Assembly (NCBI GenBank): GCA_017935565.1
Contig: JAGBHK010000022.1
Span: 124,001-188,000 of the forward strand
From: Lachnospiraceae bacterium
GTDB taxonomy: Bacteria > Bacillota > Clostridia > Lachnospirales > Lachnospiraceae
Direction: 5' to 3'
Length of the DNA: 64,000 bases
Shown here: positions 1 through 64,000 of the stretch, one piece after another
Position numbering within the stretch: the first letter of the stretch is position 1
Layout of the letters: each line of letters opens with the position of its first letter
Translations under genes and position numbers: made by a program
Notes under the pieces: model-generated
What the model saw: the letters and a program-made list of their open reading frames with translations, nothing else
The model's database searches: none
What the model was told of the DNA's origin: nothing

Positions 1-1
1 T

Positions 2-247
2 TTTAAAGAGATAGATGGTGAATATTGGTTGATATATTATAATAGTATTGATATTTGCAGGGCGTTACCAACAGATATAAATGAGATTAGAAATTATGCA
101 CATAGTATTAGACCATTGTTGGATATGTTGTTACCCTATATGTCAGAATGTTCAGATCCTATATTTTGCGAAAGGTTAGAAAAACAAAATTTTGTGAAAT
201 TGTATACAATAAAAAGTTTGAAAGAGGATATTACAAGTAAAACATAA
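2..247 (+). CDS. C-terminal end of an unrecognised protein (5' truncated)
   Basis: The reading frame is open from the window edge and ends at TAA 245-247, leaving about 81 C-terminal residues. They include a region rich in Ile, Tyr and Leu and an RPLLDMLLPYMSE segment that looks helical. No family is recognised, and no internal start with a good ribosome site is seen, so this is read as the tail of a gene that begins upstream. The following 67 bases lead into the agr-like regulator gene. Confidence 0.5.
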   Translation, partial: FKEIDGEYWLIYYNSIDICRALPTDINEIRNYAHSIRPLLDMLLPYMSECSDPIFCERLEKQNFVKLYTIKSLKEDITSKT

Positions 248-314
248 CCTTTATTGAGAAAAATGCGAATTATTTTGGATTTATATATAAAGTGTACAGT
301 AAAGGTGAATCGTT

Positions 315-1028
315 ATGATGATTAAGATTGCGATATGTGATGATGATAGACAAATTGGTGGGAAATTAGAAGAAATGCTTATTAAGTTATTAAATAACAA
401 TAATATACGGTATGAAATTGATGTGTTTGAGACAGGAGAATCCTTGTGTCGTGAATTCGAAAGAACAGAATATGATTTGATGTTTTTAGATATAGAGTTA
501 CCAGAAATGAATGGTGTTCAGATAGGAAATTATATCAGAGATGTTAAGAAAAACAATATAGTACAGATTGCATATATATCCTCAAAGCAAGGATATGCAA
601 TGGAGTTGTTTGATGTACGTCCAATAAATTTTCTTATAAAGCCATTAGAAGAGTTTAAGGTTCAAAAAGTAATTGAAACGTATATAAAAATAAATGGTGG
701 AAAGAAAGATTTATTTTGCTATAAAAAGGGATTTGTATTTCACAGAATAGAAATGTATAAGATAAAGTACTTTGAAAGAGAAGGTCGTAAGGTAATAATG
801 CATACTCTGGATGGTGATGTTGAGTTTTATGAGTCAATGGAAAAAATTTATGAAACGACAAAAAAATATAGATTTCTATTTATTCATAAATCATATATGA
901 TAAATACTAGATATCTTAAAAATATACATTATGATAGGGTGACACTTGTTGATGGAGAGGATTTTCCTATAAGTCAGTCAAGAAGAAAAGAAATAAGGGA
1001 AATGTTTAAGTTAATGGAGGAAGATTAA
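315..1028 (+). CDS. agrA: AgrA-type response regulator (REC + LytTR)
   Basis: The 237-residue protein has an N-terminal receiver domain with the acidic cluster CDDD (8-11) and the phosphoacceptor in FLDIELPEMNG (Asp59). A LytTR DNA-binding domain follows from about residue 140 (YFEREGRKVIMHT ... FLFIHKSYMINTRYL). This is the domain order of AgrA/VirR regulators, which bind short repeated DNA sites upstream of target promoters. Its stop overlaps the ATG of the sensor kinase by one base (TAATG), so the two are translated together. Start 315 follows AAAGGTG; ATG 318 is an equally possible start. It probably controls the agrD-agrB genes downstream and perhaps the motif-bearing promoters at 6678 and 10659. 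Confidence 0.88.
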   Translation: MMIKIAICDDDRQIGGKLEEMLIKLLNNNNIRYEIDVFETGESLCREFERTEYDLMFLDIELPEMNGVQIGNYIRDVKKNNIVQIAYISSKQGYAMELFDVRPINFLIKPLEEFKVQKVIETYIKINGGKKDLFCYKKGFVFHRIEMYKIKYFEREGRKVIMHTLDGDVEFYESMEKIYETTKKYRFLFIHKSYMINTRYLKNIHYDRVTLVDGEDFPISQSRRKEIREMFKLMEED

Positions 1029-2302
1029 TGGAAAGTTCGCTATATTTGATGTCATATATATTTTATTTCTTATTTGAAACATATGTTTTATATAAAATTA
1101 TGAAAGTGTTTTTAGGAAAACCTAAATATAATTGTGAATGGGTATTTGTAATATATAGTTTTAGATTTATATCTGGAGGATTGCAATTTTACTATATGCC
1201 TTATGCATGGCTGAATCTAATAATGAGTATTTCTACGCTTTTAATACTTACAGTATGTTATGGAAATACCATCAAAAAGAAAGTAGTGGCAGTTGTTATT
1301 TCTTTTATGAGTTTGATAGCATCAGAGACAGTTATTGCTGCAGTGTGTGGAATTTGCAATATGAATATATCAGCAGAGGGGCATAATGGAAATGAATTTT
1401 CTTATATTGGTATGGCTATTGTTTTTGGCATTATTTATAAATTGATTGCTTGTTTTAGGAAGGATGATAACGAAGTGCCGATTCCAAAAAGATTTAATGT
1501 AATTATTATTTTAGTAAGTGTAATGTTACTTTTTCTTGTATCGGCACTTTTTTTGTTGGAAAATGTAAGTAAAAGTGTGAAGGTGATTTCGGCAATATGT
1601 TTATTATTGATTCTGTTTGTATTAATGTATCTGTATGATTTGATGATGATTAATTATTCGGAAAGGCTAAAAGCTGGAATGGTCGAAAAAGAAAAACAGT
1701 ACTATTACAAACAAATAGAGATTATGCGAGAAAATAACGATAAGATAAGTCGATTTAGACATGATATAAATAATCATTTATATGTTATTAATGAAATGAT
1801 TGACGAAAGAAATGAATCTGTTAAGAACTATATACAGAGGCTGGTTGATAGGGTGGATAATACCAAGGTATATAGTAAAACAGGAAATATAGCTATCGAT
1901 AGTGTTATAAACTATAAGCTTAGTAAAGCAGAGGATGAACAAATAGAGATTCGGGTTAATATTATATTACCACCAGGGCTTGATGGATTTACAGACGGGA
2001 TGGTAACGATAATAGGAAATTTGCTGGATAATGCAATCGAGGCAAATAGAACTGTGATAAAAGATAGGTATATAGAATTGGATATAAAATATAAAGTTGG
2101 AATGGTATTTATTAAGGTGTTTAATAGTTATGATGGTGAGTTGAATGTGTGTGGTGGAGAGATAAAAACAAAAAAGGATAATAAAGAGCTGCATGGAATA
2201 GGATTAAAGAGTGTTCAATCTGTGGTCGAGGAATATACGGGAACTATGGATATAACGTATAATGATAATCAGTTTGGAGTGAAAATAGTATTATATATGT
2301 GA
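1028..2302 (+). CDS. agrC: AgrC-type sensor histidine kinase
   Basis: The 424-residue protein has about six to seven hydrophobic segments in residues 5-210, then a cytoplasmic kinase. The phosphoacceptor box FRHDINNHL (His245) is the HPK10 form found in peptide-sensing AgrC kinases. An N box (GNLLDNAIEAN) and a G box (GIGLKSVQSV) follow near the C-terminus. The gene overlaps agrA by one base and uses the ribosome site GGAGGAA inside the agrA end. In the family the membrane part detects a cyclic thiolactone peptide; the likely ligand here is made from the AgrD at 2453 and possibly also from the second AgrD-like peptide at 10750. Confidence 0.87.
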   Translation: MESSLYLMSYIFYFLFETYVLYKIMKVFLGKPKYNCEWVFVIYSFRFISGGLQFYYMPYAWLNLIMSISTLLILTVCYGNTIKKKVVAVVISFMSLIASETVIAAVCGICNMNISAEGHNGNEFSYIGMAIVFGIIYKLIACFRKDDNEVPIPKRFNVIIILVSVMLLFLVSALFLLENVSKSVKVISAICLLLILFVLMYLYDLMMINYSERLKAGMVEKEKQYYYKQIEIMRENNDKISRFRHDINNHLYVINEMIDERNESVKNYIQRLVDRVDNTKVYSKTGNIAIDSVINYKLSKAEDEQIEIRVNIILPPGLDGFTDGMVTIIGNLLDNAIEANRTVIKDRYIELDIKYKVGMVFIKVFNSYDGELNVCGGEIKTKKDNKELHGIGLKSVQSVVEEYTGTMDITYNDNQFGVKIVLYM

Positions 2303-2375
2303 TTGTTATTTAAAAATATATAAGGTAAAAAGAATAACCGATATGTAAATTCTTACAAAAAGTCTATGATTTTTT

Positions 2376-2412
2376 ACAACATTGATGTGAGAGTGATAAT
2401 ATGTGCTAATAT
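2376..2412 (+). promoter_or_regulatory. Possible AgrA-dependent promoter of agrD
   Basis: ACAACATT (2376-2383) resembles the GGAACATT half-site upstream of the second agrD and lies 24 bases before a weak -10 candidate (TAATAT, 2407-2412), the same geometry as at 6723 and 10703. A better-looking GATAAT at 2395-2400 does not fit that spacing. The upstream half-site is not well conserved, so this is only a candidate. Confidence 0.25.
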
Positions 2413-2452
2413 TAGTTTGCTGAAAGCAATACATAGGAAAGGAGTTATTTAT

Positions 2453-2602
2453 ATGAAAAAGAGCAAAAATACAATAGAAAAGATAGTATCTAAAGTGGCT
2501 TATAAAGTTGCAGAAAGTAATGTTAATTCAAATTGTACATTGTTTTTTTATCAGCCAATAGTACCAGAAAAGGTGAAGGTGTTAAAGAAAAAGAATGTAT
2601 GA
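2453..2602 (+). CDS. agrD: AgrD-type cyclic thiolactone autoinducer precursor
   Basis: The 49-residue peptide begins at ATG 2453 behind AAAGGAG. It has an amphipathic basic N-terminus (MKKSKNTIEKIVSKVAYKVA) and the pattern NSNCTLFFYQPIVPE. Clostridial AgrD peptides share NS-x-C followed by an aromatic-rich ring and a YQP-xx-PE recognition tail; the Cys28 sulfur would close a thiolactone with a residue four or five positions on. The stop overlaps the agrB start, so precursor and processing protease are coupled. An upstream in-frame ATG at 2366 lacks a ribosome site and would add 29 residues not typical of the family. Confidence 0.87.
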   Translation: MKKSKNTIEKIVSKVAYKVAESNVNSNCTLFFYQPIVPEKVKVLKKKNV

Positions 2603-3203
2603 TAATATATCAAGGAACATAACTGATAGATTACTAGAAAAAAATATTATTGATAAAGATGATTGGGAAATATATTACTATGGTATATACCAATTGGTTA
2701 TGAATACATTTGAAATAATTACATTGTTGATAATAGGTTATATTATGGATGAGATTTTTAAATGTATTGTATTTGTTATGGCATTTTCAATTATGAGAAT
2801 ATATGCTGGAGGCTATCATGCATCAACGCCGCTTCGGTGTTATTGTATGACGACATTCACTACTATAACTTCGCTTTTAGTAATGAAATATGTGACTATA
2901 AATTATTTCATTTGTTATATGGTAATGTTGGTTTCTAGCATTATTATATTACGAGTTTCTCCTGTTGAAACTCAAAATAAACCATTGGATATGTTGGAAA
3001 AAAAAATTTACAGAAAGAAAACACTTATTGCGTTGTCAATTGAAACAATAGCCACTATTCTGTTTTCGATATTGAGGGTAAGTTCAGTGGTAATATGCAT
3101 CACTACGGCAGAAGTGGTTTTGTGTGTGGCCCTTATATATGAAATAGTTAGGCGTAAATGTACAAAGACAAAGAATAAGATTTGTTTTAAAGAAATGAGG
3201 TAA
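2595..3203 (+). CDS. agrB: AgrB-type membrane peptidase
   Basis: The 202-residue integral membrane protein cleaves the AgrD precursor and forms the thiolactone ring. The family's catalytic pair is seen in RIYAGGYHASTPLRCYC: His75 and Cys82, seven residues apart as in characterised AgrB proteins. Hydrophobic segments run through residues 32-66, 85-120 and 140-180, and the basic C-terminus is probably cytoplasmic. It overlaps the end of agrD by 8 bases. It is the only AgrB in the window, so it is the best candidate to process the orphan AgrD at 10750 as well. Confidence 0.88.
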   Translation: MYDNISRNITDRLLEKNIIDKDDWEIYYYGIYQLVMNTFEIITLLIIGYIMDEIFKCIVFVMAFSIMRIYAGGYHASTPLRCYCMTTFTTITSLLVMKYVTINYFICYMVMLVSSIIILRVSPVETQNKPLDMLEKKIYRKKTLIALSIETIATILFSILRVSSVVICITTAEVVLCVALIYEIVRRKCTKTKNKICFKEMR

Positions 3204-3209
3204 ACGATT

Positions 3210-3608
3210 ATGAGAAAAATGAAATTAATTAAAGCTTTAGGAGTGACAGCTGCACTTGTATCAATTATGACTTCGACAGCATTTGCAGCATACAAAAATT
3301 GGACAAGTTATGAAACATCATATGTAGATGATGCAGTAACAAGTGATAATTATTCTGTTAGGTATACAGATGATGATGCTTTTGGTGTGTATGTAAAGGA
3401 TATGACAATGTGGTCTACCCCTAAGGCGAAGGTAGTTAATTCAGAAGGCGCATCAAGAAGTAGCTGGTTGTCATTGAGCGATGAAGAAGAATATTTATAT
3501 GGAACAAATAATACATGTGAAAATAATCATATGTACTATTTGAAAATAAAACCAGCATGGAATCAGGTTGGAGAAGATACTATTAAGTATAAGTTTAGTG
3601 TAAGATAA
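3210..3608 (+). CDS. Small secreted protein of the agr locus
   Basis: The 132-residue protein has a clear Sec signal peptide: MRKMKLIK, a hydrophobic core, then TSTAFA-AYK as cleavage site near residue 26. The mature part of about 106 residues is rich in Tyr, Asp, Ser and Thr and has a single Cys. The family is not recognised. It lies 6 bases after agrB and upstream of an ABC transporter, a layout resembling exported peptide or bacteriocin-like genes next to an exporter or immunity transporter. A second small secreted protein lies in the same relative place after the other agrD (11035), though the two mature sequences show no obvious similarity. Function is unknown. Confidence 0.7.
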   Translation: MRKMKLIKALGVTAALVSIMTSTAFAAYKNWTSYETSYVDDAVTSDNYSVRYTDDDAFGVYVKDMTMWSTPKAKVVNSEGASRSSWLSLSDEEEYLYGTNNTCENNHMYYLKIKPAWNQVGEDTIKYKFSVR

Positions 3609-3616
3609 TTTAGATA

Positions 3617-3662
3617 TAGGATATAATCTAGAGAATATGTAAATTTAATAGATTATATCCTA
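3617..3662. terminator. Perfect 14-bp hairpin between secreted protein and ABC genes
   Basis: TAGGATATAATCTA (3617-3630) is exactly complementary to 3649-3662, with an 18-base loop. No run of T follows, so it is more likely a transcript-stabilising or attenuating hairpin, or an operator, than a classic terminator. Confidence 0.45.
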
Positions 3663-3697
3663 AAATATAGGTATATACGTATGTTTAAGGAGCGCTT

Positions 3698-4567
3698 ATG
3701 ATAGGAACTGAATTTAAAAGATATCTTAGATCAAAATATATATTCATTATGAGTATACTGTGTTTAACACCAATTATTATAAGTTATTATTTTACAAATG
3801 TAGATAAAGTTGAGTTGTATGATAATATAATTAGCAATAGTTCGGATTTTAATTTGGATGCAGGAATAAGACATTATGAGGGGATAAATGCTTTTACATA
3901 TTTGTTTGATTTCATTTTTTCCCCAGATTTTTATATCATTTTTGTTATTGTGCTGTCTATGTCATTAGGAGTTATTTTTGGGGGAACAGAACTGAAAAAT
4001 CGAACAACAGGATTTGGTAATATGATTTTTTCCAGAATAAATGTGCAGAAAGGGAATATCCAAATACTTTTATCACAAATCGTATTTTCTATAATATTTA
4101 TAGTTGTTTTTTTTACAATTATTACAATTATTACATTGTTGCTATTTCCAGTAAATGAAGGAAAGGGATTTACTATAGTGATACCTATGCAAATTACATC
4201 TATTAGTCAATGTGTGTATTTGCTTATTGAACACATATCAAAGTTACTTATCTATATAGTTTCTGTGGTTTGTATTACATATGGTATATCATATTATGTG
4301 AGTAATAAGTATATAATATTGTTTGTTCCGTTGATTGTATATATGGTTCCTTTGTTTGTATGTTCAATAGTTGGAAGTTTTTTTAAGCCTTTGGGCAATG
4401 TTTTATCATATTTAGTAGCAGACCAATATTTACTTTCAATATATGATAGATGTACTAGCAGAAATGTTGATTTGGGTTCTGAATTGATTTTGCCTGTAAC
4501 ATTAGTAATCATAGCGTTAATATTGTTATGTAACTATTGTAGAAATATTAATAGGAATTATCTATGA
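3698..4567 (+). CDS. ABC transporter permease subunit
   Basis: The 289-residue protein has a hydrophobic segment near residues 14-30, an extracytoplasmic loop to about residue 75, and further membrane segments in 85-110, 135-160, 185-215 and 260-280. That is the ABC-2-type six-helix layout. It starts behind AAGGAGCG and overlaps the next gene at ATGA. With the two following membrane genes and the ATPase at 5851 it forms one operon of an exporter next to agr, probably for the secreted product at 3210 or for self-protection. Substrate is inferred only from position. Confidence 0.68.
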   Translation: MIGTEFKRYLRSKYIFIMSILCLTPIIISYYFTNVDKVELYDNIISNSSDFNLDAGIRHYEGINAFTYLFDFIFSPDFYIIFVIVLSMSLGVIFGGTELKNRTTGFGNMIFSRINVQKGNIQILLSQIVFSIIFIVVFFTIITIITLLLFPVNEGKGFTIVIPMQITSISQCVYLLIEHISKLLIYIVSVVCITYGISYYVSNKYIILFVPLIVYMVPLFVCSIVGSFFKPLGNVLSYLVADQYLLSIYDRCTSRNVDLGSELILPVTLVIIALILLCNYCRNINRNYL

Positions 4568-5196
4568 TTAATATAAAGAAGAAAATTGTTGTATGCATTA
4601 TTATTTCTATTATATGGATTTATACAGGAAATCAAGCAATATTGTTTACTGGTACAGATGTTCAAATGTTTGATTTGATGAAAATTATTTTATTCAATCC
4701 GCAAAAACTCTTATTTAATAATATTTTGTGTTTTACATTATATTTGTATATAAGCATAATAGATATATATAGAATAGAAGATGTAATAAGAAGAAAAGGA
4801 AGAATTCTGGTGGATCAAATAAGAATAGGTTGTGGGGTCGTATTAGAATATTCTTTACTGTTATGTACTTCAATAATTATTCCATTAGCTAAAAATTTAC
4901 CGATTAATGAAAAAAATATATCAATATTTATTGTATGCTTTTTTAAAAGCTTTGTTATTAATTATATGATATATGCTGTTTTTCTCTTCATTGGGTTGTT
5001 GGTAAACAGAGGAATTTCCTTTTTTATATTAATTGTATTAAGTTTGATAACGCTTATATGTTGGAATATGTTTGATTATTATTATGATTTATGTAACAAC
5101 TTTGTGATTACACAAAATGTAGTAGTACAGATTATAATTATTTTAATTGCGACAGTGGGTTGCCATATGCTATTAGAGAATAAGGAGTATTATTAA
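4564..5196 (+). CDS. Membrane protein of the agr-linked ABC transporter
   Basis: The 210-residue protein has about six hydrophobic segments (near 8-28, 45-65, 92-112, 125-145, 150-170 and 182-200). It starts at an ATGA overlap with the preceding permease and ends two bases before the next start. No family is recognised with certainty. The context and topology suggest a second membrane subunit of the same ABC transporter. Confidence 0.6.
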   Translation: MINIKKKIVVCIIISIIWIYTGNQAILFTGTDVQMFDLMKIILFNPQKLLFNNILCFTLYLYISIIDIYRIEDVIRRKGRILVDQIRIGCGVVLEYSLLLCTSIIIPLAKNLPINEKNISIFIVCFFKSFVINYMIYAVFLFIGLLVNRGISFFILIVLSLITLICWNMFDYYYDLCNNFVITQNVVVQIIIILIATVGCHMLLENKEYY

Positions 5197-5198
5197 CA

Positions 5199-5858
5199 AT
5201 GATAATTGTTTATATATTAATTGTAGGATTTTTATTTTGTGGATTGTTTTCGGGATATGATGCCATAGATTTGATTAATATAATCGGTATTGGAGGGATA
5301 GGAAATAATCGAATTAATATGTTTGAAGTTGTTGTATGTGTATTGTTTTATTATTTGTCTTTTTTTAATGTTATGAATTGCTTGGATGCCGAATCTACAC
5401 TATACAACTATATATCGGTTAGGGTGCTTGATAAAAAAAAATATTTTTTTCGAAGCTTAAAAAAAGGAATGATGATTGCTACAAATATTATGTTGCAGAA
5501 ATTGTTAGCTGAGGGGATTTTATTGCTTGTAACAGAAGAAAAAGTGATATGTATTGAGTATATATTACATAATATGATGGTGTTTACAACACTATTGTTA
5601 ATGATAGAGTTGAGGATGCTTCTTTTTTTTCAAAATATTAATATTATTAAGGCAACAACAGTGATCTTTATAGTATTTATGATATTAATATTGGCGAATT
5701 TAAGAGTGGGTTGTATAGGTGTGTTAATTTCAGAATATGTAAACAATATAATAGAATCAAAGATGATGTTATTTTATAAAATGGTAATTATAGTATTACT
5801 ATTTGGAGTAATAAAAAATATGAGTAAAGGATTTGAAAAGGTAGGACATAATGATTAG
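5199..5858 (+). CDS. Third membrane protein of the agr-linked ABC transporter
   Basis: The 219-residue, strongly hydrophobic protein has about six predicted membrane segments and a short basic loop, VLDKKKYFFRSLKKG, in the middle. It starts behind AAGGAG and overlaps the ATPase gene by 8 bases, which indicates coupled translation. No catalytic motif is seen. It is probably a membrane subunit of the transporter energised by the ATPase at 5851. Confidence 0.6.
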   Translation: MIIVYILIVGFLFCGLFSGYDAIDLINIIGIGGIGNNRINMFEVVVCVLFYYLSFFNVMNCLDAESTLYNYISVRVLDKKKYFFRSLKKGMMIATNIMLQKLLAEGILLLVTEEKVICIEYILHNMMVFTTLLLMIELRMLLFFQNINIIKATTVIFIVFMILILANLRVGCIGVLISEYVNNIIESKMMLFYKMVIIVLLFGVIKNMSKGFEKVGHND

Positions 5859-6462
5859 ATTGATAAATGTATCAAAAAAAATAAAAGGTAGGGAGGTGTT
5901 AAAGGATATTAATGTTGATTTTTTAGAGGGGAAGATGTATTTGCTTAAGGGTCACAATGGATGTGGAAAAACAATGCTATTAAGAATGATAAGTGGTTTG
6001 ATATCACCTACAGACGGTAGAGTAGAAACAGAGGAAAAATATGACTATGGCGTGTTGATTGAGAATCCAGTATTTTTGGATAATTATTCAGGTTTGTATA
6101 ATTTGACATATTTGGCATTAATACAAAAGAAAATAAGTAATGTTGATATAGAAAATATGATGAAATTATTTAATTTATATGACGTAAAAGATGATAAGGT
6201 TAAGAAATATTCTTTAGGTATGAAGCAAAGACTTGGTTTGATTCAGGCATTTATGGAAAATCAGGATGTAATCTTATTGGATGAGCCATTTAACGCATTG
6301 GATGAAGCTAATATGAACATTGTATTTGATTATATTAATAATGAAAAGAAGAAAGGGAAAATAATAATTGTAGCTGCACATGCACTTGAACAAGCAAGAG
6401 TTAAAGAGTTTGATTGTGTAATAAGTATGGATAATGGAAGAATAGTTAATGTGAACGAGTGA
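5851..6462 (+). CDS. ABC transporter ATP-binding protein
   Basis: The 203-residue ATPase is compact but complete. It has a Walker A motif (GHNGCGKTMLLR, near residue 35), the signature YSLGMKQRLG, a Walker B motif (VILLDEPFNALD) and the switch His in AAHALEQA. It powers the membrane proteins encoded just upstream. The short length, ending soon after the switch region, fits the small ATPases of peptide export or immunity transporters. It is the last gene of the agr-linked operon and is followed by a hairpin at 6618. Confidence 0.86.
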   Translation: MIRLINVSKKIKGREVLKDINVDFLEGKMYLLKGHNGCGKTMLLRMISGLISPTDGRVETEEKYDYGVLIENPVFLDNYSGLYNLTYLALIQKKISNVDIENMMKLFNLYDVKDDKVKKYSLGMKQRLGLIQAFMENQDVILLDEPFNALDEANMNIVFDYINNEKKKGKIIIVAAHALEQARVKEFDCVISMDNGRIVNVNE

Positions 6463-6617
6463 TAGAAAGCAGTTTTGAAAACATATATGTAAAGAATAAT
6501 CTGGATTTGCATACACACATTAAAAAAATATATCTCTATTCAAATCTAATTAGATATGAATACTTAAAAATTATAACTAAATAATACTACAATATTATTG
6601 TAACTAGTATATTTTAT

Positions 6618-6660
6618 AACCGTCACCTGGAATTATATTTGTCATCAGTGACGGTTTTAT
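6618..6660 (+). terminator. Rho-independent terminator-like hairpin
   Basis: AACCGTCAC (6618-6626) pairs with GTGACGGTT (6648-6656), followed by TTAT. It sits in the 409-base gap between the agr-linked ABC operon and the ABC-3C operon. The loop is long (21 nt) and the T tract short, so efficiency is uncertain. Confidence 0.55.
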
Positions 6661-6677
6661 TGTAAAAAAGTCTCTTT

Positions 6678-6728
6678 AAATGTCGAAAATGGGACATTGT
6701 AGTATGAGAGAAAAAAGAGATGTATAAT
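6678..6728 (+). promoter_or_regulatory. Shared AAATGTC/GGACATT element with -10 box, ABC-3C promoter
   Basis: AAATGTC (6678-6684) and GGACATT (6692-6698) form an inverted repeat, with TATAAT at 6723-6728. The 21-nt element is matched at 20 of 21 positions by 10659-10679 upstream of the orphan agrD, where the -10 box lies at almost the same distance. No good -35 hexamer is seen, which suggests an activator-dependent promoter; the LytTR regulator at 315 is the obvious candidate. Transcription would start near 6735 and leave a leader of about 137 nt before the GTG at 6872. Confidence 0.55.
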
Positions 6729-6871
6729 ATATATTGAGATATGATTAATATGAAGTGAGTAAATTCATAAAATATATATGTAGGAAGATGATTGTGTCAG
6801 AGTATCAAAGAAACTGACTATGTAATGAAAGTAGTATATAAATAATGCTACAAACAAGAGAGGTGATTAAC

Positions 6872-8077
6872 GTGGCTGATGAAAAAGAAGTAACGTTAGC
6901 AAATACACATGTGCCAGATAAATTGTATGGATATGGATTGCAAGTTCGTCAGATGTTATATGAATTGTTAAATTGCGGAATAGACAGTGTAGTAAGCGTG
7001 GAAAAATTTGATGATGTAGGTGTTGAAAATGGAGATGAGAAGACTGCTATACAAACAAAAAGTGCGTTGTCAGATAGAAATCCTGTTTCAGACAGAGCAG
7101 TGGATCTTTGGAAAACTTTATATAATTGGCTTATTGCACTTAAAGAAAATGAATTGCCCTTAAATTCTGCTCTGTTTACACTTGTTATTAACACAAATAA
7201 GAGTGGAAATATTGTTACATGGATAAATCAAGTACGTGATGAAAAAGAAGCAGAAGAAGTGTATGAAAAAATAAAGGGAGAGTTTACTGGTGAAGACGGA
7301 AAATATACTGAACAGAGTGACGCCATTAATAATTACGTAATAACATTTTTGAGTGAGGAAAATAAGAAGTACGCATTGTATATTATAGAGAAATTTAAGC
7401 TGGTTGTGATGGACGAAGGTCATACAAAGAAAATATATGATGAATTTAGGGCTAAAAGCTATTTGCCACCAGATATTCAACAATTAGTTTTTGATAGAAT
7501 GTTAGGATGGATAGATAAAACTACCGCTTTACAGATTGAAAATGGACAAGTGATGCAAATTGCTAAAACTAGATTTAATAATGAATTGACATTGACACAA
7601 AAATTGGTTAATCAGAATAAATGCTTAGTAGAATTAGCCCCAAATCCAACAAATAATGAGATTGAGTTGCAACAAAATGAATACAAAACATATCTTAGGC
7701 AACTTCAGATAATTGATTTGGATTATGACGATCAGTTAATAGCAATAAATGACTATTTAAAAGCGTCTGCAAATAGAACTATATGGGCTGTAAATGGTGA
7801 TATAAATGAAGATGTGCTAAGACAGTATTATGAGGATTTACAAAAGCGATGGAAGACAAAAAAGAATATTATAGAAATGGATAAAGCTGGCTGGGAGGAT
7901 TCTATGCGAGGTAGATATTTATATAATATATGTCAAGATGAAGATGTAAATAATAGTATAATAATGACGCCTCGCAGCTTTAAAAATGGATGTTATCATG
8001 AATTAGCTGATCAACAACAGATAGGGTGGCACCCAGATTATAAACAGAAATTGAAAGAGGATGAAAAAAATGTTTAA
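6872..8077 (+). CDS. ABC-3C system effector: nuclease-like N-terminus with ABC-3C C-terminal domain
   Basis: The 401-residue protein starts at GTG 6872 behind GAGAGGTG; an upstream ATG at 6845 has no ribosome site. The N-terminus (about 12-130) resembles the restriction-endonuclease-like domains of defence effectors: SVEKFDDVG (Glu44, Asp47/48) followed by AIQTKS (Gln61, Lys63), a D-QxK active-site pattern. The rest is mixed alpha/beta and would be the ABC-3C partner domain. In ABC-3C systems such a protein is the presumed effector, held in check by an SMC-like ATPase and a small middle component, and both follow here in overlapping order. Nuclease activity is inferred from the motif only. 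Confidence 0.68.
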   Translation: MADEKEVTLANTHVPDKLYGYGLQVRQMLYELLNCGIDSVVSVEKFDDVGVENGDEKTAIQTKSALSDRNPVSDRAVDLWKTLYNWLIALKENELPLNSALFTLVINTNKSGNIVTWINQVRDEKEAEEVYEKIKGEFTGEDGKYTEQSDAINNYVITFLSEENKKYALYIIEKFKLVVMDEGHTKKIYDEFRAKSYLPPDIQQLVFDRMLGWIDKTTALQIENGQVMQIAKTRFNNELTLTQKLVNQNKCLVELAPNPTNNEIELQQNEYKTYLRQLQIIDLDYDDQLIAINDYLKASANRTIWAVNGDINEDVLRQYYEDLQKRWKTKKNIIEMDKAGWEDSMRGRYLYNICQDEDVNNSIIMTPRSFKNGCYHELADQQQIGWHPDYKQKLKEDEKNV

Positions 8078-8558
8078 TGAATATGATAATGTACGAAATC
8101 CTATGTTGGGTGCATTTCTTTTATGGAATTTTGTGTTGGGATATTTTTCTGAAAAGAATGAATATATCCCAATTGAAGAATTATTCATTGTGTTACCGAT
8201 GACTATGAGAGAGGATATAGCAGAACAAATTAAATCTACATATAAGTCATCTGGAATGCGAGCTATGTCGGACAAGTTTATGCAAACGGATGTTTTGAAA
8301 AATGACTTAATCAGTAATCTGCATAATGATATACAAAATATGAAGGATATAACAGCAATGTCATTGGCTGAGGCAATAAAGGCAGGATTGGTTTCTATAG
8401 ACATAGAAAATAATACAATTTTTCCATTAGAATTGAGAAAACGAAATAAGGAATCTGCTAATATTTTGAAAATGGGGAAGAATGCTGAAAAACTTGGACA
8501 ATGGTGTGCGGGATTGGATTTGATGCAGATTGAAGAAATTTTGAAAGTGAGGTTTTAG
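8070..8558 (+). CDS. ABC-3C system middle component
   Basis: The 162-residue helical protein begins YDNVRNPMLGAFLLWNF, the kind of N-terminus seen in ABC-3C middle components (small bridging proteins with an NPxL-like start). The start chosen is ATG 8070, nine bases after AGAGG; ATG 8061 directly abuts the ribosome site. It overlaps the effector gene by 8 bases and ends one base before the ATPase gene. It has no catalytic motif. The role as adaptor between ATPase and effector is from the family and gene order. Confidence 0.66.
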   Translation: MFNEYDNVRNPMLGAFLLWNFVLGYFSEKNEYIPIEELFIVLPMTMREDIAEQIKSTYKSSGMRAMSDKFMQTDVLKNDLISNLHNDIQNMKDITAMSLAEAIKAGLVSIDIENNTIFPLELRKRNKESANILKMGKNAEKLGQWCAGLDLMQIEEILKVRF

Positions 8559-8559
8559 A

Positions 8560-10518
8560 ATGCAGTTTCAAATAGAAAAACTTATATTGTGGCCTAAAAA
8601 TCAGAAATACTCATATAAGGATATAAATTTAAATATAAATTCAGTTAATGTAATTACCGGCGATTCTCGAACTGGAAAATCAGCTATTATACCTATAATT
8701 GACTATTGTTTGGCAAGTGGAGAGTGTTATATACCAACGCAGACAATAAGGAATGCATGTAGTTGGTTTGGCGTGGTCGTAAAACTTGAAAAAAGTAAAG
8801 TTTTATTGGCGAGAAAAGAACCAGGTACACAAAAGTCAACAAGTGATATGATGTTTATTCTAGGTGAAGAAATCGAAATACCTGATATGCCAGAGAAAAA
8901 TTCAAATTGCCAGGCGGTAAAGAGATTTTTAGATGAATATGCAAGGTTGAGTTTTTTAGAAACAGAAGATTCTTACTACGGGAGGAGACCTGCATTTCGT
9001 GATTTGATGTCATTCTGTTTTCAACCTCAAAATGTGGTAGCGAATGCCAATATTTTGTTTTATAAAACGGATAAGACAGAACATAGAAATAAACTGATTA
9101 ATATTTTTCCGTATGTATTGGGAGCTATCACACCGGAGGTACTGTCAGCACGACAGGAGTTAATGGATCTACAGAGAAAATTGAAGAAGAAAGAAAGTGA
9201 TTATGAAAAGTTATGTGAATTGACCATTAGATGGGAAAATGAAATTAAGGCGTGGATTTCAGTTGCAATTGAATTGGGATTACTAGAAGAGAATAGTAGA
9301 AATATGAAATTTGAAACGCAGTTGGTATTGCTTCAAGAAATAGTCAAAGATAATACAGAAGATAAGATAATTAAGGGCAATGGAATAATTAAGAGTTCAG
9401 AAGAAATAGTAATGTTAAGAGAAACAGAGAATGAATTGGCTATGGAACTTACAAAATATAAAAATCGCCATATTGAAATGTCTCAATTAATGAAAAGTGT
9501 TTCAGATTATAGAGATGCACTTTCGATACAAGTGGAGCGCTTAAATATTACCGAATGGTTAGATGAGAAAGCAAAAAAAGAGAATATATGTCCTGTGTGT
9601 CAACAGAAATGTTCTGACGCTAGTCAAAGAAATATATACCTAAGCAGATTAGAAGACAATAGAAAGAAAAAGAAACATGTAGAAGAAATTCCAGCAGCGT
9701 TTGAAAGAGAATATGATATGGTAAAAGGCCAGATTCAAAGATTGACAGATGAACTGGTTGCTGTTCAAAAAAGAATTAGAATCGAGGAAAATAAATTTAA
9801 ACAACTAAGAGAGAATGAGGAAGCTAATCCTAGTAGATATACATTGGATGGAATTTCAAGATTCCTAGGAAAAATCGAATATGCCAGTGAAGCTGTTGCA
9901 TCTTTGGAGGCTGATGGCGAATTATCATCAGAGATAGCAAATCTTCGAGAAAGAATTGCAGAATTAAAAAAGATTGCAGATGAATCTGTAATTAAAAAGA
10001 AAATTGAAAATGCAATTACAAAGATATCGGTGAAGCAGATGGAATTATTAAAGTTAATGGATGCAGAACGTCCAGATGATCCGTTTAGGTTAGATTATAA
10101 GAATTTGACTGTAGAAGTAGATGGGGGAGAGGGTAGAAAAGATTATCTATGGGAAATTGGCAGTGGTTCAAACTGGTTAGCTTACCATGTTTCAACTATA
10201 TTAGGTTTGCAAGAGTTTTTCTCCACTTTTCAGTCATCGGTTCCTAATTTTGTTGTATTTGATCAGCCAAGTCAGGTGTATTTTCCTCATAGTTCAACAG
10301 ATGATGATGAAGTACAAGATTTGGGAGACCTAGATAGAGAGGCTGTAAAGAGTATATTTACAACTATGACAAAATGTATAGCGAATGTTAACTATAATAT
10401 GCAGATTCTTGTATTAGAACATGCCGATTCGTCAATATACGGTGATGTGCAAGGTGTTAATGAAGTTTGTGTGTGGAGAAATGGAGAAAAGCTTATTCCT
10501 TTAGAGTGGATACAATGA
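8560..10518 (+). CDS. ABC-3C SMC/Rad50-like ATPase (DUF3732 type)
   Basis: The 652-residue protein has an N-terminal Walker A GDSRTGKS (34-41), long coiled-coil stretches flanking a Cys motif CPVCQQKC (from Cys344) that recalls the Rad50 zinc hook, and a C-terminal ATPase half with GSGSNWLAYHVS (signature region) and a Walker B-like VVFDQPSQVYFP (Asp568, Gln569 replacing the usual Glu). FDQPSQ is typical of DUF3732 proteins, the ATPase of many ABC-3C systems. It presumably senses invading nucleic acid and releases the effector at 6872. The third gene of the operon, it is followed by a strong terminator. Confidence 0.8.
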   Translation: MQFQIEKLILWPKNQKYSYKDINLNINSVNVITGDSRTGKSAIIPIIDYCLASGECYIPTQTIRNACSWFGVVVKLEKSKVLLARKEPGTQKSTSDMMFILGEEIEIPDMPEKNSNCQAVKRFLDEYARLSFLETEDSYYGRRPAFRDLMSFCFQPQNVVANANILFYKTDKTEHRNKLINIFPYVLGAITPEVLSARQELMDLQRKLKKKESDYEKLCELTIRWENEIKAWISVAIELGLLEENSRNMKFETQLVLLQEIVKDNTEDKIIKGNGIIKSSEEIVMLRETENELAMELTKYKNRHIEMSQLMKSVSDYRDALSIQVERLNITEWLDEKAKKENICPVCQQKCSDASQRNIYLSRLEDNRKKKKHVEEIPAAFEREYDMVKGQIQRLTDELVAVQKRIRIEENKFKQLRENEEANPSRYTLDGISRFLGKIEYASEAVASLEADGELSSEIANLRERIAELKKIADESVIKKKIENAITKISVKQMELLKLMDAERPDDPFRLDYKNLTVEVDGGEGRKDYLWEIGSGSNWLAYHVSTILGLQEFFSTFQSSVPNFVVFDQPSQVYFPHSSTDDDEVQDLGDLDREAVKSIFTTMTKCIANVNYNMQILVLEHADSSIYGDVQGVNEVCVWRNGEKLIPLEWIQ

Positions 10519-10545
10519 TAAACTTAAAGTACGATTAATTATACT

Positions 10546-10593
10546 AAAAAGTTGCTATATCGACAATTATTTGTTGAGATGGCAACTTTTTCT
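10546..10593. terminator. Terminator after the ABC-3C operon
   Basis: AAAAAGTTGC (10546-10555) pairs with GCAACTTTTT (10582-10591), and inner pairs (CGACAA / TTGTTG) extend the stem. The T run at the 3' side (and A run at the 5' side) allows termination in both directions. It separates ABC-3C from the second agrD operon. Confidence 0.78.
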
Positions 10594-10650
10594 ATAAATA
10601 TCATCAAATTTGATAGTTGATTGAAAATTAGATTATTTTTTTGCAAAAAA

Positions 10651-10708
10651 GGAACATTAAATGTCGAAAATGGAACATTTTAATACGCAAAAACGTAAAA
10701 GTTATAAA
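10651..10708 (+). promoter_or_regulatory. Shared AAATGTC/GGAACATT element with -10 box, orphan agrD promoter
   Basis: GGAACATT occurs at 10651-10658 and again at 10672-10679 (21-base periodicity), with AAATGTC between them (10659-10665). The -10 candidate TATAAA is at 10703-10708. Bases 10659-10679 match 6678-6698 at 20 of 21 positions and the spacing to the -10 box differs by one base. Repeated half-sites one helical phase apart upstream of a promoter lacking a clear -35 suggest activation by a LytTR regulator such as AgrA. Confidence 0.55.
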
Positions 10709-10749
10709 ATTATATGCATAAAAATATAATATTTTGGAGGTACGAAAGT

Positions 10750-10905
10750 ATGAAAATAGCAAAAAAATTAAACAAAAAGGTAACAGAGTGTACAAATGCG
10801 TTAGCGAAAAAAATGGTAGTGCAGAATGCTAATTCCGCATGTGTATGGTTGGCACATCAGCCAGCATTTCCAAAGGAGGCAGAACAGTTTAAGAAAATTA
10901 ACTAG
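10750..10905 (+). CDS. Orphan AgrD-type cyclic thiolactone precursor
   Basis: The 51-residue peptide starts at ATG 10750 behind TTGGAGG. It shares the AgrD plan: basic amphipathic N-terminus (MKIAKKLNKKVTECTNALAKK), then NSACVWLAHQPAFPKE, the NS-x-C ... QP-xx-PE recognition pattern, giving a predicted ring at Cys-Val-Trp-Leu-Ala. No agrB, agrC or agrA is adjacent; the only such genes are 7-10 kb upstream. The ring sequence differs from that of the peptide at 2453, so it would be a distinct signal, competitor or cross-inhibitor. An in-frame ATG at 10714 lacks a ribosome site. Confidence 0.82.
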   Translation: MKIAKKLNKKVTECTNALAKKMVVQNANSACVWLAHQPAFPKEAEQFKKIN

Positions 10906-11034
10906 ATGATTATAATGTAATAAAACATTATTAAAAGCAGTAAAAGATATATAAATAAGTATTACTGTTGTAACTATGGTTAAGAGCCATGGGATTAGAT
11001 AATAATATCGGCGTAAATGGAAGTGGAGGTAATT

Positions 11035-11451
11035 ATGAATAAGAGTTTTATTAAAAAAATGTCAGCAATGGCTTTGGTTTCTTTGATGATATTAAGTCAG
11101 GGATTAACATGTTTAGCAGTTACATATAACGTGTCAGCACCGGTTTGTACGAGAACTTCAGTAAGTGCAGGATATAAGAGAACTATTACAGGTGGTTGTT
11201 CTTATAGTTCGGGAGGTTCAGGAAGTACATATGTATTTAATAGAGTGTATGCAGAGTATTATATAGGAACAGATACCAATAAAGCCTATCCGATGTATAC
11301 AGAAAAAACAGCTGGATATGGATACAATGCATCATCTGCATCTAGTGTGACAACATATGCAACATACTATGATTTTGATTATGCTCATAACGAAGCTGGA
11401 TTTGCTAATGGAGGAAGTATATTCGGAACTAATAAAAGCGCAATAAATTAA
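11035..11451 (+). CDS. Small secreted protein of the orphan agrD operon
   Basis: The 138-residue protein starts at ATG 11035 behind GGAGG. A signal peptide ends about residue 28 (LSQGLTCLA-VTYN). The mature 110 residues are rich in Ser, Tyr, Gly, Ala and Thr with Cys in PVCTRTS and TGGCSYS that could form a disulfide. Composition and size suggest a small extracellular protein such as a bacteriocin or cell-surface factor, but no family is recognised. It lies between the second agrD and a lipoprotein/ABC transporter, matching the place of the secreted protein at 3210. Confidence 0.66.
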   Translation: MNKSFIKKMSAMALVSLMILSQGLTCLAVTYNVSAPVCTRTSVSAGYKRTITGGCSYSSGGSGSTYVFNRVYAEYYIGTDTNKAYPMYTEKTAGYGYNASSASSVTTYATYYDFDYAHNEAGFANGGSIFGTNKSAIN

Positions 11452-11490
11452 GGATGCACATTTACGCCGATGTTTTATAGGAGATATGTT

Positions 11491-12759
11491 ATGAAAAGAA
11501 TAATTGTTTCGATTGTTTTGCTTTTTACTATTCTGTTGGTAGGATGTGACGAAAAGCAAGAAAAAGATAGAAAATTAGATTCTATAGCGGACCATGGTAT
11601 TGAAACAGTTGAGAAACCTAAAGGGGTAACAATGGTAACAGATGTGGACAAATTTGTGATAGTAACGGATGATCAAAAATATGATATCAATAGAGACGAT
11701 TCTCTTACTGTCAGAAGTGAGTACAGTATAGCCGAAAGTGAAAATGCATATTATTTTGTAGAAGGATATAGTCTGTATTTTTATGATAAAGAAACAGAAG
11801 AATATCTTATAGCATGTAATAAGCCTGATTGTGAGCATGCTGATGAGGGAGAAGAGTGTAATGCATACATATGTACAAATGATTATAATGCTATTCAGTA
11901 TTATGATGGATATATTTATTATGTTGTAAGGGAAAGTAATGATTTTAACTTATATAGAAAGTCTGTTGAAGCTGGAACGACAGAGAAAGTATTAAATATT
12001 GTCAATGTAGAACAAAGAGCATCAGGACAATCGAATATGCAGATATGTTGGATATTACATAGAGGATACATATATTATGTAGGTCAGTTTGGTTCGGGAA
12101 TTACAGAAGACAGTTATTATTTAAATTATAGTAATTGTTTGGCAAGAATTAAATTGGAAGCTGATTCAAAATCTGAAATTCTGATGGCATTACCTGCTGA
12201 ATGTATGATGATAAATCCACATTTAGTAAATATACAAGCGAGTGGTTCATATGTTTATTTTGTTTCACCGTACTATAATGAAAAGGTTAAAGATATGGTA
12301 AGTGATGTATATAGATACAATACAGAAGCTAATCATATTGAAAGACTTGATATAGGTGAAGTAAGTTGGATGAATTATATAGTGTCAGAAAATAGAGTCT
12401 ATTATAAAAGGTCTGATAGTAGTGATAGACTTTATGCTTATGATGTAAATACTAATACGAGTAAGGAATTTGTTAGAACCGAAGATGGAAAGGATATATC
12501 ATCTATACTACCATATAAGGGCGGAATAATGGCTACAATACAAGAAGATTGTTGTTATGGTAAGGATGGAAACCTAGAAAATATCATAGAATCTATTGAA
12601 AATACAAATGTAGATAAGTGCTTATACCTTGGCGGAGATAAGGAAAAAGTATTCTTTCAAGTGGATTACACATTAGAATATGCACAAGAGATAGGAATGT
12701 ATTCAAGTATCGCCTATTATGATATGAAGACTAAAGAATATGTTATTTTGAATAAGTGA
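11491..12759 (+). CDS. Lipoprotein, beta-propeller-like (DUF5050-type)
   Basis: The 422-residue protein starts at ATG 11491 behind AGGAGA. A lipobox LLVGC (Cys at about 19) marks it as a membrane-anchored lipoprotein. Repeated segments of the kind YYDGYIYYV, HRGYIYYVGQ, SGSYVYFVSPY and SENRVYYKR suggest a beta-propeller. CNKPDCEHADEGEECNA (near 110) is a Cys/His cluster often seen in extracellular propeller lipoproteins of Lachnospiraceae. It overlaps the promoter-proximal end of the permease gene region by sharing TGA/GAGG. It may capture or shield against the secreted product at 11035; that is inference from position. Confidence 0.7.
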   Translation: MKRIIVSIVLLFTILLVGCDEKQEKDRKLDSIADHGIETVEKPKGVTMVTDVDKFVIVTDDQKYDINRDDSLTVRSEYSIAESENAYYFVEGYSLYFYDKETEEYLIACNKPDCEHADEGEECNAYICTNDYNAIQYYDGYIYYVVRESNDFNLYRKSVEAGTTEKVLNIVNVEQRASGQSNMQICWILHRGYIYYVGQFGSGITEDSYYLNYSNCLARIKLEADSKSEILMALPAECMMINPHLVNIQASGSYVYFVSPYYNEKVKDMVSDVYRYNTEANHIERLDIGEVSWMNYIVSENRVYYKRSDSSDRLYAYDVNTNTSKEFVRTEDGKDISSILPYKGGIMATIQEDCCYGKDGNLENIIESIENTNVDKCLYLGGDKEKVFFQVDYTLEYAQEIGMYSSIAYYDMKTKEYVILNK

Positions 12760-12767
12760 GGTCGTTT

Positions 12768-14987
12768 ATGGGTGAATTTGCCAGAGTTTTCACGGATAAG
12801 AGAATAATAATGGTTTCATTGATTATATTGGTATTGAATGGGCTAATGTTTTTTAATTCGGCAAAGTATGATACCTCGCAGGAAAGGGCGGGGTATTTGG
12901 TGTTTGTAGATATGTTAGAAATACAAAATAAAGAGATACAATATGAAAGAGCATTACAGCACGTTAATGATTGGAATGAAAAGAATGCTGAGTATTTTAA
13001 CAAAGCTATTGCTAATGGGCAGTATGAATATAATTATGAAGATTACTTTTCTGAAAACGAGATGAAAGAGTATTATGCCAATGCAATATATGTTGATAAA
13101 TATCAATATGTAATGGCTTACGGTGAACATATTGATTATGTAATACAAAATTCTGAAAATATGAAAAAAAGTGATATTCTTTATTCAGAAGGAAGTTTTT
13201 CAAAAGATAATATTGATAAGACTCAAAAAGATTTTGAAAAAATAAAAAAAATCAAAGTTTCAATGGGAAATGATAGGTGGATTGAAAAACTTGTAAACTA
13301 CGAATTTGTGGAATATTTGGTGCTTATTCTTATAGTTATAGCGGTAATAGTTATCCTAGATGAGAGAAAAAAGGGTCTTTGGGAGACCGTTTATGCTACA
13401 AAATATGGTCGAAGCATATTGGCTTTAAAACGAGTTGTTCTGTTGTTATCATTTTCATTTGTGGGTGTTGCTATGCTTGCAGTTGAAAACATTGTAATTG
13501 CAGCAAATTTGTCTGATGGAATTGGAGATGTATTTAGAAGTATACAGTCAGTGTCGTTATTTAAGAATGTAACCTTAGAGGCAAATATTTTGCAGTTTGT
13601 AGTACTTATGTATTTATGGAAAGTTGTGTCTTTGTCTGTTATAGGAATGTTATTTTTTATTCTTGCTACATCAATTAAAAGTTATATTGTGCCCATTTTT
13701 TTATTATTTGTTACATTGTTTGGTGAGATTTTGCTATATAAGACTCTATCAGCAACTTCAGTGTTTGGTCCGTTAAAAAACATTAATATTGTATCAGGAT
13801 TATTTAGTCAGGATGTAATGAAAAGTTATGGTAATGTAAATGTATTTGGAAAGGCAATAAATTCATACAATTGTATGATAGTTACAGCGGTTGTATTGTT
13901 TATATTACTTGGAGTATTGTTAATTGTGTCTGGTAGAAGAAAACCATTTTTAATTGGAGAAAGTATAGCTGCCAGAGTGTTAAGCAGAATTTCCTATAAA
14001 CTCAAACTATATAGACACAATAGTATGCTTATTCATGAAATGCATAAACAGTTATGGATTGTCAGAGTGCTTATTGTGTGTATATTTATGGTATTGGTAA
14101 GTGTTATGACAATGAATCTAGATGAAGTGAAATATGGATATTCTGATTATGTATATAATCAATATATGGACCTGCTTGAAGGTAAAGCGAATTTAGAAAA
14201 GAAAATGTATCTTAAAAATGAAGTAGCCAAATGGCAAAACAAATATGATGCAACATATTTAGAACTAGATAATCTTATGCAAGAAGAAGGTAGTATATAT
14301 CAAATTAACGCTTTACAAAAGAAAATGGATCAATATATGTTGTCTGTTGAAATCACAAAAGAACTTGAAGGATTGAGTGATAAACTGGCAAAACTGAAAG
14401 AAGAGGGGTATAATGCTGAATTTGTCAATGAGATAGGATACAACAATTATTTAGGAGAGAAAAGTTATGATATTAACCAGAAAACAACCATGATAAATAT
14501 GTTATTTGTAGTGTTTGCAGTATCAGGAATTTATGCATACGAGAATTCACAAAATAGTAAATTATTAACATATCCTACTAAGTATGGAAGAACAAAGTTT
14601 GTGATTGTAAAATGCGCAAGTGTTTTTATAATAACATTGTTCATTTATACAGTTTCTTCAATATCAGTATTATATGAAATAAATTACAAGTATGGTTTGA
14701 GTGGAATTGCGGCAGATGCACAAAGCTTATATTTGTTTGAAGATTTAAACTTTAAATGTCCTATTTGGGTGGTGATTATAGTAATACACGTTATGAAATT
14801 GTTGCTGTTATATGGGATGTCACTAGTTGTTATGTTTATATCTTCGAAATCAAAGAATGTTGTTACGGCTATTTTAGTATCGTCCATTATATTTATGTTG
14901 CCAGCATTACTCGTGTATATGGGATATGAGCAACTACAAACAATATCGGTGTTAGATGAACTTATGTTTACCGAAAAATGGAGGTAG
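12768..14987 (+). CDS. Large two-half ABC transporter permease
   Basis: The 739-residue membrane protein appears to be an internal duplication. Each half has one N-terminal membrane helix (near 16-36 and 425-445), a long coiled-coil-rich extracytoplasmic loop, and a cluster of membrane helices starting just before a repeated motif: YATKYGRS in the first half and YPTKYGRT in the second. ATG 12768 follows GAGG; a GTG at 12756 inside the previous stop is less likely. With the ATPase three bases downstream it should form an ABC-2-like exporter. Only one permease gene is present because both halves are fused. Confidence 0.72.
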   Translation: MGEFARVFTDKRIIMVSLIILVLNGLMFFNSAKYDTSQERAGYLVFVDMLEIQNKEIQYERALQHVNDWNEKNAEYFNKAIANGQYEYNYEDYFSENEMKEYYANAIYVDKYQYVMAYGEHIDYVIQNSENMKKSDILYSEGSFSKDNIDKTQKDFEKIKKIKVSMGNDRWIEKLVNYEFVEYLVLILIVIAVIVILDERKKGLWETVYATKYGRSILALKRVVLLLSFSFVGVAMLAVENIVIAANLSDGIGDVFRSIQSVSLFKNVTLEANILQFVVLMYLWKVVSLSVIGMLFFILATSIKSYIVPIFLLFVTLFGEILLYKTLSATSVFGPLKNINIVSGLFSQDVMKSYGNVNVFGKAINSYNCMIVTAVVLFILLGVLLIVSGRRKPFLIGESIAARVLSRISYKLKLYRHNSMLIHEMHKQLWIVRVLIVCIFMVLVSVMTMNLDEVKYGYSDYVYNQYMDLLEGKANLEKKMYLKNEVAKWQNKYDATYLELDNLMQEEGSIYQINALQKKMDQYMLSVEITKELEGLSDKLAKLKEEGYNAEFVNEIGYNNYLGEKSYDINQKTTMINMLFVVFAVSGIYAYENSQNSKLLTYPTKYGRTKFVIVKCASVFIITLFIYTVSSISVLYEINYKYGLSGIAADAQSLYLFEDLNFKCPIWVVIIVIHVMKLLLLYGMSLVVMFISSKSKNVVTAILVSSIIFMLPALLVYMGYEQLQTISVLDELMFTEKWR

Positions 14988-14990
14988 GGA

Positions 14991-15854
14991 ATGGAAAATG
15001 TATTAGAATTTAAGAATGTATCAAAGTATTATGGACAAAAAAAAGCATTGGATGATTTTTCGGTAGTACTTACACCTGGAATATATGGTTTGTTGGGAGC
15101 AAATGGAGCAGGTAAGAGTACTCTTTTAAATCTGTTGACTGACAGCATAAAAAGAACCAGTGGCGAAATAACTTTTAATAGGCGTGAGATACTTAAAATG
15201 GGAGCAGAGTTTAGAGAAAAGTTAGGATATATGCCTCAAAAACAAGGAATGTACGAGCATTACAGTGGTGAAAGGTTTTTATATTATATGGCAACCCTAA
15301 AGGGAGTGAATAAGAAGCAAGCTAAGTTGCAAATTAGTGAGTATCTTGAGCTTGTTGGATTGGAAAAAGATGCGCATAGGAAATTAGGCGGGTATTCCGG
15401 TGGAATGAAGCAAAGACTGATGTTTTGTTGTGCGCTTTTAGGAAATCCGGAGATTTTGATTCTTGATGAACCTACGGCAGGATTGGATCCGGAGGAAAGA
15501 ATTAAAATAAGAAACTATATTTCTGAAATGGCAAAGGATAAAATAGTGATTTTAGCAACTCATGTGGTAAGTGACATCGAGTGTATTTCATCGGAAATTA
15601 TGTTCTTGAAAGAAGGAAAACTTTTGGCAAAGGATACACCTGAAGAACTAATAAAATACGTTGACGATAAACTGTTTTCTATAAAGTGTGGTCGTGATGA
15701 ATTGAAGAGTTTAATAGAAAAATATCCAAAGGGGACTGTACAGCAGAGAAAGGAAGGATTGGTATACACAGTGGTTCGGGAACAATGTCCAGAAGGATTT
15801 GAGAAGTCTAGTAATGTGCCTAATTTGGAAGACGTGTATTTATATTGGTTTTAG
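14991..15854 (+). CDS. ABC transporter ATP-binding protein
   Basis: The 287-residue ATPase has a Walker A GANGAGKSTLL (near 37), Q loop (MPQKQGMYEHY), signature YSGGMKQRL, Walker B ILILDEPTAGLDPEE and switch His in ATHVVSDIE. The C-terminal 70 residues form the extension common in ABC-2 export ATPases. It follows the permease by three bases. Together with the lipoprotein it completes an exporter or immunity cassette behind the orphan agrD. Confidence 0.88.
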   Translation: MENVLEFKNVSKYYGQKKALDDFSVVLTPGIYGLLGANGAGKSTLLNLLTDSIKRTSGEITFNRREILKMGAEFREKLGYMPQKQGMYEHYSGERFLYYMATLKGVNKKQAKLQISEYLELVGLEKDAHRKLGGYSGGMKQRLMFCCALLGNPEILILDEPTAGLDPEERIKIRNYISEMAKDKIVILATHVVSDIECISSEIMFLKEGKLLAKDTPEELIKYVDDKLFSIKCGRDELKSLIEKYPKGTVQQRKEGLVYTVVREQCPEGFEKSSNVPNLEDVYLYWF

Positions 15855-15900
15855 AGAATAAGATGTAATGGTTTGGGTTCACCATAAAGATAACTTCTTG

Positions 15901-15921
15901 AAATGTCTTGTTAGGACTTTT
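15901..15921 (+). promoter_or_regulatory. Weak third copy of the AAATGTC element
   Basis: AAATGTC (15901-15907) is followed six bases later by GGACTTTT (15914-15921), resembling the elements at 6678 and 10659 but with a degraded right half. It lies about 60 bases before the XRE regulator gene. It may be chance in such AT-rich DNA. Confidence 0.25.
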
Positions 15922-15982
15922 TTATATGTGATATTACACCTGTGAATGTTTACAGGCTCTAGAAGCGAAAGGAACATGTAAT

Positions 15983-16285
15983 ATGTACGATATAAAAGAA
16001 AGCGGAGCAAGAATAAAGAGGTTAAGAATAAAAAAAGGTGTTACACAGGAACAAATGGCAATAGATTTGGGAGTAACAACGGAAACTGTTGGAAGAATTG
16101 AAAGAGGGATAAGAGGAACATCTATAGATATGCTTTCATATTTAGCTGAATATTTTGACACAACAATGGATTATCTTGTGAATGGAAAAAGAAACGATAT
16201 GTCTAATACATTGTTTGAAGGATTGGATGATATTCAAAAGGCAAAAGTAATGGTTATTATGAAAGTGGTGATTGAAAATATATAG
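15983..16285 (+). CDS. XRE-family transcriptional regulator
   Basis: The 100-residue protein has an N-terminal helix-turn-helix (GARIKRLRIKKGVTQEQMAIDLGVTTETVGRIERG split over residues 8-45) of the lambda-repressor/XRE class, and a short C-terminal helical tail. The ribosome site is AAAGGAAC. It stands alone between the second agr-linked exporter and the inverted-repeat module, so it may regulate either; the GATAA-rich repeats at 16352 and 19871 are candidate operators. The binding target is not shown by the sequence. Confidence 0.83.
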   Translation: MYDIKESGARIKRLRIKKGVTQEQMAIDLGVTTETVGRIERGIRGTSIDMLSYLAEYFDTTMDYLVNGKRNDMSNTLFEGLDDIQKAKVMVIMKVVIENI

Positions 16286-16351
16286 TCGGTTATGGAATAT
16301 ATGGTAAAAATGAGTGGAAGTATATATAATTTTAGGGTATAATAAATGCAG

Positions 16352-16431
16352 GATAATTTATTATTATCTATTATTTTATGATAAGTAGGATAATTAAGTA
16401 TTATTCATTAAATATAGATTGATAATACGAG
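16352..16431 (+). repeat. Left arm of a long inverted repeat (promoter region)
   Basis: These 80 bases are repeated in inverted orientation at 19871-19960. The first 74 bases and the last 6 match exactly; the right arm differs only by a 10-base internal duplication. Within the arm, GATAAT-N5-ATTATC forms a small palindrome and GATAA occurs four times. It ends 42 bases before the ATP-grasp start codon, so it must carry that gene's promoter or operator. Confidence 0.85.
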
Positions 16432-16473
16432 TTCTGTTACAAAGGAAAGAATCTACAAATAGGAGATATCGCT

Positions 16474-17520
16474 ATGAACAAAAACATTTTAAAAGATTTT
16501 TATGACTATATGGAATCACAAAAGTACCCAATCAATGCAATTTTTATTTTTGTATACAACGACTACGATACATATATTGATGATCCACATTTGGAAGAAT
16601 GTTTTGATAATGTTGAAGTGCATGAAATTTTGGATGCCGTGAGCGACATATTTCAAGAAACTTTGGCATTCAATTCTGAAAAAGCATTCATTCAGTGGTG
16701 TGCTACACAAGCAATACAAGATAAAAAAATATATGTATATACAATGGCTCAATATATTGAAGGATTTGGGCGCAGGACATTAATTCCTGCATTATGCCAA
16801 TATTATGGTTTTATTAATATCAACGCAGATGCATACATGTCTGCATTAGGTTGTAATAAGGAAACAATGTATAAATTATTAGCAGTAAATAATATGTCAG
16901 ACATATTGGCTCCTACTGTTTTTATAAATCAATACCAAAATATAGATTACAAGTACATTCGTTCAAAGTTAGGCGCTCATGTTGTTTTGAAACCTATAAA
17001 CGAATCTTGTTGCATAGATATAGCCATATTAGAAAATTATACAGAAAGTGATTTATATTATCATACAAATCAACTTTTAAATAAATATGGCCACGCTATG
17101 CTACAGAAATACATCGACGGCAAAGAAATAGGAATTACAGTACATTTTCATAAGCAAGAAATGTGTACACTCCCCCCTGTACAAATAGTTTTCCCTTACG
17201 GCAAGAAGCATCTAACTCATATTGATAGTTTTTATGAAAATTATCAATTAGTTCACTATAATGTGCCTCAAGATTTGCTTGAAAAATGTAAAAGTATGAG
17301 TTATGCACTAGAATTTTTCTGTACCACAAGATTTGATTTTCGTTATGACGGGGAAAAATATTATCTTTTTGATCTAAGTCCTAATCCAACAGTAAATGGT
17401 TATACAAGTAGCAATTATGCAGCCCGTTCAGCCCTAAAATCTGATCATAGAGGTATTTTACGATTAATGGCTTATGAAAAAATATCATTATTCGAACCAT
17501 CTTTCAATTGGACTCATTAA
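16474..17520 (+). CDS. ATP-grasp protein, D-Ala-D-Ala ligase-like
   Basis: The 348-residue protein starts behind TAGGAGA. The C-terminal two thirds look like an ATP-grasp enzyme: AHVVLKPINESCCI (Lys of the ATP-binding strand, near 172), MLQKYIDGKEIGITVHFHK (near 207-225) and TTRFDFRYDGEKYYLFDLSPNPTVNG (near 288-310), where D-Ala ligases have the metal-binding E-x-N-x-N/P segment. Here it reads FDLSPNP, so Asp replaces the first Glu. The N-terminal 100 residues are not recognised. A peptide or amino-acid ligase is likely; the substrate is unknown. It is convergent with, and overlaps by 33 bases, the gene on the other strand. Confidence 0.62.
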   Translation: MNKNILKDFYDYMESQKYPINAIFIFVYNDYDTYIDDPHLEECFDNVEVHEILDAVSDIFQETLAFNSEKAFIQWCATQAIQDKKIYVYTMAQYIEGFGRRTLIPALCQYYGFININADAYMSALGCNKETMYKLLAVNNMSDILAPTVFINQYQNIDYKYIRSKLGAHVVLKPINESCCIDIAILENYTESDLYYHTNQLLNKYGHAMLQKYIDGKEIGITVHFHKQEMCTLPPVQIVFPYGKKHLTHIDSFYENYQLVHYNVPQDLLEKCKSMSYALEFFCTTRFDFRYDGEKYYLFDLSPNPTVNGYTSSNYAARSALKSDHRGILRLMAYEKISLFEPSFNWTH

Positions 17521-19845
17521 GTATAACTGATTATAACAAGGTATGTTATTAGAATTATTTTTGAAAGATGCAAACTCTGCTTTTCCCATATTTTCTTTCA
17601 TCCACTTGAATTTTCTATGAAATAGAGTAGAATCAGGTTTCAGCAATTTGGGAATAAATATTTTTCTATAAATCATCTCAAAATCTTGCGAATTGTTTTT
17701 AGTAAAATAATGCGCTAACAGATTGTGAAGTGCATAAAATTTGTTGTAGGGATTTCCTTTTTCAAGGATTTCCCTTAATTTTTTGATTCCACATTCCTCA
17801 TTTTGTTGGAACATAAGCTGAGCTGTAGCCCAATTGTTTTCTATAATAAATTTATCGCTATAACTCATATCTTTTTCTAGAATTTTTGACACAGCATACA
17901 GATAATCTGTAATGCTTATTTTCTTACATTTTAACTGAACTAGATAATAATTGTTTAAGTATCCACAATAAGTATCAATATTTATATTTTCCAAAAAATC
18001 TAAATCCACTTTTTCCAAAAGTTTTTCAGCTGCATCATATTTCTCTACCTCAATTAAGTATCCACTATAATTAATACGAGCCAGTTCTTTAAGAACGCTA
18101 CTAGTTTCAGAAGATAAATAAAGATTTTGAAGTATATCCCCCGCATTGTCATATGACATACTAAATGCTAATAAATCAATTCTTGAAAAGCCTCTTAAAT
18201 GGTTTTCCTTAATATACATACAAAAGTTGTCATCATTACGCATTTTTTGTATATCATTCATAAACCTTCTTGATGTTCGCTCATTTGTATCTTCATCCTC
18301 TAAGGAAAGTGCTATATACTGGCATTTGAAGTGCCCCTGCCAATACTTGCTATAATTATCTTTATTATCAATTTCCAAAATTTTTGCACAGAATTCTCTC
18401 AATACATCAGAATAACTTATCAAAGGATAATTTATGTAATTTTCTTTTAAGAATTGCAAAAGCATTACATAGCTTGCACACGTAGCAATACTATCTAATG
18501 TATCATTAAGCAATTTTTTTATAATATCCATCATGTCTATAGAGAATTCGCCATTTCGCCTATTCCTAAAGTATTCATACATGCTAATAATTGTAATTGA
18601 GATGGAGTCTTTTGAACTATAGCAAATATAATCCTTATAATTGACATATCCTTTTTCTATTTTTCGATAGTAATATCCACAAACAACCAATGACTGTTTA
18701 TCCTTATAATCCGATAATGATGTATCTATTTGCAAAACCTTTAGCGCTGGCAAATAGTCAAATGGAAAGAATTTTCTAAAATATGTAAAGATATCCTCCG
18801 GCATTGGTTGCAAATCATATATATATTTATTTGAAAAATATTGTTTGAATGAATCTATTTTATAAAAATAGGTTGGAGTAATGTATTTAGAAGATTTCTC
18901 TCTACCTAGAATAGCTAGTTTATACGCTACTTCTAGATTATCAGACTCTAATACATTTTTATGAAATTTTTGGATTTCCACTTTTGAGAATCGATGTTCA
19001 AAAAAACTGACAAACTCTAATAACGGATAAAGTTCCTTACTAGTAATATCGCTCCTATTTATTATTTGTGTGATAATCCAATCCATTTTTTGAAGCCAAT
19101 CAAATGTTTGATTTTGCACTTCAGAAAGAGCTTCAAAGTACATGTAGTTATCTATAAAGAACTGTAGTCCAAATTTTCTGACTAATGTAATATTTTTTTT
19201 GACAGACTCATTAATTAGTATATTCTTTCTTTTGGCAATAAAACTTAAATCATTCTCTGATAATTGAAATAACGGAATGTGTTCAATTTTTGTTTCAATC
19301 CCCAAATTTAACAGTCTTATTTGTTCACCAACAATTAGTAAAAATGTATTATTTATTCTACCTGATTTTATAAATTTGCAAAGTAGCCTTAAACAACTAA
19401 GATCTTCATCTGACTCTATATCATTTTCTTCTACACGAATAACAAATTTTATTTTTTTATATTTGTGAGGGAATTTTTTTACCTTTAAGTATTTTAGGTA
19501 TTCTTTCTCTTTATCTATGCCCAAATAAATATTTTCTGCATTACCAAGAATTGTTGATATAGAAGTACGCGCATCTATTTTTTGAGTTGCGTTTAATATA
19601 AAGGTTCCAATCGCGGCAAGAATATGTAATATTCGAAAACCGATGTTTTTACCGGTATGACCTTTTAATTGCTTAAAATTTAATAATTCTATTTTTTTGT
19701 ATCTAGATAAGATTGCAAACTCTGCGCCAAAATGACCATCATGTTTGTAGAAAATAATACGATTCGATTTTTTTTCGTGTTCTCTCATATAGTCTATAAA
19801 CTGCGCTTGGGTTGCACTTAAAATATCCCATGAACCATTATTCAT
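17488..19845 (-). CDS. Large NTPase-like/TPR protein with degenerate P-loop
   Basis: The 785-residue protein starts at ATG 19845 behind AAAGGAG; an in-frame TTG 48 bases upstream is less likely. The N-terminal 250 residues have the look of a STAND/AAA NTPase: a hydrophobic strand then KHDGHFGAEFAIL where a P-loop would be, a strand KKIKFVIRVEEND (Walker B-like), and TFLLIVGEQIRLL ... LSENDLSFIAKR (sensor-like). The Gly-Lys-Ser/Thr is missing, so ATP hydrolysis is doubtful. The rest is helical repeat-like (for example YDAAEKLLEKVDLDFL). It shares its upstream region with the ATP-grasp gene. Family not recognised. Confidence 0.5.
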   Translation of the reverse strand: MNNGSWDILSATQAQFIDYMREHEKKSNRIIFYKHDGHFGAEFAILSRYKKIELLNFKQLKGHTGKNIGFRILHILAAIGTFILNATQKIDARTSISTILGNAENIYLGIDKEKEYLKYLKVKKFPHKYKKIKFVIRVEENDIESDEDLSCLRLLCKFIKSGRINNTFLLIVGEQIRLLNLGIETKIEHIPLFQLSENDLSFIAKRKNILINESVKKNITLVRKFGLQFFIDNYMYFEALSEVQNQTFDWLQKMDWIITQIINRSDITSKELYPLLEFVSFFEHRFSKVEIQKFHKNVLESDNLEVAYKLAILGREKSSKYITPTYFYKIDSFKQYFSNKYIYDLQPMPEDIFTYFRKFFPFDYLPALKVLQIDTSLSDYKDKQSLVVCGYYYRKIEKGYVNYKDYICYSSKDSISITIISMYEYFRNRRNGEFSIDMMDIIKKLLNDTLDSIATCASYVMLLQFLKENYINYPLISYSDVLREFCAKILEIDNKDNYSKYWQGHFKCQYIALSLEDEDTNERTSRRFMNDIQKMRNDDNFCMYIKENHLRGFSRIDLLAFSMSYDNAGDILQNLYLSSETSSVLKELARINYSGYLIEVEKYDAAEKLLEKVDLDFLENINIDTYCGYLNNYYLVQLKCKKISITDYLYAVSKILEKDMSYSDKFIIENNWATAQLMFQQNEECGIKKLREILEKGNPYNKFYALHNLLAHYFTKNNSQDFEMIYRKIFIPKLLKPDSTLFHRKFKWMKENMGKAEFASFKNNSNNIPCYNQLYLMSPIERWFE

Positions 19846-19870
19846 TTGTTTCTCCTTTGCGGCAAATAAT

Positions 19871-19960
19871 CTCGTATTATCAATCTTTATCAATCTATAT
19901 TTAATGAATAATACTTAATTATCCTACTTATCATAAAATAATAGATAATAATAAATTATC
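19871..19960 (-). repeat. Right arm of the long inverted repeat (promoter region)
   Basis: Reverse complement of 16352-16431 with one extra 10-base unit (ATAAAGATTG), a tandem duplication of the adjoining ATAGATTG-ATAA sequence. It ends 25 bases before the start codon of the minus-strand gene. Outside the repeat the flanks are unrelated. Duplicated control DNA upstream of both convergent genes implies matched regulation. Confidence 0.85.
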
Positions 19961-19965
19961 TATAT

Positions 19966-20338
19966 GTAAGGGGAATATCTTTATAATATCAATTATGTTA
20001 TAAAAAGTGTTAGTTACATTTAGTAGTGCACTTGAGTAATTGTATTTTCAAAACTAGGTAAAAAATGGTGATAATCATATAGAAATATTGGATTTATATT
20101 ACGAAATATGGTAAAATATCTACGTATGATAAGTTCGTGTGGAACAAATTTAGGACAAATGCATAAGATTAAGAACTGAATTGAAAGACAAATTGTAAGA
20201 AGGAAGAAAGGTCTGAAGTGATTTACTTTAGACTTATGGTTGGTAAGCATAACAATATGTAGAATAAGAGGGATGAATAATGGAGATGAGAAGTGTATAA
20301 CAGAGGAAATAGTACAGAAATAAAGAGAGAGGAAATAT
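19966..20338. other. Gene-free stretch
   Basis: No convincing gene is seen here. A long minus-strand frame crossing 20020-20535 has no ribosome site and runs into the next gene. A weak imperfect hairpin (GTCTGAAGT / ACTTTAGAC) lies near 20211-20232. Promoters for the gene at 20339 must lie here but no clear hexamer pair stands out. Confidence 0.4.
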
Positions 20339-20767
20339 ATGGGAAGAGTTTCTAATATGAAAATTCGTGAAGAAAATGCAAATTTCAACAAATTATTATC
20401 ATTAAGAGTCGGAGTGCTTGCAATGGCTGAGATTGCATTGGCAATAGTGGCAGATATAACTTGTATAATATTCAATTGTAGATATATTGATTTTTGTGTA
20501 GGAATAATATCTGCTATTATAGTGTTATATGGCATAAATTGTAAGTGGATTGCGAGGATAAAGAATAAAGAGGTTTTACAAAATATGATTGATTATTCAA
20601 CGGGGCTATCAATTACAATGTTTGCATTAGAAAAAATGATTGTTGGATATGTAGAAAGTATGGATAATAAAGTGATGGTAGTAAGTATGCTAGTAGCATA
20701 TTTGATTAGTTTAGTATCTTTTTTATTATATTGCTCAAGAAAAAAATGGAAATACAAATTTGATTAA
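20339..20767 (+). CDS. Small four-helix membrane protein
   Basis: The 142-residue protein starts at ATG 20339 behind AGAGAGGA. Four hydrophobic segments are visible (about 24-45, 49-68, 86-102, 115-135), with a basic C-terminus (CSRKKWKYKFD). No family is recognised. It lies 41 bases before a soluble 580-residue protein in the same direction; in a defence-rich neighbourhood such a membrane protein plus large partner could be an effector pair, but that is inference. Confidence 0.55.
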   Translation: MGRVSNMKIREENANFNKLLSLRVGVLAMAEIALAIVADITCIIFNCRYIDFCVGIISAIIVLYGINCKWIARIKNKEVLQNMIDYSTGLSITMFALEKMIVGYVESMDNKVMVVSMLVAYLISLVSFLLYCSRKKWKYKFD

Positions 20768-20808
20768 TTTCAATATATTAATAGGTTATTATAAGGGAGA
20801 AGTGTTTT

Positions 20809-22551
20809 ATGATAGTTGATTTTATTGTTGAAATAGGTTTAGAAGCAGTTAAAGACAAAATATGTGATGTAAAAGAATTGAACGACATTCGATGTAGATT
20901 AAAAGAATTTGTCGAGAGACAAGCTTATGTAAATGAACAATGTAGTACGGAAGAGGAATTTGATTTTCAAGGTTTGGTAGAATACATAAAAAAGGATTTG
21001 GTAAATGATGTGCAAATTCGATTGTTTGGTGATAGAAAAGAGCGTGGAATGGCAAGGGAAACTATAATTAGTAAAGCCATAGCTTATTCTCAGGCAAACA
21101 ATACATTGTCACGTAGAAGGGCAACAGAAATAATAGACAATGCGATGAATATATTACGAGATTTTTATAAGAAAAAGGTAAATAGAGATTGGAAGTACAT
21201 AGCAAGTCAAATTGAAGATACTATTATTGAAGCTAATTCACAGAAAGTAGATGAACAGACAGAAGTTATTTTGGAGCGATTTGTATGTGATAAACGGGAG
21301 CTTGTGGAAGATATACAAGATGTAAAGGATTTATTAAATACAAAGTTTCCTATATCAATTGAACATAATCTGAAATTAATTAAGGATGGCTCCATAAAAG
21401 AAGCGGAAAGAAATATTGCATTAATGTTTAATGCAATTGGTAGTGCACATGATTTGTTCCCAGATTATTGTTTTGATAGAAAAAGTGGTTCAAATCAGTT
21501 GTATAGCAGACCACTTAGCAAAGATGCAATAAAAAAATATCCACCTAAGATAACATGTACAGGAACAATACAAGTTGAAGGGCGTTATATAGATAAATTT
21601 GATTGTAATACTATTGAGTATGCCAACAGACATCAGTTGCCAATAGTATTAAATGTAAAGACTGCTCAGAAGTTTTTGGGAGATGTTATTGATCCAATAC
21701 AGCATGAAGCGGATGCAATAATTGGTGAAACTATTACGATTAGTCCGAGACCATTTCCACCAGCATTTCCATGTAGTATATCATTGGATAACAATGTTGT
21801 ATTTGACTATATACTGTTTAGAACAGAAGAAATACTAGATGATGGAACGATTGTAATATCAAATTATGAGCAGAAAGATTTTCCGTTTAGGATAAAAATG
21901 AGTGTGAATTTAGAAACGAAAAAAACAACATATGTTGTTAAGACAGAAAATCCTAATAATGAAGATATGCTGAAGTATTTAAGATTTTTAAATGATGCAT
22001 CATTGGGGAAATTTATGAACATAAAAGAACTTACGACAGGAGAACCGCTTGCAAGTGGTAAGCTAGGAGATTTTTATTATAAAACTGGTTTTGAGTCTAT
22101 TACAGAGGAATTAAATTTTATTGAAAGTATAGTTGCTATTGAACATTATTTTGATGAAAAGCTCGAGATTCCAAAAGAAATTAGTGAGGATGATTTTGAT
22201 ACGATTAACTACTTGGCAACCTTAATAAAAGGGGATGAGAATATCGGAAAATGGAGTAAATTGGATTTTAATATGAAACTTACTGAGGAATTGAAGTCTA
22301 AAATATTAAAAATTGACGATGTACCATTTAGCCTTTCGTATGTTGGCAGTATTAGTTTTAATGTATGGAACAAAGTGTTCGATTTACCGGCAATCAGGTC
22401 ATTTGATTCTGTAAAGTATCAAAATCCTGAAAAACTCAAGCTGAAATCTGAAGTATTGGATATAGGTGATGACATTAAATTGAGCTTTTTACCATATAAT
22501 GAGGAAAGTGGAACTTGGAGAGATATGTTATATACTGAAAATGTTAAATGA
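20809..22551 (+). CDS. Unrecognised 580-residue protein
   Basis: The protein starts at ATG 20809 behind AAGGGAGAAG. Residues 1-170 are helical and charged and recall the helical N-terminal adaptor segments of NACHT-type and other defence proteins. Residues from about 200 contain strand-rich sequence with many acidic and aromatic residues (KITCTGTIQVEGRYIDKFD, TISPRPFPPAFPCSISLD). No nucleotide-binding, nuclease or protease motif is seen and there are no membrane segments. A perfect terminator hairpin follows. Its partner is probably the small membrane protein upstream. Confidence 0.5.
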   Translation: MIVDFIVEIGLEAVKDKICDVKELNDIRCRLKEFVERQAYVNEQCSTEEEFDFQGLVEYIKKDLVNDVQIRLFGDRKERGMARETIISKAIAYSQANNTLSRRRATEIIDNAMNILRDFYKKKVNRDWKYIASQIEDTIIEANSQKVDEQTEVILERFVCDKRELVEDIQDVKDLLNTKFPISIEHNLKLIKDGSIKEAERNIALMFNAIGSAHDLFPDYCFDRKSGSNQLYSRPLSKDAIKKYPPKITCTGTIQVEGRYIDKFDCNTIEYANRHQLPIVLNVKTAQKFLGDVIDPIQHEADAIIGETITISPRPFPPAFPCSISLDNNVVFDYILFRTEEILDDGTIVISNYEQKDFPFRIKMSVNLETKKTTYVVKTENPNNEDMLKYLRFLNDASLGKFMNIKELTTGEPLASGKLGDFYYKTGFESITEELNFIESIVAIEHYFDEKLEIPKEISEDDFDTINYLATLIKGDENIGKWSKLDFNMKLTEELKSKILKIDDVPFSLSYVGSISFNVWNKVFDLPAIRSFDSVKYQNPEKLKLKSEVLDIGDDIKLSFLPYNEESGTWRDMLYTENVK

Positions 22552-22562
22552 TATTTTTAATT

Positions 22563-22599
22563 AGTAGCAGATTTCTTACAATATGAGAAATCTGCTACT
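22563..22599. terminator. Bidirectional terminator, perfect 14-bp stem
   Basis: AGTAGCAGATTTCT (22563-22576) pairs exactly with 22586-22599 around a 9-base loop. It lies between the convergent ends of the 580-residue gene and the minus-strand recombinase gene and can serve both. Confidence 0.82.
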
Positions 22600-22602
22600 T
22601 GT

Positions 22603-23526
22603 TTATTTAACTGTTAGATTTTTTCGTGGATGCTTTGTGGTCAATATATCCTTTTGTTTAGCCATATTAACATGAGTATATATCTGCGTAACACTAATAG
22701 AGCTGTGCCCAAGCATTTCCTGTATATATCTAATATCAACATCTTCTTCAAGTAAAAAGGTGGCAAAAGAGTGTCTGAACATATGAGGGGTTATATGGAG
22801 CGTAATGTTTGCAAGTCTGCAATATTTCCCTATTATATTGCGTACGGATTGTTCAGATAAAGGATTTCCGAAGTTGTTTACAAAAATACGATTACATTTG
22901 TGAATGTCACGATTATATTCTAAGCAATATCTTGTAAGTAAGTTGAAAACATCATCGTTTCCAATTTGTATCTTTCGTTCTTTAGATCCTTTCCCATATA
23001 TTAATATTTCTTTATCATATGAATTGAAATCATCCGGTGACAGGTGGCACAATTCTGAAATTCTTATTCCGGTGGCAAAAAGTAATTCGATAACGGCTAT
23101 ATCACGGAGGATATGTTTCTTTTGAATATCTGTTTTTGCATTGGAGTAGTGCTGATACATGGTTGTTAAGAGCGTTTCAATCGTATGTAAAGGTATTGTT
23201 TTGGGTAAAAGTACAGGTTCTCGAAATTTTATCTGCATTTTGTCAAAGGGATTGATTTCTATAATGTCCTTATACATCAGATAGTGAAACAAAGCCTTTA
23301 ATGAAGCGATTTTTCGTTTAACTGTTTTAGGCTTATATGTTTCATGCAGATAAACGATGAATGTTTCCAAGCAGCATGTTGATATGTTATCAATAGGGAT
23401 GTTTGGATGCTTCTCTATGAATTGCTTCAAATCAATAGAATAAGCTTTTAAGGTTTTAGCATCCAATCGCTTCTGGTTCTGACAAAATATCAAGTATTCA
23501 TTAATTGTGTTCTGTAGTAATTCCAT
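22603..23526 (-). CDS. XerC/D-type tyrosine recombinase
   Basis: The 307-residue protein has an N-terminal SAM-like core-binding domain (residues 5-85) and a catalytic domain with the expected residues: Arg in FATGIRISELCHL, Lys in GKGSKERKIQI, HMFRHSFA (His-x-x-Arg), LGHSS and the nucleophile Tyr in QIYTHV. It starts at ATG 23526 behind AAAGGAG. It acts on DNA in site-specific strand exchange. It is distinct from the Tn916-like integrase at 25815, has no excisionase partner beside it, and is transcribed toward the defence cargo. It could be an element integrase of a nested island. Confidence 0.87.
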   Translation of the reverse strand: MELLQNTINEYLIFCQNQKRLDAKTLKAYSIDLKQFIEKHPNIPIDNISTCCLETFIVYLHETYKPKTVKRKIASLKALFHYLMYKDIIEINPFDKMQIKFREPVLLPKTIPLHTIETLLTTMYQHYSNAKTDIQKKHILRDIAVIELLFATGIRISELCHLSPDDFNSYDKEILIYGKGSKERKIQIGNDDVFNLLTRYCLEYNRDIHKCNRIFVNNFGNPLSEQSVRNIIGKYCRLANITLHITPHMFRHSFATFLLEEDVDIRYIQEMLGHSSISVTQIYTHVNMAKQKDILTTKHPRKNLTVK

Positions 23527-23596
23527 AATAAGTCTCCTTTGAATTTTTTATATAGTCTATCAAATTAGGGTAAATAAATCATTCATAATCAATAAA

Positions 23597-23626
23597 CCAA
23601 CCAATAAGGATGGAATATCCAACCAA
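23597..23626. repeat. Direct repeat CCAACCAA
   Basis: CCAACCAA occurs at 23597-23604 and 23619-23626, a 22-base period, in the gene-free stretch 23527-23939 upstream of the recombinase start. Such spacing suits paired protein-binding sites such as recombinase arm sites. The rest of that stretch is AT-rich without a supported gene. Confidence 0.3.
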
Positions 23627-23939
23627 CGAGGTCATAAAGTATTTTGGAAAGATATAATAAAATAAATCTATAGTCATCACAATTTAAGCGCAAATATTTA
23701 TATAATATATGTTTTAGAGTGAAAAATTGAGTTTTTAGTGTGATTAAGTAAAAAGTTATAGAGGCGAGAAAACTGAGAATGTGGTCTGAGATCATAGAAA
23801 CATTATCTTTTGACATAAGAAGATTTATATACAGTTTTAAAGTGGAAAAACACAGTATTTGAGGTATAAGTCTTCTTATGTGGAAAGATAAGAGTGCACA
23901 TTTATTGATTCCAAATATATGATAGCTAAAGGAGATAAT

Positions 23940-24290
23940 ATGGATAAAAATAATAGAATTGTACTTGTAGTTGCAAGTGAAACAGGAGAAAAGAGAAAAA
24001 ATCAATATGTGGAACGATTAATTGATTGGTGTGAATTTGAGGAATACAGCATACTTGTTTTGGTAATGATAGAAAATCATAATGCAGTAATTGGAGCTAA
24101 AGGAATGAGAATGATTAATGAACTTATTGAAAGAGATTTAATCGATGGTATTGTAGCCTTAGACTTGCATATGTTCAATAGTGCGGAAGCAAAGATATTG
24201 TTAACTAATATTAATAGAAATAATAAATTCCTTGTTTCGTATATAGATGAAATTACAAGGAGAAAAAGGAGATTAAGGATATTTATATAG
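23940..24290 (+). CDS. Resolvase-like small protein, probably frameshifted
   Basis: The 116-residue protein starts at ATG 23940 behind AAAGGAG. It resembles the N-terminal fold of serine resolvases (IVLVVASETGEKRKNQYVERLIDWCE ... LIDGIVALDLHMFN) but lacks the catalytic Arg-x-x-Ser and Arg residues. The last 13 residues (TRRKRRLRIFI) look out of place; adding one A near 24248 would carry the frame on to 24496. A similar protein lies at 24749. Such non-catalytic resolvase-like proteins beside XRE, Xis and Int genes may be element accessory factors. Confidence 0.5.
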   Translation: MDKNNRIVLVVASETGEKRKNQYVERLIDWCEFEEYSILVLVMIENHNAVIGAKGMRMINELIERDLIDGIVALDLHMFNSAEAKILLTNINRNNKFLVSYIDEITRRKRRLRIFI

Positions 24291-24496
24291 TAAAAGGGGA
24301 GTCAAATATTAAAAATAAGAGATTTAATAAGCGTATCATTTCAAGTGGAACGCTCGTAATAGATAGAGAATCAAGAAAAAAGCAAAATTTTCCAACTGAA
24401 AAAGAAGCTGATGAGTACATAAATGATAAGGAAAAAATGTTGGATAATGAAAAATACATTAATATAGAAGAAACTAATAAAAGTTTAGAGGAGTGA
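24251..24496 (+). pseudogene. Open frame continuing the resolvase-like gene after a likely one-base loss
   Basis: About 81 codons are open in the frame one step away from the preceding gene and end just before the XRE gene. No ATG, GTG or TTG is present in the first two thirds. An ATT at 24308 stands six bases after GGGGAG and could be a rare start, but a frameshift in the upstream gene is simpler. The product part is charged (KNKRFNKRIISSGTLVIDRE) and helical at the end. Confidence 0.4.
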
Positions 24497-24500
24497 CAAG

Positions 24501-24752
24501 ATGATTCAAAATGATAAAATGGGAATAAATCTATTTGTTATAGGTAATAAACTAAGGGAGTTGAGAGAAAAAAAGAGGGTTACACAGATGCAAGTTGTAG
24601 AGGCATTAGATGTTAGCTATACGCATTATGCAAAGATTGAAGAGGGAGTGCGAGGAATGAGTATTCAAATGTTGTTTAAATTAATGAATTATTTTGATAC
24701 GGATGCTAATACCATTCTTGGAGTCTCAATAAAGGGGGGCGGCGTAATATGA
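24501..24752 (+). CDS. XRE-family regulator of the element
   Basis: The 83-residue protein carries a helix-turn-helix in residues 12-68 (LRELREKKRVTQMQVVEAL ... KIEEGVRGMSI). It starts behind GAGGAG and overlaps the next gene by ATGA. Its position at the head of the resolvase-like / MazF / Xis group suggests control of that operon. It could also act as the antitoxin-like regulator for the MazF-type gene at 25155, for which no separate antitoxin is seen. Confidence 0.82.
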   Translation: MIQNDKMGINLFVIGNKLRELREKKRVTQMQVVEALDVSYTHYAKIEEGVRGMSIQMLFKLMNYFDTDANTILGVSIKGGGVI

Positions 24753-25165
24753 AAAAAAATAAAAAGCAACAGACAGAGAATGTTCGCTGTGTTGTAATAT
24801 TAGCATCTAATGAAAAGGAATCTATTGATAAAGCAGCTTTAAAAGAAAATAAGCAGTTAAGATATATTAATGAGTATGCAAATGCACATGGATTGATAGT
24901 GACCAAAATTGTACGAAAGGGATGTTTTTCGATAAATGTAGTTGAAGGGATGTTTACGTATTGTGTAGAACTGCTTAAACAAGGAATAGCAGAAGCTGTG
25001 TTATTGGCTAATATGTATTATATTGGGCGTGATGAGTTTGACATATATAATAAGGTGGGATTGATTAGAGGTAGTGGCTTTAGGATATTTACTGTTGATG
25101 ATGGTGAACTAATGTTGAATATTCATCCGATTAAAAGAAAAGTGGTGAACAAGTATGAAAGATAG
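24749..25165 (+). CDS. Resolvase N-terminal-like protein without catalytic residues
   Basis: The 138-residue protein has the strand-helix pattern of a serine resolvase N-terminal domain: VRCVVILASNEKES, then QLRYINEYANAHGLIVTKIVRKGCFS, then LLKQGIAEAVLLANMYYIGRDEFD and a final strand FRIFTVDD. The usual Tyr-x-Arg-x-Ser is replaced by ILASN and the Arg pair of the active site is not clear. No DNA-binding domain follows. It overlaps both neighbours and so is part of a tight operon with XRE and MazF genes. Confidence 0.6.
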   Translation: MKKNKKQQTENVRCVVILASNEKESIDKAALKENKQLRYINEYANAHGLIVTKIVRKGCFSINVVEGMFTYCVELLKQGIAEAVLLANMYYIGRDEFDIYNKVGLIRGSGFRIFTVDDGELMLNIHPIKRKVVNKYER

Positions 25166-25523
25166 AGAAAAATTGATTAGAGGAGACGTGATATGGGTTA
25201 ATTTGGGGGAACATCCGGTAAGTCATGTTCATTCAGGACAAAGACCGTGTATAGTTATTAGTACCAATAAAAGCAATGGACATGTTTATACAGTTATACC
25301 TGGTAGTTGTAAAATGGAAAAGAGGCAATTACCAATGCATGCAATATTATATCCTAAGGAATCAGGGTGTGGATTGTCTAGAAAGACGGTGTTTATGGCA
25401 GAACAAGTAACTACTGTGGACAAAAAACAAGTGTTGATAAAGGTTGGGCATATACCGGAAGAGTCGGATACTTGGTCAAGAATCAATGACATTATTATTA
25501 GACAGTTGGATATGGGAGTGTAA
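25155..25523 (+). CDS. PemK/MazF-family endoribonuclease toxin
   Basis: The 122-residue protein shows the family features: RGDVIWVNLG at the start, GQRPCIVIS (the conserved Arg-Pro segment), YTVIPGS and the C-terminal strand KVGHIPEESDTWSRINDIIIRQL. Family members cut mRNA at short sequences. No canonical antitoxin gene lies immediately upstream: the preceding overlapping gene is resolvase-like. The XRE protein at 24501 or an antitoxin elsewhere may neutralise it. The gene overlaps its upstream neighbour by 11 bases. Confidence 0.85.
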   Translation: MKDREKLIRGDVIWVNLGEHPVSHVHSGQRPCIVISTNKSNGHVYTVIPGSCKMEKRQLPMHAILYPKESGCGLSRKTVFMAEQVTTVDKKQVLIKVGHIPEESDTWSRINDIIIRQLDMGV

Positions 25524-25527
25524 CAAT

Positions 25528-25737
25528 ATGGAAGAAAATGTGAAAGAAAAGGTACCTATATGGGAAAAGGTAACACTCACTAAAGAAGAAGCTGCTGAAT
25601 ATAGTCATATAGGTTTGAACAAGTTGGAAGAACTTTTGAAGATGCCTGGATGCAAGTTTGTCTTGTATGTTGGTAAGAAAAAACTCATTAAACGTAAGGA
25701 GTTTGAAAAATATTTAGCTGATAATATTGAAATATAA
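25528..25737 (+). CDS. xis: Tn916-type excisionase (Xis)
   Basis: The 69-residue protein, starting at ATG 25528 behind GGGAG, matches the Tn916 Xis plan: VPIWEKVTLTKEEAAEYSHIGLNKLEELL followed by a basic wing and IKRKEFEKYL. Xis bends element-end DNA and directs Int toward excision. The MazF gene ends four bases upstream and the integrase starts 77 bases downstream, after a terminator-like hairpin. The order Xis-Int at an element end is that of Tn916-family integrative elements. Confidence 0.85.
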   Translation: MEENVKEKVPIWEKVTLTKEEAAEYSHIGLNKLEELLKMPGCKFVLYVGKKKLIKRKEFEKYLADNIEI

Positions 25738-25748
25738 GAATTTACTTT

Positions 25749-25796
25749 TGAGCCTCTTTGTGGTATAGTTGATACCGATATTGAGGCTCACTTTTT
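25749..25796 (+). terminator. Hairpin between xis and int
   Basis: TGAGCCTC (25749-25756) pairs with GAGGCTCA (25783-25790), with inner GGTAT/ATACC pairing, followed by CTTTTT. It would stop transcription coming from xis, leaving int dependent on a different promoter or on readthrough. Confidence 0.65.
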
Positions 25797-25814
25797 ATGA
25801 AGGGGGTTGACAAT

Positions 25815-26945
25815 ATGGGAAAGGACCTTAGAGGAAAGGAACTTGGTACTGGATTAAGCCAAAGAGAAGATGGCTTATATGTAGGTAGATACACAAATAA
25901 ATATGGTAAGCGTGTTCAAAAGGTTTTACCGAAGCTTAAAGAGGTAAGACAGTGGTTAGCGGATGCACAGTATACGGATGAGCATAGTAATATAGATTTT
26001 CCTGATGCAATGACAGTTAATTCATGGTTTGAATATTGGATTAGTGTAAAGAAGAGAACAGTCAGACCTAATACTGTTCGTAATTATACTGAGAGATATC
26101 AGCGCAATATTGAACCTGTGATAGGAAATAAGACGCTAGGTAGTGTTAATACAATTCATTGCCAGACTATAATGAATAGGATGGCAGATGAGGGATATAG
26201 AACAACTACGATATATCAGACCAGGATAGCTTTATATAATATGCTTGATTATGCGTATCAAAATGATGTTATACGTAAAAATCCGTGCAATAAGATGGTT
26301 AAGTCAGATATAGGCAAACAATCAACCAAAAAGCAGGCATTAACAATCGGACAGCAGAAAGAGTTTTGCAAAGCTATAGTAGGTACTGCGTATGAATATC
26401 AGTATCGTTTTCTGATGCAGACAGGACTTCGAACTGGTGAATTGGTTGGATTAAAATGGTCTGATGTTGATTTGGAGAACCGAACATTGACGATTAATCG
26501 CTCTATGGAATACAGGCATTCTGTAAAGGTGTGGAGAATAGGTGAACCAAAAAGCAAATCAGGATATCGAACGATTCCATTAACGGATGAAGCGGTAGAG
26601 ATTCTTAAACTGCAGAAGCAAAAGAATCGCTCGTATAAAGTTGTTCCCATGGAGTGGTCAGAATTTGTATTCCTATGCAGAAAGGGAACACCAGTTAAGA
26701 ATAGTACATATGATACGATGCTTTTCAAAATATGTGATAACGCTAGAATTCCGAGATTTTCTATGCATGTGTTGAGACATACTTTTGCAACAAGATGTAT
26801 TGAAGCGGGTATGAAACCTAAAACATTGCAGACAATACTTGGACATTCGAACATTGGAATTACCATGAATTTATATGTTCATACTACAGAGGAACAAAAA
26901 CATAAGGAAATTGACCAGATTGCGAGTGCTTTGAAAGTAATTTAG
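25815..26945 (+). CDS. int: Tn916-type tyrosine integrase
   Basis: The 376-residue enzyme starts at ATG 25815 behind AAGGGGG; the ATG at 25797 precedes that site. It has an N-terminal arm-binding region (LSQREDGLYVGRYTNKYGKR), a core-binding domain (about 70-165) and a catalytic domain with Arg in MQTGLRTGELVGL, HVLRHTFATRC, LGHSNIGIT and the Tyr nucleophile in MNLYVHT. It would integrate and excise the element whose end lies in the next 110 bases. Transcription points toward ychF. Confidence 0.92.
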   Translation: MGKDLRGKELGTGLSQREDGLYVGRYTNKYGKRVQKVLPKLKEVRQWLADAQYTDEHSNIDFPDAMTVNSWFEYWISVKKRTVRPNTVRNYTERYQRNIEPVIGNKTLGSVNTIHCQTIMNRMADEGYRTTTIYQTRIALYNMLDYAYQNDVIRKNPCNKMVKSDIGKQSTKKQALTIGQQKEFCKAIVGTAYEYQYRFLMQTGLRTGELVGLKWSDVDLENRTLTINRSMEYRHSVKVWRIGEPKSKSGYRTIPLTDEAVEILKLQKQKNRSYKVVPMEWSEFVFLCRKGTPVKNSTYDTMLFKICDNARIPRFSMHVLRHTFATRCIEAGMKPKTLQTILGHSNIGITMNLYVHTTEEQKHKEIDQIASALKVI

Positions 26946-26966
26946 TCTTATTTTTTTGCCTCTAAA

Positions 26967-27056
26967 AATTGGTACGTAATTGGTACGTTAACCAAAATTT
27001 TAGAATCGGTAAAAATGTCAGTTTGAAAAAATTGGTACGTAAATTGGTACGTAACC
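26967..27056. repeat. Paired TTGGTACGT repeats at the probable element end
   Basis: ATTGGTACGT occurs twice in tandem at about 26968-26988 and twice again at about 27031-27052, 63 bases apart, differing by one base in spacing. Both copies continue into a Thr-codon-like TTAACC or TAACC. They lie between int and ychF, the place expected for integrase arm or core sites. The exact attachment core cannot be named without the other end. Confidence 0.62.
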
Positions 27057-27116
27057 AAATTGTTAAATTACAAAAAGCCCGTAAAATCAAAGGTTTTTAA
27101 GGAGGAATATATAAAA

Positions 27117-28214
27117 ATGAAACTCGGAATTGTAGGACTCCCAAACGTGGGAAAAAGTACATTATTTAATTCTTTGACAAAGGCAGGTGCTGAATCTGCA
27201 AACTATCCATTCTGTACAATCGACCCTAATGTAGGTGTTGTACCTGTTAAGGATGAAAGACTTGACAAGCTTGCAGCTTTATATGATTCTGACAAGATTA
27301 CACCAGCTGTAATTGAATTTGTTGATATAGCAGGTCTTGTAAAGGGTGCGTCAAAGGGTGAAGGTCTTGGTAACCAGTTCCTTGCAAATATTAGAGAAGT
27401 AGATGCTATCGTACATGTTGTAAGATGTTTCGAGGATACAAATGTTATCCATGTTGAAGGTAATATCAATCCATTAAGAGATATAGAGACAATTAATCTT
27501 GAACTTATTTTCTCAGATGTTGAAATATTAGATAGAAGAATTGCAAAGACATCTAAGGGTGCTAATAATGATAAGACATTGGCAAAGGAATTAGATTTGC
27601 TTAAGAGAATTAAGGCTCATCTTGAGGAAGGTAATCTTGCAAAGAGCTTTGAGACAGATGATGAAGATGAAATCAAGTGGATGAAGGATTACAACCTTTT
27701 AACAGGTAAGCCTGTTATTTTCGCTGCAAATGTTGCAGAGGATGATTTGGCTGATAACGGCGATTCAAATGAAAATGTTAAATTAGTTCGCGAGTTCGCT
27801 GCAAAGGAAGGCTTTGAAGTGTTCGTTGTATGTGCACAGATTGAGCAGGAAATTGCAGAACTTGATGATGAGGAAAAGGCTATGTTCCTTGAAGATTTGG
27901 GTATATCTGAATCTGGTTTGGACAAACTTGTTAGAGCAAGCTATCATTTACTTGGTCTTATTAGCTACCTTACAGCGGGTAAGCAGGAAACAAGAGCTTG
28001 GACTATTACAAAGGGCACAAAGGCTCCAGGGGCAGCAGGAAAGATTCACAGCGACTTTGAAAGAGGCTTCATTAGAGCTGAAGTTGTAAATTATCAGGAT
28101 TTACTTGACTGCGGTAGCTATTCTGCAGCTAAGGATAAAGGTCTTGTTGGTCTTGAAGGTAAGGAATACGTAGTCAAAGATGGCGACGTTATTTTGTTTA
28201 GATTTAACGTATAG
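27117..28214 (+). CDS. ychF: Ribosome-binding GTPase/ATPase YchF (OLA1 family)
   Basis: The 365-residue protein starts at ATG 27117 behind AAGGAGG. It has a G1 motif GLPNVGKST, a switch region with DIAGLVKGASKGEG, and the family's C-terminal TGS-like domain (TAGKQETRAWTITKGT, HSDFERGFIRAEVV). YchF is a conserved translation-associated P-loop NTPase that prefers ATP. It marks the return to backbone DNA after the integrase. An in-frame ATG at 27060 is in the repeat region and has no ribosome site. The native promoter of this gene has probably been replaced by element-end DNA. Confidence 0.95.
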   Translation: MKLGIVGLPNVGKSTLFNSLTKAGAESANYPFCTIDPNVGVVPVKDERLDKLAALYDSDKITPAVIEFVDIAGLVKGASKGEGLGNQFLANIREVDAIVHVVRCFEDTNVIHVEGNINPLRDIETINLELIFSDVEILDRRIAKTSKGANNDKTLAKELDLLKRIKAHLEEGNLAKSFETDDEDEIKWMKDYNLLTGKPVIFAANVAEDDLADNGDSNENVKLVREFAAKEGFEVFVVCAQIEQEIAELDDEEKAMFLEDLGISESGLDKLVRASYHLLGLISYLTAGKQETRAWTITKGTKAPGAAGKIHSDFERGFIRAEVVNYQDLLDCGSYSAAKDKGLVGLEGKEYVVKDGDVILFRFNV

Positions 28215-28230
28215 GAGCGGAGTGTAGAAA

Positions 28231-29136
28231 ATGGGTTTATTGGAAGCAACAGTAAGTTTTCCAAATCTTGGAATAGAAATTGAAAAAATGAATAAGTTTA
28301 TTACCGTATTTGGATATGAGATTGCTTATTATGGCATTCTTATTGGAATCGGTATGATGCTTGCTATGGTTGTTGTCCTTCATGAAGCTAAAATTACAGG
28401 ACAGGACACTGAAGACTATATTGATACAGCTATCGTGGTACTTATCAGTGCTATTGTTGGTGCAAGGCTCTATTATGTTATATTTTCTTTTGATAATTAT
28501 AAGGATAATCTTATGGATATCTTTAAGATTAGAGAAGGTGGTCTTGCAATTTACGGTGGAATTATAGGTGGTGCCATTGCAATACTTGCAATGACTAAAA
28601 TAAAGAAGTTGAATTTCTTTAAAATGGGTGATATAGCTGTAATGGGTCTCCTTGTCGGACAAACTATCGGAAGATGGGGGAACTTTATAAACAGAGAAGC
28701 TTATGGCGGGGATACAAATTCTCTTTTTGCTATGAAGATTGACACCTGGTATCCTGGTGTTTCGGTTCAGGAAGGCGTAACCTATATTGATGAAGCTAAT
28801 CGTTATATTCAGGTTCATCCTACATTTCTTTATGAGTCAATGTGGAACTTAATGCTTTTTATATTGATTATGATATTTAGAAAAAAGAAGCAATATAATG
28901 GACAGGTTATTCTGTGGTATTTTGCTGGATATGGTATTGGAAGAACAATCATCGAGGGTATGAGAACAGACCAACTTATATTGTTTGGTACTGGTATTCC
29001 AGTTTCACAGGCTTTATCAGCATTACTTGCTGTAGGTTCAATTATAGCTTTGATTTATTTTGGGATTAAGTATAAGGGAAGAGAATCTGTGTGGGGAGAA
29101 GATTTGAAAAAAATTCCAAAGGAAGAAAAAGAATAG
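28231..29136 (+). CDS. lgt: Prolipoprotein diacylglyceryl transferase
   Basis: The 301-residue membrane enzyme transfers diacylglycerol from phosphatidylglycerol to the lipobox Cys of preprolipoproteins. Seven hydrophobic segments, the motif RWGNFINREAYGG (near 150-162) and HPTFLYESMWN (near 195) are family hallmarks. It lies 16 bases after ychF and probably shares its transcript, ending at the terminator at 29149. It would process the lipoprotein encoded at 11491 among others. Confidence 0.95.
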   Translation: MGLLEATVSFPNLGIEIEKMNKFITVFGYEIAYYGILIGIGMMLAMVVVLHEAKITGQDTEDYIDTAIVVLISAIVGARLYYVIFSFDNYKDNLMDIFKIREGGLAIYGGIIGGAIAILAMTKIKKLNFFKMGDIAVMGLLVGQTIGRWGNFINREAYGGDTNSLFAMKIDTWYPGVSVQEGVTYIDEANRYIQVHPTFLYESMWNLMLFILIMIFRKKKQYNGQVILWYFAGYGIGRTIIEGMRTDQLILFGTGIPVSQALSALLAVGSIIALIYFGIKYKGRESVWGEDLKKIPKEEKE

Positions 29137-29148
29137 ATGGTCTATAAT

Positions 29149-29195
29149 AGCGGAGACTGTGATTTAAAAATGTCGCAGCCTCCGTTAATTTTTTT
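29149..29195 (+). terminator. Terminator after lgt, near-copy of the one at 30942
   Basis: AGCGGAGACTGTGA (29149-29162) pairs with TGTCGCAGCCTCCGTT (29171-29186) with a few mismatches, followed by seven T. The sequence is nearly the same as the perfect hairpin at 30942-30987, including the loop and T tract. Confidence 0.82.
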
Positions 29196-29252
29196 AAAAA
29201 TTCTAAATTAATTGAAATATTTTCCTGATGTAATGTGTCTATACGTATGAAA

Positions 29253-29268
29253 GGTAACAAAAGTTACC
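29253..29268. promoter_or_regulatory. GGTAAC-AAAA-GTTACC inverted repeat upstream of the ECF sigma gene
   Basis: The 6-bp arms flank a 4-base spacer, 60 bases before the sigma-factor start. ECF operons usually carry an autoregulated promoter with a GTAAC-like -35 element, which this resembles, but the matching -10 is not certain. Confidence 0.4.
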
Positions 29269-29327
29269 ATTCATATTAAGTGATTGGTACCAAGATTTAC
29301 AAATCTAGAAAAGAAAGGAGCAGTAAA

Positions 29328-29879
29328 ATGGAAGAAACAATCGAAAAGCCTATCTATATGGAGATTTCAAGCGAGAAAGAGAGTCTGACTGAAATAGATA
29401 TGGAGCGTTGGATGAATGATTATGGAACTTATTTACTGCGATTGTGTACACTTTATTTAAAAGATAAAACATCAGCAGAAGATGCTGTACAGGATACTTA
29501 TATCCGCGCATGGGTGAATCGAAATTCTTTTGAAGGACGTTCTAGTGAAAAGACATGGCTTACAAAAATAGCAGTGAATGTATGCAAGAATATGTTGAGA
29601 AGTCCGTGGAACCGAAAAACTGAAGTAAAGAATTTTGAAGAACTGGTAGGAATTAGTAAGAATGAATACGAACAGGTTAACAGACAAATCGATGTGATGA
29701 ATGCTATATTAAAACTAAAGGAAAAATATAGAATAGTTATTCTTTTGTTTTATTATGAAGAGTTGTCAGTAAAGGAAATGGCAAAAGTGTTAGCGGAAAA
29801 GGAAGCAACGGTTATAACACAACTTAAGCGTGCAAGAGAAAAGTTAGGCGACTTGTTAACTATGTTTGAAAAGGAGTGA
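29328..29879 (+). CDS. ECF-type RNA polymerase sigma factor
   Basis: The 183-residue protein starts at ATG 29328 behind AAAGGAG. It has sigma-2 (YLLRLCTLYLKDKTSAEDAVQDTYIRAWVNR) and sigma-4 (YRIVILLFYYEELSVKEMAKVLAEKEATVITQLKRAREKL, each quoted in part from residues 45-75 and 125-165) regions and no sigma-3, as in the extracytoplasmic-function group. The downstream membrane protein is the likely anti-sigma. The two-gene cassette sits between two nearly identical terminators. Confidence 0.88.
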   Translation: MEETIEKPIYMEISSEKESLTEIDMERWMNDYGTYLLRLCTLYLKDKTSAEDAVQDTYIRAWVNRNSFEGRSSEKTWLTKIAVNVCKNMLRSPWNRKTEVKNFEELVGISKNEYEQVNRQIDVMNAILKLKEKYRIVILLFYYEELSVKEMAKVLAEKEATVITQLKRAREKLGDLLTMFEKE

Positions 29880-29886
29880 ATCAAGT

Positions 29887-30924
29887 ATGGGTAATAAAAT
29901 GATAGATGATATGATGGAGAATATCGTAATGAGTGACGAATTGAAGGTGAAAATTCGTGAGAATGCATTAGGTGAATGCAAGGTGGTTAAATTTAAAAGA
30001 GCAAAAATGAAAAAAATTGTATTAGTGGCAGCCTTATGTGTGTTGATATTAGGGGCAATGACAGTAATTGCAGCTAATAATGCTAAAAAGAAAGAAAACC
30101 ATTTTATGGATATTTTAGGCCATGATGCTGATACACAGAAAGAATTAGAAGAAGATGGAATATATCAAAAAATTGAATCGTCATATCGCGAAGGCGATAT
30201 CATAGCGGTTTCAAATGATGGTATAACAGTGGCTTTAAAAGAAACAATTATAGACAAGAACGTAGTAAAAGCGTTAATTCAGATAAGGGCAGATGAAAGT
30301 ATAGAATTAGATGAAAAAACTTATTTTGAAGAATGGTTTATAAAGGGAACTGTACTTAAAACTCCAGGTGTGGGTGAGAGTCCGTATGAATATTCTAGTA
30401 CAATGGAGTATGCAATGGAAGGTACGAAAGATTTAGAAGGACAATGGTGTATAGTTAATCTTGACAATTCCAACGGACAAAGCTGGAAATCAGGTGATAT
30501 AGTAGAAATTGAATTTAATAATATGTTTAAGTTTGATAAATATTTTAATAAGACTATTGTTTCGGATGGAACTTGGACCCTTAAATGGGAAATAAACGTT
30601 AATGAAAAGTGCATTCAAATTCCTGTAAATGAAACAATTGATGCTAATGGCATGAATTATCATATTGATAATGTAGAAATCACACCATGTTCAATTAAAA
30701 TTAATTTTTCTGAATCTGCAGAAGGTTCAGTGTCATACCAACCATTAAAATTTAAGGTTTATGCGAAAGACGGTTTACTATTTGAAACTGACAAATTACA
30801 TGAAAGGTTGGTGTCTTCGAGTATTGGACATGACGGGGAAATATATTTCTTTGGAGATGTTTGGATTTTGGATGATATTGAAAAAATTTCAATCGAAGGT
30901 AAGGAATATACAGTTTCAAAATAA
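29887..30924 (+). CDS. Membrane-bound anti-sigma-like protein (DUF4179 type)
   Basis: The 345-residue protein starts at ATG 29887 behind AAGGAG. It has a short cytoplasmic N-terminal region (about 45 residues, probable sigma-binding part), one membrane segment IVLVAALCVLILGAMTVIA, and a beta-rich extracytoplasmic domain of about 270 residues. This layout and the position next to an ECF sigma factor point to an anti-sigma factor that senses an envelope signal. The stimulus is not evident. It overlaps no gene and ends at the perfect terminator at 30942. Confidence 0.72.
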   Translation: MGNKMIDDMMENIVMSDELKVKIRENALGECKVVKFKRAKMKKIVLVAALCVLILGAMTVIAANNAKKKENHFMDILGHDADTQKELEEDGIYQKIESSYREGDIIAVSNDGITVALKETIIDKNVVKALIQIRADESIELDEKTYFEEWFIKGTVLKTPGVGESPYEYSSTMEYAMEGTKDLEGQWCIVNLDNSNGQSWKSGDIVEIEFNNMFKFDKYFNKTIVSDGTWTLKWEINVNEKCIQIPVNETIDANGMNYHIDNVEITPCSIKINFSESAEGSVSYQPLKFKVYAKDGLLFETDKLHERLVSSSIGHDGEIYFFGDVWILDDIEKISIEGKEYTVSK

Positions 30925-30941
30925 TACTTAAAGTATATGAC

Positions 30942-30987
30942 AGCGGAGGCTGTGACTTAAAAGTCACAGCCTCCGCTAATTTTTTTG
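30942..30987 (+). terminator. Terminator after the anti-sigma gene, perfect stem
   Basis: AGCGGAGGCTGTGACTT (30942-30958) is exactly complementary to 30961-30977, followed by seven T. It isolates the ECF cassette from the division cluster. Confidence 0.9.
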
Positions 30988-31007
30988 TAAAAATATCGAA
31001 AAAATGC

Positions 31008-31036
31008 TTGATTTATTGGCTTATATGGTTTACAAT
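31008..31036 (+). promoter_or_regulatory. SigA-type promoter of the division cluster
   Basis: TTGATT (31008-31013), a 17-base spacer and TACAAT (31031-31036) make a good housekeeping promoter. The start point would be near 31043, just before the MraZ boxes. Confidence 0.72.
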
Positions 31037-31047
31037 GTCATCATGAG

Positions 31048-31095
31048 GTGGTAGAAAGTGGTTGTTTGTGGTGTCTGTGTGGTTGAAAGTGGTGG
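31048..31095 (+). promoter_or_regulatory. MraZ operator: five phased GTGG boxes
   Basis: GTGG occurs at 31048, 31058, 31068, 31079 and 31089, spaced 10, 10, 11 and 10 bases, with GGTGG closing at 31095. MraZ binds arrays of GTGG-type repeats at about 10-base spacing upstream of its own gene. The boxes lie just downstream of the predicted start point, suited to repression. Confidence 0.8.
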
Positions 31096-31133
31096 ATTTC
31101 ATAAATAACCGATAGCAAAGAAGGTGCAGCGAT

Positions 31134-31565
31134 ATGTTCATGAGTGAATATAATCATTCCATTGATGCCAAAGGAAGAATGATTGTACCTGCCAAGTTTA
31201 GAGAGGCGTTGGGAAATGATTTTATAGTAACTCAGGGCTTAGATGGTTGCCTTTTTGTTTTCCCTAATTCAGAGTGGCAGGTTTTTGAGGAAAAGTTAAG
31301 ATCGTTACCTGTATCCAATAAGGATGCCAGAAAGTTTAGTCGTTTCTTCTTAGCGGGAGCGGCTCAAGTTGAACTTGATGGACAGGGAAGAATATTATTG
31401 CCTGCAGTGCTTCGACAGTTTGCGGGGTTAGAAAAGGACGCTGTTGTAGTAGGTGTTGGTAGCAGAGTTGAAATTTGGGACAAGTCTAGATGGGAAGAGA
31501 ATACATCCTTTGATGATATGGATGAAATTGCTGAACATATGGCGGACTTGGGAATTAGTATTTAG
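31134..31565 (+). CDS. mraZ: Transcriptional regulator MraZ
   Basis: The 143-residue protein has two AbrB-like SpoVT/MraZ halves: MSEYNHSIDAKGRMIVPAKFREAL at the start and AQVELDGQGRILLPAVLRQFAGL (near 80-103). MraZ is a ring-forming DNA-binding protein that controls the division and wall cluster from its first gene. The repeat array immediately upstream is its likely target. The gene begins 17 genes' worth of co-directional wall and sporulation loci. Confidence 0.95.
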   Translation: MFMSEYNHSIDAKGRMIVPAKFREALGNDFIVTQGLDGCLFVFPNSEWQVFEEKLRSLPVSNKDARKFSRFFLAGAAQVELDGQGRILLPAVLRQFAGLEKDAVVVGVGSRVEIWDKSRWEENTSFDDMDEIAEHMADLGISI

Positions 31566-31584
31566 TATTTAGTAGGAGAAGAAG

Positions 31585-32535
31585 ATGGAGTTTAATCATG
31601 TATCCGTTTTGATGGACGAAACCATTGACAGTTTGAATATTAAACCGGACGGTATTTATGTTGACGGAACTTTAGGTGGCGCCGGACATGCCAGTGAAGT
31701 TTGCAAACGTTTATCGGATAAGGGTACATTTATAGGAATTGATCAGGATGAAGATGCGCTTAGCGTAGCGACAGAGAGACTTTCGAAATTTAAGGATAAA
31801 CTTAATCTTCATATAGTTAAAAGTAATTATAGTGATTTTGAAAATGTTCTTAATGATTTAGGTATTGATAAGGTTGACGGGATTTTACTTGATATAGGAG
31901 TTTCGTCATATCAGATAGATACAGCGGATAGAGGATTTACATATAAGGAAGATGATGCACCTCTTGACATGCGAATGGACAAGAGTAGTGAATTTTCAGC
32001 TAAAAATGTTGTAAATGAATATTCGGAAATGGAATTATTCAGAGTTATAAGAGATTATGGCGAAGATAAATTTGCTAAAAACATTGCTAAGCATATTGTA
32101 GCTGCTAGACAAGAAAAGGAAATTGAGACTACTGGAGAATTGATTGAGATAATCAAAGCGGCTATACCGATGAAGATTAGAGCAAAAATGGGACATCCAG
32201 CAAAACAGACATTCCAAGCGATTAGAATCGAAGTTAATAAAGAATTGGAAGTGTTGGAAAATTCCATTGATAGAATGATTGAAAGACTTAATCCGGAAGG
32301 AAGATTAAGCATTATTACATTTCATTCATTAGAAGACAGAATAGTAAAGAATAAGTTTAAAGATAACGAGGACCCATGTATATGTCCTAAGAACTTTCCA
32401 AAGTGTGTATGTGGAAGATTAAGTAAAGGTAAATCGGTATATAGAAAGCCTATAGTACCTACAGACAAGGAAGTCGAAGATAACAAAAGGTCTAAAAGTT
32501 CAAAACTTAGAACTTTTGAAAGAAATGAAAATTAA
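31585..32535 (+). CDS. rsmH: 16S rRNA (cytosine-1402-N4)-methyltransferase RsmH
   Basis: The 316-residue enzyme methylates N4 of C1402 in the ribosomal P site with S-adenosylmethionine. Family motifs seen are [14 protein letters not shown] (SAM loop, near 27-40), [14 protein letters not shown] (near 100) and [16 protein letters not shown] (near 235), plus the C-terminal [13 protein letters not shown] cysteine cluster. The start is ATG 31585 behind AGGAG. It follows mraZ by 19 bases. Confidence 0.95.
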
Positions 32536-32558
32536 CTTAAGGATTGGAGAAAATAGAT

Positions 32559-33041
32559 ATGCAAAGAGATTCAAGGAAGAATGAATATATGTATTATACA
32601 GAAGGCAATGCTGTAAGAAAGGTTGCAAGACCTACATATGAGGCTGCACCTAGACATGCAGAGCCTGAAAGAAGACAGGAAACTCACAAAAGAACATACA
32701 AAAATCCAAATGAGGGTTTGACTATAAACGTTCCATATGTTATGTTTTTATTGGTGGCTGCATGCGCAGTTGTAATTTCATGTATGAAGTACATCAATTT
32801 AAACTCTGAGATTAATAAAGTGTCAGATTCTATAGTGTCTATGGAGAATAGCGTAGAGACACTTAAGGCTCAAAATGATGCTGTTGAATATGAGATTAAT
32901 AGCAATGTAGATATCGATGCTATTATTAAGACAGCTACAGAAGAACTTGGAATGGTTAAGATCTCTGAAGATTCAATTCGTTTTTACACAAGCACAGAAG
33001 GCGAATATATGAAGCAGTTTTCCGATGTACCAGTGGAATAA
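32559..33041 (+). CDS. ftsL: Cell division protein FtsL-like
   Basis: The 160-residue bitopic membrane protein has a basic cytoplasmic N-terminus of about 55 residues, one membrane segment VPYVMFLLVAACAVVISCM, and a short coiled coil (INKVSDSIVSMENSVETLKAQ, from 90). This is FtsL's form and place between rsmH and the division PBP. Sequence identity in the family is low, so the call rests on topology and position. Start ATG 32559 follows TTGGAGA; a TTG 15 bases upstream overlaps that site. Confidence 0.75.
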   Translation: MQRDSRKNEYMYYTEGNAVRKVARPTYEAAPRHAEPERRQETHKRTYKNPNEGLTINVPYVMFLLVAACAVVISCMKYINLNSEINKVSDSIVSMENSVETLKAQNDAVEYEINSNVDIDAIIKTATEELGMVKISEDSIRFYTSTEGEYMKQFSDVPVE

Positions 33042-33067
33042 TTATGTGACTTGAGGTGTGATTAAAG

Positions 33068-35026
33068 ATGGAACGAAAAGGTAGAGAAGTTTCTAAAGAT
33101 AAAGTGAAAAACAAAAGACAAAATACAAAGAAAATCAACAAGGGCATGAAATATAGACTGTTATTTACGCTTGGAGTTATAACAGTCTTTATGATTGGCC
33201 TTGTTGTTCGTATGGTAAACATTTGGCGAAATGAAGGTCAGGAGTACTCAAAAAAAGTATTGGACCAGCAATCTTATAATAGTCAAGTTATTCCTTATCA
33301 GAGAGGCGATATCTATGATAGAAATGGAGAATTATTGGCTACAAGCATTAAGGTGTACAATTTGATTCTTGACCCAAAGATTATGACTTCAGATGATGGA
33401 AAATATCTTGAGCCAACATTAGAAGCATTGAATACTTGTTTTGGGTATGACGTAGACGAGATTAGAACCTTAGTTGAGGAAAATAGTACTAGCAGCTACT
33501 ATATTTATGAAAAGAAGATGACATATAGTCAGATAAAAGACTTTCAGGAAATGCAGGATAATGAGGAAGAGTATCCTAATATCCAGGGTGTTTGGTTTGA
33601 AACTGAGTATGAAAGACAGTATCCAAAGAATTCTCTTGCCAGCAGTGTGATTGGTTTTACATCAGCAGGTAATGTTGGTACATGGGGCATTGAAGAATTT
33701 TACAATGATTACCTTAACGGAACCGACGGAAGAAAATATGGATATATGAATAGTGATAATGTTATGGAAGAAACTGTAAAAGATGCAGTTGACGGAAGTA
33801 ATGTTATTTCTACAATAGATGTGTATGTACAGAATGTAGTTGAAACACAGATTAAGAAGTATATGGAAGAATATCAGCCTGACAATATAGGGGTTATCGT
33901 AATGAAGCCTAACACAGGAGAAATCTTGGCAATGTCTGGCAAGAATATGTATGATTTAAATAATCCAAGAGATTTAACTTCATTTTATACAGCTGAAGAG
34001 TTGGCGGCAATGGATGAAAAAGCGCAACTTGAGGCGATGAATAAGATATGGAGAAATTATTGTATTAGTGATAGTTTTGAACCAGGTTCAACAGCGAAAA
34101 TGTTTACAATTGCGGCAGCACTTGATGAAGATAGTATTCAGCCAGATGACACATATATGTGTGATGGATATGAACTTGTAGGTGGTTGGACAATTAGATG
34201 TCACAGAAGATCAGGTCATGGTGAACTTACTATTGAGCAAGCTATTGCTGAATCTTGCAATGACTCGCTTATGCAGATTGGTGATAAACTTGGTGCTAAT
34301 AAATTTGTTGAATATCAATCGCTTTACAACATTGGTATAAAGACAGGTATTGATTTGCCAGGCGAACAAAGTTGTGAAAATCTTATGTTTTCAGCAGAAG
34401 ATATGGGACCTGCGGATTTGGCAACAAATACATTTGGTCAGAACTATAATGTTACTATGATTCAGCTTGCAAGCGCATTTTGTTCTCTGATAAATGGTGG
34501 TAATTATTATCAACCATATGTTGTTAAAGAAATTGTAAATAGTAATGGTGGCGTTGAAGTATCTAATGATAAAACTTTAATTAAGCAGGTAATAACAGAA
34601 GAAACTTCTGATATTATAAAGGCTGGATGTAAGCTCGCCGTTGAAGATGGTACAGCTGGTTCGGCAAAAGTTGATGGCTATGTTATTTCAGGAAAAACAG
34701 GTACAGCGGAAAAACTTCCTAGAGGAACAGGCGAATACCTTATTTCATTTATAGGTTTTGCGCCATATGATACACCTGAAGTTGTTTGTTACACTGTAAT
34801 AGACAACCCACAGATGGAAGGTGGAGTTCTTTCGATACCAGCTATGGAACTTTTTTCAGATATTATGACTGAAATTTTGCCATATTTAAATGTTTTCCCA
34901 GCAACTGAAGAAACAGACCAGGCAGGTAGCCCAAATGCAGGTGAAGAGTCAGGTGAAAGTTATCCAGAAGGAATTATCGTAGAAGGTGAAGATGCGGGTA
35001 ATACAGAAGAAAATGAAGAAGAATAA
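33068..35026 (+). CDS. Division-specific class B penicillin-binding protein (FtsI/PBP2B type)
   Basis: The 652-residue transpeptidase cross-links septal peptidoglycan. It has one N-terminal membrane segment (near 30-50), a dimerisation region and a transpeptidase domain with the active-site tetrad SxxK (STAK, Ser341), SCN and KTGT (Lys543). The C-terminus is acidic and Glu/Gly rich after residue 615; no PASTA domains are seen. It pairs with FtsW (39256). A second class B PBP follows directly. Confidence 0.92.
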   Translation: MERKGREVSKDKVKNKRQNTKKINKGMKYRLLFTLGVITVFMIGLVVRMVNIWRNEGQEYSKKVLDQQSYNSQVIPYQRGDIYDRNGELLATSIKVYNLILDPKIMTSDDGKYLEPTLEALNTCFGYDVDEIRTLVEENSTSSYYIYEKKMTYSQIKDFQEMQDNEEEYPNIQGVWFETEYERQYPKNSLASSVIGFTSAGNVGTWGIEEFYNDYLNGTDGRKYGYMNSDNVMEETVKDAVDGSNVISTIDVYVQNVVETQIKKYMEEYQPDNIGVIVMKPNTGEILAMSGKNMYDLNNPRDLTSFYTAEELAAMDEKAQLEAMNKIWRNYCISDSFEPGSTAKMFTIAAALDEDSIQPDDTYMCDGYELVGGWTIRCHRRSGHGELTIEQAIAESCNDSLMQIGDKLGANKFVEYQSLYNIGIKTGIDLPGEQSCENLMFSAEDMGPADLATNTFGQNYNVTMIQLASAFCSLINGGNYYQPYVVKEIVNSNGGVEVSNDKTLIKQVITEETSDIIKAGCKLAVEDGTAGSAKVDGYVISGKTGTAEKLPRGTGEYLISFIGFAPYDTPEVVCYTVIDNPQMEGGVLSIPAMELFSDIMTEILPYLNVFPATEETDQAGSPNAGEESGESYPEGIIVEGEDAGNTEENEEE

Positions 35027-35103
35027 CAACATGTGAAAAATGTTTAGAATAACCTTGTAGAAGTAATAATACATTAGTAGTAATTACGTTTATGAGGTTA
35101 TTT

Positions 35104-36849
35104 ATGTTAAGAAGCAGAATGCATAACAAAAAGAAATTATTTTTCTTTATAATTTGTGTAATAATACTAATGATAGTTTTAGTTGTAAGACTATCTTATC
35201 TGATGGTTTACAAATCATTGTATTATAGCGACAAAGCCGAGGATGTTCATCAAAGAGAAAGGGTTATAAAGGCTGCTAGAGGGTGCATATTGGATAGAAA
35301 TGGAGAAATTATTGCTTCAAACAAAACAGTATGTACTATATCTGTTATATACAATCAGATTGAGGATAGCGAGAAAGTAATCGAAGTTTTATCAAAAGAA
35401 TTATCGATGGATGCAGAAGAAGTGCGAAAAAAAGTATCAAAAGTAAGTTCTATTGAAAAAATTAAGTCCAATGTGGATAAAGAAATTGGAGATAGAATCA
35501 GAGCGTACGATTTAGCAGGGGTAAAAGTTGATGAAGATTATAAGAGATATTATCCATTTTCTACTTTGGCATCAAAGGTTTTAGGCTTTACAGGGGCGGA
35601 CAATCAAGGGATTATTGGCTTGGAGGTTTGGTATGAAGAGTATTTAAAGGGGGACGATGGTAAAATCTTGACAACAACAGATGCGAAGGGAGTTGAAATC
35701 GCAGATGTGGTTGAAAATAGGGTTGAGCCAGTGGCTGGATTGAATCTGGTTACAAGTCTTGATGTTAATATTCAAAAATATTGCGAACAGGCTGCAAAAA
35801 AGACATTGGAAGCTAAAGAAGCTAATTATGTTTCAATAATTGTAATGAATCCGCAAAATGGTGAGATTTACGCTATGGTAAATGCTCCTGAATTTGATTT
35901 GAATAATCCATATGAGTTAAATTATGAGACTGAAACGGAAATTTCGGCTAATGAAAAGATGGATGCTTTGAATAAGATGTGGAGAAATCAGGTTATCAAT
36001 GATACATATGAGCCTGGTTCGACCTTTAAAATGATTACAGCTACGGCAGCCATTGAATTAGGCGTAGTAAATGAAAGTACGGGTTTTAGTTGTCCTGGAT
36101 TTAAAATTGTTGATGATAGAAGAATAAGGTGTCATAAAACTACAGGGCATGGAGCCGAAACCTTTCAAGAAGGTTTACTAAATAGTTGTAATCCAGTGTT
36201 CATTGAGACAGGGCTTCGTCTAGGAAAAGAAAACTTATTTTTGTATATGGATAAGCTTGGCTTGATGAAGAAAACCAGTGTGGATTTGCCAGGGGAAGCA
36301 GGAAGTATTATGCACAACATTGATAATGTTAAGAACGTTGAATTGGCGACAATGTCATTTGGGCAGTCCTTTCAAATTACACCATTACAACTATTAACTG
36401 CAACTTCTGCAATAATAAATGGTGGAAGGCTTGTTACACCTCATTTTGGTGTTATGACTGTGGATGAGGATGGAAATATAGTAGAGGAATTTCAGTATAG
36501 TGAAACAAGCGGTGTTATAGATGAAACAACATCTGAAAAAATGAAAAGCATGCTTGAAAAGGTTGTAAGTGAGGGTGGCGGTAGTAAATGTCAAATTGAA
36601 GGATATTTGATAGGTGGTAAAACTGCTACTTCAGAGAAATTACCAAGAGGAAATGGCAAATACATTGCGTCTTTTATTGGATTTGCTCCAGCGGATAACC
36701 CAGAAGTTATAGCAATGTGTATAATAGATGAACCTACGGGGATTTATTACGGAGGAACTATTGCGACGCCTGTAATAAGAGAGGTATTTGAAAACATACT
36801 TCCGTATTTAGGTGTTGATTATTCTTTAGAAAAAGATTATACTGACTAA
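35104..36849 (+). CDS. Second class B penicillin-binding protein (SpoVD-like), KTA variant
   Basis: The 581-residue transpeptidase starts at ATG 35104 behind GAGG; ATG 35092 lacks a ribosome site. It has one N-terminal membrane segment, STFK (Ser306, Lys309), an SCN in LLNSCNPVF and the third motif as Lys506-Thr-Ala instead of Lys-Thr-Gly. Tandem ftsI-like and spoVD-like genes are known in spore formers, where the second acts in cortex synthesis. The KTA change may alter beta-lactam and substrate handling. No PASTA domain is present. Confidence 0.85.
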   Translation: MLRSRMHNKKKLFFFIICVIILMIVLVVRLSYLMVYKSLYYSDKAEDVHQRERVIKAARGCILDRNGEIIASNKTVCTISVIYNQIEDSEKVIEVLSKELSMDAEEVRKKVSKVSSIEKIKSNVDKEIGDRIRAYDLAGVKVDEDYKRYYPFSTLASKVLGFTGADNQGIIGLEVWYEEYLKGDDGKILTTTDAKGVEIADVVENRVEPVAGLNLVTSLDVNIQKYCEQAAKKTLEAKEANYVSIIVMNPQNGEIYAMVNAPEFDLNNPYELNYETETEISANEKMDALNKMWRNQVINDTYEPGSTFKMITATAAIELGVVNESTGFSCPGFKIVDDRRIRCHKTTGHGAETFQEGLLNSCNPVFIETGLRLGKENLFLYMDKLGLMKKTSVDLPGEAGSIMHNIDNVKNVELATMSFGQSFQITPLQLLTATSAIINGGRLVTPHFGVMTVDEDGNIVEEFQYSETSGVIDETTSEKMKSMLEKVVSEGGGSKCQIEGYLIGGKTATSEKLPRGNGKYIASFIGFAPADNPEVIAMCIIDEPTGIYYGGTIATPVIREVFENILPYLGVDYSLEKDYTD

Positions 36850-36884
36850 TGTGAAAGTTTGTCAGACAAGGATAGGAGTTAATT

Positions 36885-37841
36885 ATGAGTACAGAAACTG
36901 TTATATCAATTTTATTGTCGTTTTTAATAAGTGTTATTTTATGTCCAATTGTAATTCCGTTTTTACACAAATTAAAGTTTGGACAGTATATTAGAGAAGA
37001 AGGGCCGAAGGAACATCAAAAGAAATCAGGAACACCTACAATGGGTGGGTTAGTGATTTTATCAAGTGTTGTTATTACTTCTTTGGTTTTCATAAAGGAT
37101 TATAAAGAAATTTTACCAGTACTATTTATGACATTGGTCTTTGGTATTATTGGATTTTTAGATGACTATATAAAGGTTGTTATGAAGAGAAATTTAGGTC
37201 TTAGAGCATGGCAGAAGATGGCATTACAGATTGTTGTGACAGGTATCTTTATTTTCTATTTATATAATTATACAGATATAGGAACTGATGTTATTATCCC
37301 TTTTATTTCCGACAAAACATTGGAACTTGGAGTGCTTTTCATTCCATTTGTGTTCTGCGTTGTAGTTGGTACAGTTAATGGTGCTAATTTTACAGATGGT
37401 CTTGATGGATTAGCTTCAGGCGTAACTGTGATTATTTCGGTATTCTTTACAGTTATTGCCATTGCTACAAAAAGCGGTATAGACCCAATTACAGGTGCGG
37501 TTTGTGGCGCACTTTTGGGATTTTTATTATTTAATGTGTATCCAGCAAAGGTGTTTATGGGTGATACAGGTTCGTTGGCATTAGGTGGTTTTGTTGCATC
37601 TACTGCAATTGTATTAAAGATGCCTATATTCCTTTTATTAGTAGCATTTATTTATTTTGCAGAAGTTTTATCTGTAATTATTCAGGTTGGATATTTTAAA
37701 ATTACAAAGGGTAAAAGATTTTTCAAAATGGCGCCAATTCATCACCATTTTGAGTTGTGCGGATGGTCAGAAACTAGAGTTGTTGCGGTGTTTACTATAA
37801 TTACAGCTTTATTGTGTTTGATTGCGTATACAGCATTATAA
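36885..37841 (+). CDS. mraY: Phospho-N-acetylmuramoyl-pentapeptide transferase
   Basis: The 318-residue polytopic membrane enzyme makes lipid I from UDP-MurNAc-pentapeptide and undecaprenyl phosphate. The motifs GFLDDYIKVVMKRNLGL (catalytic Asp pair), NFTDGLDGLASG and the C-terminal MAPIHHHFELCGW are all present. About ten hydrophobic segments are seen. The start follows GGAG. Lipid I would be used by MurG, whose gene is not in this cluster. Confidence 0.96.
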   Translation: MSTETVISILLSFLISVILCPIVIPFLHKLKFGQYIREEGPKEHQKKSGTPTMGGLVILSSVVITSLVFIKDYKEILPVLFMTLVFGIIGFLDDYIKVVMKRNLGLRAWQKMALQIVVTGIFIFYLYNYTDIGTDVIIPFISDKTLELGVLFIPFVFCVVVGTVNGANFTDGLDGLASGVTVIISVFFTVIAIATKSGIDPITGAVCGALLGFLLFNVYPAKVFMGDTGSLALGGFVASTAIVLKMPIFLLLVAFIYFAEVLSVIIQVGYFKITKGKRFFKMAPIHHHFELCGWSETRVVAVFTIITALLCLIAYTAL

Positions 37842-37860
37842 ATGTAGATTGGAGTTAATT

Positions 37861-39234
37861 ATGAATCTTAATGGAAAAAAAGTATTAGTGGCAGGTGCTG
37901 GTAAAAGTGGATTGGGCTCAGTAGCGCTTTTGCAGCAAAAGGGTGCCAGTGTTATTTTATATGATGGTAATGATAAATTGAATATACAGGATTTAAAGGA
38001 TAAACTATCTAATGCTGAGAATGTTAACGCATCGATGGTTGAAATTCTCTTAGGAGATTTGCCAGATGAAGTGTGCTCTAATTTAGAATTATGTGTAATA
38101 AGCCCGGGAATTCCTTTGGATGTTCCATTTGTAGAGAAATTAAAAAAATACAACGTAAATATCTGGGGAGAAATTGAACTTGCATATAGAAGTGCGAAGG
38201 GTAAACTTGTAGGAATAACAGGTACAAATGGTAAAACAACAACAACTGCATTGGTTGGTGAAATAATGAAAAATTATTTTGAAAGTGTGTTTGTAGTTGG
38301 TAACATTGGTATTCCATATGCACTTATGGCAGATAAAACTACAGATGAGTCTGTTACAGTAGCTGAAATCAGTAGTTTTCAGCTTGAAACTATTGAAGCG
38401 TTTAAGCCAGATGTTTCGGCCGTGCTCAATATCACACCGGACCATTTGAATAGACATAAAACTATGGAAAACTATGGAAAAACAAAGATGAAGGTTGCGA
38501 TGAATCAGGAATCTTCAAGCGTTTGTGTCCTTAATTACGAAGATGAGGCTTTAAGAGAGTATGCCAAAGACTTAAAATGTAAACCATTGTTTTTCTCTAG
38601 CAAAACAAAATTAGAAGAGGGTATTTATCTTGATGAGAACAATGATATATGGTGTTCTTATGGGGATATTAATAAGCCTCTTATGAATACTTCTGAAATG
38701 AAGTTAGTGGGAATACATAATGCTGAAAATGTAATGGCAGCTATGGCTATGTCTATTGTTATGGGCGTCCCTCTTGATGTTTTGGTTGATACAATTAAGA
38801 ATTTCAATGCAGTTGAACATAGAATTGAGTATGTAACAGAAAAAAATGGTGTTGTGTATTATAACGATTCAAAAGGAACTAATACGGATGCTTCAATAAA
38901 GGCTTTAGAGGCTATGAGTAAGAAAACTGTATTGATTGCAGGTGGATATGATAAAGGCTCTGAATTTGATGAATGGGTTCAGGCTTTTAAAGATAAGGTT
39001 AAGTGTCTTGTGCTTATTGGCGTTACGGCTAATAAGATAGCTGAAACTGCACGCAAATATGGTTTTGAAAATATTGTGTTTGCATCAACTTTGAAGGATG
39101 CGGTTATAGAGGCTTCAAAGGCCGCCTGTGAAGGTGAAGTTGTATTATTGTCGCCTGCATGCGCAAGCTGGGATATGTTTGATAGTTATGAACAGCGTGG
39201 CGATTTATTTAAAGAATATGTAAATGAATTATAA
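37861..39234 (+). CDS. murD: UDP-N-acetylmuramoyl-L-alanine--D-glutamate ligase
   Basis: The 457-residue cytoplasmic ligase adds D-Glu to UDP-MurNAc-L-Ala with ATP. Residues near 115-130 carry the ATP loop GITGTNGKTTTT, and the family segments NITPDHLNRH, VEHRIEYV and YNDSKGTNTDA follow in order. Start ATG 37861 is behind GGAG; a longer frame from 37822 overlaps the end of mraY. It lies 19 bases after mraY. Confidence 0.96.
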   Translation: MNLNGKKVLVAGAGKSGLGSVALLQQKGASVILYDGNDKLNIQDLKDKLSNAENVNASMVEILLGDLPDEVCSNLELCVISPGIPLDVPFVEKLKKYNVNIWGEIELAYRSAKGKLVGITGTNGKTTTTALVGEIMKNYFESVFVVGNIGIPYALMADKTTDESVTVAEISSFQLETIEAFKPDVSAVLNITPDHLNRHKTMENYGKTKMKVAMNQESSSVCVLNYEDEALREYAKDLKCKPLFFSSKTKLEEGIYLDENNDIWCSYGDINKPLMNTSEMKLVGIHNAENVMAAMAMSIVMGVPLDVLVDTIKNFNAVEHRIEYVTEKNGVVYYNDSKGTNTDASIKALEAMSKKTVLIAGGYDKGSEFDEWVQAFKDKVKCLVLIGVTANKIAETARKYGFENIVFASTLKDAVIEASKAACEGEVVLLSPACASWDMFDSYEQRGDLFKEYVNEL

Positions 39235-39255
39235 GTGGAATGGTGGTAGAAACTG

Positions 39256-40365
39256 TTGAATAGGGATAAGAAAATAAAATTGAATATGGATTATACGCTT
39301 CTTGTAATAGTGGTTGTGTTATTGGCTTTTGGCTTAGTAATGCTATACAGTGCAAGCGCATACAGTTCCTACTTGGAGAATAATGGTGACTCTACTTGGT
39401 ATTTAAGAAATCAGGCTAAGAATACAGTATTAGGTTTGGTTGCAATGTTTATAGTATTGCTTTTTGATTATCATTTTTGGAAGCGATTTGCAGTACTTGG
39501 ATACATTTTATCTTTGGTACTTGTGGTATTGGTAATGACTCCTCTTGGAATAGAGGCTAATGGTGCAAGAAGATGGATTGGTATCGAGGGTGTAATTTCA
39601 TTTCAGCCTGCGGAATTTGCTAAACTTGCGATGATTTTATTCCTTGCTTGGATTATATCTGAAAGTGTTACTAAAATTGGAAAATTAAGAGCGATTGCTA
39701 CGATAGGTATGTTTGTTGGCATAATTGTTGGTGCGGTTGCCATTATCACATCAAACTTAAGTACAGCTATTATTATCTTTGGTATTGCATTTACAATGCT
39801 TTTTATAGCAAGTCCAAATACGAAGGTTTATGTAATATTAGCAGGATTAGGTGTGTTAGCAGTATTTGCATTTTTACAATTTGGCGATGGATTTAGAATG
39901 CAGCGTATTGAAGTGTGGAAGAATCCTGAAAGTTATTCTCAAGAAGGCGGTTATCAGGTTTTACAGGCTTTGTATGCAATCGGTTCTGGTGGACTTTTTG
40001 GTAAAGGTTTTGGTCAGAGTGTGCAGAAATTAGGATTTATTCCAGAAGCACAAAATGATATGATATTTACAATTATTTGTGAAGAATTAGGTTTGTTTGG
40101 CGGTATTGCAGTTATATTGATGTTTGGTTTCCTTATTTGGAGATTATATGTAATTGCGATGGAGGCTGAAGATTTATTTGGAACACTTTTAGTTGTTGGA
40201 ATTATGGCCCATATTGCTATTCAGGTAATTTTAAATATTGCTGTTGTAACAAACACTATACCAAATACTGGTATCACATTGCCATTTATCAGTTATGGTG
40301 GTACATCGGTTATGTTTTTATTGGCCGAAATAGGATTGGCATTATCGGTATCTAAGAAAAAATAA
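39256..40365 (+). CDS. ftsW: Peptidoglycan glycosyltransferase FtsW
   Basis: The 369-residue SEDS protein has about ten membrane segments. Family motifs include LVMLYSASAYSS, NGARRWIG and FQPAEFAKL (near 110-125), the QVLQALYAIGSGGLFGKGFGQS loop (in parts, near 235-255) and the C-terminal NTGITLPFISYGGTS. It polymerises septal glycan from lipid II together with the class B PBP at 33068. The start is TTG 39256 behind GGTGG; the next ATG, ten codons in, has no ribosome site. Confidence 0.94.
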   Translation: MNRDKKIKLNMDYTLLVIVVVLLAFGLVMLYSASAYSSYLENNGDSTWYLRNQAKNTVLGLVAMFIVLLFDYHFWKRFAVLGYILSLVLVVLVMTPLGIEANGARRWIGIEGVISFQPAEFAKLAMILFLAWIISESVTKIGKLRAIATIGMFVGIIVGAVAIITSNLSTAIIIFGIAFTMLFIASPNTKVYVILAGLGVLAVFAFLQFGDGFRMQRIEVWKNPESYSQEGGYQVLQALYAIGSGGLFGKGFGQSVQKLGFIPEAQNDMIFTIICEELGLFGGIAVILMFGFLIWRLYVIAMEAEDLFGTLLVVGIMAHIAIQVILNIAVVTNTIPNTGITLPFISYGGTSVMFLLAEIGLALSVSKKK

Positions 40366-40385
40366 TATGACTAAAAATCAAATCT

Positions 40386-40415
40386 CTGAATAATATAATA
40401 TATACAATTATTCGG
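40386..40415 (+). promoter_or_regulatory. Hairpin covering the murA ribosome site
   Basis: CTGAATAAT (40386-40394) pairs with ATTATTCGG (40407-40415), the right arm overlapping the first bases of GGAGGG. It could lower murA translation or simply stabilise the 5' end. Confidence 0.35.
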
Positions 40416-40424
40416 AGGGTGATT

Positions 40425-41690
40425 ATGAGTTATTATAAGGTTGAAAAAACAGATAGACTTGAAGGTGAAATAAAAATACAGGGAGCAAAAAACAGTGCAT
40501 TGCCTATAATAATTGGCTCGATATTGGCAGGTGATATTGTTTCGTTGTATAATTGTCCTGATATAAGTGATGTAAGGGATTTGCTCGATTTGTTGGAAAA
40601 ATTAGGAGCAACGATTTGTTTTTTTGACAATATGTTATATATTGATGGAACGAATATAAAAAATATGCCATTAACTAGGGAGGAAATGTCAAAAACAAGA
40701 GGTTCAATTCTCTTTCTTGGTGCATTAACTGCCAGGTTTGGTCAGGCGAATTTGTCTTATCCGGGAGGCTGCAATATAGGAAAAAGACCTATAGATATTC
40801 ATTTTGATGGGATGTCAGCCCTTAATATATACATATATGACGAAGAAGATGATATGATTGGTGCGTATACGGAAGAGATAATTGCTAGTGATGTAAATCT
40901 TAAATTTCCTTCTGTTGGAGCCACTGAAAATGTTATGCTTTTGGCAACAAAAGCGAAAGGTATTACTAGAATATTTAATGCTGCGAAAGAACCTGAAATT
41001 GTTGACTTGCAAGATTTTTTGAATAAAATGGGAGCAAAGATAAAGGGGGCTGGAACAGATTGTATTACTATTGAAGGTGTAGAAGAATTACACGGATGTA
41101 GTTACAAAATAATGGGTGACAGAATGGTCGCAGCAACATATATGGCGGCAACTGCAGCAATCGGAGGTAGAGTTAAATTAAATAATATTAAGGGCGAATA
41201 TTTAAGGGAAGAGATAAATGTTTTAAGAAAAATGGGGTGTTATGTAAAATATAAGAAAAAATATATCATTGTGTCTAGGGAGAAAAAAAGCAAATTAAGA
41301 CCGATGATATTTATTGAAAGCGGTCCGTATCCTGCATTTGCTACAGATGCCGGAACCTGTTTTGTAGCAGCATTGCTTATGACAAAAGGTTTATCAGTTT
41401 TTAGAGAAACAGTTTTTGAGAATAGGTATACTGTGGCTGAGGAATTTGAAAAAATGGGAGCAATCATTGCTGTAGCAAAGGGTAAATTGGTTGTTATTGA
41501 CGGAGTGGATAAACTCGTAGGTTGTCAGGTGGATGCCAAGGATTTACGAGGAGGAGCGGGGCTTGTTATTGCGGGTCTTATGGCTGAAGGAACCACGATA
41601 ATTAATAAAGTTCAATATATTAAAAGAGGTTATGAAAATATAGTAAGTGATTTAAGACGTTTAGGAGCGAAAATTACTGAGGAGAATTAA
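40425..41690 (+). CDS. murA: UDP-N-acetylglucosamine 1-carboxyvinyltransferase
   Basis: The 421-residue enzyme transfers enolpyruvate to UDP-GlcNAc, the first committed wall step. KNSALPII (substrate Lys, near 22) and PGGCNIGKRP with the catalytic, fosfomycin-reactive Cys116 are present. The start at ATG 40425 follows GGAGGG. Two murA paralogues are common in Firmicutes; this one is in the place where murG and murB often sit. It ends one base before the divIB gene. Confidence 0.94.
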   Translation: MSYYKVEKTDRLEGEIKIQGAKNSALPIIIGSILAGDIVSLYNCPDISDVRDLLDLLEKLGATICFFDNMLYIDGTNIKNMPLTREEMSKTRGSILFLGALTARFGQANLSYPGGCNIGKRPIDIHFDGMSALNIYIYDEEDDMIGAYTEEIIASDVNLKFPSVGATENVMLLATKAKGITRIFNAAKEPEIVDLQDFLNKMGAKIKGAGTDCITIEGVEELHGCSYKIMGDRMVAATYMAATAAIGGRVKLNNIKGEYLREEINVLRKMGCYVKYKKKYIIVSREKKSKLRPMIFIESGPYPAFATDAGTCFVAALLMTKGLSVFRETVFENRYTVAEEFEKMGAIIAVAKGKLVVIDGVDKLVGCQVDAKDLRGGAGLVIAGLMAEGTTIINKVQYIKRGYENIVSDLRRLGAKITEEN

Positions 41691-41691
41691 A

Positions 41692-42456
41692 ATGTCTAGG
41701 AAAAGGTTTGGTTTAAAACATATCTTGATAATTCTTTTGCTGATAGCAATAATTGTCATAGTTGTGATATGTTATAAGGCAAAATTACATATTGTTATAC
41801 ATGAGAATGGTGAAAGTTCAGATGATTATAAGTATACCGTTGAATTTGAAGGAAGTGATAGGTATACGGATGAAGAATTAAGCGATATTATGTTTGGAGA
41901 AGATGTCAGCAAAAATGCTGTTAAGTTTTGGTGGAATAGCATTTTTGGAGAAAAACAGGAGATACCATTTATCGAAACTTATGATATCGAGATGAAATCA
42001 TTTGGAAAATTTGTAATAACACTATATGATAAAAGTGTTGTAGGTTATGTGACGTATATGAGTAATAATCTTTATTTTGATAAGGATGGTATAGTAGTCG
42101 AAAGCGCTACATTGGCACTGGAAAATGTACCGCCTGTCACGGGATTAGAGTTTGATTATTTTGTGTTACATGAAAAGTTACCTACGGATAATGAAGATAT
42201 TTTTGAATTGTTATTGGAACTTACGCAATTGTGTGACAAGTATGATATAGGTTGCGAAAAAATAAATATTACGGCAAATGATGAAGTTCAATTGTTTTTC
42301 GGAACAGTCAGGGTCGATTTAGGCACGGGAGATATGCTAAATGAGAAAATGCTAGACCTTAGTGATTTGTACGAAGAATTGGAAGGAATATCCGGTGTTT
42401 TGAATATGAAAGAGTATGATTATGAAGATAACGGATATATTTTGAAAAAAAATTAA
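41692..42456 (+). CDS. Cell division protein FtsQ/DivIB-like
   Basis: The 254-residue protein has a short basic N-terminus, one membrane segment (near 11-27) and a strand-rich extracytoplasmic part whose first segment YKYTVEFEGSDRYTDEELSDIMF is POTRA-like. This is the FtsQ/DivIB plan, and the place between murA and ftsZ agrees. The protein is divergent, so no gene symbol is firmly assigned. It starts behind TGAGGAG, just after murA. Confidence 0.8.
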   Translation: MSRKRFGLKHILIILLLIAIIVIVVICYKAKLHIVIHENGESSDDYKYTVEFEGSDRYTDEELSDIMFGEDVSKNAVKFWWNSIFGEKQEIPFIETYDIEMKSFGKFVITLYDKSVVGYVTYMSNNLYFDKDGIVVESATLALENVPPVTGLEFDYFVLHEKLPTDNEDIFELLLELTQLCDKYDIGCEKINITANDEVQLFFGTVRVDLGTGDMLNEKMLDLSDLYEELEGISGVLNMKEYDYEDNGYILKKN

Positions 42457-42561
42457 ATAATGGTTGATTATTTTCGAAAAAAATTATATTATATAAAGGT
42501 ATGAGAGTACATAATTTTTTGATTGGTTTTATGCAATAATAGGTTGAAGGAGGAAAAAACC

Positions 42562-43704
42562 TTGCTTGAGATAGGAATAAATGAAGTTGAAGCAGCTGCA
42601 AAGATTATAGTTATTGGTGTAGGTGGCGCCGGTAATAACGCCGTTAACAGAATGGTTGACGAGGGGATATCAGGAGTAGAATTTATTGGTATTAATACTG
42701 ATAAGCAGGCTCTTAAGTTATGTAAGGCACCAACAGTATTCCAGATTGGTGAAAAACTTACAAAGGGTCTTGGTGCAGGAGCACAGCCAGAGGTTGGTGA
42801 AAAGGCTGCAGAAGAGAATATAGAAGAGATTAAAGAAATGTTATCCGGAGCCGACATGGTATTTGTTACATGCGGTATGGGTGGCGGTACAGGTACTGGT
42901 GCAGCACCTGTAGTTGCTAAACTTGCTAAAGAAAAGGGCATCCTTACAGTAGGTGTTGTTACAAAGCCTTTTAGATTTGAAGCAAAGACACGTATGAATA
43001 ATGCGATAACAGGTATCGAAAAGCTTAAAGAGAATGTAGATACACTTATCGTTATTCCAAATGATAAATTACTTGAAATTGTTGATAGAAGAACATCTAT
43101 GCCAGATGCATTGAAGAAGGCTGATGAAGTTTTACAGCAGGCAGTACAGGGTATTACAGACCTTATTAATGTTCCTGCACTTATTAACCTTGACTTTGCT
43201 GACGTTAAGACTGTTATGACAGACAGAGGTGTTGCTCATATCGGTATCGGTTCAGCTAAGGGTGATGATAAGGCTGCAGAAGCAGTTAAGATTGCTGTTA
43301 CTAGCCCACTTCTTGAGACAACTATCGCAGGTGCTGAACAGATTATCATCAATATTTCTGGTGATATCGGACTTGTGGAAGCTGATGAAGCTGCTACATA
43401 TGTACAGCAGATGGCTGGCGACCAGGCTAATATTATCTTTGGTGTAAGATATGATGAAAATATGGTTGATGAGTGTGTAATCACAGTTATTGCTACTGGA
43501 CTTGAATCAGCAGCAGCTCCATTTGGACAGGCTAAGGCATTTAATTATCAGCCTACAGGTTCTGTTATGAATTTAAATGGTGCAAAGCCACAGGCTACTG
43601 CAACTACACAGGCTAAACCTATTAGTTTCAATACTACACCAGTAGAGAGCAGAGTACAGGAAAAGAATATTGTTGTTCCTGAATTCTTACAGAGAAACAG
43701 ATAA
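42562..43704 (+). CDS. ftsZ: Cell division GTPase FtsZ
   Basis: The 380-residue tubulin-like GTPase polymerises into the division ring. The tubulin signature [13 protein letters not shown], the T1 loop [13 protein letters not shown] and the C-terminal tail [10 protein letters not shown] that binds membrane tethers are present. The start is TTG 42562 behind GAAGGAGG; the frame continues upstream to another TTG without a ribosome site. It closes the division cluster and is followed by a terminator. Confidence 0.97.
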
Positions 43705-43734
43705 TATATAATAATTGAATATATTTTAGCATTT

Positions 43735-43772
43735 AACGCAAGTAGGATTGATTAAATCTTACTTGCGTTTTT
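43735..43772 (+). terminator. Terminator after ftsZ
   Basis: AACGCAAGTAGGATT (43735-43749) pairs with the segment ending ACTTGCGTT (43761-43769), followed by a short T run. It separates the division cluster from the sporulation operon. Confidence 0.82.
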
Positions 43773-43853
43773 ACATATCTTTTACAATTTATTTATATAA
43801 TCTATATGCAATGTTTATATCATAAATATAGTAAAATTATAAAGGAGGTTATA

Positions 43854-44708
43854 GTGAATTATGTTGTATATCTGGATGTTTTCTTAATAATAAATACTTT
43901 TATGGATTTTCTTATTTTAGTTATTGCTAAAAGCCTTATAAAACCACGAACCACAATTAATAGATGCATTCTTGGTGCTGTTTTAGGTGGAGTTATGTCA
44001 GTAATTGCATTGCTTATACCTTTCAAAATAATTTGGCTTAGATTTATCACTTCATACATTTTTATTTGCCTAATTATGTGCAAGATTGCGTTTAAAACAA
44101 AAGGAATTAGAAATAATGTAAGAAATATGTGTATTGTGTACATTGTAACATTTTCAATTGGTGGAGCAATGAATGCACTGTATTATTACACGACATTTGG
44201 ATTGGTTGTAAATAGGATATTGTCTGGATATTATGTGAATACATTAAATGTGATTAGATTTATTTCCATTGCGCTTATTACATATTTAATTACCGAGTTT
44301 TTGCTGAAAGTTTTTATGAAAAATAAAGCAAGTAATACAAGGTTGTTTCAAACAAGAATATGGATTAAAGAAAAATATGTTGATATTGTCGCATTATTGG
44401 ATACGGGGAATTTATTGTGTGAACCAATATCGGGACGTAAGGTACATGTAATAGAATATGAGGCTGTTAAAGATATTATTGAAAAGGAAAATGGGTTTTA
44501 CAGAGTGATTCCATATAATTCCGTAGGAAATTCTAAGGGATTGCTTAATGCAATTGAAGTTGACTTAATAGAGGTGGAAAATGAGGGAAATCTGCCTTTG
44601 AAATTAGAAAAACAGATAATTGCATTGTATGATAAAAAACTCGCTTCAGATGGCAAATTTGAGGGATTATTACATAGTAGTATAAAGGAGAGTATAAATG
44701 GTTATTAA
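43854..44708 (+). CDS. spoIIGA: Sporulation sigma-E processing protease SpoIIGA
   Basis: The 284-residue protein has five N-terminal membrane segments (residues 3-155) and a C-terminal aspartic-protease domain with [10 protein letters not shown] (Asp183). It acts at the sporulation septum to remove the pro-sequence of SigE, encoded next. Start GTG 43854 is behind AAAGGAGG. The gene overlaps sigE by 11 bases. The protein is a strong marker of an endospore-forming lineage. Confidence 0.93.
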
Positions 44709-45438
44709 AGTTTCAATGAATAAAGGTTTATCGTTTAAGATGATACCTACAATTAAAAGTATTATTTTTGGAAATCAAAATGATGTACATTACATAGGTG
44801 GAAGTGAGGTTTTACCGGCACCGTTAGAACCTTATGAGGAAGCTTGTGCGATTGAAGGCTTAGGCACTGAAGATGATGGTGAGGCCAGGTCTATTTTGAT
44901 TGAACATAATTTAAGGTTAGTAGTGTATATTGCAAAGAAATTTGACAATACAGGAGTTGGAGTGGAGGATTTGATATCCATAGGAACAATTGGTCTTATT
45001 AAATCCATCAATACATATAACAAGGATAAGAATATTAAACTTGCAACATATGCTTCAAGATGTATTGAAAATGAGATATTAATGTATTTGAGAAAGAATA
45101 GTAAAGCAAGGATGGAGGTTTCAATTGATGAACCTCTTAATGTGGATTGGGATGGAAATGAATTACTTTTATCAGATATATTGGGTACAGATGAAGATGT
45201 TGTATATAAAAATATAGAAGATGAGGCTGAAATTAAACTTTTAAAAAGAGCTATTGAAAAATTATCTGGCAGAGAAAGACAGATTGTGGAACTTAGATAT
45301 GGAATTAATACACCGTCAGGTGAGGAAATGACTCAAAAGGACGTTGCAAATCTTTTGGGAATTTCACAGTCATATATTTCCAGATTAGAGAAAAAGATAA
45401 TAAAAAGGTTAAAAAAGGAAATTGTAAGATTTGAATAA
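44698..45438 (+). CDS. sigE: RNA polymerase sigma-E (pro-form)
   Basis: The 246-residue mother-cell sigma factor has a pro-sequence of about 30 residues ([20 protein letters not shown]) ahead of region 2 ([35 protein letters not shown]) and region 4 ([18 protein letters not shown]). It is made inactive and cut by SpoIIGA. ATG 44698 follows AAAGGAG within spoIIGA, so both are co-translated. Confidence 0.95.
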
Positions 45439-45507
45439 AAACCACTAGATATGTGAATCATTTTATTGAAGAAAATAAAAGATAAAGTGATAGCATTGGA
45501 GGTTTTT

Positions 45508-46284
45508 ATGGCTCTCTATAAAGTTGAAATATGCGGCGTTAATACAAATAAACTGCCGATTTTAACGGAGGAGGAAAAAGAGGAACTTTTTGACAGAATA
45601 GAGAAAGGTGACAAAGAGGCAAGAGATTTATTTATTCAAGGTAATTTAAGACTTGTTTTAAGCATAATTCAAAGATTTAATAACAGTAACGAGGATGCAT
45701 CGGATTTGTTTCAAATCGGCTGCATAGGCCTTATTAAGGCTTTGGATAATTTTGATAGGTCGTTAAATGTAAAATTTAGTACGTATGCTGTTCCCATGAT
45801 CATCGGTGAACTTAAAAGGCATTTAAGAGATTATAATACTATTAGGGTTTCCCGTTCTTTGAAGGATATTGCTTACAAGGCAATATATGCAAGGGAAAAA
45901 ATGATAAAGGAAAATCAAAAGGAGCCAAATATAGATGAAATTGCTAAGGCCATTGAAGTGCCAAAGGAAGATGTAGTTGTAGCTTTAGATGCAATTCAAA
46001 CACCGATGTCTTTGTATGAACCTGTTTATACAGAAGGTGGGGATACATTGTATGTAATGGACCAGATTAGCGATAAGAAAAATAAGGAAGAAAATTGGAT
46101 AGAACAATTATCTTTAAAACAGGCTCTTGATAAATTGTCTGATAGAGAGCGAAATATAGTCGAATTGAGATTTTTTAGAGGGAAAACACAAATGGAAGTG
46201 GCTGATGAAATTGGTATAAGTCAGGCTCAGGTCAGCAGACTTGAGAAAAATGCATTGAAAAATATGAAGTATTATATGGAGTGA
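45508..46284 (+). CDS. sigG: RNA polymerase sigma-G
   Basis: The 258-residue forespore sigma factor begins YKVEICGVNTNKLPILTEEE, the characteristic SigG N-terminus. Regions 2 (GNLRLVLSIIQRFNNS ... CIGLIKALDNF), 3 and 4 (MEVADEIGISQAQVSRLEKN) follow. Start ATG 45508 is behind TTGGAGG; the frame continues upstream to a TTG without a good site. It follows sigE by 69 bases as in many spore formers. Confidence 0.95.
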   Translation: MALYKVEICGVNTNKLPILTEEEKEELFDRIEKGDKEARDLFIQGNLRLVLSIIQRFNNSNEDASDLFQIGCIGLIKALDNFDRSLNVKFSTYAVPMIIGELKRHLRDYNTIRVSRSLKDIAYKAIYAREKMIKENQKEPNIDEIAKAIEVPKEDVVVALDAIQTPMSLYEPVYTEGGDTLYVMDQISDKKNKEENWIEQLSLKQALDKLSDRERNIVELRFFRGKTQMEVADEIGISQAQVSRLEKNALKNMKYYME

Positions 46285-46288
46285 TAAT

Positions 46289-46609
46289 TTGAGAAATCAT
46301 AATGAAACTAATACTGTCAGAATATGTGGATTAAAAACTAAGGAAGTAATCAACGAGTGTAGTTGCAAAAGACTAGGATTTATATGTGATGTGGATATAG
46401 ATATTTGTTCTGGTTGTATTTGCAACATAATAGTGCCAGGCCCTGCGAAATTTTGCGGGGCCTTTGGTAGAGAAGGAGAGTACGTAATTCCCTATAAGTG
46501 TATAAAAAGCATAGGAGAGGACATTGTCATTGTAAACATTGATGAAAATAATTTCTTACATAAAATAAATACAAGAGATAAAATGAAGGATATGTTTTTT
46601 GATTTTTAA
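46289..46609 (+). CDS. YlmC/YmxH-family sporulation protein (PRC-barrel)
   Basis: The 106-residue protein shows the YlmC/YmxH form: a start VRICGLKTKEVINECSCKRLGFICDVDIDI, then a PRC-barrel-like strand set and YVIPYKCIKSIGEDIVIV. The family is conserved in spore formers near sigG; its role is not established. The start codon is TTG 46289 with GGAG lying in the sigG stop region. It overlaps no gene and is followed by the large palindrome at 46622. Confidence 0.82.
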   Translation: MRNHNETNTVRICGLKTKEVINECSCKRLGFICDVDIDICSGCICNIIVPGPAKFCGAFGREGEYVIPYKCIKSIGEDIVIVNIDENNFLHKINTRDKMKDMFFDF

Positions 46610-46621
46610 TTTTCCAATCGA

Positions 46622-46718
46622 TGCAAGATTATAAATGTAACTTCGCAATACACACTGTTTGAGTAGGCGAAGCCTACGAGTTTGTGTATGCGGAGTTTAA
46701 TATCATTATAATCTTGCA
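46622..46718. repeat. Long three-part palindrome (REP/MITE-like or structured RNA)
   Basis: Three nested inverted pairs are seen: TGCAAGATTATAA (46622-46634) with 46706-46718, exact; ACTTCGCAATACACAC (46640-46655) with the segment TGTGTATGCGGAGT (46683-46696), nearly exact; and GTAGGC-GAA-GCCTAC at the tip (46663-46677). The 97-base unit could fold as one long hairpin on either strand. No T tract follows, so it is not an ordinary terminator. It lies in the 281-base gap between the YlmC-like gene and nrdR. Confidence 0.75.
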
Positions 46719-46890
46719 GTGATTAGGAAAATAATAATCTTTTAGTAATACGGTAGTGTCAGTCAAACGCATAAAAATCTGTTACTCATAATAAAAACAT
46801 TTCATATTTCTATCAAAGGTTAAAACACTTGACCAAATTTATTATTTTGTATAGAATATAGGTATATTTGTATAACTGGAGGATGAAGAA

Positions 46891-47343
46891 GTGAAGTGTC
46901 CGTTTTGTGGAAAAGAAAATACCAGAGTTATTGACTCAAGACCTGCAGAAGATAATAGTGCTATTAGAAGAAGAAGACAGTGTGATAAATGTGAAAAAAG
47001 ATTCACTACATATGAAAAGGTTGAAAGCATTCCTATAATGGTTGTAAAAAAAGGAAATGTTAGAGAAGCCTATGATAGAGACAAGATTGCTAAGGGTGTT
47101 TTGCGTTCATGCCATAAGAGACCTGTATCAAGAGATGAGATATCTAAATTGGTTGATGAGATTGAAACAGCTATATTTAATCTTGAAGAAAAGGAAATTT
47201 CAAGTAATACAATCGGTGAGATTGTTATGGACAAAATGAAAGATTTTGATTCGGTTGCATATGTTAGATTTGCTTCCGTGTATAGAGAATTCAAGGATGT
47301 TAACACATTCATGGATGAAATTAAAAAAATATTAGATAAATAG
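46891..47343 (+). CDS. nrdR: Transcriptional repressor NrdR
   Basis: The 150-residue protein has the N-terminal zinc ribbon CPFCGKEN ... CDKCEKRF and an ATP-cone domain (VVKKGNVREAYDRDKIAKGVL). It represses ribonucleotide reductase genes according to nucleotide level. Start GTG 46891 follows GGAGGATGAAG. No nrd gene is in the window, so it acts elsewhere in the genome. Confidence 0.95.
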   Translation: MKCPFCGKENTRVIDSRPAEDNSAIRRRRQCDKCEKRFTTYEKVESIPIMVVKKGNVREAYDRDKIAKGVLRSCHKRPVSRDEISKLVDEIETAIFNLEEKEISSNTIGEIVMDKMKDFDSVAYVRFASVYREFKDVNTFMDEIKKILDK

Positions 47344-47350
47344 GTGAAGT

Positions 47351-47863
47351 ATGTTAAAGAAATTCTATCCTAAAAAGTACGTTAAAAGCACATATTCAAT
47401 CAATTTTGAAAAATGCTATGAAAAGGGCATGAGAGGTGTTCTTTTCGATATTGATAACACATTGGTGCCTCATGGTGAACCAGCTGATGATAAAGCGATT
47501 GCTTTATTTAAAAGACTTGATGAGATTGGTTTTAATTATTGTCTTATCTCGAATAATAAGGAGCCTAGAATTACTCCATTTGCCGAGGCTGTAGGAGCAA
47601 AGAATTATATCTGTGATGCTCATAAGCCTATGGTGAAGTCATATAAGAAAGCTATGGAACTTATGGGAACCAACGAGAGCAATTCGATGTTTGTTGGTGA
47701 CCAGATTTTCACAGATGTATATGGTGCAAATAGAGCAGGAATGTATACGATTCTAGTAAAACCTATACATCCAAAAGAAGAGATACAGATTGTGCTGAAG
47801 AGATATTTGGAAAAGATTGTATTGAAATCTTATCTGAATGCTAAAAAGAAGAAAAAAGTGTAA
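47351..47863 (+). CDS. yqeG: HAD-superfamily phosphatase, YqeG family
   Basis: The 170-residue protein has HAD motif I GVLFDIDNTLVPHG, motif II ISNNKEPR, motif III around AHKPMVKSYKKA and motif IV FVGDQIFTDVYGANR. Family members are class IIIA phosphatases of unknown substrate, widespread in Firmicutes. It starts 7 bases after nrdR and ends before a strong terminator shared with the convergent ABC transporter. Confidence 0.9.
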   Translation: MLKKFYPKKYVKSTYSINFEKCYEKGMRGVLFDIDNTLVPHGEPADDKAIALFKRLDEIGFNYCLISNNKEPRITPFAEAVGAKNYICDAHKPMVKSYKKAMELMGTNESNSMFVGDQIFTDVYGANRAGMYTILVKPIHPKEEIQIVLKRYLEKIVLKSYLNAKKKKKV

Positions 47864-47868
47864 AATTT

Positions 47869-47893
47869 AAGCCCCCAGTGCGACTGGGGGCTT
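47869..47893. terminator. Bidirectional terminator AAGCCCCCAGT
   Basis: AAGCCCCCAGT (47869-47879) pairs exactly with 47883-47893 around GCG. It lies between the convergent yqeG and minus-strand permease genes. Confidence 0.88.
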
Positions 47894-47904
47894 TGGTTTA
47901 TCCC

Positions 47905-50049
47905 TTATTCATATGTGTTATATACTTTCTCAAAAAGACTTGCGATTGACATTGCATCTGTAAAGAAATATGTGGACAGACGATTATATGAGTTATTGAT
48001 GGTATAATTTCCGTCAATAAATACAATGTGTGAAGAATCTTCATAGTCAGTACGTTCTTTGATAAGAGTAATGATTCCGTTGATTTCGTCTTTCATTTGT
48101 TCTTCAAAATCAATGCCTGTATAATATGGATAGAAGCGATGTGTATATTCTAATTCGCCGCTTTTGATATTATAAACCATAAAATTGAGATGACAATATA
48201 TATCATCAGTAGTATAATCGTTTAAGTTTGAATAAATATCACATACTTTATCTAAAGAATCAGATTGTTTAGTTGCCTTTTTATCAAGGATTTCAAACAT
48301 CGTTTCTAATGTTTTAGGTGTTGATTTGTTTAAATAAATATCAATGCGATATTCGGCACTATCTACGTAGGTTGTTGCATAAAAACTCATAGCATTATTA
48401 GAATCATAATTGTGATTATTCAATACAGTTTCTAATTCATTCATAGGTAAATCTTTGATTTCATCATTGAGTACATCCGTTATTTCTTGTAATTCATCTG
48501 ATGTGAATAGGCAATTATTTTCATATACATAATAATTTTTTGGTAAAGAATAACGAATTTCTTTATATTCTTCGTTTGAATGCATAAGTTCACATAATTC
48601 CTGATATTCACTTTCGGTTAGGTGAATTATTCTTTCGGCTTTGTTTAAAAATTGGTTAAATTCAATGGTTACTTGGTAAAGTTCACCTTTAGAGTGATAA
48701 TATTCATATAAGCGATAAAATTGATAATTATCTGATTGGTAAGCTTCTTTGAAGCGCTCTAGTTCTTCGTTGTACTGTTCTGTAACAAAATCTATTATTT
48801 TTTCATCATTATATTTGATTTTCGAAGTTACATAATCATAGTAATAGTCTTCATCATAATGATTAAAATCATTATAATAACCGTATTCGCTGCCACCATT
48901 TTTTATTTTTACATAAGAAATTTTAGAGGCATTAGGCTCATAATTTAAAATATTATTTTCTGAAACCTTGAGTGCAACTACAACTAATATACACAAAATA
49001 GCAACAATCGGTATGCTCTTTAAAACATTTAAAAGGTTTTTTGCCTTTTTAGTTGTCAACATTTCGTATATTGTCATTGCGCATATTGTAACGAAAATGT
49101 AAATAAGTAATTCCATTATTACATATGTATCAATTTCATCCATTTCGTAATTATATAGTGAAAGTGCGATAAAAATTGATGAAACAAAACCTATGCATGT
49201 TCTAATTGCATGATGAGCAAATGGATTATTCAATGAGTTTTCAGCTTGTTCACTGCGTCTTCTGTTAAACATTAATATTGCTAATACATAATAGATTGCA
49301 GCGAGCACAAATGTATATAGTGTTGGAATGCCAATTGCAAAAATTGAATCTTCTTCATAAGCTAAAAGCCAATATATTTGGTTCCAAACAAGGTTTATTG
49401 AGTTGGAAAAAATACCAAAATCAGCATTCATTGGTAATAATATATCAAAGTTTGAAGTGATACATTCTGAAATAAGTGCAATTACAAATCTTGGTCCAAT
49501 AAGCAATACTAAAGTAAATACAAAACTTGTAAAAGTAGTACCTGTCATTGCGCATGCTAATAACATAATAGATAATGTCAATAATGTACATACAAAAATA
49601 TTGAGCATATATGTAAGTATAGGTAAAAATATAACTTTAATATATTTGTGAGCAAATAAAAATGCAATTGTAGGTACTGCGGTTGCAATTATGAGAAGTA
49701 CAACTGAAGCGGCTAATATCGCAAGCGAATATGTAACAAATAGGCAAATTCTTTTCTGTGGAATAGCGTGGTAAAAATCACTGGCATTTCTCTTAGTTAA
49801 GAATTTGAACAGTTTGATTGTGAAAACAGGTATCGCAATAGCATATATAATATGTAAATGTCCATAGGCATCTGCTGCTGAAATATAGTCAATTGTTGGA
49901 GTGTATTGGTATGATTTTATGCTCTCTGCAATAAGTACAAATACTGTGATTCCAGCAATACCCAAAAGCACACCTAAACACAAGAAAAACTGTATTCTTA
50001 TTTGTTTTAAAGCTTCTTTAAAAAGTTTAAAATTAAATATATTTTTCAT
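47905..50049 (-). CDS. ABC transporter permease (ABC-2-like), 714 residues
   Basis: The protein has about six membrane segments in residues 15-265 and more in 285-365, then a long strand- and helix-rich extracytoplasmic C-terminal domain (about 370-714) rich in Tyr, Asp and Glu. It is the membrane part of a transporter with the ATPase upstream, one base away, and with a GntR regulator ahead of that. Such trios are common in Clostridia and often respond to envelope stress. The substrate is not evident. Confidence 0.75.
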   Translation of the reverse strand: MKNIFNFKLFKEALKQIRIQFFLCLGVLLGIAGITVFVLIAESIKSYQYTPTIDYISAADAYGHLHIIYAIAIPVFTIKLFKFLTKRNASDFYHAIPQKRICLFVTYSLAILAASVVLLIIATAVPTIAFLFAHKYIKVIFLPILTYMLNIFVCTLLTLSIMLLACAMTGTTFTSFVFTLVLLIGPRFVIALISECITSNFDILLPMNADFGIFSNSINLVWNQIYWLLAYEEDSIFAIGIPTLYTFVLAAIYYVLAILMFNRRRSEQAENSLNNPFAHHAIRTCIGFVSSIFIALSLYNYEMDEIDTYVIMELLIYIFVTICAMTIYEMLTTKKAKNLLNVLKSIPIVAILCILVVVALKVSENNILNYEPNASKISYVKIKNGGSEYGYYNDFNHYDEDYYYDYVTSKIKYNDEKIIDFVTEQYNEELERFKEAYQSDNYQFYRLYEYYHSKGELYQVTIEFNQFLNKAERIIHLTESEYQELCELMHSNEEYKEIRYSLPKNYYVYENNCLFTSDELQEITDVLNDEIKDLPMNELETVLNNHNYDSNNAMSFYATTYVDSAEYRIDIYLNKSTPKTLETMFEILDKKATKQSDSLDKVCDIYSNLNDYTTDDIYCHLNFMVYNIKSGELEYTHRFYPYYTGIDFEEQMKDEINGIITLIKERTDYEDSSHIVFIDGNYTINNSYNRLSTYFFTDAMSIASLFEKVYNTYE

Positions 50050-50050
50050 C

Positions 50051-50959
50051 TTATTCCTCCCCCTTTAATATATTGCTAAAGTCGTAACCTAAAGCTTCCA
50101 TTTCGTATGTAAACACTTCCTCAAGTGTAAGTGGAAGCATATCAAGTAAAACAGGGTTTAATTGCTTTAACAGTTCATGGGTTTCATCCTTGTCGCCCTT
50201 AATAATCATGCTGGCAACAGAACCAACTTTTTTAAATTTTGTGTACTGAATGTTGCTAAACAATGATTCGTCAAATTCTCTTGCAAAACCAATCTGAACT
50301 TTGAATCGCTCTGTTTTTAAATTATCCACATCATTTTCTAATACAAGACCACCCTTGTGAAGTAGGGCTAATTGGTCACAAATATCTTCAAGTTCACGGA
50401 GTGAGTGTGAAGTTATAATAACAGTTGTGTTTTTCTCAATAACATCCTGACAAATAAGGCTTTTCACAAGACTTCTCATAATTGGGTCGAGACCGTCAAA
50501 TGTTTCGTCAAAGAATAAATAATCAGTTCTGCATGATAATGCAAGAATGATTGCAGCCTGACGTTTCATACCCTTTGAAAATGTATTGATAGATCTTTTT
50601 GGGTTCAACTGAAAAGCTTCGGTCAAAGTTTTACATCTTTCCATATCGAAGTTTTCGTAAACAGAAGCATATAATTCTGCCATTCTGTTAATAGAAGCTT
50701 CTGGAAGGAAGTATAATTCATCAGGTACGTAAGCAAATTTCTTTTTTGCTTCAGGATTATCATATACAGGTAAATCATCTATAGTGATTGTTCCGTTGTC
50801 TGGTCTGTATACGCCGGTTATCATTCGTAAAAATGTAGATTTACCAGCGCCATTGGAGCCAACAAGACCATATATGCAGCCTTTTTTTATTTGACATGTA
50901 ATATCATCTACAGCAGTAAATTTACCAAATTTTTTGGTAAGATTTTTTGCATCTATCAT
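50051..50959 (-). CDS. ABC transporter ATP-binding protein
   Basis: The 302-residue ATPase has Walker A GSNGAGKSTFL, signature TFSKGMKRQA, a Walker B YLFFDETFDGLD with Thr in place of Pro after the Glu, and switch His in TSHSLRELED. Start ATG 50959 lies 9 bases after AAAGGAG; an ATG 21 bases upstream overlaps the regulator stop but has no site. It pairs with the permease that follows. The group is the YtrB-like type commonly linked to GntR regulators. Confidence 0.88.
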   Translation of the reverse strand: MIDAKNLTKKFGKFTAVDDITCQIKKGCIYGLVGSNGAGKSTFLRMITGVYRPDNGTITIDDLPVYDNPEAKKKFAYVPDELYFLPEASINRMAELYASVYENFDMERCKTLTEAFQLNPKRSINTFSKGMKRQAAIILALSCRTDYLFFDETFDGLDPIMRSLVKSLICQDVIEKNTTVIITSHSLRELEDICDQLALLHKGGLVLENDVDNLKTERFKVQIGFAREFDESLFSNIQYTKFKKVGSVASMIIKGDKDETHELLKQLNPVLLDMLPLTLEEVFTYEMEALGYDFSNILKGEE

Positions 50960-50976
50960 ATTAAAATACTCCTTTC

Positions 50977-51342
50977 TCATTTGGAATAGACAATGTTAAT
51001 ATTGTCTATAACCTCATCTTTTGGCACACCTGCCAATTTTAATTCGGTGGCAATCTCAATAAGTTCGTCCATACGTCCGTGTTTGGCCTTACTTAAGGTC
51101 TCTTTTGCGTTTTCAGCAATGAAACATCCCTTGCCAGGAACAGAATAAACCAGTCCGCGCCTGTCTAATTCAATAATGGCTTTCTGTATAGTGTTTGGAT
51201 TAACAGATAAAGTTACAGAAAGATTACGAACAGAAGGTAACTGTGAATTTGGTTCCAAAAGACCAGTTAAGATATAACTCTCAACCTGCTCAACAAGTTG
51301 TTCATAAACAGGAACCCTTGATAGTGGGTCGATTTGAAACAT
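50977..51342 (-). CDS. GntR-family repressor, YtrA type
   Basis: The 121-residue protein starts at ATG 51342 behind AAAGGGG; a longer frame to 51417 has no site. It has a winged helix of the GntR class (PVYEQLVEQVESYILTG ... LPSVRNLSVTLSVNPNTIQKA) and a short helical C-terminus with no ligand-binding domain, which defines the YtrA group. It overlaps the ATPase frame region and is the first gene of the operon. The palindrome at 51404 is its likely operator. Confidence 0.9.
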   Translation of the reverse strand: MFQIDPLSRVPVYEQLVEQVESYILTGLLEPNSQLPSVRNLSVTLSVNPNTIQKAIIELDRRGLVYSVPGKGCFIAENAKETLSKAKHGRMDELIEIATELKLAGVPKDEVIDNINIVYSK

Positions 51343-51403
51343 TAAAACATCCCCTTTCTTATGCTTTTTATAAAACATGTATAAATTGTATTCATGAAAC
51401 AAT

Positions 51404-51430
51404 AACTGTACTATCACAACTAGTACAGTT
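51404..51430. promoter_or_regulatory. Operator of the GntR-ABC operon
   Basis: AACTGTACTA (51404-51413) and TAGTACAGTT (51421-51430) form a perfect 10-bp inverted repeat with a 7-base spacer. On the minus strand TTGACA (51457-51462) lies upstream as -35, putting the operator over or just after the -10 region. This fits autorepression by the YtrA-type regulator. Confidence 0.72.
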
Positions 51431-51535
51431 ATAATGGTAATATAATTTTAATGATATGTCAAGGATATTTTTAAATATTTTGTTAATACTATGATTTGTA
51501 GGAAACTACGACTATATATTAAGGAGGAAAATAAA

Positions 51536-51853
51536 ATGCCTATATTAGAATGTAGTGTAAAAACATGTACTCACAATGCTGATAATAAATGTCAGCTTGA
51601 CAGTATCAAAATTGAAGGAAGAAGTGCTGAATCAACAGACGGAACATTATGTTCAAGTTTTAAATTACGCAAAGGTGATTCTTTCTCTAATAAGTGCGAA
51701 TGTTCACCATCTGAAAGAAGTGAAATTGTGTGTGAAGCAGTAAAATGCACATACAATGCTGATTTAAAATGTCATGCACAGAGCATTGATGTATGTGGTA
51801 GAAATGCTTGTGTAAGCGGTGAAACAGAGTGCGCTACTTTTAAATGTAAGTAG
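51536..51853 (+). CDS. DUF1540 protein, two Cys-rich repeats
   Basis: The 105-residue protein starts at ATG 51536 behind AAGGAGG. It has two copies of a Cys motif: CSVKTCTHNADNKCQLDSI and CEAVKCTYNADLKCHAQSI, each with a later Cys (GTLCSSF, ETECATF). The pattern defines DUF1540, small putative metal-binding proteins of Clostridia whose function is not known. It is a single gene between the GntR operon (divergent) and the infC leader. Confidence 0.85.
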   Translation: MPILECSVKTCTHNADNKCQLDSIKIEGRSAESTDGTLCSSFKLRKGDSFSNKCECSPSERSEIVCEAVKCTYNADLKCHAQSIDVCGRNACVSGETECATFKCK

Positions 51854-51890
51854 TTCCACAAAAAAATGAAAAAGTTTTTTTGAAAAATGC

Positions 51891-51919
51891 TTGACGTGGG
51901 ATGGATATTATGATAAGAT
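51891..51919 (+). promoter_or_regulatory. SigA-type promoter of infC-rpmI-rplT
   Basis: TTGACG (51891-51896), a 17-base spacer and TAAGAT (51914-51919). It starts a leader of about 150 bases before infC. Confidence 0.75.
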
Positions 51920-51937
51920 AACGGAGTTGTTAAGGAA

Positions 51938-52045
51938 GCAGAGTATCCACTCTCACCCAAGCATACATAGATGACTTGGTGTTTAATATTGAATTTGATT
52001 GCTTTGGAAGGCGATTTTTATTTGATGTGTGGATAGTTTCTGTTC
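51938..52045 (+). ncRNA. Structured infC leader (L20-type autoregulatory candidate)
   Basis: Segments GCAGAGTATCCAC (near 51939) and GTGGATAGTTTCTG (near 52029) can pair over a long range, and CACCCAAG / CTTGGTG (near 51956 and 51977) forms an inner hairpin. In Firmicutes the infC-rpmI-rplT leader is bound by L20 and causes early termination. The match is structural in outline only. Confidence 0.55.
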
Positions 52046-52078
52046 ATACATTATTTTTTTATTTGGAGGTGTGCTACC

Positions 52079-52585
52079 ATTAGCGAGTTAATGATTAACG
52101 AACAAATCAGAGATAAGGAAGTTCGTCTCATCGGAGAAGACGGTGAACAGCTTGGAATTATGTCTGCAAAGGATGCTTTTAAATTAGCAAAGGAAGCAGG
52201 GCTTGACCTTGTGAAGATTGCGCCAACAGCTAAACCACCTGTATGTAAGATTATTGATTACGGTAAATACAGATATGAATTAGCTAAAAAAGAAAAAGAA
52301 GCTAAAAAGAAACAGAAGGTTGTAGATGTAAAGGTATTATGGTTATCGCCAAATATTGAAAGCAACGATCTCAACACTAAGATTAATCAGGCAAGAAAGA
52401 TACTTACAAAGGGTGATAAACTCAAAGTTATGCTTAGATTTAGAGGTAGAGAGATGGCTCATATGAACAGTAGCAAGCACATCCTTGATGATTTTGTAGA
52501 GGCATTAGCTGATTGTTCAGTAGTTGAAAAGCCTGCCAAGGTTGAAGGCAGAAGTATGGTTGTGGTTTTAACTGAAAAGAAGTAG
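52079..52585 (+). CDS. infC: Translation initiation factor IF-3
   Basis: The 168-residue factor prevents premature joining of subunits and checks the start codon. The likely start is ATT 52079, seven bases after GGAGGTG, giving (M)SELMINEQIRDKEVRLIGEDG, which lines up with other IF-3 N-termini. ATG 52091 lacks a ribosome site. IF-3 genes of many bacteria use AUU so that the factor limits its own synthesis. Both IF-3 domains are present (linker KKEKEAKKKQKV). Confidence 0.93.
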   Translation: MSELMINEQIRDKEVRLIGEDGEQLGIMSAKDAFKLAKEAGLDLVKIAPTAKPPVCKIIDYGKYRYELAKKEKEAKKKQKVVDVKVLWLSPNIESNDLNTKINQARKILTKGDKLKVMLRFRGREMAHMNSSKHILDDFVEALADCSVVEKPAKVEGRSMVVVLTEKK

Positions 52586-52618
52586 TTAAAATATAAAGAT
52601 TTTAAGGAGGATTTAAAA

Positions 52619-52816
52619 ATGCCAAAAATTAAGACAAGTAAAGCAGCTTCAAAGCGTTTTAAAGTAACAGGTACAGGAAAATTAAAGAGAATGAAGGCTT
52701 ACAAGAGCCACATCTTAACAAAGAAGTCTACAAAGAGAAAGAGAAACTTAAGAAAAGCAACAACAACTGATGCTACAAACGTAAAGGCAATGAAGAAAAT
52801 CTTACCATATTTATAA
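52619..52816 (+). CDS. rpmI: Ribosomal protein bL35
   Basis: The 65-residue basic protein has the standard sequence [19 protein letters not shown] and the C-terminal [12 protein letters not shown]. It starts behind AAGGAGG and lies between infC and rplT in the conserved order. Confidence 0.97.
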
Positions 52817-52875
52817 GATTTTGATTGTTGGTACTTAAATTTTAGATTGAATTTGTTTATAGGAGGAATACCAAA

Positions 52876-53232
52876 ATGGCAAGAATTAAAGGCGGATTAA
52901 ACGCTAAGAAGAAACATAATAGAGTATTAAAGTTAGCTAAAGGTTACAGAGGTGCTAGATCTAAGCAGTACAGAGTAGCTAAGCAGTCAGTTATGAGAGC
53001 ATTAACAAGCTCATATGCTGGTAGAAAAGAAAGAAAGAGACAGTTCAGACAGTTATGGATTGCAAGAATCAATGCAGCAGCTAGAATGAACGGTTTATCA
53101 TACAGCAAGCTTATGCACGGCTTAAAGTTAGCTGATATCGAAATGAACAGAAAGATGTTAGCTGAATTAGCAGTAAATGATGCAGAAGGATTTGCAAAAT
53201 TAGCGGAAGTTGCTAAGTCTAAATTAGCTTAA
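52876..53232 (+). CDS. rplT: Ribosomal protein bL20
   Basis: The 118-residue basic protein begins [20 protein letters not shown] and ends with the helical [15 protein letters not shown] tail. It builds into the large subunit early and is the usual feedback repressor of this operon through the infC leader. Two terminators follow. Confidence 0.97.
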
Positions 53233-53246
53233 TAATTATTGATATA

Positions 53247-53273
53247 AAGGTCTAGAGTATTCTAGGCCTTTTT
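53247..53273 (+). terminator. First terminator after rplT
   Basis: AAGGTCTAGA (53247-53256) pairs with TCTAGGCCTT (53261-53270) with one mismatch, followed by TTT. Confidence 0.78.
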
Positions 53274-53279
53274 GATTGG

Positions 53280-53325
53280 ATAGCATATTTTCGATTTTTT
53301 TGAAAATATGCTATTCATTTTTTTT
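53280..53325 (+). terminator. Second terminator, perfect 13-bp stem
   Basis: ATAGCATATTTTC (53280-53292) pairs exactly with 53302-53314, followed by eight T. It insulates the signalling operon from ribosomal transcription. Confidence 0.85.
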
Positions 53326-53395
53326 AAATTGTGTGATAAAATATAAATATTAAGTTATTGTGAGAGATAATTTCAAATTGTGAAGGATGGTAATT

Positions 53396-54388
53396 ATGAG
53401 CAAAAATAGTAATATTTCTGCTGATGAATTATTGGAAAAGATTTTTTATTACATGAATCAATTAGTAGTAGAAAAGGATTTTCATAAATCAGTGTTATTA
53501 TTGGCAGATTTAGGAAAAGTATTGGTTAATGCTGAACGAACATCATTTTGGTGTATTGATGATAAAAAGAAACAGTATTGGACTGTTGCTGCTATTGGGG
53601 AAGAAAAGATTTGTGTGCCACAAGGCACTGGCATTGTTGGTGCTGCTATTGAGGGTAATGAGACTATAGTTATAGATAAACCATATGAAGATAATCGATT
53701 TAATAAGGATGTGGACAAAAAGACTGGTTATATAACAAGGTCTATTCTTTGTATGCCTGTAATGAATGAAAAAGGTCAGGTTATCGGCGCCTATCAGGCG
53801 ATAAACAAGATGGATGCAGAAGGCTTTGATGAGAAAGATAGTAGTAGATTAACATTGGCTGCTGCGTTTTGTGGTAAGTTATTGGAAGCACAGATTTTGC
53901 GAGAACAGAATGTAGTTGACCAATTAACTGGACTTAAGAACAGAAAAGCATTCTACAGCAATTATGATACAGATATTATTCCAGCATTGGCTGACAAAAA
54001 GTGCAGTATTATCATGTGTGATATTGACTTTTTTAAAAAGGTTAATGATACATATGGGCATAATGTCGGTGATGCAGTGCTTATGAATGTTGCGGATTTG
54101 TTTACTAAACTTCTTGATGGTAGAGGAGTTATGTATAGATGGGGCGGAGAGGAATTTGTGATTCTTCTTGTAGATAAAAATAAGGAGGAAGCGCGAGTTA
54201 TTGCAGAAGAATTAAGATGTGCAATAGAACAGGCTGAATGTTATTGTGAAAATCATTTGGTGAAAGTTACTATGTCATTTGGAATAAATGAAATTGATGG
54301 TAACTTGCAATCCAATGAAAATATAAAAGTAGCTGATGATAATTTATATACAGCAAAAAAAGAAGGACGAAACAGAGTTATCGGATAA
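53396..54388 (+). CDS. GAF-GGDEF diguanylate cyclase
   Basis: The 330-residue protein starts at ATG 53396 behind AGGATGG. Residues 18-165 form a GAF-like sensor (TSFWCIDDKKKQYWTV, GTGIVGAAIEGNETIVIDKPY). Residues 178-330 form a GGDEF domain with DQLTGLKNRKAF, CDIDFFKKVNDTYGH and an intact RWGGEEF active loop, so it should make cyclic di-GMP. No inhibitory RxxD site is seen in the usual place. It is the first of four closely packed genes with a TIR protein, a class III cyclase and a coiled-coil protein. Confidence 0.88.
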   Translation: MSKNSNISADELLEKIFYYMNQLVVEKDFHKSVLLLADLGKVLVNAERTSFWCIDDKKKQYWTVAAIGEEKICVPQGTGIVGAAIEGNETIVIDKPYEDNRFNKDVDKKTGYITRSILCMPVMNEKGQVIGAYQAINKMDAEGFDEKDSSRLTLAAAFCGKLLEAQILREQNVVDQLTGLKNRKAFYSNYDTDIIPALADKKCSIIMCDIDFFKKVNDTYGHNVGDAVLMNVADLFTKLLDGRGVMYRWGGEEFVILLVDKNKEEARVIAEELRCAIEQAECYCENHLVKVTMSFGINEIDGNLQSNENIKVADDNLYTAKKEGRNRVIG

Positions 54389-54409
54389 CGATAGAAAGGT
54401 TGAGATATA

Positions 54410-55132
54410 ATGAGTGAAAACAGATATGTTTTTATAAGCTATAGTTCAATTGATGCCGAATATGTGTCTGAAATTGCAAGTGTTTTGGATGATTATGGCA
54501 TTGATTATTGGAAAGCACCTGAGAATATACCTGCAGGCTCGAATTATGCAAAAGAGATACCTAAAGCAATAAAAGATTGTGCGTTGTTTTTGTTAGTTTG
54601 CTCCAAAAATTCTCAGGAATCAATATGGGTGGAAAAAGAATTGGATACGGCAATTTGTCATAGAAAGGAAATTTTGCCAGTTCAGATTGATTCATTTGAA
54701 ATGAATGATTTATTTAAATTTTATTTAAATAATGTACAGATGTTCCCATTGGTATATAAGGAACAAAAGATTAATAATTCAAAAGATTTTGTGGATAAGG
54801 TTAAGGATTTGTCTGGACTATTCAGAGGTAGTGATTCTGATATTGAACGTAAGATGGAGTTGTTTATTTCTGATGAGCAGGCAAAACGTACTGATAAGAG
54901 AAGTAATGCTCTTAGAATGAATAGAATTCCGCTAGATTGTGAGTATTGTGGAAATAAGGTTAAGTTGAAGTCAATAGGTGTTTATGTTTGTGAAAAATGC
55001 GGAAAAGAAAACTATGATGACTTTTATAAAGTGCGTGCCTATATTGAAAAATATGGGCCTGCTCCTGCCATAGTTATTTCGAGAAAAACAGGAGTGCCAA
55101 GAGCATCTATTGAGTTTTTTAAAAATAGTTAG
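54410..55132 (+). CDS. TIR-domain protein with zinc ribbon
   Basis: The 240-residue protein has a TIR domain (about 5-145): YVFISYSSIDAEYVSEIA and SIWVEKELDTAICH with Glu77 in the place of the catalytic Glu of NAD-cleaving TIRs. A treble-clef-like zinc ribbon CEYCGNK ... CEKCGKEN follows (about 178-200), then a small helical motif GPAPAIVISRKTGVPRAS like a helix-turn-helix. No cyclic-nucleotide-binding domain is seen, so it does not match the usual Pycsar TIR effectors. Its neighbours are cyclases, suggesting a second-messenger link that is not shown by its own sequence. Confidence 0.8.
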   Translation: MSENRYVFISYSSIDAEYVSEIASVLDDYGIDYWKAPENIPAGSNYAKEIPKAIKDCALFLLVCSKNSQESIWVEKELDTAICHRKEILPVQIDSFEMNDLFKFYLNNVQMFPLVYKEQKINNSKDFVDKVKDLSGLFRGSDSDIERKMELFISDEQAKRTDKRSNALRMNRIPLDCEYCGNKVKLKSIGVYVCEKCGKENYDDFYKVRAYIEKYGPAPAIVISRKTGVPRASIEFFKNS

Positions 55133-55155
55133 AATGTAAGATATGGTGATGGTTC

Positions 55156-57576
55156 GTGGACAGAATAATATGGATAATTGAGGACAATAGAGAAAATTTG
55201 CTTGATGCACAGCGCAAGATTAATTCACATGATGGTATGAAGGCGATGTGCATATTGTCCGTTCCGTTTCTTCAAAAGGTAATAGCTGAAAGAATTGACG
55301 TGGATGAAAAAAGTATAAGTAATCCATCGTTAGTTTTGATTGATTATGATATTGCAGAGAAGAATACGGAGTATTTATCAATATTAAAAACACATCCAAA
55401 ACTTGCAGGTGTACCTGTGTTTATTATGGCTGGTTTTTTAGATTCAGAGCGACTTGAAGAATGTTATTTAAAAGGTGCGATGCTGGTTGTTGAGAAACCA
55501 CTAAATAAACGAGCAATTCTTCGTATGGACAATGCTTCCTGGCAGTATGAATTGTCAAAAAATTACGAAAGAGTTGTGCAAAAACAGATTAGCGAGTTGG
55601 AAACATCCAAAGAGATTAAGATGTTAAATACCCAGCTGGAAAATAGAAACGAATTTTTGTATTCGGTGTTTGGTAAATATTTTTCAGATGAGTTGATTGA
55701 TATTATTTTAAGTAAGCGTGAGGGCGAATTTATTGGTGGTGAAAAAACACAAATAGCAGTGTTATTTTCAGATTTAAGGGGGTTTACAAGTTTATCGGAA
55801 AGCATGGATGCTCAATCTATTACAGATATGCTTAACTGCTATTTTGGTATTATGTCAGATATTATTATTAAGTATGGCGGTACCATAATAGAATTTCTTG
55901 GAGATGGCATTCTTGCAGTTTTTGGTGCGCCAAATAAATGTGAAGATTATGCTGCAAAAGCGGTTGCTGCGGCTATCGATATGCAAAATTCAATATGGAA
56001 AGTAAATGATTTTTGTAGAAAAAAAGGGTATGAAGAACTTCAAATGGGGATAGGAGTCCATTGTGGTGAGGGCTTTGTTGGAAACGTGGGAACAGAGCGA
56101 ATGATGCGCTACAATGTAATTGGACGAGTTGTAAATATTTGTTCGCGCATTGAAAGTAACAGTGTTGGTGGCCAGGTTATAGTATCAGAACATATTGTGA
56201 AGGAAGTCAGTGATAAAATAAGCATTGTTGAAGTACGTGAAATCCAAGGAAAAGGTATGAAAGTACCTATGAAAATATGTGTTATATCAGGTATCGGTGG
56301 AAAATACAATGTTTATCTTAATGAAAAGGAAGATAGTTTTGTATACAAACTTGCTAAAGACATTTATGTTAATGTTTATGGTATGAGTGGTAAATTGCTT
56401 GAAAAAGAAGGACTAAAAGCACGTTTGATGTCTGTGGCAAAGGATAAACTTACAATTCATATTGTAGATGAAGCATCAATTGGATTATATGAAGACATTG
56501 TAATTAGTCATGAGAATGATGATTTATCAGGATTTAGTGATGTTTACGGTAAGGTGGTAGAAAAAACAAAGGATGAAAATATTGTCATTAATCTAACAAA
56601 AGTAAATAATGACTATAAAAAGTTCTGGTATGATATTGAACAGGGAAAAGTAGAACTTGAACTTGAATGGAGAGTTGATATGAAGAACCGAGCAGATGTG
56701 AAAATTATAAAATGCAATGAAAGCGATATGGTTGCGTATGAAGAGTACTTTGATAAATTAAATGAGAAGTTTGTATTGGCATATTGGTGTGATGAAGAAG
56801 ATATTCACATACATTTCTATAGTAAGGATAAGACTATACGAGCGCTTGAAATAATGGATTTTATAGCTAATAGATATTCCATTGTCAAAGGTGATGGCGT
56901 GTATGCTTATACGAATATGCGAAAAACCTTTTGGAATGTTTGTGTATCAGATGAGGAAGCTACTGATGATGAGCAAGCATTAGAGCGAATAATTGATAAT
57001 TATTATATTGGTAAGTGTGATTGGATTTTTGCATCAGATTATTGTAAAGACAATAAAGATGATATTGAAAAACTTCCATTGTATAAGAAGAAGAGAGTTT
57101 CATGGGCGTATGTTAAAACTACAGATATTGTACCAATGGGGGAAAGTTTTAAAATGAAGTCTTTGGAAAATGAGACTGATATGGAATTTGTTGCATCTGA
57201 TGATATGTATATTATGATTGGATGTAGAGGAGAAATATATAATATTAGCTCGGAGAAGTTTCACATGACTTATGAAAAGTCAGAAGAAAAGTTCGACATT
57301 TTCGAGCAAATGCCGGATTATATTCCAGAGGTATTAGGTTGTAAGGAAAATGAATATATCAGCTTGGATGATAAGGCATATCTTTGTTATCCGAAGTCTG
57401 AAAAGAAAATTTATGTAAGTAAGATAGAAAAAAGAACAAAAATCTTTAGCGAACATAATAAGGGAGAGTATTTTGTAGGTATGCCTGGTGATTATATGGC
57501 GGTTAGAGAAGATGATATTTCAGATATTTATATTATTCAGCGAGAAATATTTGAACAGACTTATGAGAAGGTGTAG
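55156..57576 (+). CDS. REC-class III nucleotide cyclase with tandem PGDYG-like C-terminus
   Basis: The 806-residue protein has a receiver domain (1-125; LIDYD, EKPLNK), a linker helix, a class III cyclase domain (about 195-375), an unassigned strand-rich region (about 385-520) and a C-terminal part of about 280 residues shared with the next gene. Cyclase metal Asp206 (FSDLRGF) and Asp250 (GDG) and catalytic Asn327/Arg331 are present. The base-selecting Lys is Glu246 and the Asp/Thr is Asn320, so ATP preference is not assured. The C-terminus has two PGDYG-like repeats (GEIYNI ... and GDYMAVRE ... DIYIIQREIF). TTG or ATG alternatives to start 55156 are not better. Confidence 0.82.
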   Translation: MDRIIWIIEDNRENLLDAQRKINSHDGMKAMCILSVPFLQKVIAERIDVDEKSISNPSLVLIDYDIAEKNTEYLSILKTHPKLAGVPVFIMAGFLDSERLEECYLKGAMLVVEKPLNKRAILRMDNASWQYELSKNYERVVQKQISELETSKEIKMLNTQLENRNEFLYSVFGKYFSDELIDIILSKREGEFIGGEKTQIAVLFSDLRGFTSLSESMDAQSITDMLNCYFGIMSDIIIKYGGTIIEFLGDGILAVFGAPNKCEDYAAKAVAAAIDMQNSIWKVNDFCRKKGYEELQMGIGVHCGEGFVGNVGTERMMRYNVIGRVVNICSRIESNSVGGQVIVSEHIVKEVSDKISIVEVREIQGKGMKVPMKICVISGIGGKYNVYLNEKEDSFVYKLAKDIYVNVYGMSGKLLEKEGLKARLMSVAKDKLTIHIVDEASIGLYEDIVISHENDDLSGFSDVYGKVVEKTKDENIVINLTKVNNDYKKFWYDIEQGKVELELEWRVDMKNRADVKIIKCNESDMVAYEEYFDKLNEKFVLAYWCDEEDIHIHFYSKDKTIRALEIMDFIANRYSIVKGDGVYAYTNMRKTFWNVCVSDEEATDDEQALERIIDNYYIGKCDWIFASDYCKDNKDDIEKLPLYKKKRVSWAYVKTTDIVPMGESFKMKSLENETDMEFVASDDMYIMIGCRGEIYNISSEKFHMTYEKSEEKFDIFEQMPDYIPEVLGCKENEYISLDDKAYLCYPKSEKKIYVSKIEKRTKIFSEHNKGEYFVGMPGDYMAVREDDISDIYIIQREIFEQTYEKV

Positions 57577-57590
57577 AATGGAGGATTTAA

Positions 57591-58877
57591 ATGGCATTTT
57601 GGAAGAAAAAAGACGAGGAATTTGATGAAGACGAGTTGGAATTGTTGGATATGTATGATGTTATCCAACAAGCAAAAGAAGAACAGAAGGCCTTAGAAAT
57701 TAAACGTGCAGAAGAAAGACGACTCGAGGCAATCAGACGTAAAGAGGAAGAAGAAAGATTAGCTGAAGAGGCGAGAATTGCAGAAGAAAAAAGAATTGCA
57801 GAGGAAGCAAGAATCGCAGAAGAAGTAAGGATTGCAGAAGAAAAGAGAAGACGTGAAATTGAGGCTAGATTAGAAGAAGAAGCTAGAGTATTTAATGAGG
57901 CTAAAAAGGCAGTTGAGGCCAGACTTGCAAGAAAGGTACTTGTAGGGGAAGAGGGAAAAAGTTTTGATGAGGAAGCTTATGAGGAAGTTAAACGTGAAGA
58001 TTTATTCATATACAAGATTCCTGATAAAGAAATGAAGGATCCACATTTGTTTTTGGGTAAGCAAGACAAAAAGTTTTGTCTTGGTTGGCATATGGACGAT
58101 GGTGAGATGGATGTGTTCTTTTATAGCAGAAATAAACAGATTCGTGCTACTGAATTCCTTGAATCTATTGCTATGGAATATGGAAAGGCTAGTGGAAATG
58201 AAACGTTTGCCCAGGCGACATTGTCTAAATTGCTTTTTAAAGTTCTTGGTAAAGAGGCAAATGATGATAGTGCCAATGAATTTTTAACAGAAAAGTCTAA
58301 TGAATACTTTAACGAATGTGATTGGTTATACACTTTGGGTATGGTAGATGATGAATACGTAAAGAGTATGAGAAAGTATAAGAAGAAAAATACTCCTTGG
58401 GCATTTGTTAAAACCACTGATATATTGCCTCGCGGTGAAAAGTTTAAGATTAAAATGCTTGAGAATGAAACAGAAGTTGAGCTTGTGGCTAATGACAATA
58501 CATACATTATGATTGGTATAAAGGGCGAAATTTATAATATAACAGCAGATAAATTTGAAGCATCATATACGGCTACGACAGAAGAATTTGATATTTGCGG
58601 TATTATGCCAATGTATTTACCAACTGTATTTGCGTGTGTTACAAATAAAAGAATTAGTTTGGATGATAAAGCTCGTGTATGTTATCCAAAGGAACAGCGT
58701 GCGATTTATGCTAAACAGTTGGAGAAAAAGACAAAGGTATTCTCTATTTACAATAACGGAGAATATTTTGTTGGAAAATTTGGAGATTATCTTGTGGTTA
58801 GGGAGGATGACTACGAAGACGTTTATATAGTTCAAAAAGAAATATTTGGTGAATCATACGAAAAAGCCATTGACTAG
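57591..58877 (+). CDS. Coiled-coil protein with tandem PGDYG-like C-terminus
   Basis: The 428-residue protein has an acidic start, a long charged coiled coil (about 25-130) of repeated EEARIAEEKR units, and a C-terminal region (about 145-428) clearly homologous to that of the cyclase upstream: AFVKTTDILPRGEKFKIK, NTYIMIGIKGEIYNI, GDYLVVREDDYEDVYIVQKEIF. It has no enzymatic motif. It starts behind GGAGG 14 bases after the cyclase. It may form a scaffold or partner for the cyclase through the shared domain. Confidence 0.72.
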   Translation: MAFWKKKDEEFDEDELELLDMYDVIQQAKEEQKALEIKRAEERRLEAIRRKEEEERLAEEARIAEEKRIAEEARIAEEVRIAEEKRRREIEARLEEEARVFNEAKKAVEARLARKVLVGEEGKSFDEEAYEEVKREDLFIYKIPDKEMKDPHLFLGKQDKKFCLGWHMDDGEMDVFFYSRNKQIRATEFLESIAMEYGKASGNETFAQATLSKLLFKVLGKEANDDSANEFLTEKSNEYFNECDWLYTLGMVDDEYVKSMRKYKKKNTPWAFVKTTDILPRGEKFKIKMLENETEVELVANDNTYIMIGIKGEIYNITADKFEASYTATTEEFDICGIMPMYLPTVFACVTNKRISLDDKARVCYPKEQRAIYAKQLEKKTKVFSIYNNGEYFVGKFGDYLVVREDDYEDVYIVQKEIFGESYEKAID

Positions 58878-58898
58878 CGGATAACTAGTAGTTATAAT
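58870..58898 (+). promoter_or_regulatory. SigA-type promoter of the queuosine operon
   Basis: TTGACT (58870-58875), a 17-base spacer and TATAAT (58893-58898). The -35 overlaps the stop of the preceding gene. Transcription would begin right at the preQ1 riboswitch. Confidence 0.85.
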
Positions 58899-58903
58899 GT
58901 GTT

Positions 58904-58947
58904 CTAGACAGTTCATTAGTACCATCCTGTCTATAAAAAAAACTAGG
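58904..58947 (+). promoter_or_regulatory. preQ1 class I riboswitch
   Basis: Stem P1 AGACAG (58906-58911) pairs with CTGTCT (58927-58932), the loop contains TTCATTAGTACCATC, and an A-rich tail TATAAAAAAAACTAG follows, able to form the H-type pseudoknot of preQ1-I aptamers. It lies upstream of queD-queE-folE-queC-queF, the known target pathway. Ligand binding would favour the terminator at 58967. Confidence 0.85.
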
Positions 58948-58966
58948 GCTGTTATGAGATAATTAT

Positions 58967-58993
58967 GGCAGGCTTAGGCCTGCCTTTGTTTTT
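58967..58993 (+). terminator. Expression-platform terminator of the preQ1 riboswitch
   Basis: GGCAGGC (58967-58973) pairs with GCCTGCC (58978-58984), followed by TTTGTTTTT. It follows the aptamer by about 20 bases, as in an off-switch. Confidence 0.82.
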
Positions 58994-59034
58994 GAACCTG
59001 TCGGCAGGATTTATACTAACAAATTGGAGGAAAT

Positions 59035-59454
59035 ATGTTTACATTAAAATCTGAAAATAGTTTTGATGCAGCTCATTTTTTATCTGAATATAAAGGTAAA
59101 TGTGGAAATATCCATGGTCACAGATGGAAAGTTGAGATTGAGATATTAAGTGATGAGTTAAGCAATGAAACCCAAACAAGAGGAATGATTGTTGACTTTG
59201 ACAGATTAAAAGAAGATTTGAAAAAAGAAGTGGATTATTTTGATCACTCCCTTATAGTTGAAAAGAATACATTAAAGCCAAAGACGATGGAAGCTTTGAA
59301 TGAAGAGGGTATAAAAATTGTTGAGGTAGATTTTAGGTCTACTGCGGAAAACTTTTCAAAGTATTTTTATATGGTGATGAAAGAAAAAGGATACAATGTT
59401 AAGTGCGCAACTGTTTATGAGACTCCTACAAATTGTGCATCTTATTACTTATAA
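59035..59454 (+). CDS. queD: 6-carboxy-tetrahydropterin synthase QueD
   Basis: The 139-residue enzyme converts dihydroneopterin triphosphate to 6-carboxytetrahydropterin in queuosine synthesis. Zinc His residues in FDAAHFL and IHGHRW, the catalytic Cys in KCGNIHGH, and the C-terminal TVYETPTNCASYY are family marks. It starts behind TTGGAGG and is first in the preQ1-controlled operon. Confidence 0.93.
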   Translation: MFTLKSENSFDAAHFLSEYKGKCGNIHGHRWKVEIEILSDELSNETQTRGMIVDFDRLKEDLKKEVDYFDHSLIVEKNTLKPKTMEALNEEGIKIVEVDFRSTAENFSKYFYMVMKEKGYNVKCATVYETPTNCASYYL

Positions 59455-59481
59455 ACTTTTTGCATAGTATGGAGAAAAAAT

Positions 59482-60156
59482 TTGGAATATAAGATTGCAG
59501 AGAAATTTGTGAGTATAAATGGCGAAGGAACTAAAGCGGGACAGTTAGCTGTATTCATTCGTTTGTGTGGATGTAATTTAAACTGTAGTTACTGTGATAC
59601 GAAGTGGGCAAATGAAAAAGATGTTCCATTTACACTAATGACAGAAGAAGAGTTAGCTTCATATGTCGAGGATACAGGTGTTAAAAATATTACACTTACA
59701 GGTGGAGAACCATTGCTTGATAAAGATAATGAAGATGTAAAATTGTTATTAAGTAGATTATCAAAAATTAAAGATGTATTCATTGAAATTGAAACCAATG
59801 GAAGCATAGCGATTGAGCAGTTTAAAGATGTTGCTACAAATATTAGTTTTACAATGGATTACAAACTTCCATCAAGTAATATGGAAGAATTGATGTGCTT
59901 GGATAACTTCAATCATCTTCGCAGTATGGATACTGTGAAATTTGTTGCAGGCTCTGAAAATGATTTGAAAAAAGTGAAAGAAATAATTAAGAAATATAAA
60001 CTTACAGAGAAATGTAATGTGTATATTAGTCCTGTGTTTGGTAATATTGAACCAGTTGATATTGTGGATTTCATGATAACTAATAAGTTAAATGATGTAA
60101 ATCTACAGTTGCAATTACACAAAATTATTTGGGACCCAGAGAAAAAGGGCGTTTAA
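59482..60156 (+). CDS. queE: 7-carboxy-7-deazaguanine synthase QueE (radical SAM)
   Basis: The 224-residue enzyme has the radical-SAM cluster CNLNCSYCDTKW (CX3CX2C) and the GGEPLLD motif, and a substrate part FDYKLPSS-like (MDYKLPSSNME). Start TTG 59482 is behind GGAG. It follows queD by 27 bases. It makes the deazaguanine ring from carboxytetrahydropterin. Confidence 0.93.
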   Translation: MEYKIAEKFVSINGEGTKAGQLAVFIRLCGCNLNCSYCDTKWANEKDVPFTLMTEEELASYVEDTGVKNITLTGGEPLLDKDNEDVKLLLSRLSKIKDVFIEIETNGSIAIEQFKDVATNISFTMDYKLPSSNMEELMCLDNFNHLRSMDTVKFVAGSENDLKKVKEIIKKYKLTEKCNVYISPVFGNIEPVDIVDFMITNKLNDVNLQLQLHKIIWDPEKKGV

Positions 60157-60180
60157 TGAAAGTTGGAATGGAGAAAAGAA

Positions 60181-60762
60181 ATGGCGATTAATACAGAAGC
60201 AATAGAAATGCATATTAGAGGAATAATTGAAGCGTTGGGTGATGACCCTGAAAGAGAAGGTTTAAAAGATACACCTAAAAGAGTTGCGCGTATGTACAAT
60301 GAAGTTTTTGAAGGTATGAACTATTCGAATGATGAAATTGCTGAAATGTTCGATAAGACTTTTGAAGATGAGATTCAATATGCAAATAATTCAGGAGATA
60401 TGGTAATCGTTAGAGATATTGATGTTTTTAGTTACTGTGAGCATCACATTGCACTTATGTATGATATGAAGGTTACAGTTGCTTATTTACCAAAGGGAAA
60501 AGTTATTGGTCTTAGCAAAATTGCAAGAATTGCAGATATGGTATGTAAGAGATTGCAGTTGCAGGAAAGAATTGGCTCTGATATTGCTGAAATTATGCAA
60601 AAAATCACAGGTTCTGAGGATGTAGCTGTATTGATTGAAGGTAGTCATAGCTGTATGAGTGCAAGAGGGATTAAAAAGACCAATGCAAAAACATATACAA
60701 CAACGTTACGAGGTAAATTTCAAACAGACTCAGCATTGGTTGCGAGAGTAGACAGGAGGTAA
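60181..60762 (+). CDS. folE: GTP cyclohydrolase I FolE
   Basis: The 193-residue enzyme opens GTP to dihydroneopterin triphosphate, the entry to both folate and queuosine. Motifs: [26 protein letters not shown] (zinc Cys and His), [11 protein letters not shown] and [13 protein letters not shown] 60181 follows GGAG; a TTG 18 bases earlier overlaps that site. Its place between queE and queC shows that it supplies the queuosine branch. Confidence 0.94.
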
Positions 60763-60765
60763 TTT

Positions 60766-61461
60766 ATGAAGGCATTAGTTTTGTTTAGTGGTGGTGTGGA
60801 TTCGTCTACTTGCTTGGCATTAGCAGTAGAGAAGTATGGAAGTGAGAATGTTATAGCATTATCAATTTCCTATGGACAGAAACATGAAAGAGAAATTGAG
60901 TCGGCTGAGGCAATTGCAAAACATTATAATGTTAAATTAATGTATATTAATTTGGCAAAATTGTTTTTGTATAGTGATTCTTCATTACTTTCGCATTCAG
61001 ATAAGGAAATTCCTCATGAAGAATATGCGGCGCAACTAGAAAAAACACATGGAACTCCTGTGTCTACTTATGTTCCATTTAGAAATGGTTTATTCCTTGC
61101 TACTGCAGCAAATATTGCTATTTCAAAGGGCTGCGAAGTTATTTATTATGGTGCCCATAGTGATGATGCAGCAGGAAATGCATATCCGGATTGTAGTGAT
61201 GTTTTCAATGATGCAATGAACAAGGCAATATACGAAGGTAGTGGAAGAAGTGTGCATATTGAGGCGCCTTTTGTTAACTTGAACAAAGCAGGGATTGTTC
61301 GCGAGGGATTGAGACTAAAGGTTCCTTATGAATATTCATGGAGCTGCTATGAAGGTGATGAGAAACCATGTTGTAAATGTGGTACATGTCTTGATAGAAT
61401 TAAGGCATTTAAGGAAAATGGAGTTGATGATCCATTGCTTGTTAAATATAAATTAGTTTAA
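60766..61461 (+). CDS. queC: 7-cyano-7-deazaguanine synthase QueC
   Basis: The 231-residue ATP-dependent enzyme has the PP-loop [15 protein letters not shown] at the N-terminus and the C-terminal zinc motif [18 protein letters not shown]. It converts carboxydeazaguanine to preQ0. It starts 4 bases after folE behind AGGAGG. Confidence 0.95.
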
Positions 61462-61474
61462 TTTGGAGGCAAAA

Positions 61475-61972
61475 ATGAGCGGAAGAAGTATGGAGGAGAC
61501 AGAAGGTATAAGTCTTCTTGGAAATCAAGGAACAAAGTATCCGGATAATTACGCACCGGAAGTGTTGGAGACATTTATAAATAAACATATGGATAATGAC
61601 TATTTTGTTAAGTTTAATTGTCCTGAGTTTACAAGTCTTTGTCCAATTACAGGGCAACCAGATTTTGCAACAATAACAATATCTTACATTCCTGATGTAA
61701 GAATGGTTGAGAGTAAGTCTTTGAAATTATATTTATTCAGTTTTAGAAATCATGGTGATTTTCATGAAGATTGCGTAAATATTATTATGAAAGACCTTAT
61801 CAAACTGATGGATCCTAAATATATTGAAGTATGGGGAAAATTCACACCAAGAGGCGGAATTTCAATAGATCCATACTGTAATTATGGAAAACCAGGAACA
61901 AAATGGGAAGAAATGGCAAACAACAGATTGCTTCAACATGATATGTATCCTGAAAGGGTGGATAATAGATAA
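61475..61972 (+). CDS. queF: NADPH-dependent preQ0 reductase QueF
   Basis: The 165-residue enzyme reduces preQ0 to preQ1, the riboswitch ligand. The catalytic Cys is in [14 protein letters not shown] and the QueF motif follows in [24 protein letters not shown] 61475 follows GGAGG. As last gene of the operon it makes the molecule that should shut the operon off. Confidence 0.95.
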
Positions 61973-62006
61973 ATACCACTAAAAACAAATCAATATTAAA
62001 AATGTC

Positions 62007-62058
62007 AAAAATCCGTTTAAATATTTATTGTTTTATGATATAATATTATACGGATTTT
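62007..62058 (+). promoter_or_regulatory. Inverted repeat around the deacetylase promoter
   Basis: AAAATCCGT (62007-62015) and ACGGATTTT (62050-62058) form 9-bp arms that enclose a TTTAAA / TATAAT pair (62016-62021 and 62039-62044, spacer 17). The arms could bind a regulator on each side of the promoter. Confidence 0.42.
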
Positions 62059-62106
62059 GGATTTTATAATATCCTGTATTTCCAATATGATTTGGAGGTG
62101 GATTTA

Positions 62107-63120
62107 TTGTCAGATACTAATCAGCCAAATGAGGTTGTAAGCGACAGAAGACGTCGAGTAAATAGATTGAAAAAAATGATAATAATTACAGCCTTGATAC
62201 TAATCATTATTCCAATTATATTATGCGTATTTCTTATGATAAAAGTATCGAGTCTGCAAAAAACAGTAGATGAGTTGATGGATTTAAAGCAAAGTGGTGC
62301 TATCGTCGCTCAGAAGAATAATAGTGGTAAAACATATTATGTGTATGCCAGTGATTTACAGAAAAATGAGCAAACATTAGATTATATTATTGAGTCGAAA
62401 CCACTTGATAATTCCAATGACATTGCATCAACGGACGATGCAGGAGTGGGTGATATAATTGTTGATGACACTCAAGATGATATCGAAAAAGAAGAACAAG
62501 TTGATACAGGAAAATATGTCTACTTAACTTTCGATGATGGACCCAGTATTCAAACTGAAAAGATTCTTGAGATATTAGACGAACATAATGTAAAGGCTAC
62601 ATTTTTTGTAGTTGGAAAAAACGATGAAGAATCATATGCCAGATATAAGGCTATTGTAGATAGTGGTAATTCAATTGGTCTTCATTCATACACACATGAT
62701 TATGCACAGATATATGCTTCTGTGGAAAATTTTGAAGCAGATTTAAATAGAATCAGTGATACAGTGTACGAAGCTACGGGGGTACGAACTATGTTGTACA
62801 GATTCCCTGGCGGTAGTTCAAATTCAATTGCTGATGATATATATGTATTTACAAAGTATTTAACTGAACATGGCTATACATATTATGACTGGAACTCATC
62901 AAGTAGAGATGCAGCTTCAGTAATGCCTACAAAGGAAGCTATTATAGAGACAGTGCTTTCAGAGGTTAGTGGCAAGGACAATGTAGTTGTGTTGATGCAT
63001 GATTCTGCGAGAAAAGAATCGACTGTTGAGGCTTTACCGGAATTGATTGTAAAACTTAAAGAAATGGGTTATACAATCAAAGGTCTTGATGAAAATTCTA
63101 AACCGGTACAACATAGATAA
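62107..63120 (+). CDS. Membrane-anchored polysaccharide deacetylase (NodB type)
   Basis: The 337-residue protein starts at TTG 62107 behind GGAGGTG. A basic N-terminus and one membrane segment (about 25-47) anchor it; the catalytic part (about 138-335) has the NodB motifs LTFDDGP (metal and catalytic Asp), HSYTHDY, RFPGGSSN, DWNSSSRDA and VVLMHD. It would remove acetyl groups from wall glycan. It is probably monocistronic with its own promoter. Confidence 0.9.
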   Translation: MSDTNQPNEVVSDRRRRVNRLKKMIIITALILIIIPIILCVFLMIKVSSLQKTVDELMDLKQSGAIVAQKNNSGKTYYVYASDLQKNEQTLDYIIESKPLDNSNDIASTDDAGVGDIIVDDTQDDIEKEEQVDTGKYVYLTFDDGPSIQTEKILEILDEHNVKATFFVVGKNDEESYARYKAIVDSGNSIGLHSYTHDYAQIYASVENFEADLNRISDTVYEATGVRTMLYRFPGGSSNSIADDIYVFTKYLTEHGYTYYDWNSSSRDAASVMPTKEAIIETVLSEVSGKDNVVVLMHDSARKESTVEALPELIVKLKEMGYTIKGLDENSKPVQHR

Positions 63121-63142
63121 AATATTTTGATGGAGGAAAAAC

Positions 63143-63937
63143 ATGAGTTTTTTAAAGGAATTAAAAGAAGATTTTGGACAGGCAATGAACGAGTTGATAA
63201 ATGACGAGGCTGTGGAAGAAACAGCACAGGCAGAAAATGTAGAAGAACCAGTTGCCGAAGAAACAGCACAGGAAGTATCTGATGAAGCAGAAGTTAACAC
63301 ATTGGATATGGATTCGATTAATGAAATGTTATCAGATGATAGTGTATCTGAAGAAACTGTAGTGGAGGAAGATATGGATAGTGCAATGTTACAGGATATT
63401 TTGGATGAACTTGAAGAAGATGAAGAAGAGGTTGAAGAAGAAACTGTAGAAGAGACAGTGACAGACGATGATGTTGCCTCTGATGAAGTTACAGAGATTA
63501 CAAAAGGTACTGTAATCGAAGGTAATATTTCATCAAATGGTTCATTGAATGTATATGGTAAGATTAAAGGTAATGTATCATGTAAGGGCAAATTGATGAT
63601 AGCAGGTGTTATTGTTGGTGAGTCTAGTGCAAAAGAGATTTTTGTAAACAATGCAAATGTTGATGGTGATATTAAGAGTGAAGGTACTATTAAGATTGCA
63701 AATGGTTCAGTAATTATCGGTAATGTTATTGCTACATCAGCAGTTGTTGCTGGTGCTGTAAAGGGTGATATCGATGTGCATGGTCCTGTAATCGTTGATG
63801 GTACAGCTGTAGTAAAGGGTGATATTAAATCTCGTTCAGTACAGATTAACAATGGTGCTGCTATTGAAGGTTTCTGTTCACAGTGCTACGCTGATATTGA
63901 TTACAAGGCATTGTTTGATGAAACATTTGGTAAATAA
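63143..63937 (+). CDS. Bactofilin-family polymer protein with acidic N-terminus
   Basis: The 264-residue protein has a very acidic N-terminal region (about 12-115, rich in Glu, Asp, Val) and a C-terminal bactofilin beta-helix (about 118-250) of repeated strands with small residues: TVIEGNISSNGSLNVYGKIKG, NVSCKGKLMIAGVIVG, VNNANVDGDIKSEG (each a rung). Bactofilins form cytoskeletal filaments that place wall enzymes; the deacetylase upstream could be a partner. Confidence 0.86.
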   Translation: MSFLKELKEDFGQAMNELINDEAVEETAQAENVEEPVAEETAQEVSDEAEVNTLDMDSINEMLSDDSVSEETVVEEDMDSAMLQDILDELEEDEEEVEEETVEETVTDDDVASDEVTEITKGTVIEGNISSNGSLNVYGKIKGNVSCKGKLMIAGVIVGESSAKEIFVNNANVDGDIKSEGTIKIANGSVIIGNVIATSAVVAGAVKGDIDVHGPVIVDGTAVVKGDIKSRSVQINNGAAIEGFCSQCYADIDYKALFDETFGK

Positions 63938-63956
63938 GTGAAAGGAAATAATTCTT

Positions 63957-64000
63957 ATGAGCGAATACAAGAGAGTTGTTTTAAAACTTAGCGGAGAAGC
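63957..64000 (+). CDS. pyrH: UMP kinase, 5' end only
   Basis: The first 14 codons read MSEYKRVVLKLSGEA, the UMP-kinase start with KLSGEA of the phosphate-binding loop. ATG 63957 follows AAAGGA. The gene runs off the window. Confidence 0.85.
   Translation, partial: MSEYKRVVLKLSGE

What the first reader, a model, noticed from the sequence alone, without database searches (positions are those of the whole stretch)
16352..19960. Convergent two-gene module bracketed by near-perfect 80-90 bp inverted repeats
16352-16431 is repeated inverted at 19871-19960 with only a 10-base tandem duplication as difference. The repeats lie directly upstream of the two start codons, so an ATP-grasp enzyme and a large NTPase-like protein are transcribed toward each other from the same promoter DNA, and their genes overlap by 33 bases at the ends. 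The repeat flanks differ. This looks like a self-contained, co-regulated unit, perhaps mobile or invertible, and I do not recognise it as a described system.
Basis: partly seen in the sequence, partly recalled or inferred. Interest (0 to 1): 0.8.

Follow-up and report, generated by a model that had tools for sequence, protein, structure and literature searches.

The report
Invertible two-gene switch, gut bacteria
The two genes sit head-on in a DNA segment that a nearby enzyme most likely flips, so that only one of them at a time lies behind a fixed promoter; the same kind of switch recurs in related gut bacteria and sometimes carries both halves of a known anti-virus defence.

Summary
The repeat is real: 16352-16425 and 19887-19960, 74 nt, 100% complementary, bracketing two convergent genes that overlap by 33 bp. 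The arms carry 19-bp palindromic cores (GGATAA-N7-TTATCC type). Relatives of the window's tyrosine recombinase (22603-23526, -) stand beside the same architecture: from 116 recombinase loci (36 + 80, at least four repeat records) I defined 32 cassettes, window included; 82 of 116 gave no arm pair, at least 31 of those cut by a contig end. Genes are strictly convergent in 31 of 32. Cargo varies but partners stay together: ATP-grasp with TPR/STAND-like proteins, PLP enzymes or glycosyltransferases with large partners, TIR with SIR2 (Thoeris-like, three loci). A sigma-70-like signal lies outside one core in 19 of 32 loci, outside both in none; in the window (weakly) it faces the ATP-grasp gene. 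In two relatives contig ends fall exactly on arm edges, as expected if both orientations were sequenced. Best reading: an inversion toggle that swaps which of two partner genes is expressed. Inversion in the window itself and the cargo's role are inferred. The papers searched hold no description that I found.

The parts
16352..16431 (+). left inverted-repeat arm (74 nt identical to the right arm, plus inner part)
19871..19960 (-). right inverted-repeat arm with a 10-nt tandem duplication
16351..16369 (+). outer core site GGATAATTTATTATTATCT, likely crossover site; the same core borders the cassette in L095, whose recombinase is 84% identical
19943..19961 (-). outer core site of the right arm, AGATAATTTATTATTATCT
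16388..16406 (+). inner core-like site GGATAATTAAGTATTATTC
19906..19924 (-). inner core-like site GGATAATTAAGTATTATTC
16474..17520 (+). ATP-grasp enzyme of the D-Ala-D-Ala ligase kind; on the side of the putative promoter in the assembled orientation
17488..19845 (-). 785-aa partner protein: N-terminal part of unknown fold, no P-loop recognised, C-terminal helical (TPR-like) repeats
17488..17520 (.). 33-bp overlap of the two convergent 3' ends (33 bp in L010, 24 bp in L166)
16338..16343 (+). TATAAT 7 bp outside the left outer core (poor -35 GTGGAA, spacing 18, p about 0.07); putative fixed promoter
   Evidence: not among the sites listed by the generic scan
22603..23526 (-). tyrosine recombinase (307 aa) of the family found beside such cassettes; presumed invertase
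15983..16285 (+). small HTH protein just outside the left arm; possible regulator, role unknown
   Evidence: generic HTH matches

Best explanation
A site-specific DNA inversion switch. The tyrosine recombinase at 22603-23526 recombines the inverted GGATAA-N7-TTATCC-type cores in the two arms and flips the about 3.6-kb segment. A fixed promoter outside one arm (left, in the window) then reads either the ATP-grasp gene (assembled state) or the 785-aa TPR-like partner. Because the genes are convergent and overlap at their 3' ends, transcription of one runs into the other antisense, so expression should be mutually exclusive. Shown: arms, cores, conserved partners, a recombinase with its conserved active-site residues, opposite orientations of homologous cassettes, contig-end patterns of mixed orientation in two relatives. 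Inferred: that this recombinase flips this segment, that the promoter is active, that the other gene is silent, and that the pair is a conflict (probably anti-phage) system in which one protein is an enzyme, perhaps a signal maker, and the other a sensor or effector.
For: Arms and overlap. Same pair with arms and adjacent recombinase in L166 (proteins 52% and 62% identical; arms 125 nt, 100%) and, distantly, L010 (arms 53 nt, 81%; 33-bp overlap). Exact core pattern, built from two of them, in 6 of 250 family genomes, reversed control in 0 of 250; four of the six lie at cassettes, two (G104, G016) are unassigned. 32 cassettes defined from 116 recombinase loci, 31 of 32 strictly convergent. Overlap in 18 of 31 cassette pairs against 29 of 171 control pairs, p 5e-6. 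Promoter-like signal on the far flank 14 of 32, near flank 5 of 32, both 0 of 32 (about 3 of 32 per side expected). Opposite orientations in 5 of 12 cassette groups, including a TIR/SIR2 pair 77%/74% identical. Contigs end within 300 bp of the recombinase 3' end in 25 of 80 loci (5 of 80 at the 5' end). In G397 contigs C84, C14 and C83 break exactly on the edges of a 24-bp arm with 119-bp overlaps; G399 likewise with 141 bp. Thoeris-type cargo.
Against: No reads or second assembly of the window's own strain: inversion there is not shown. The window's recombinase is 2.6 kb from the right arm with two unrelated genes between; in 30 of the other 31 cassettes the arm lies near it partly by selection (700-bp limit). 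82 of 116 recombinase loci gave no arm pair; at least 31 of them are cut by a contig end near the recombinase, the other 51 or so were not examined one by one. The window promoter is weak by score (p about 0.07), 13 of 32 loci show none on either flank, and the near-flank count (5 of 32) is hardly above chance. The generic scan lists one promoter-like site at the inner end of the right arm facing the large gene (19893-19866, 9 of 12). In Thoeris both genes are reported to be needed together, which sits badly with strict alternation. 7 of 12 cassette groups show one orientation only; in the five ATP-grasp cassettes with an assigned promoter the enzyme is always the promoted gene.
Confidence: 0.8

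Rival explanations
1. Both genes are co-expressed from identical promoters inside the arms; the arms stay identical for regulatory reasons and inversion is incidental.
For: Inner arms of 10 of the 29 pairs measured are long (45-163 nt, 92-100% identical), as is the window's (74 nt): longer than a core needs. The generic scan lists a promoter-like site at the inner end of the right arm facing the large gene (19893-19866). Thoeris partners are reported to be needed together (PMC7272460, passages).
Against: 19 of 29 arm pairs are 19-34 nt with some start codons 22-45 bp further in, leaving little room for a promoter; promoter-like signals outside the cores are one-sided. The generic scan of 16200-20400 found 31 sites against 32.1 expected, so single sites carry no weight.
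Confidence: 0.15
2. Cassette exchange: the inverted cores serve mainly for swapping whole cargo cassettes between genomes at a fixed expression site (integron-like or recombinase-mediated exchange); orientation is a by-product.
For: L095 has a recombinase 84% identical to the window's and the same outer core, but other cargo; cargo varies widely while the recombinase family is kept.
Against: 28 distinct spacers among 31 loci would limit exchange; contig-end patterns point to one cassette in two orientations. Compatible with switching rather than exclusive of it.
Confidence: 0.25
3. Assembly artefact or isolated duplication in a fragmentary genome.
For: The window's assembly is estimated 81% complete in 45 contigs; large inverted repeats can be misassembled.
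Against: The same pair with arms and recombinase is present in L166 and L010; 32 cassettes overall.
Confidence: 0.02

Closest known systems
Phage Mu G segment / P1 C segment (Gin, Cin)
   Same: An inverted segment holds two alternative gene sets; inversion chooses which set lies behind a fixed outside promoter (recalled; Mu papers seen only in a search listing).
   Different: Serine invertase, constant coding part outside, tail-fibre genes (recalled); here a tyrosine recombinase, complete genes, enzyme/partner pairs.
Tyrosine-recombinase inversion switches (RecV of C. difficile, Bacteroides promoter switches, pneumococcal PsrA/hsdS)
   Same: Recombinase, inverted repeats, phase variation (starts of abstracts in the listings; enzyme class partly recalled).
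   Different: Those move a promoter or reshuffle gene parts; here two whole partner genes exchange places beside a fixed promoter.
Thoeris anti-phage defence (ThsA/ThsB)
   Same: Three invertible cassettes (L073, L113, L115) carry a SIR2-STALD ThsA (E 1e-59 to 1e-100) and a TIR-type protein; the TIR proteins of L073 and L113 match the ThsB model, that of L115 does not.
   Different: The two genes are convergent inside an invertible segment; the window's own pair is not Thoeris.
D-Ala-D-Ala ligase family (ATP-grasp)
   Same: Profile match to Ddl structures (E 6.7e-31) and an invariant R-x-D-x-R stretch.
   Different: NCBIfam Ddl models match far below their cut-offs; 62% and 29% identical to its own kind in L166 and L010, 14-19% to the other cassette ATP-grasps; substrate unknown.

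Membership tests
Site-specific DNA inversion system (tyrosine recombinase) | Recombinase with conserved catalytic residues | tested here: met
   R155, K179, H248, R251, H274, Y283 invariant in 19 aligned sequences; their catalytic role is recalled
Site-specific DNA inversion system (tyrosine recombinase) | Inverted sites with identical crossover spacer | tested here: met
   Outer cores 16351-16369 and 19943-19961 share the spacer; the 31 other pairs kept also held a shared-spacer core (up to 4 of 12 fixed bases mismatched allowed, two re-anchored)
Site-specific DNA inversion system (tyrosine recombinase) | Both orientations present in a population | tested here: inconclusive
   Indicated by contig ends in relatives G397 and G399; no data for the window's strain
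Site-specific DNA inversion system (tyrosine recombinase) | Recombinase acts on these sites | not testable with these tools
   Needs an in vivo or in vitro inversion assay
Thoeris | ThsA (SIR2 + SLOG/STALD) with TIR-domain ThsB | tested here: not met
   The window pair gives no PADLOC hit; met by L073 and L113, and for ThsA by L115
Mu/P1-type alternation segment | Convergent alternative genes, one promoter outside | tested here: inconclusive
   Convergence 31 of 32; one-sided promoter-like signal in 19 of 32, window p about 0.07; promoter activity not testable here
Mu/P1-type alternation segment | Serine invertase and shared constant N-terminal coding part | tested here: not met
   Tyrosine recombinase; window arms lie outside both coding regions when the ATG at 19845 is used
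Anti-phage defence system (window pair) | Protection against phage | not testable with these tools
   Suggested only by Thoeris-like and TIR cargo in sister cassettes

The most novel reading that the evidence does not exclude
A recombinase family of Lachnospiraceae and relatives carries two-part immune systems in invertible segments, so that signal-making enzyme and sensor/effector are never transcribed together; only after a flip, when the old protein persists and the new one appears, are both keys present in one cell. The window's ATP-grasp/TPR pair would then be one of several unknown two-key defence systems.
Probability: 0.3. Interest if true: 0.92.

Novelty: new variant of a known kind. 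Interest (0 to 1): 0.8.

Why it matters
If right, it gives a marker (recombinase family plus GGATAA-N7-TTATCC cores) that points to undescribed two-gene systems by their setting alone, some of them beside recognised immune proteins. It raises a directly testable question: why would the two halves of a Thoeris-like system sit on a switch that seems to promote only one at a time? It would also add the choice between whole partner genes to the known kinds of inversion switch.

Tried and rejected
Viral contigs: P0001, P0002 and the window recombinase gave no relatives. The window pair has no PADLOC match and only sub-threshold Pfam matches; the HTH neighbour has generic HTH matches only. Structure of the 785-aa protein: mean pLDDT 42 from two sequences, too poor for a fold search, so none was run. 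Profile comparison with three STAND/TPR-type partners gave probability 1%, with the 561-aa partner family 51% over part of the C-terminal repeats. I therefore do not call it an NTPase.

L077 and L088 were added by core match and the window by hand, because one search missed them (the window's arm is more than 700 bp from its recombinase). L067 holds an ATP-grasp/561-aa pair upstream of its recombinase but no arm pair was found. L165 and L166 cores were re-anchored. Promoter p-values use mononucleotide shuffles (200 per locus); the near-flank hit in L163 lies about 40 bp from the core, at the recombinase 3' end. The grouping L077/L121 is by type only (23% identity); in the SHMT group one search found only the enzyme similar across all three. 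L161 holds a distant ATP-grasp relative near its recombinase and was not followed up.

The weak ATP-grasp hits G024, G193 and G203 look like other Ddl-type genes; I saw no such partner beside them. G398 was not counted as evidence of mixed orientation, because the assembler's k is not known.
Full report
OBSERVATION. The inverted repeat is present as described: 16352-16425 and 19887-19960, 74 nt, 100% complementary, then a 10-nt tandem duplication in the right arm. The arm matches only these two places in the host assembly. The ATP-grasp gene (16474-17520, +) and the large gene (17488-19845, -) overlap by 33 bp.

THE PROTEINS. The 348-aa protein is an ATP-grasp enzyme of the D-Ala-D-Ala ligase kind: NCBIfam D-Ala-D-Ala ligase models reach 4.5e-10, far below their cut-offs, and a nine-sequence profile finds Ddl structures from E 6.7e-31. 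R286, D288 and R290 are among the seven residues invariant in those nine. The 785-aa protein has no Pfam match above cut-off, no PADLOC match and no PDB sequence match. A model from two sequences is poor (mean pLDDT 42; only roughly 570-740, helical repeats, is passable). Part of its C-terminal repeats resembles, weakly, the 561-aa partner of another ATP-grasp cassette (hhalign probability 51%). I call it TPR-like, not an NTPase.

CO-OCCURRENCE. The pair is rare: at E 1e-3, relatives of the large protein in 2 of 250 and of the ATP-grasp in 5 of 250 family genomes, the window's own included (three of the five look like other Ddl-type genes); with two-row profiles at E 1e-10, 2 of 397 each. In the three complete loci seen both are there: the window; L166 (a Roseburia MAG; 52% and 62% identity, 24-bp overlap, 125-nt arms at 100%); and, distantly, L010 (G096; 23% and 29%, 33-bp overlap, arms 53 nt at 81%). 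G042 holds the large gene with a core in front, but its contig ends inside the gene, and the ATP-grasp profile found nothing in that genome.

THE RECOMBINASE AND THE CORE. In L010 the two genes adjoin a tyrosine recombinase 58% identical to the window's 22603-23526. Arms of window and L010 share a 19-bp palindrome, GGATAATyAAGwrTTATyC; G042, not used to write it, has it with one mismatch in front of the large gene. A slightly relaxed exact pattern matched 6 of 250 family genomes, the reversed control none; four of the six lie at cassettes (G000, G096, G042, G028), two (G104, G016) are unassigned. The recombinase family (E 1e-60) is in 33 of 250 genomes, 36 matches.

THE CASSETTES. In 32 loci (window included) I could define a pair of inverted cores beside the recombinase. 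82 of 116 loci gave none: 25 of the 80 and 6 of the 36 end within about 300 bp of the recombinase 3' end, two are repeat records or coreless pairs dropped as told in Tried and rejected, and the rest were not examined singly. In the arm pairs kept, a core with an identical central stretch was found each time, while spacers differ between loci (28 distinct in 31), as expected of tyrosine-recombinase crossover sites. In 31 of 32 the genes inside are strictly convergent (L116 is the exception). Overlapping 3' ends: 18 of 31 cassette pairs against 29 of 171 other convergent pairs in the same loci (Fisher p 5e-6; simple ORF calling).

CARGO. Partners recur together: ATP-grasp with TPR/STAND-like proteins (window, L010, L166; L053, L075, L079; by type only L077, L121), SHMT-like PLP enzymes with large partners (L055, L088, L137), PLP enzyme and alcohol dehydrogenase with NTPase-like (L059, L072), carbamoyltransferase-like with large REase/AAA-like (L058, L064), glycosyltransferase-like with large REase-like (L152, L165) or with nucleotide-binding-like proteins (L112, L135), radical-SAM/ATP-grasp with pentapeptide proteins (L074, L103, L169), aminotransferase-like with pentapeptide proteins (L087, L095), TIR with kinase-like (L163, L174), TIR with SIR2-STALD (L073, L113, L115). 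Pfam supports the domains named for L055 (SHMT), L058 (AAA, and Mrr just under its cut-off), L059 (ADH; NB-ARC under its cut-off), L073, L074, L087, L115, L163 (TIR) and L169; the large partners of L055 and L165, the L112 protein and the L095 enzyme gave no Pfam hit at the thresholds used, and those labels, like the glycosyl-, carbamoyl- and aminotransferase ones, are read by eye or recalled. Three loci hold a ThsA (E 1e-59, 1e-60, 1e-100) beside a TIR-type protein; the TIR proteins of L073 and L113 match the ThsB model at about 1e-12, that of L115 matches only other TIR models.

WHERE THE PROMOTER IS. A sigma-70-like signal within 45 bp outside the core reached p<0.1 on the flank far from the recombinase in 14 of 32, on the near flank in 5 of 32, on both in none; about 3 of 32 per side are expected by chance, so only the far count stands out. 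Of these 19, 12 have an exact TATAAT, 11 of them 6-17 bp from the core. In the window TATAAT at 16338-16343 is 7 bp outside the left core (p about 0.07): the ATP-grasp gene is on the promoter side. L095 has a similar TATAATAAAT and the same outer core but other cargo. The generic scan neither lists this site nor finds more sites than expected (31 against 32.1), and it lists one inside the right arm facing the large gene. A hairpin resembling a terminator follows the recombinase in L095 and in the window (read directly).

DOES IT FLIP? (a) Homologous cassettes lie in opposite orientation relative to the recombinase in 5 of the 12 groups (L073 against L113 and L115; L163/L174; L112/L135; L152/L165; L053 and L079 against L075) and in one orientation in 7. 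Insertion in either direction could also give this. (b) Of 80 genome contigs contigs, 25 end within 300 bp of the recombinase 3' end, 1 between 300 and 1000 bp, 17 between 1000 and 8990 bp; 5 end within 300 bp of the 5' end. A core (up to 3 mismatches) is in 20 of those 25 tails against 45 of 325 control stretches, and three more contigs end inside a core. (c) In Lacrimispora amygdalina src4 (recorded as an isolate, not as a MAG) the recombinase contig stops at the inner edge of a 24-bp arm, the 3528-bp cassette contig starts with its last 119 bases and stops at the outer edge of the other arm, and the far-flank contig ends 119 bases after the arm begins. That looks like a branch in an assembly graph with k near 119; a 24-bp repeat alone should not cause it, so reads of both orientations were probably present. 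G399 (a sheep MAG) shows the same at 141 with a 27-bp arm. This is inference from contig ends, not from reads, and does not concern the window's strain.

MECHANISM AND RIVALS. The simplest account is a toggle: inversion chooses which of two partner genes stands behind a fixed promoter, and the 3' overlap adds antisense interference. The gene on the promoter side differs between relatives (TIR in L073, SIR2 in L113). In the five ATP-grasp cassettes with an assigned promoter (window, L053, L075, L079, L166) it is always the enzyme. The difficulty is that both Thoeris genes are reported to be required (PMC7272460, passages seen). Carry-over of the old protein after a flip, low basal expression, or division of labour in the population could resolve it; none is tested. 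Cassette exchange may operate as well.

KNOWN OR NEW. Literature searches (open-licence PubMed Central papers only, no bioRxiv; listings capped) showed nothing that describes such cassettes. I saw listings with starts of abstracts, and passages of two papers (PMC12529663; PMC7272460). Inversion switches as such are known, hence 'new variant of a known kind'. On checking I corrected the share of loci without an arm pair (82 of 116) and the Thoeris E-values; I left the odds as they were, since the case rests on the defined cassettes and the contig ends.

Noticed in passing
window 8560-10518: 652-aa DUF3732 protein matching the LmuB (Lamassu) model at E 1.3e-123: a defence-like gene lies upstream of the switch.
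   Followed up: no
window 20339-22551: 142-aa and 580-aa genes without recognised domain between the right arm and the recombinase; outside the window's own records no relatives in the fetched loci; apparently an insertion relative to L095.
   Followed up: partly
window 25797-26945 and 25155-25523: A second tyrosine-integrase-like gene (382 aa) and a MazF-like protein (names recalled), suggesting a genomic island.
   Followed up: no
window 12756-15854, L010 16491-19161, L068 13249-16264: Related ABC transporter genes (ATPase 49-52% identical) read into the far arm in three loci, one of them with different cargo.
   Followed up: partly
L081 5464-5788 / 7276-7600: A recombinase of the same family lies inside a 325-bp, 91% inverted repeat formed by two flagellin-like gene starts (name recalled), which suggests flagellin phase variation.
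   Followed up: no
L116 9977-15567: The one cassette that is not strictly convergent: ATP-grasp, NTPase-like, TIR-type and aminomutase-like genes (partly recalled names).
   Followed up: no
L095 12910-16002: 1030-aa protein with a SIR2-like start (VPFIGAGMS, recalled motif) beside the far arm.
   Followed up: no
L185 1-3528: Lacrimispora cassette: 290-aa GHMP-kinase-like protein (recalled) and 823-aa P-loop protein, overlapping by 6 bp.
   Followed up: partly
L161 12515-13363: Distant ATP-grasp relative (27% to that of L010) about 2.6 kb from a recombinase of the family, near the contig end.
   Followed up: no
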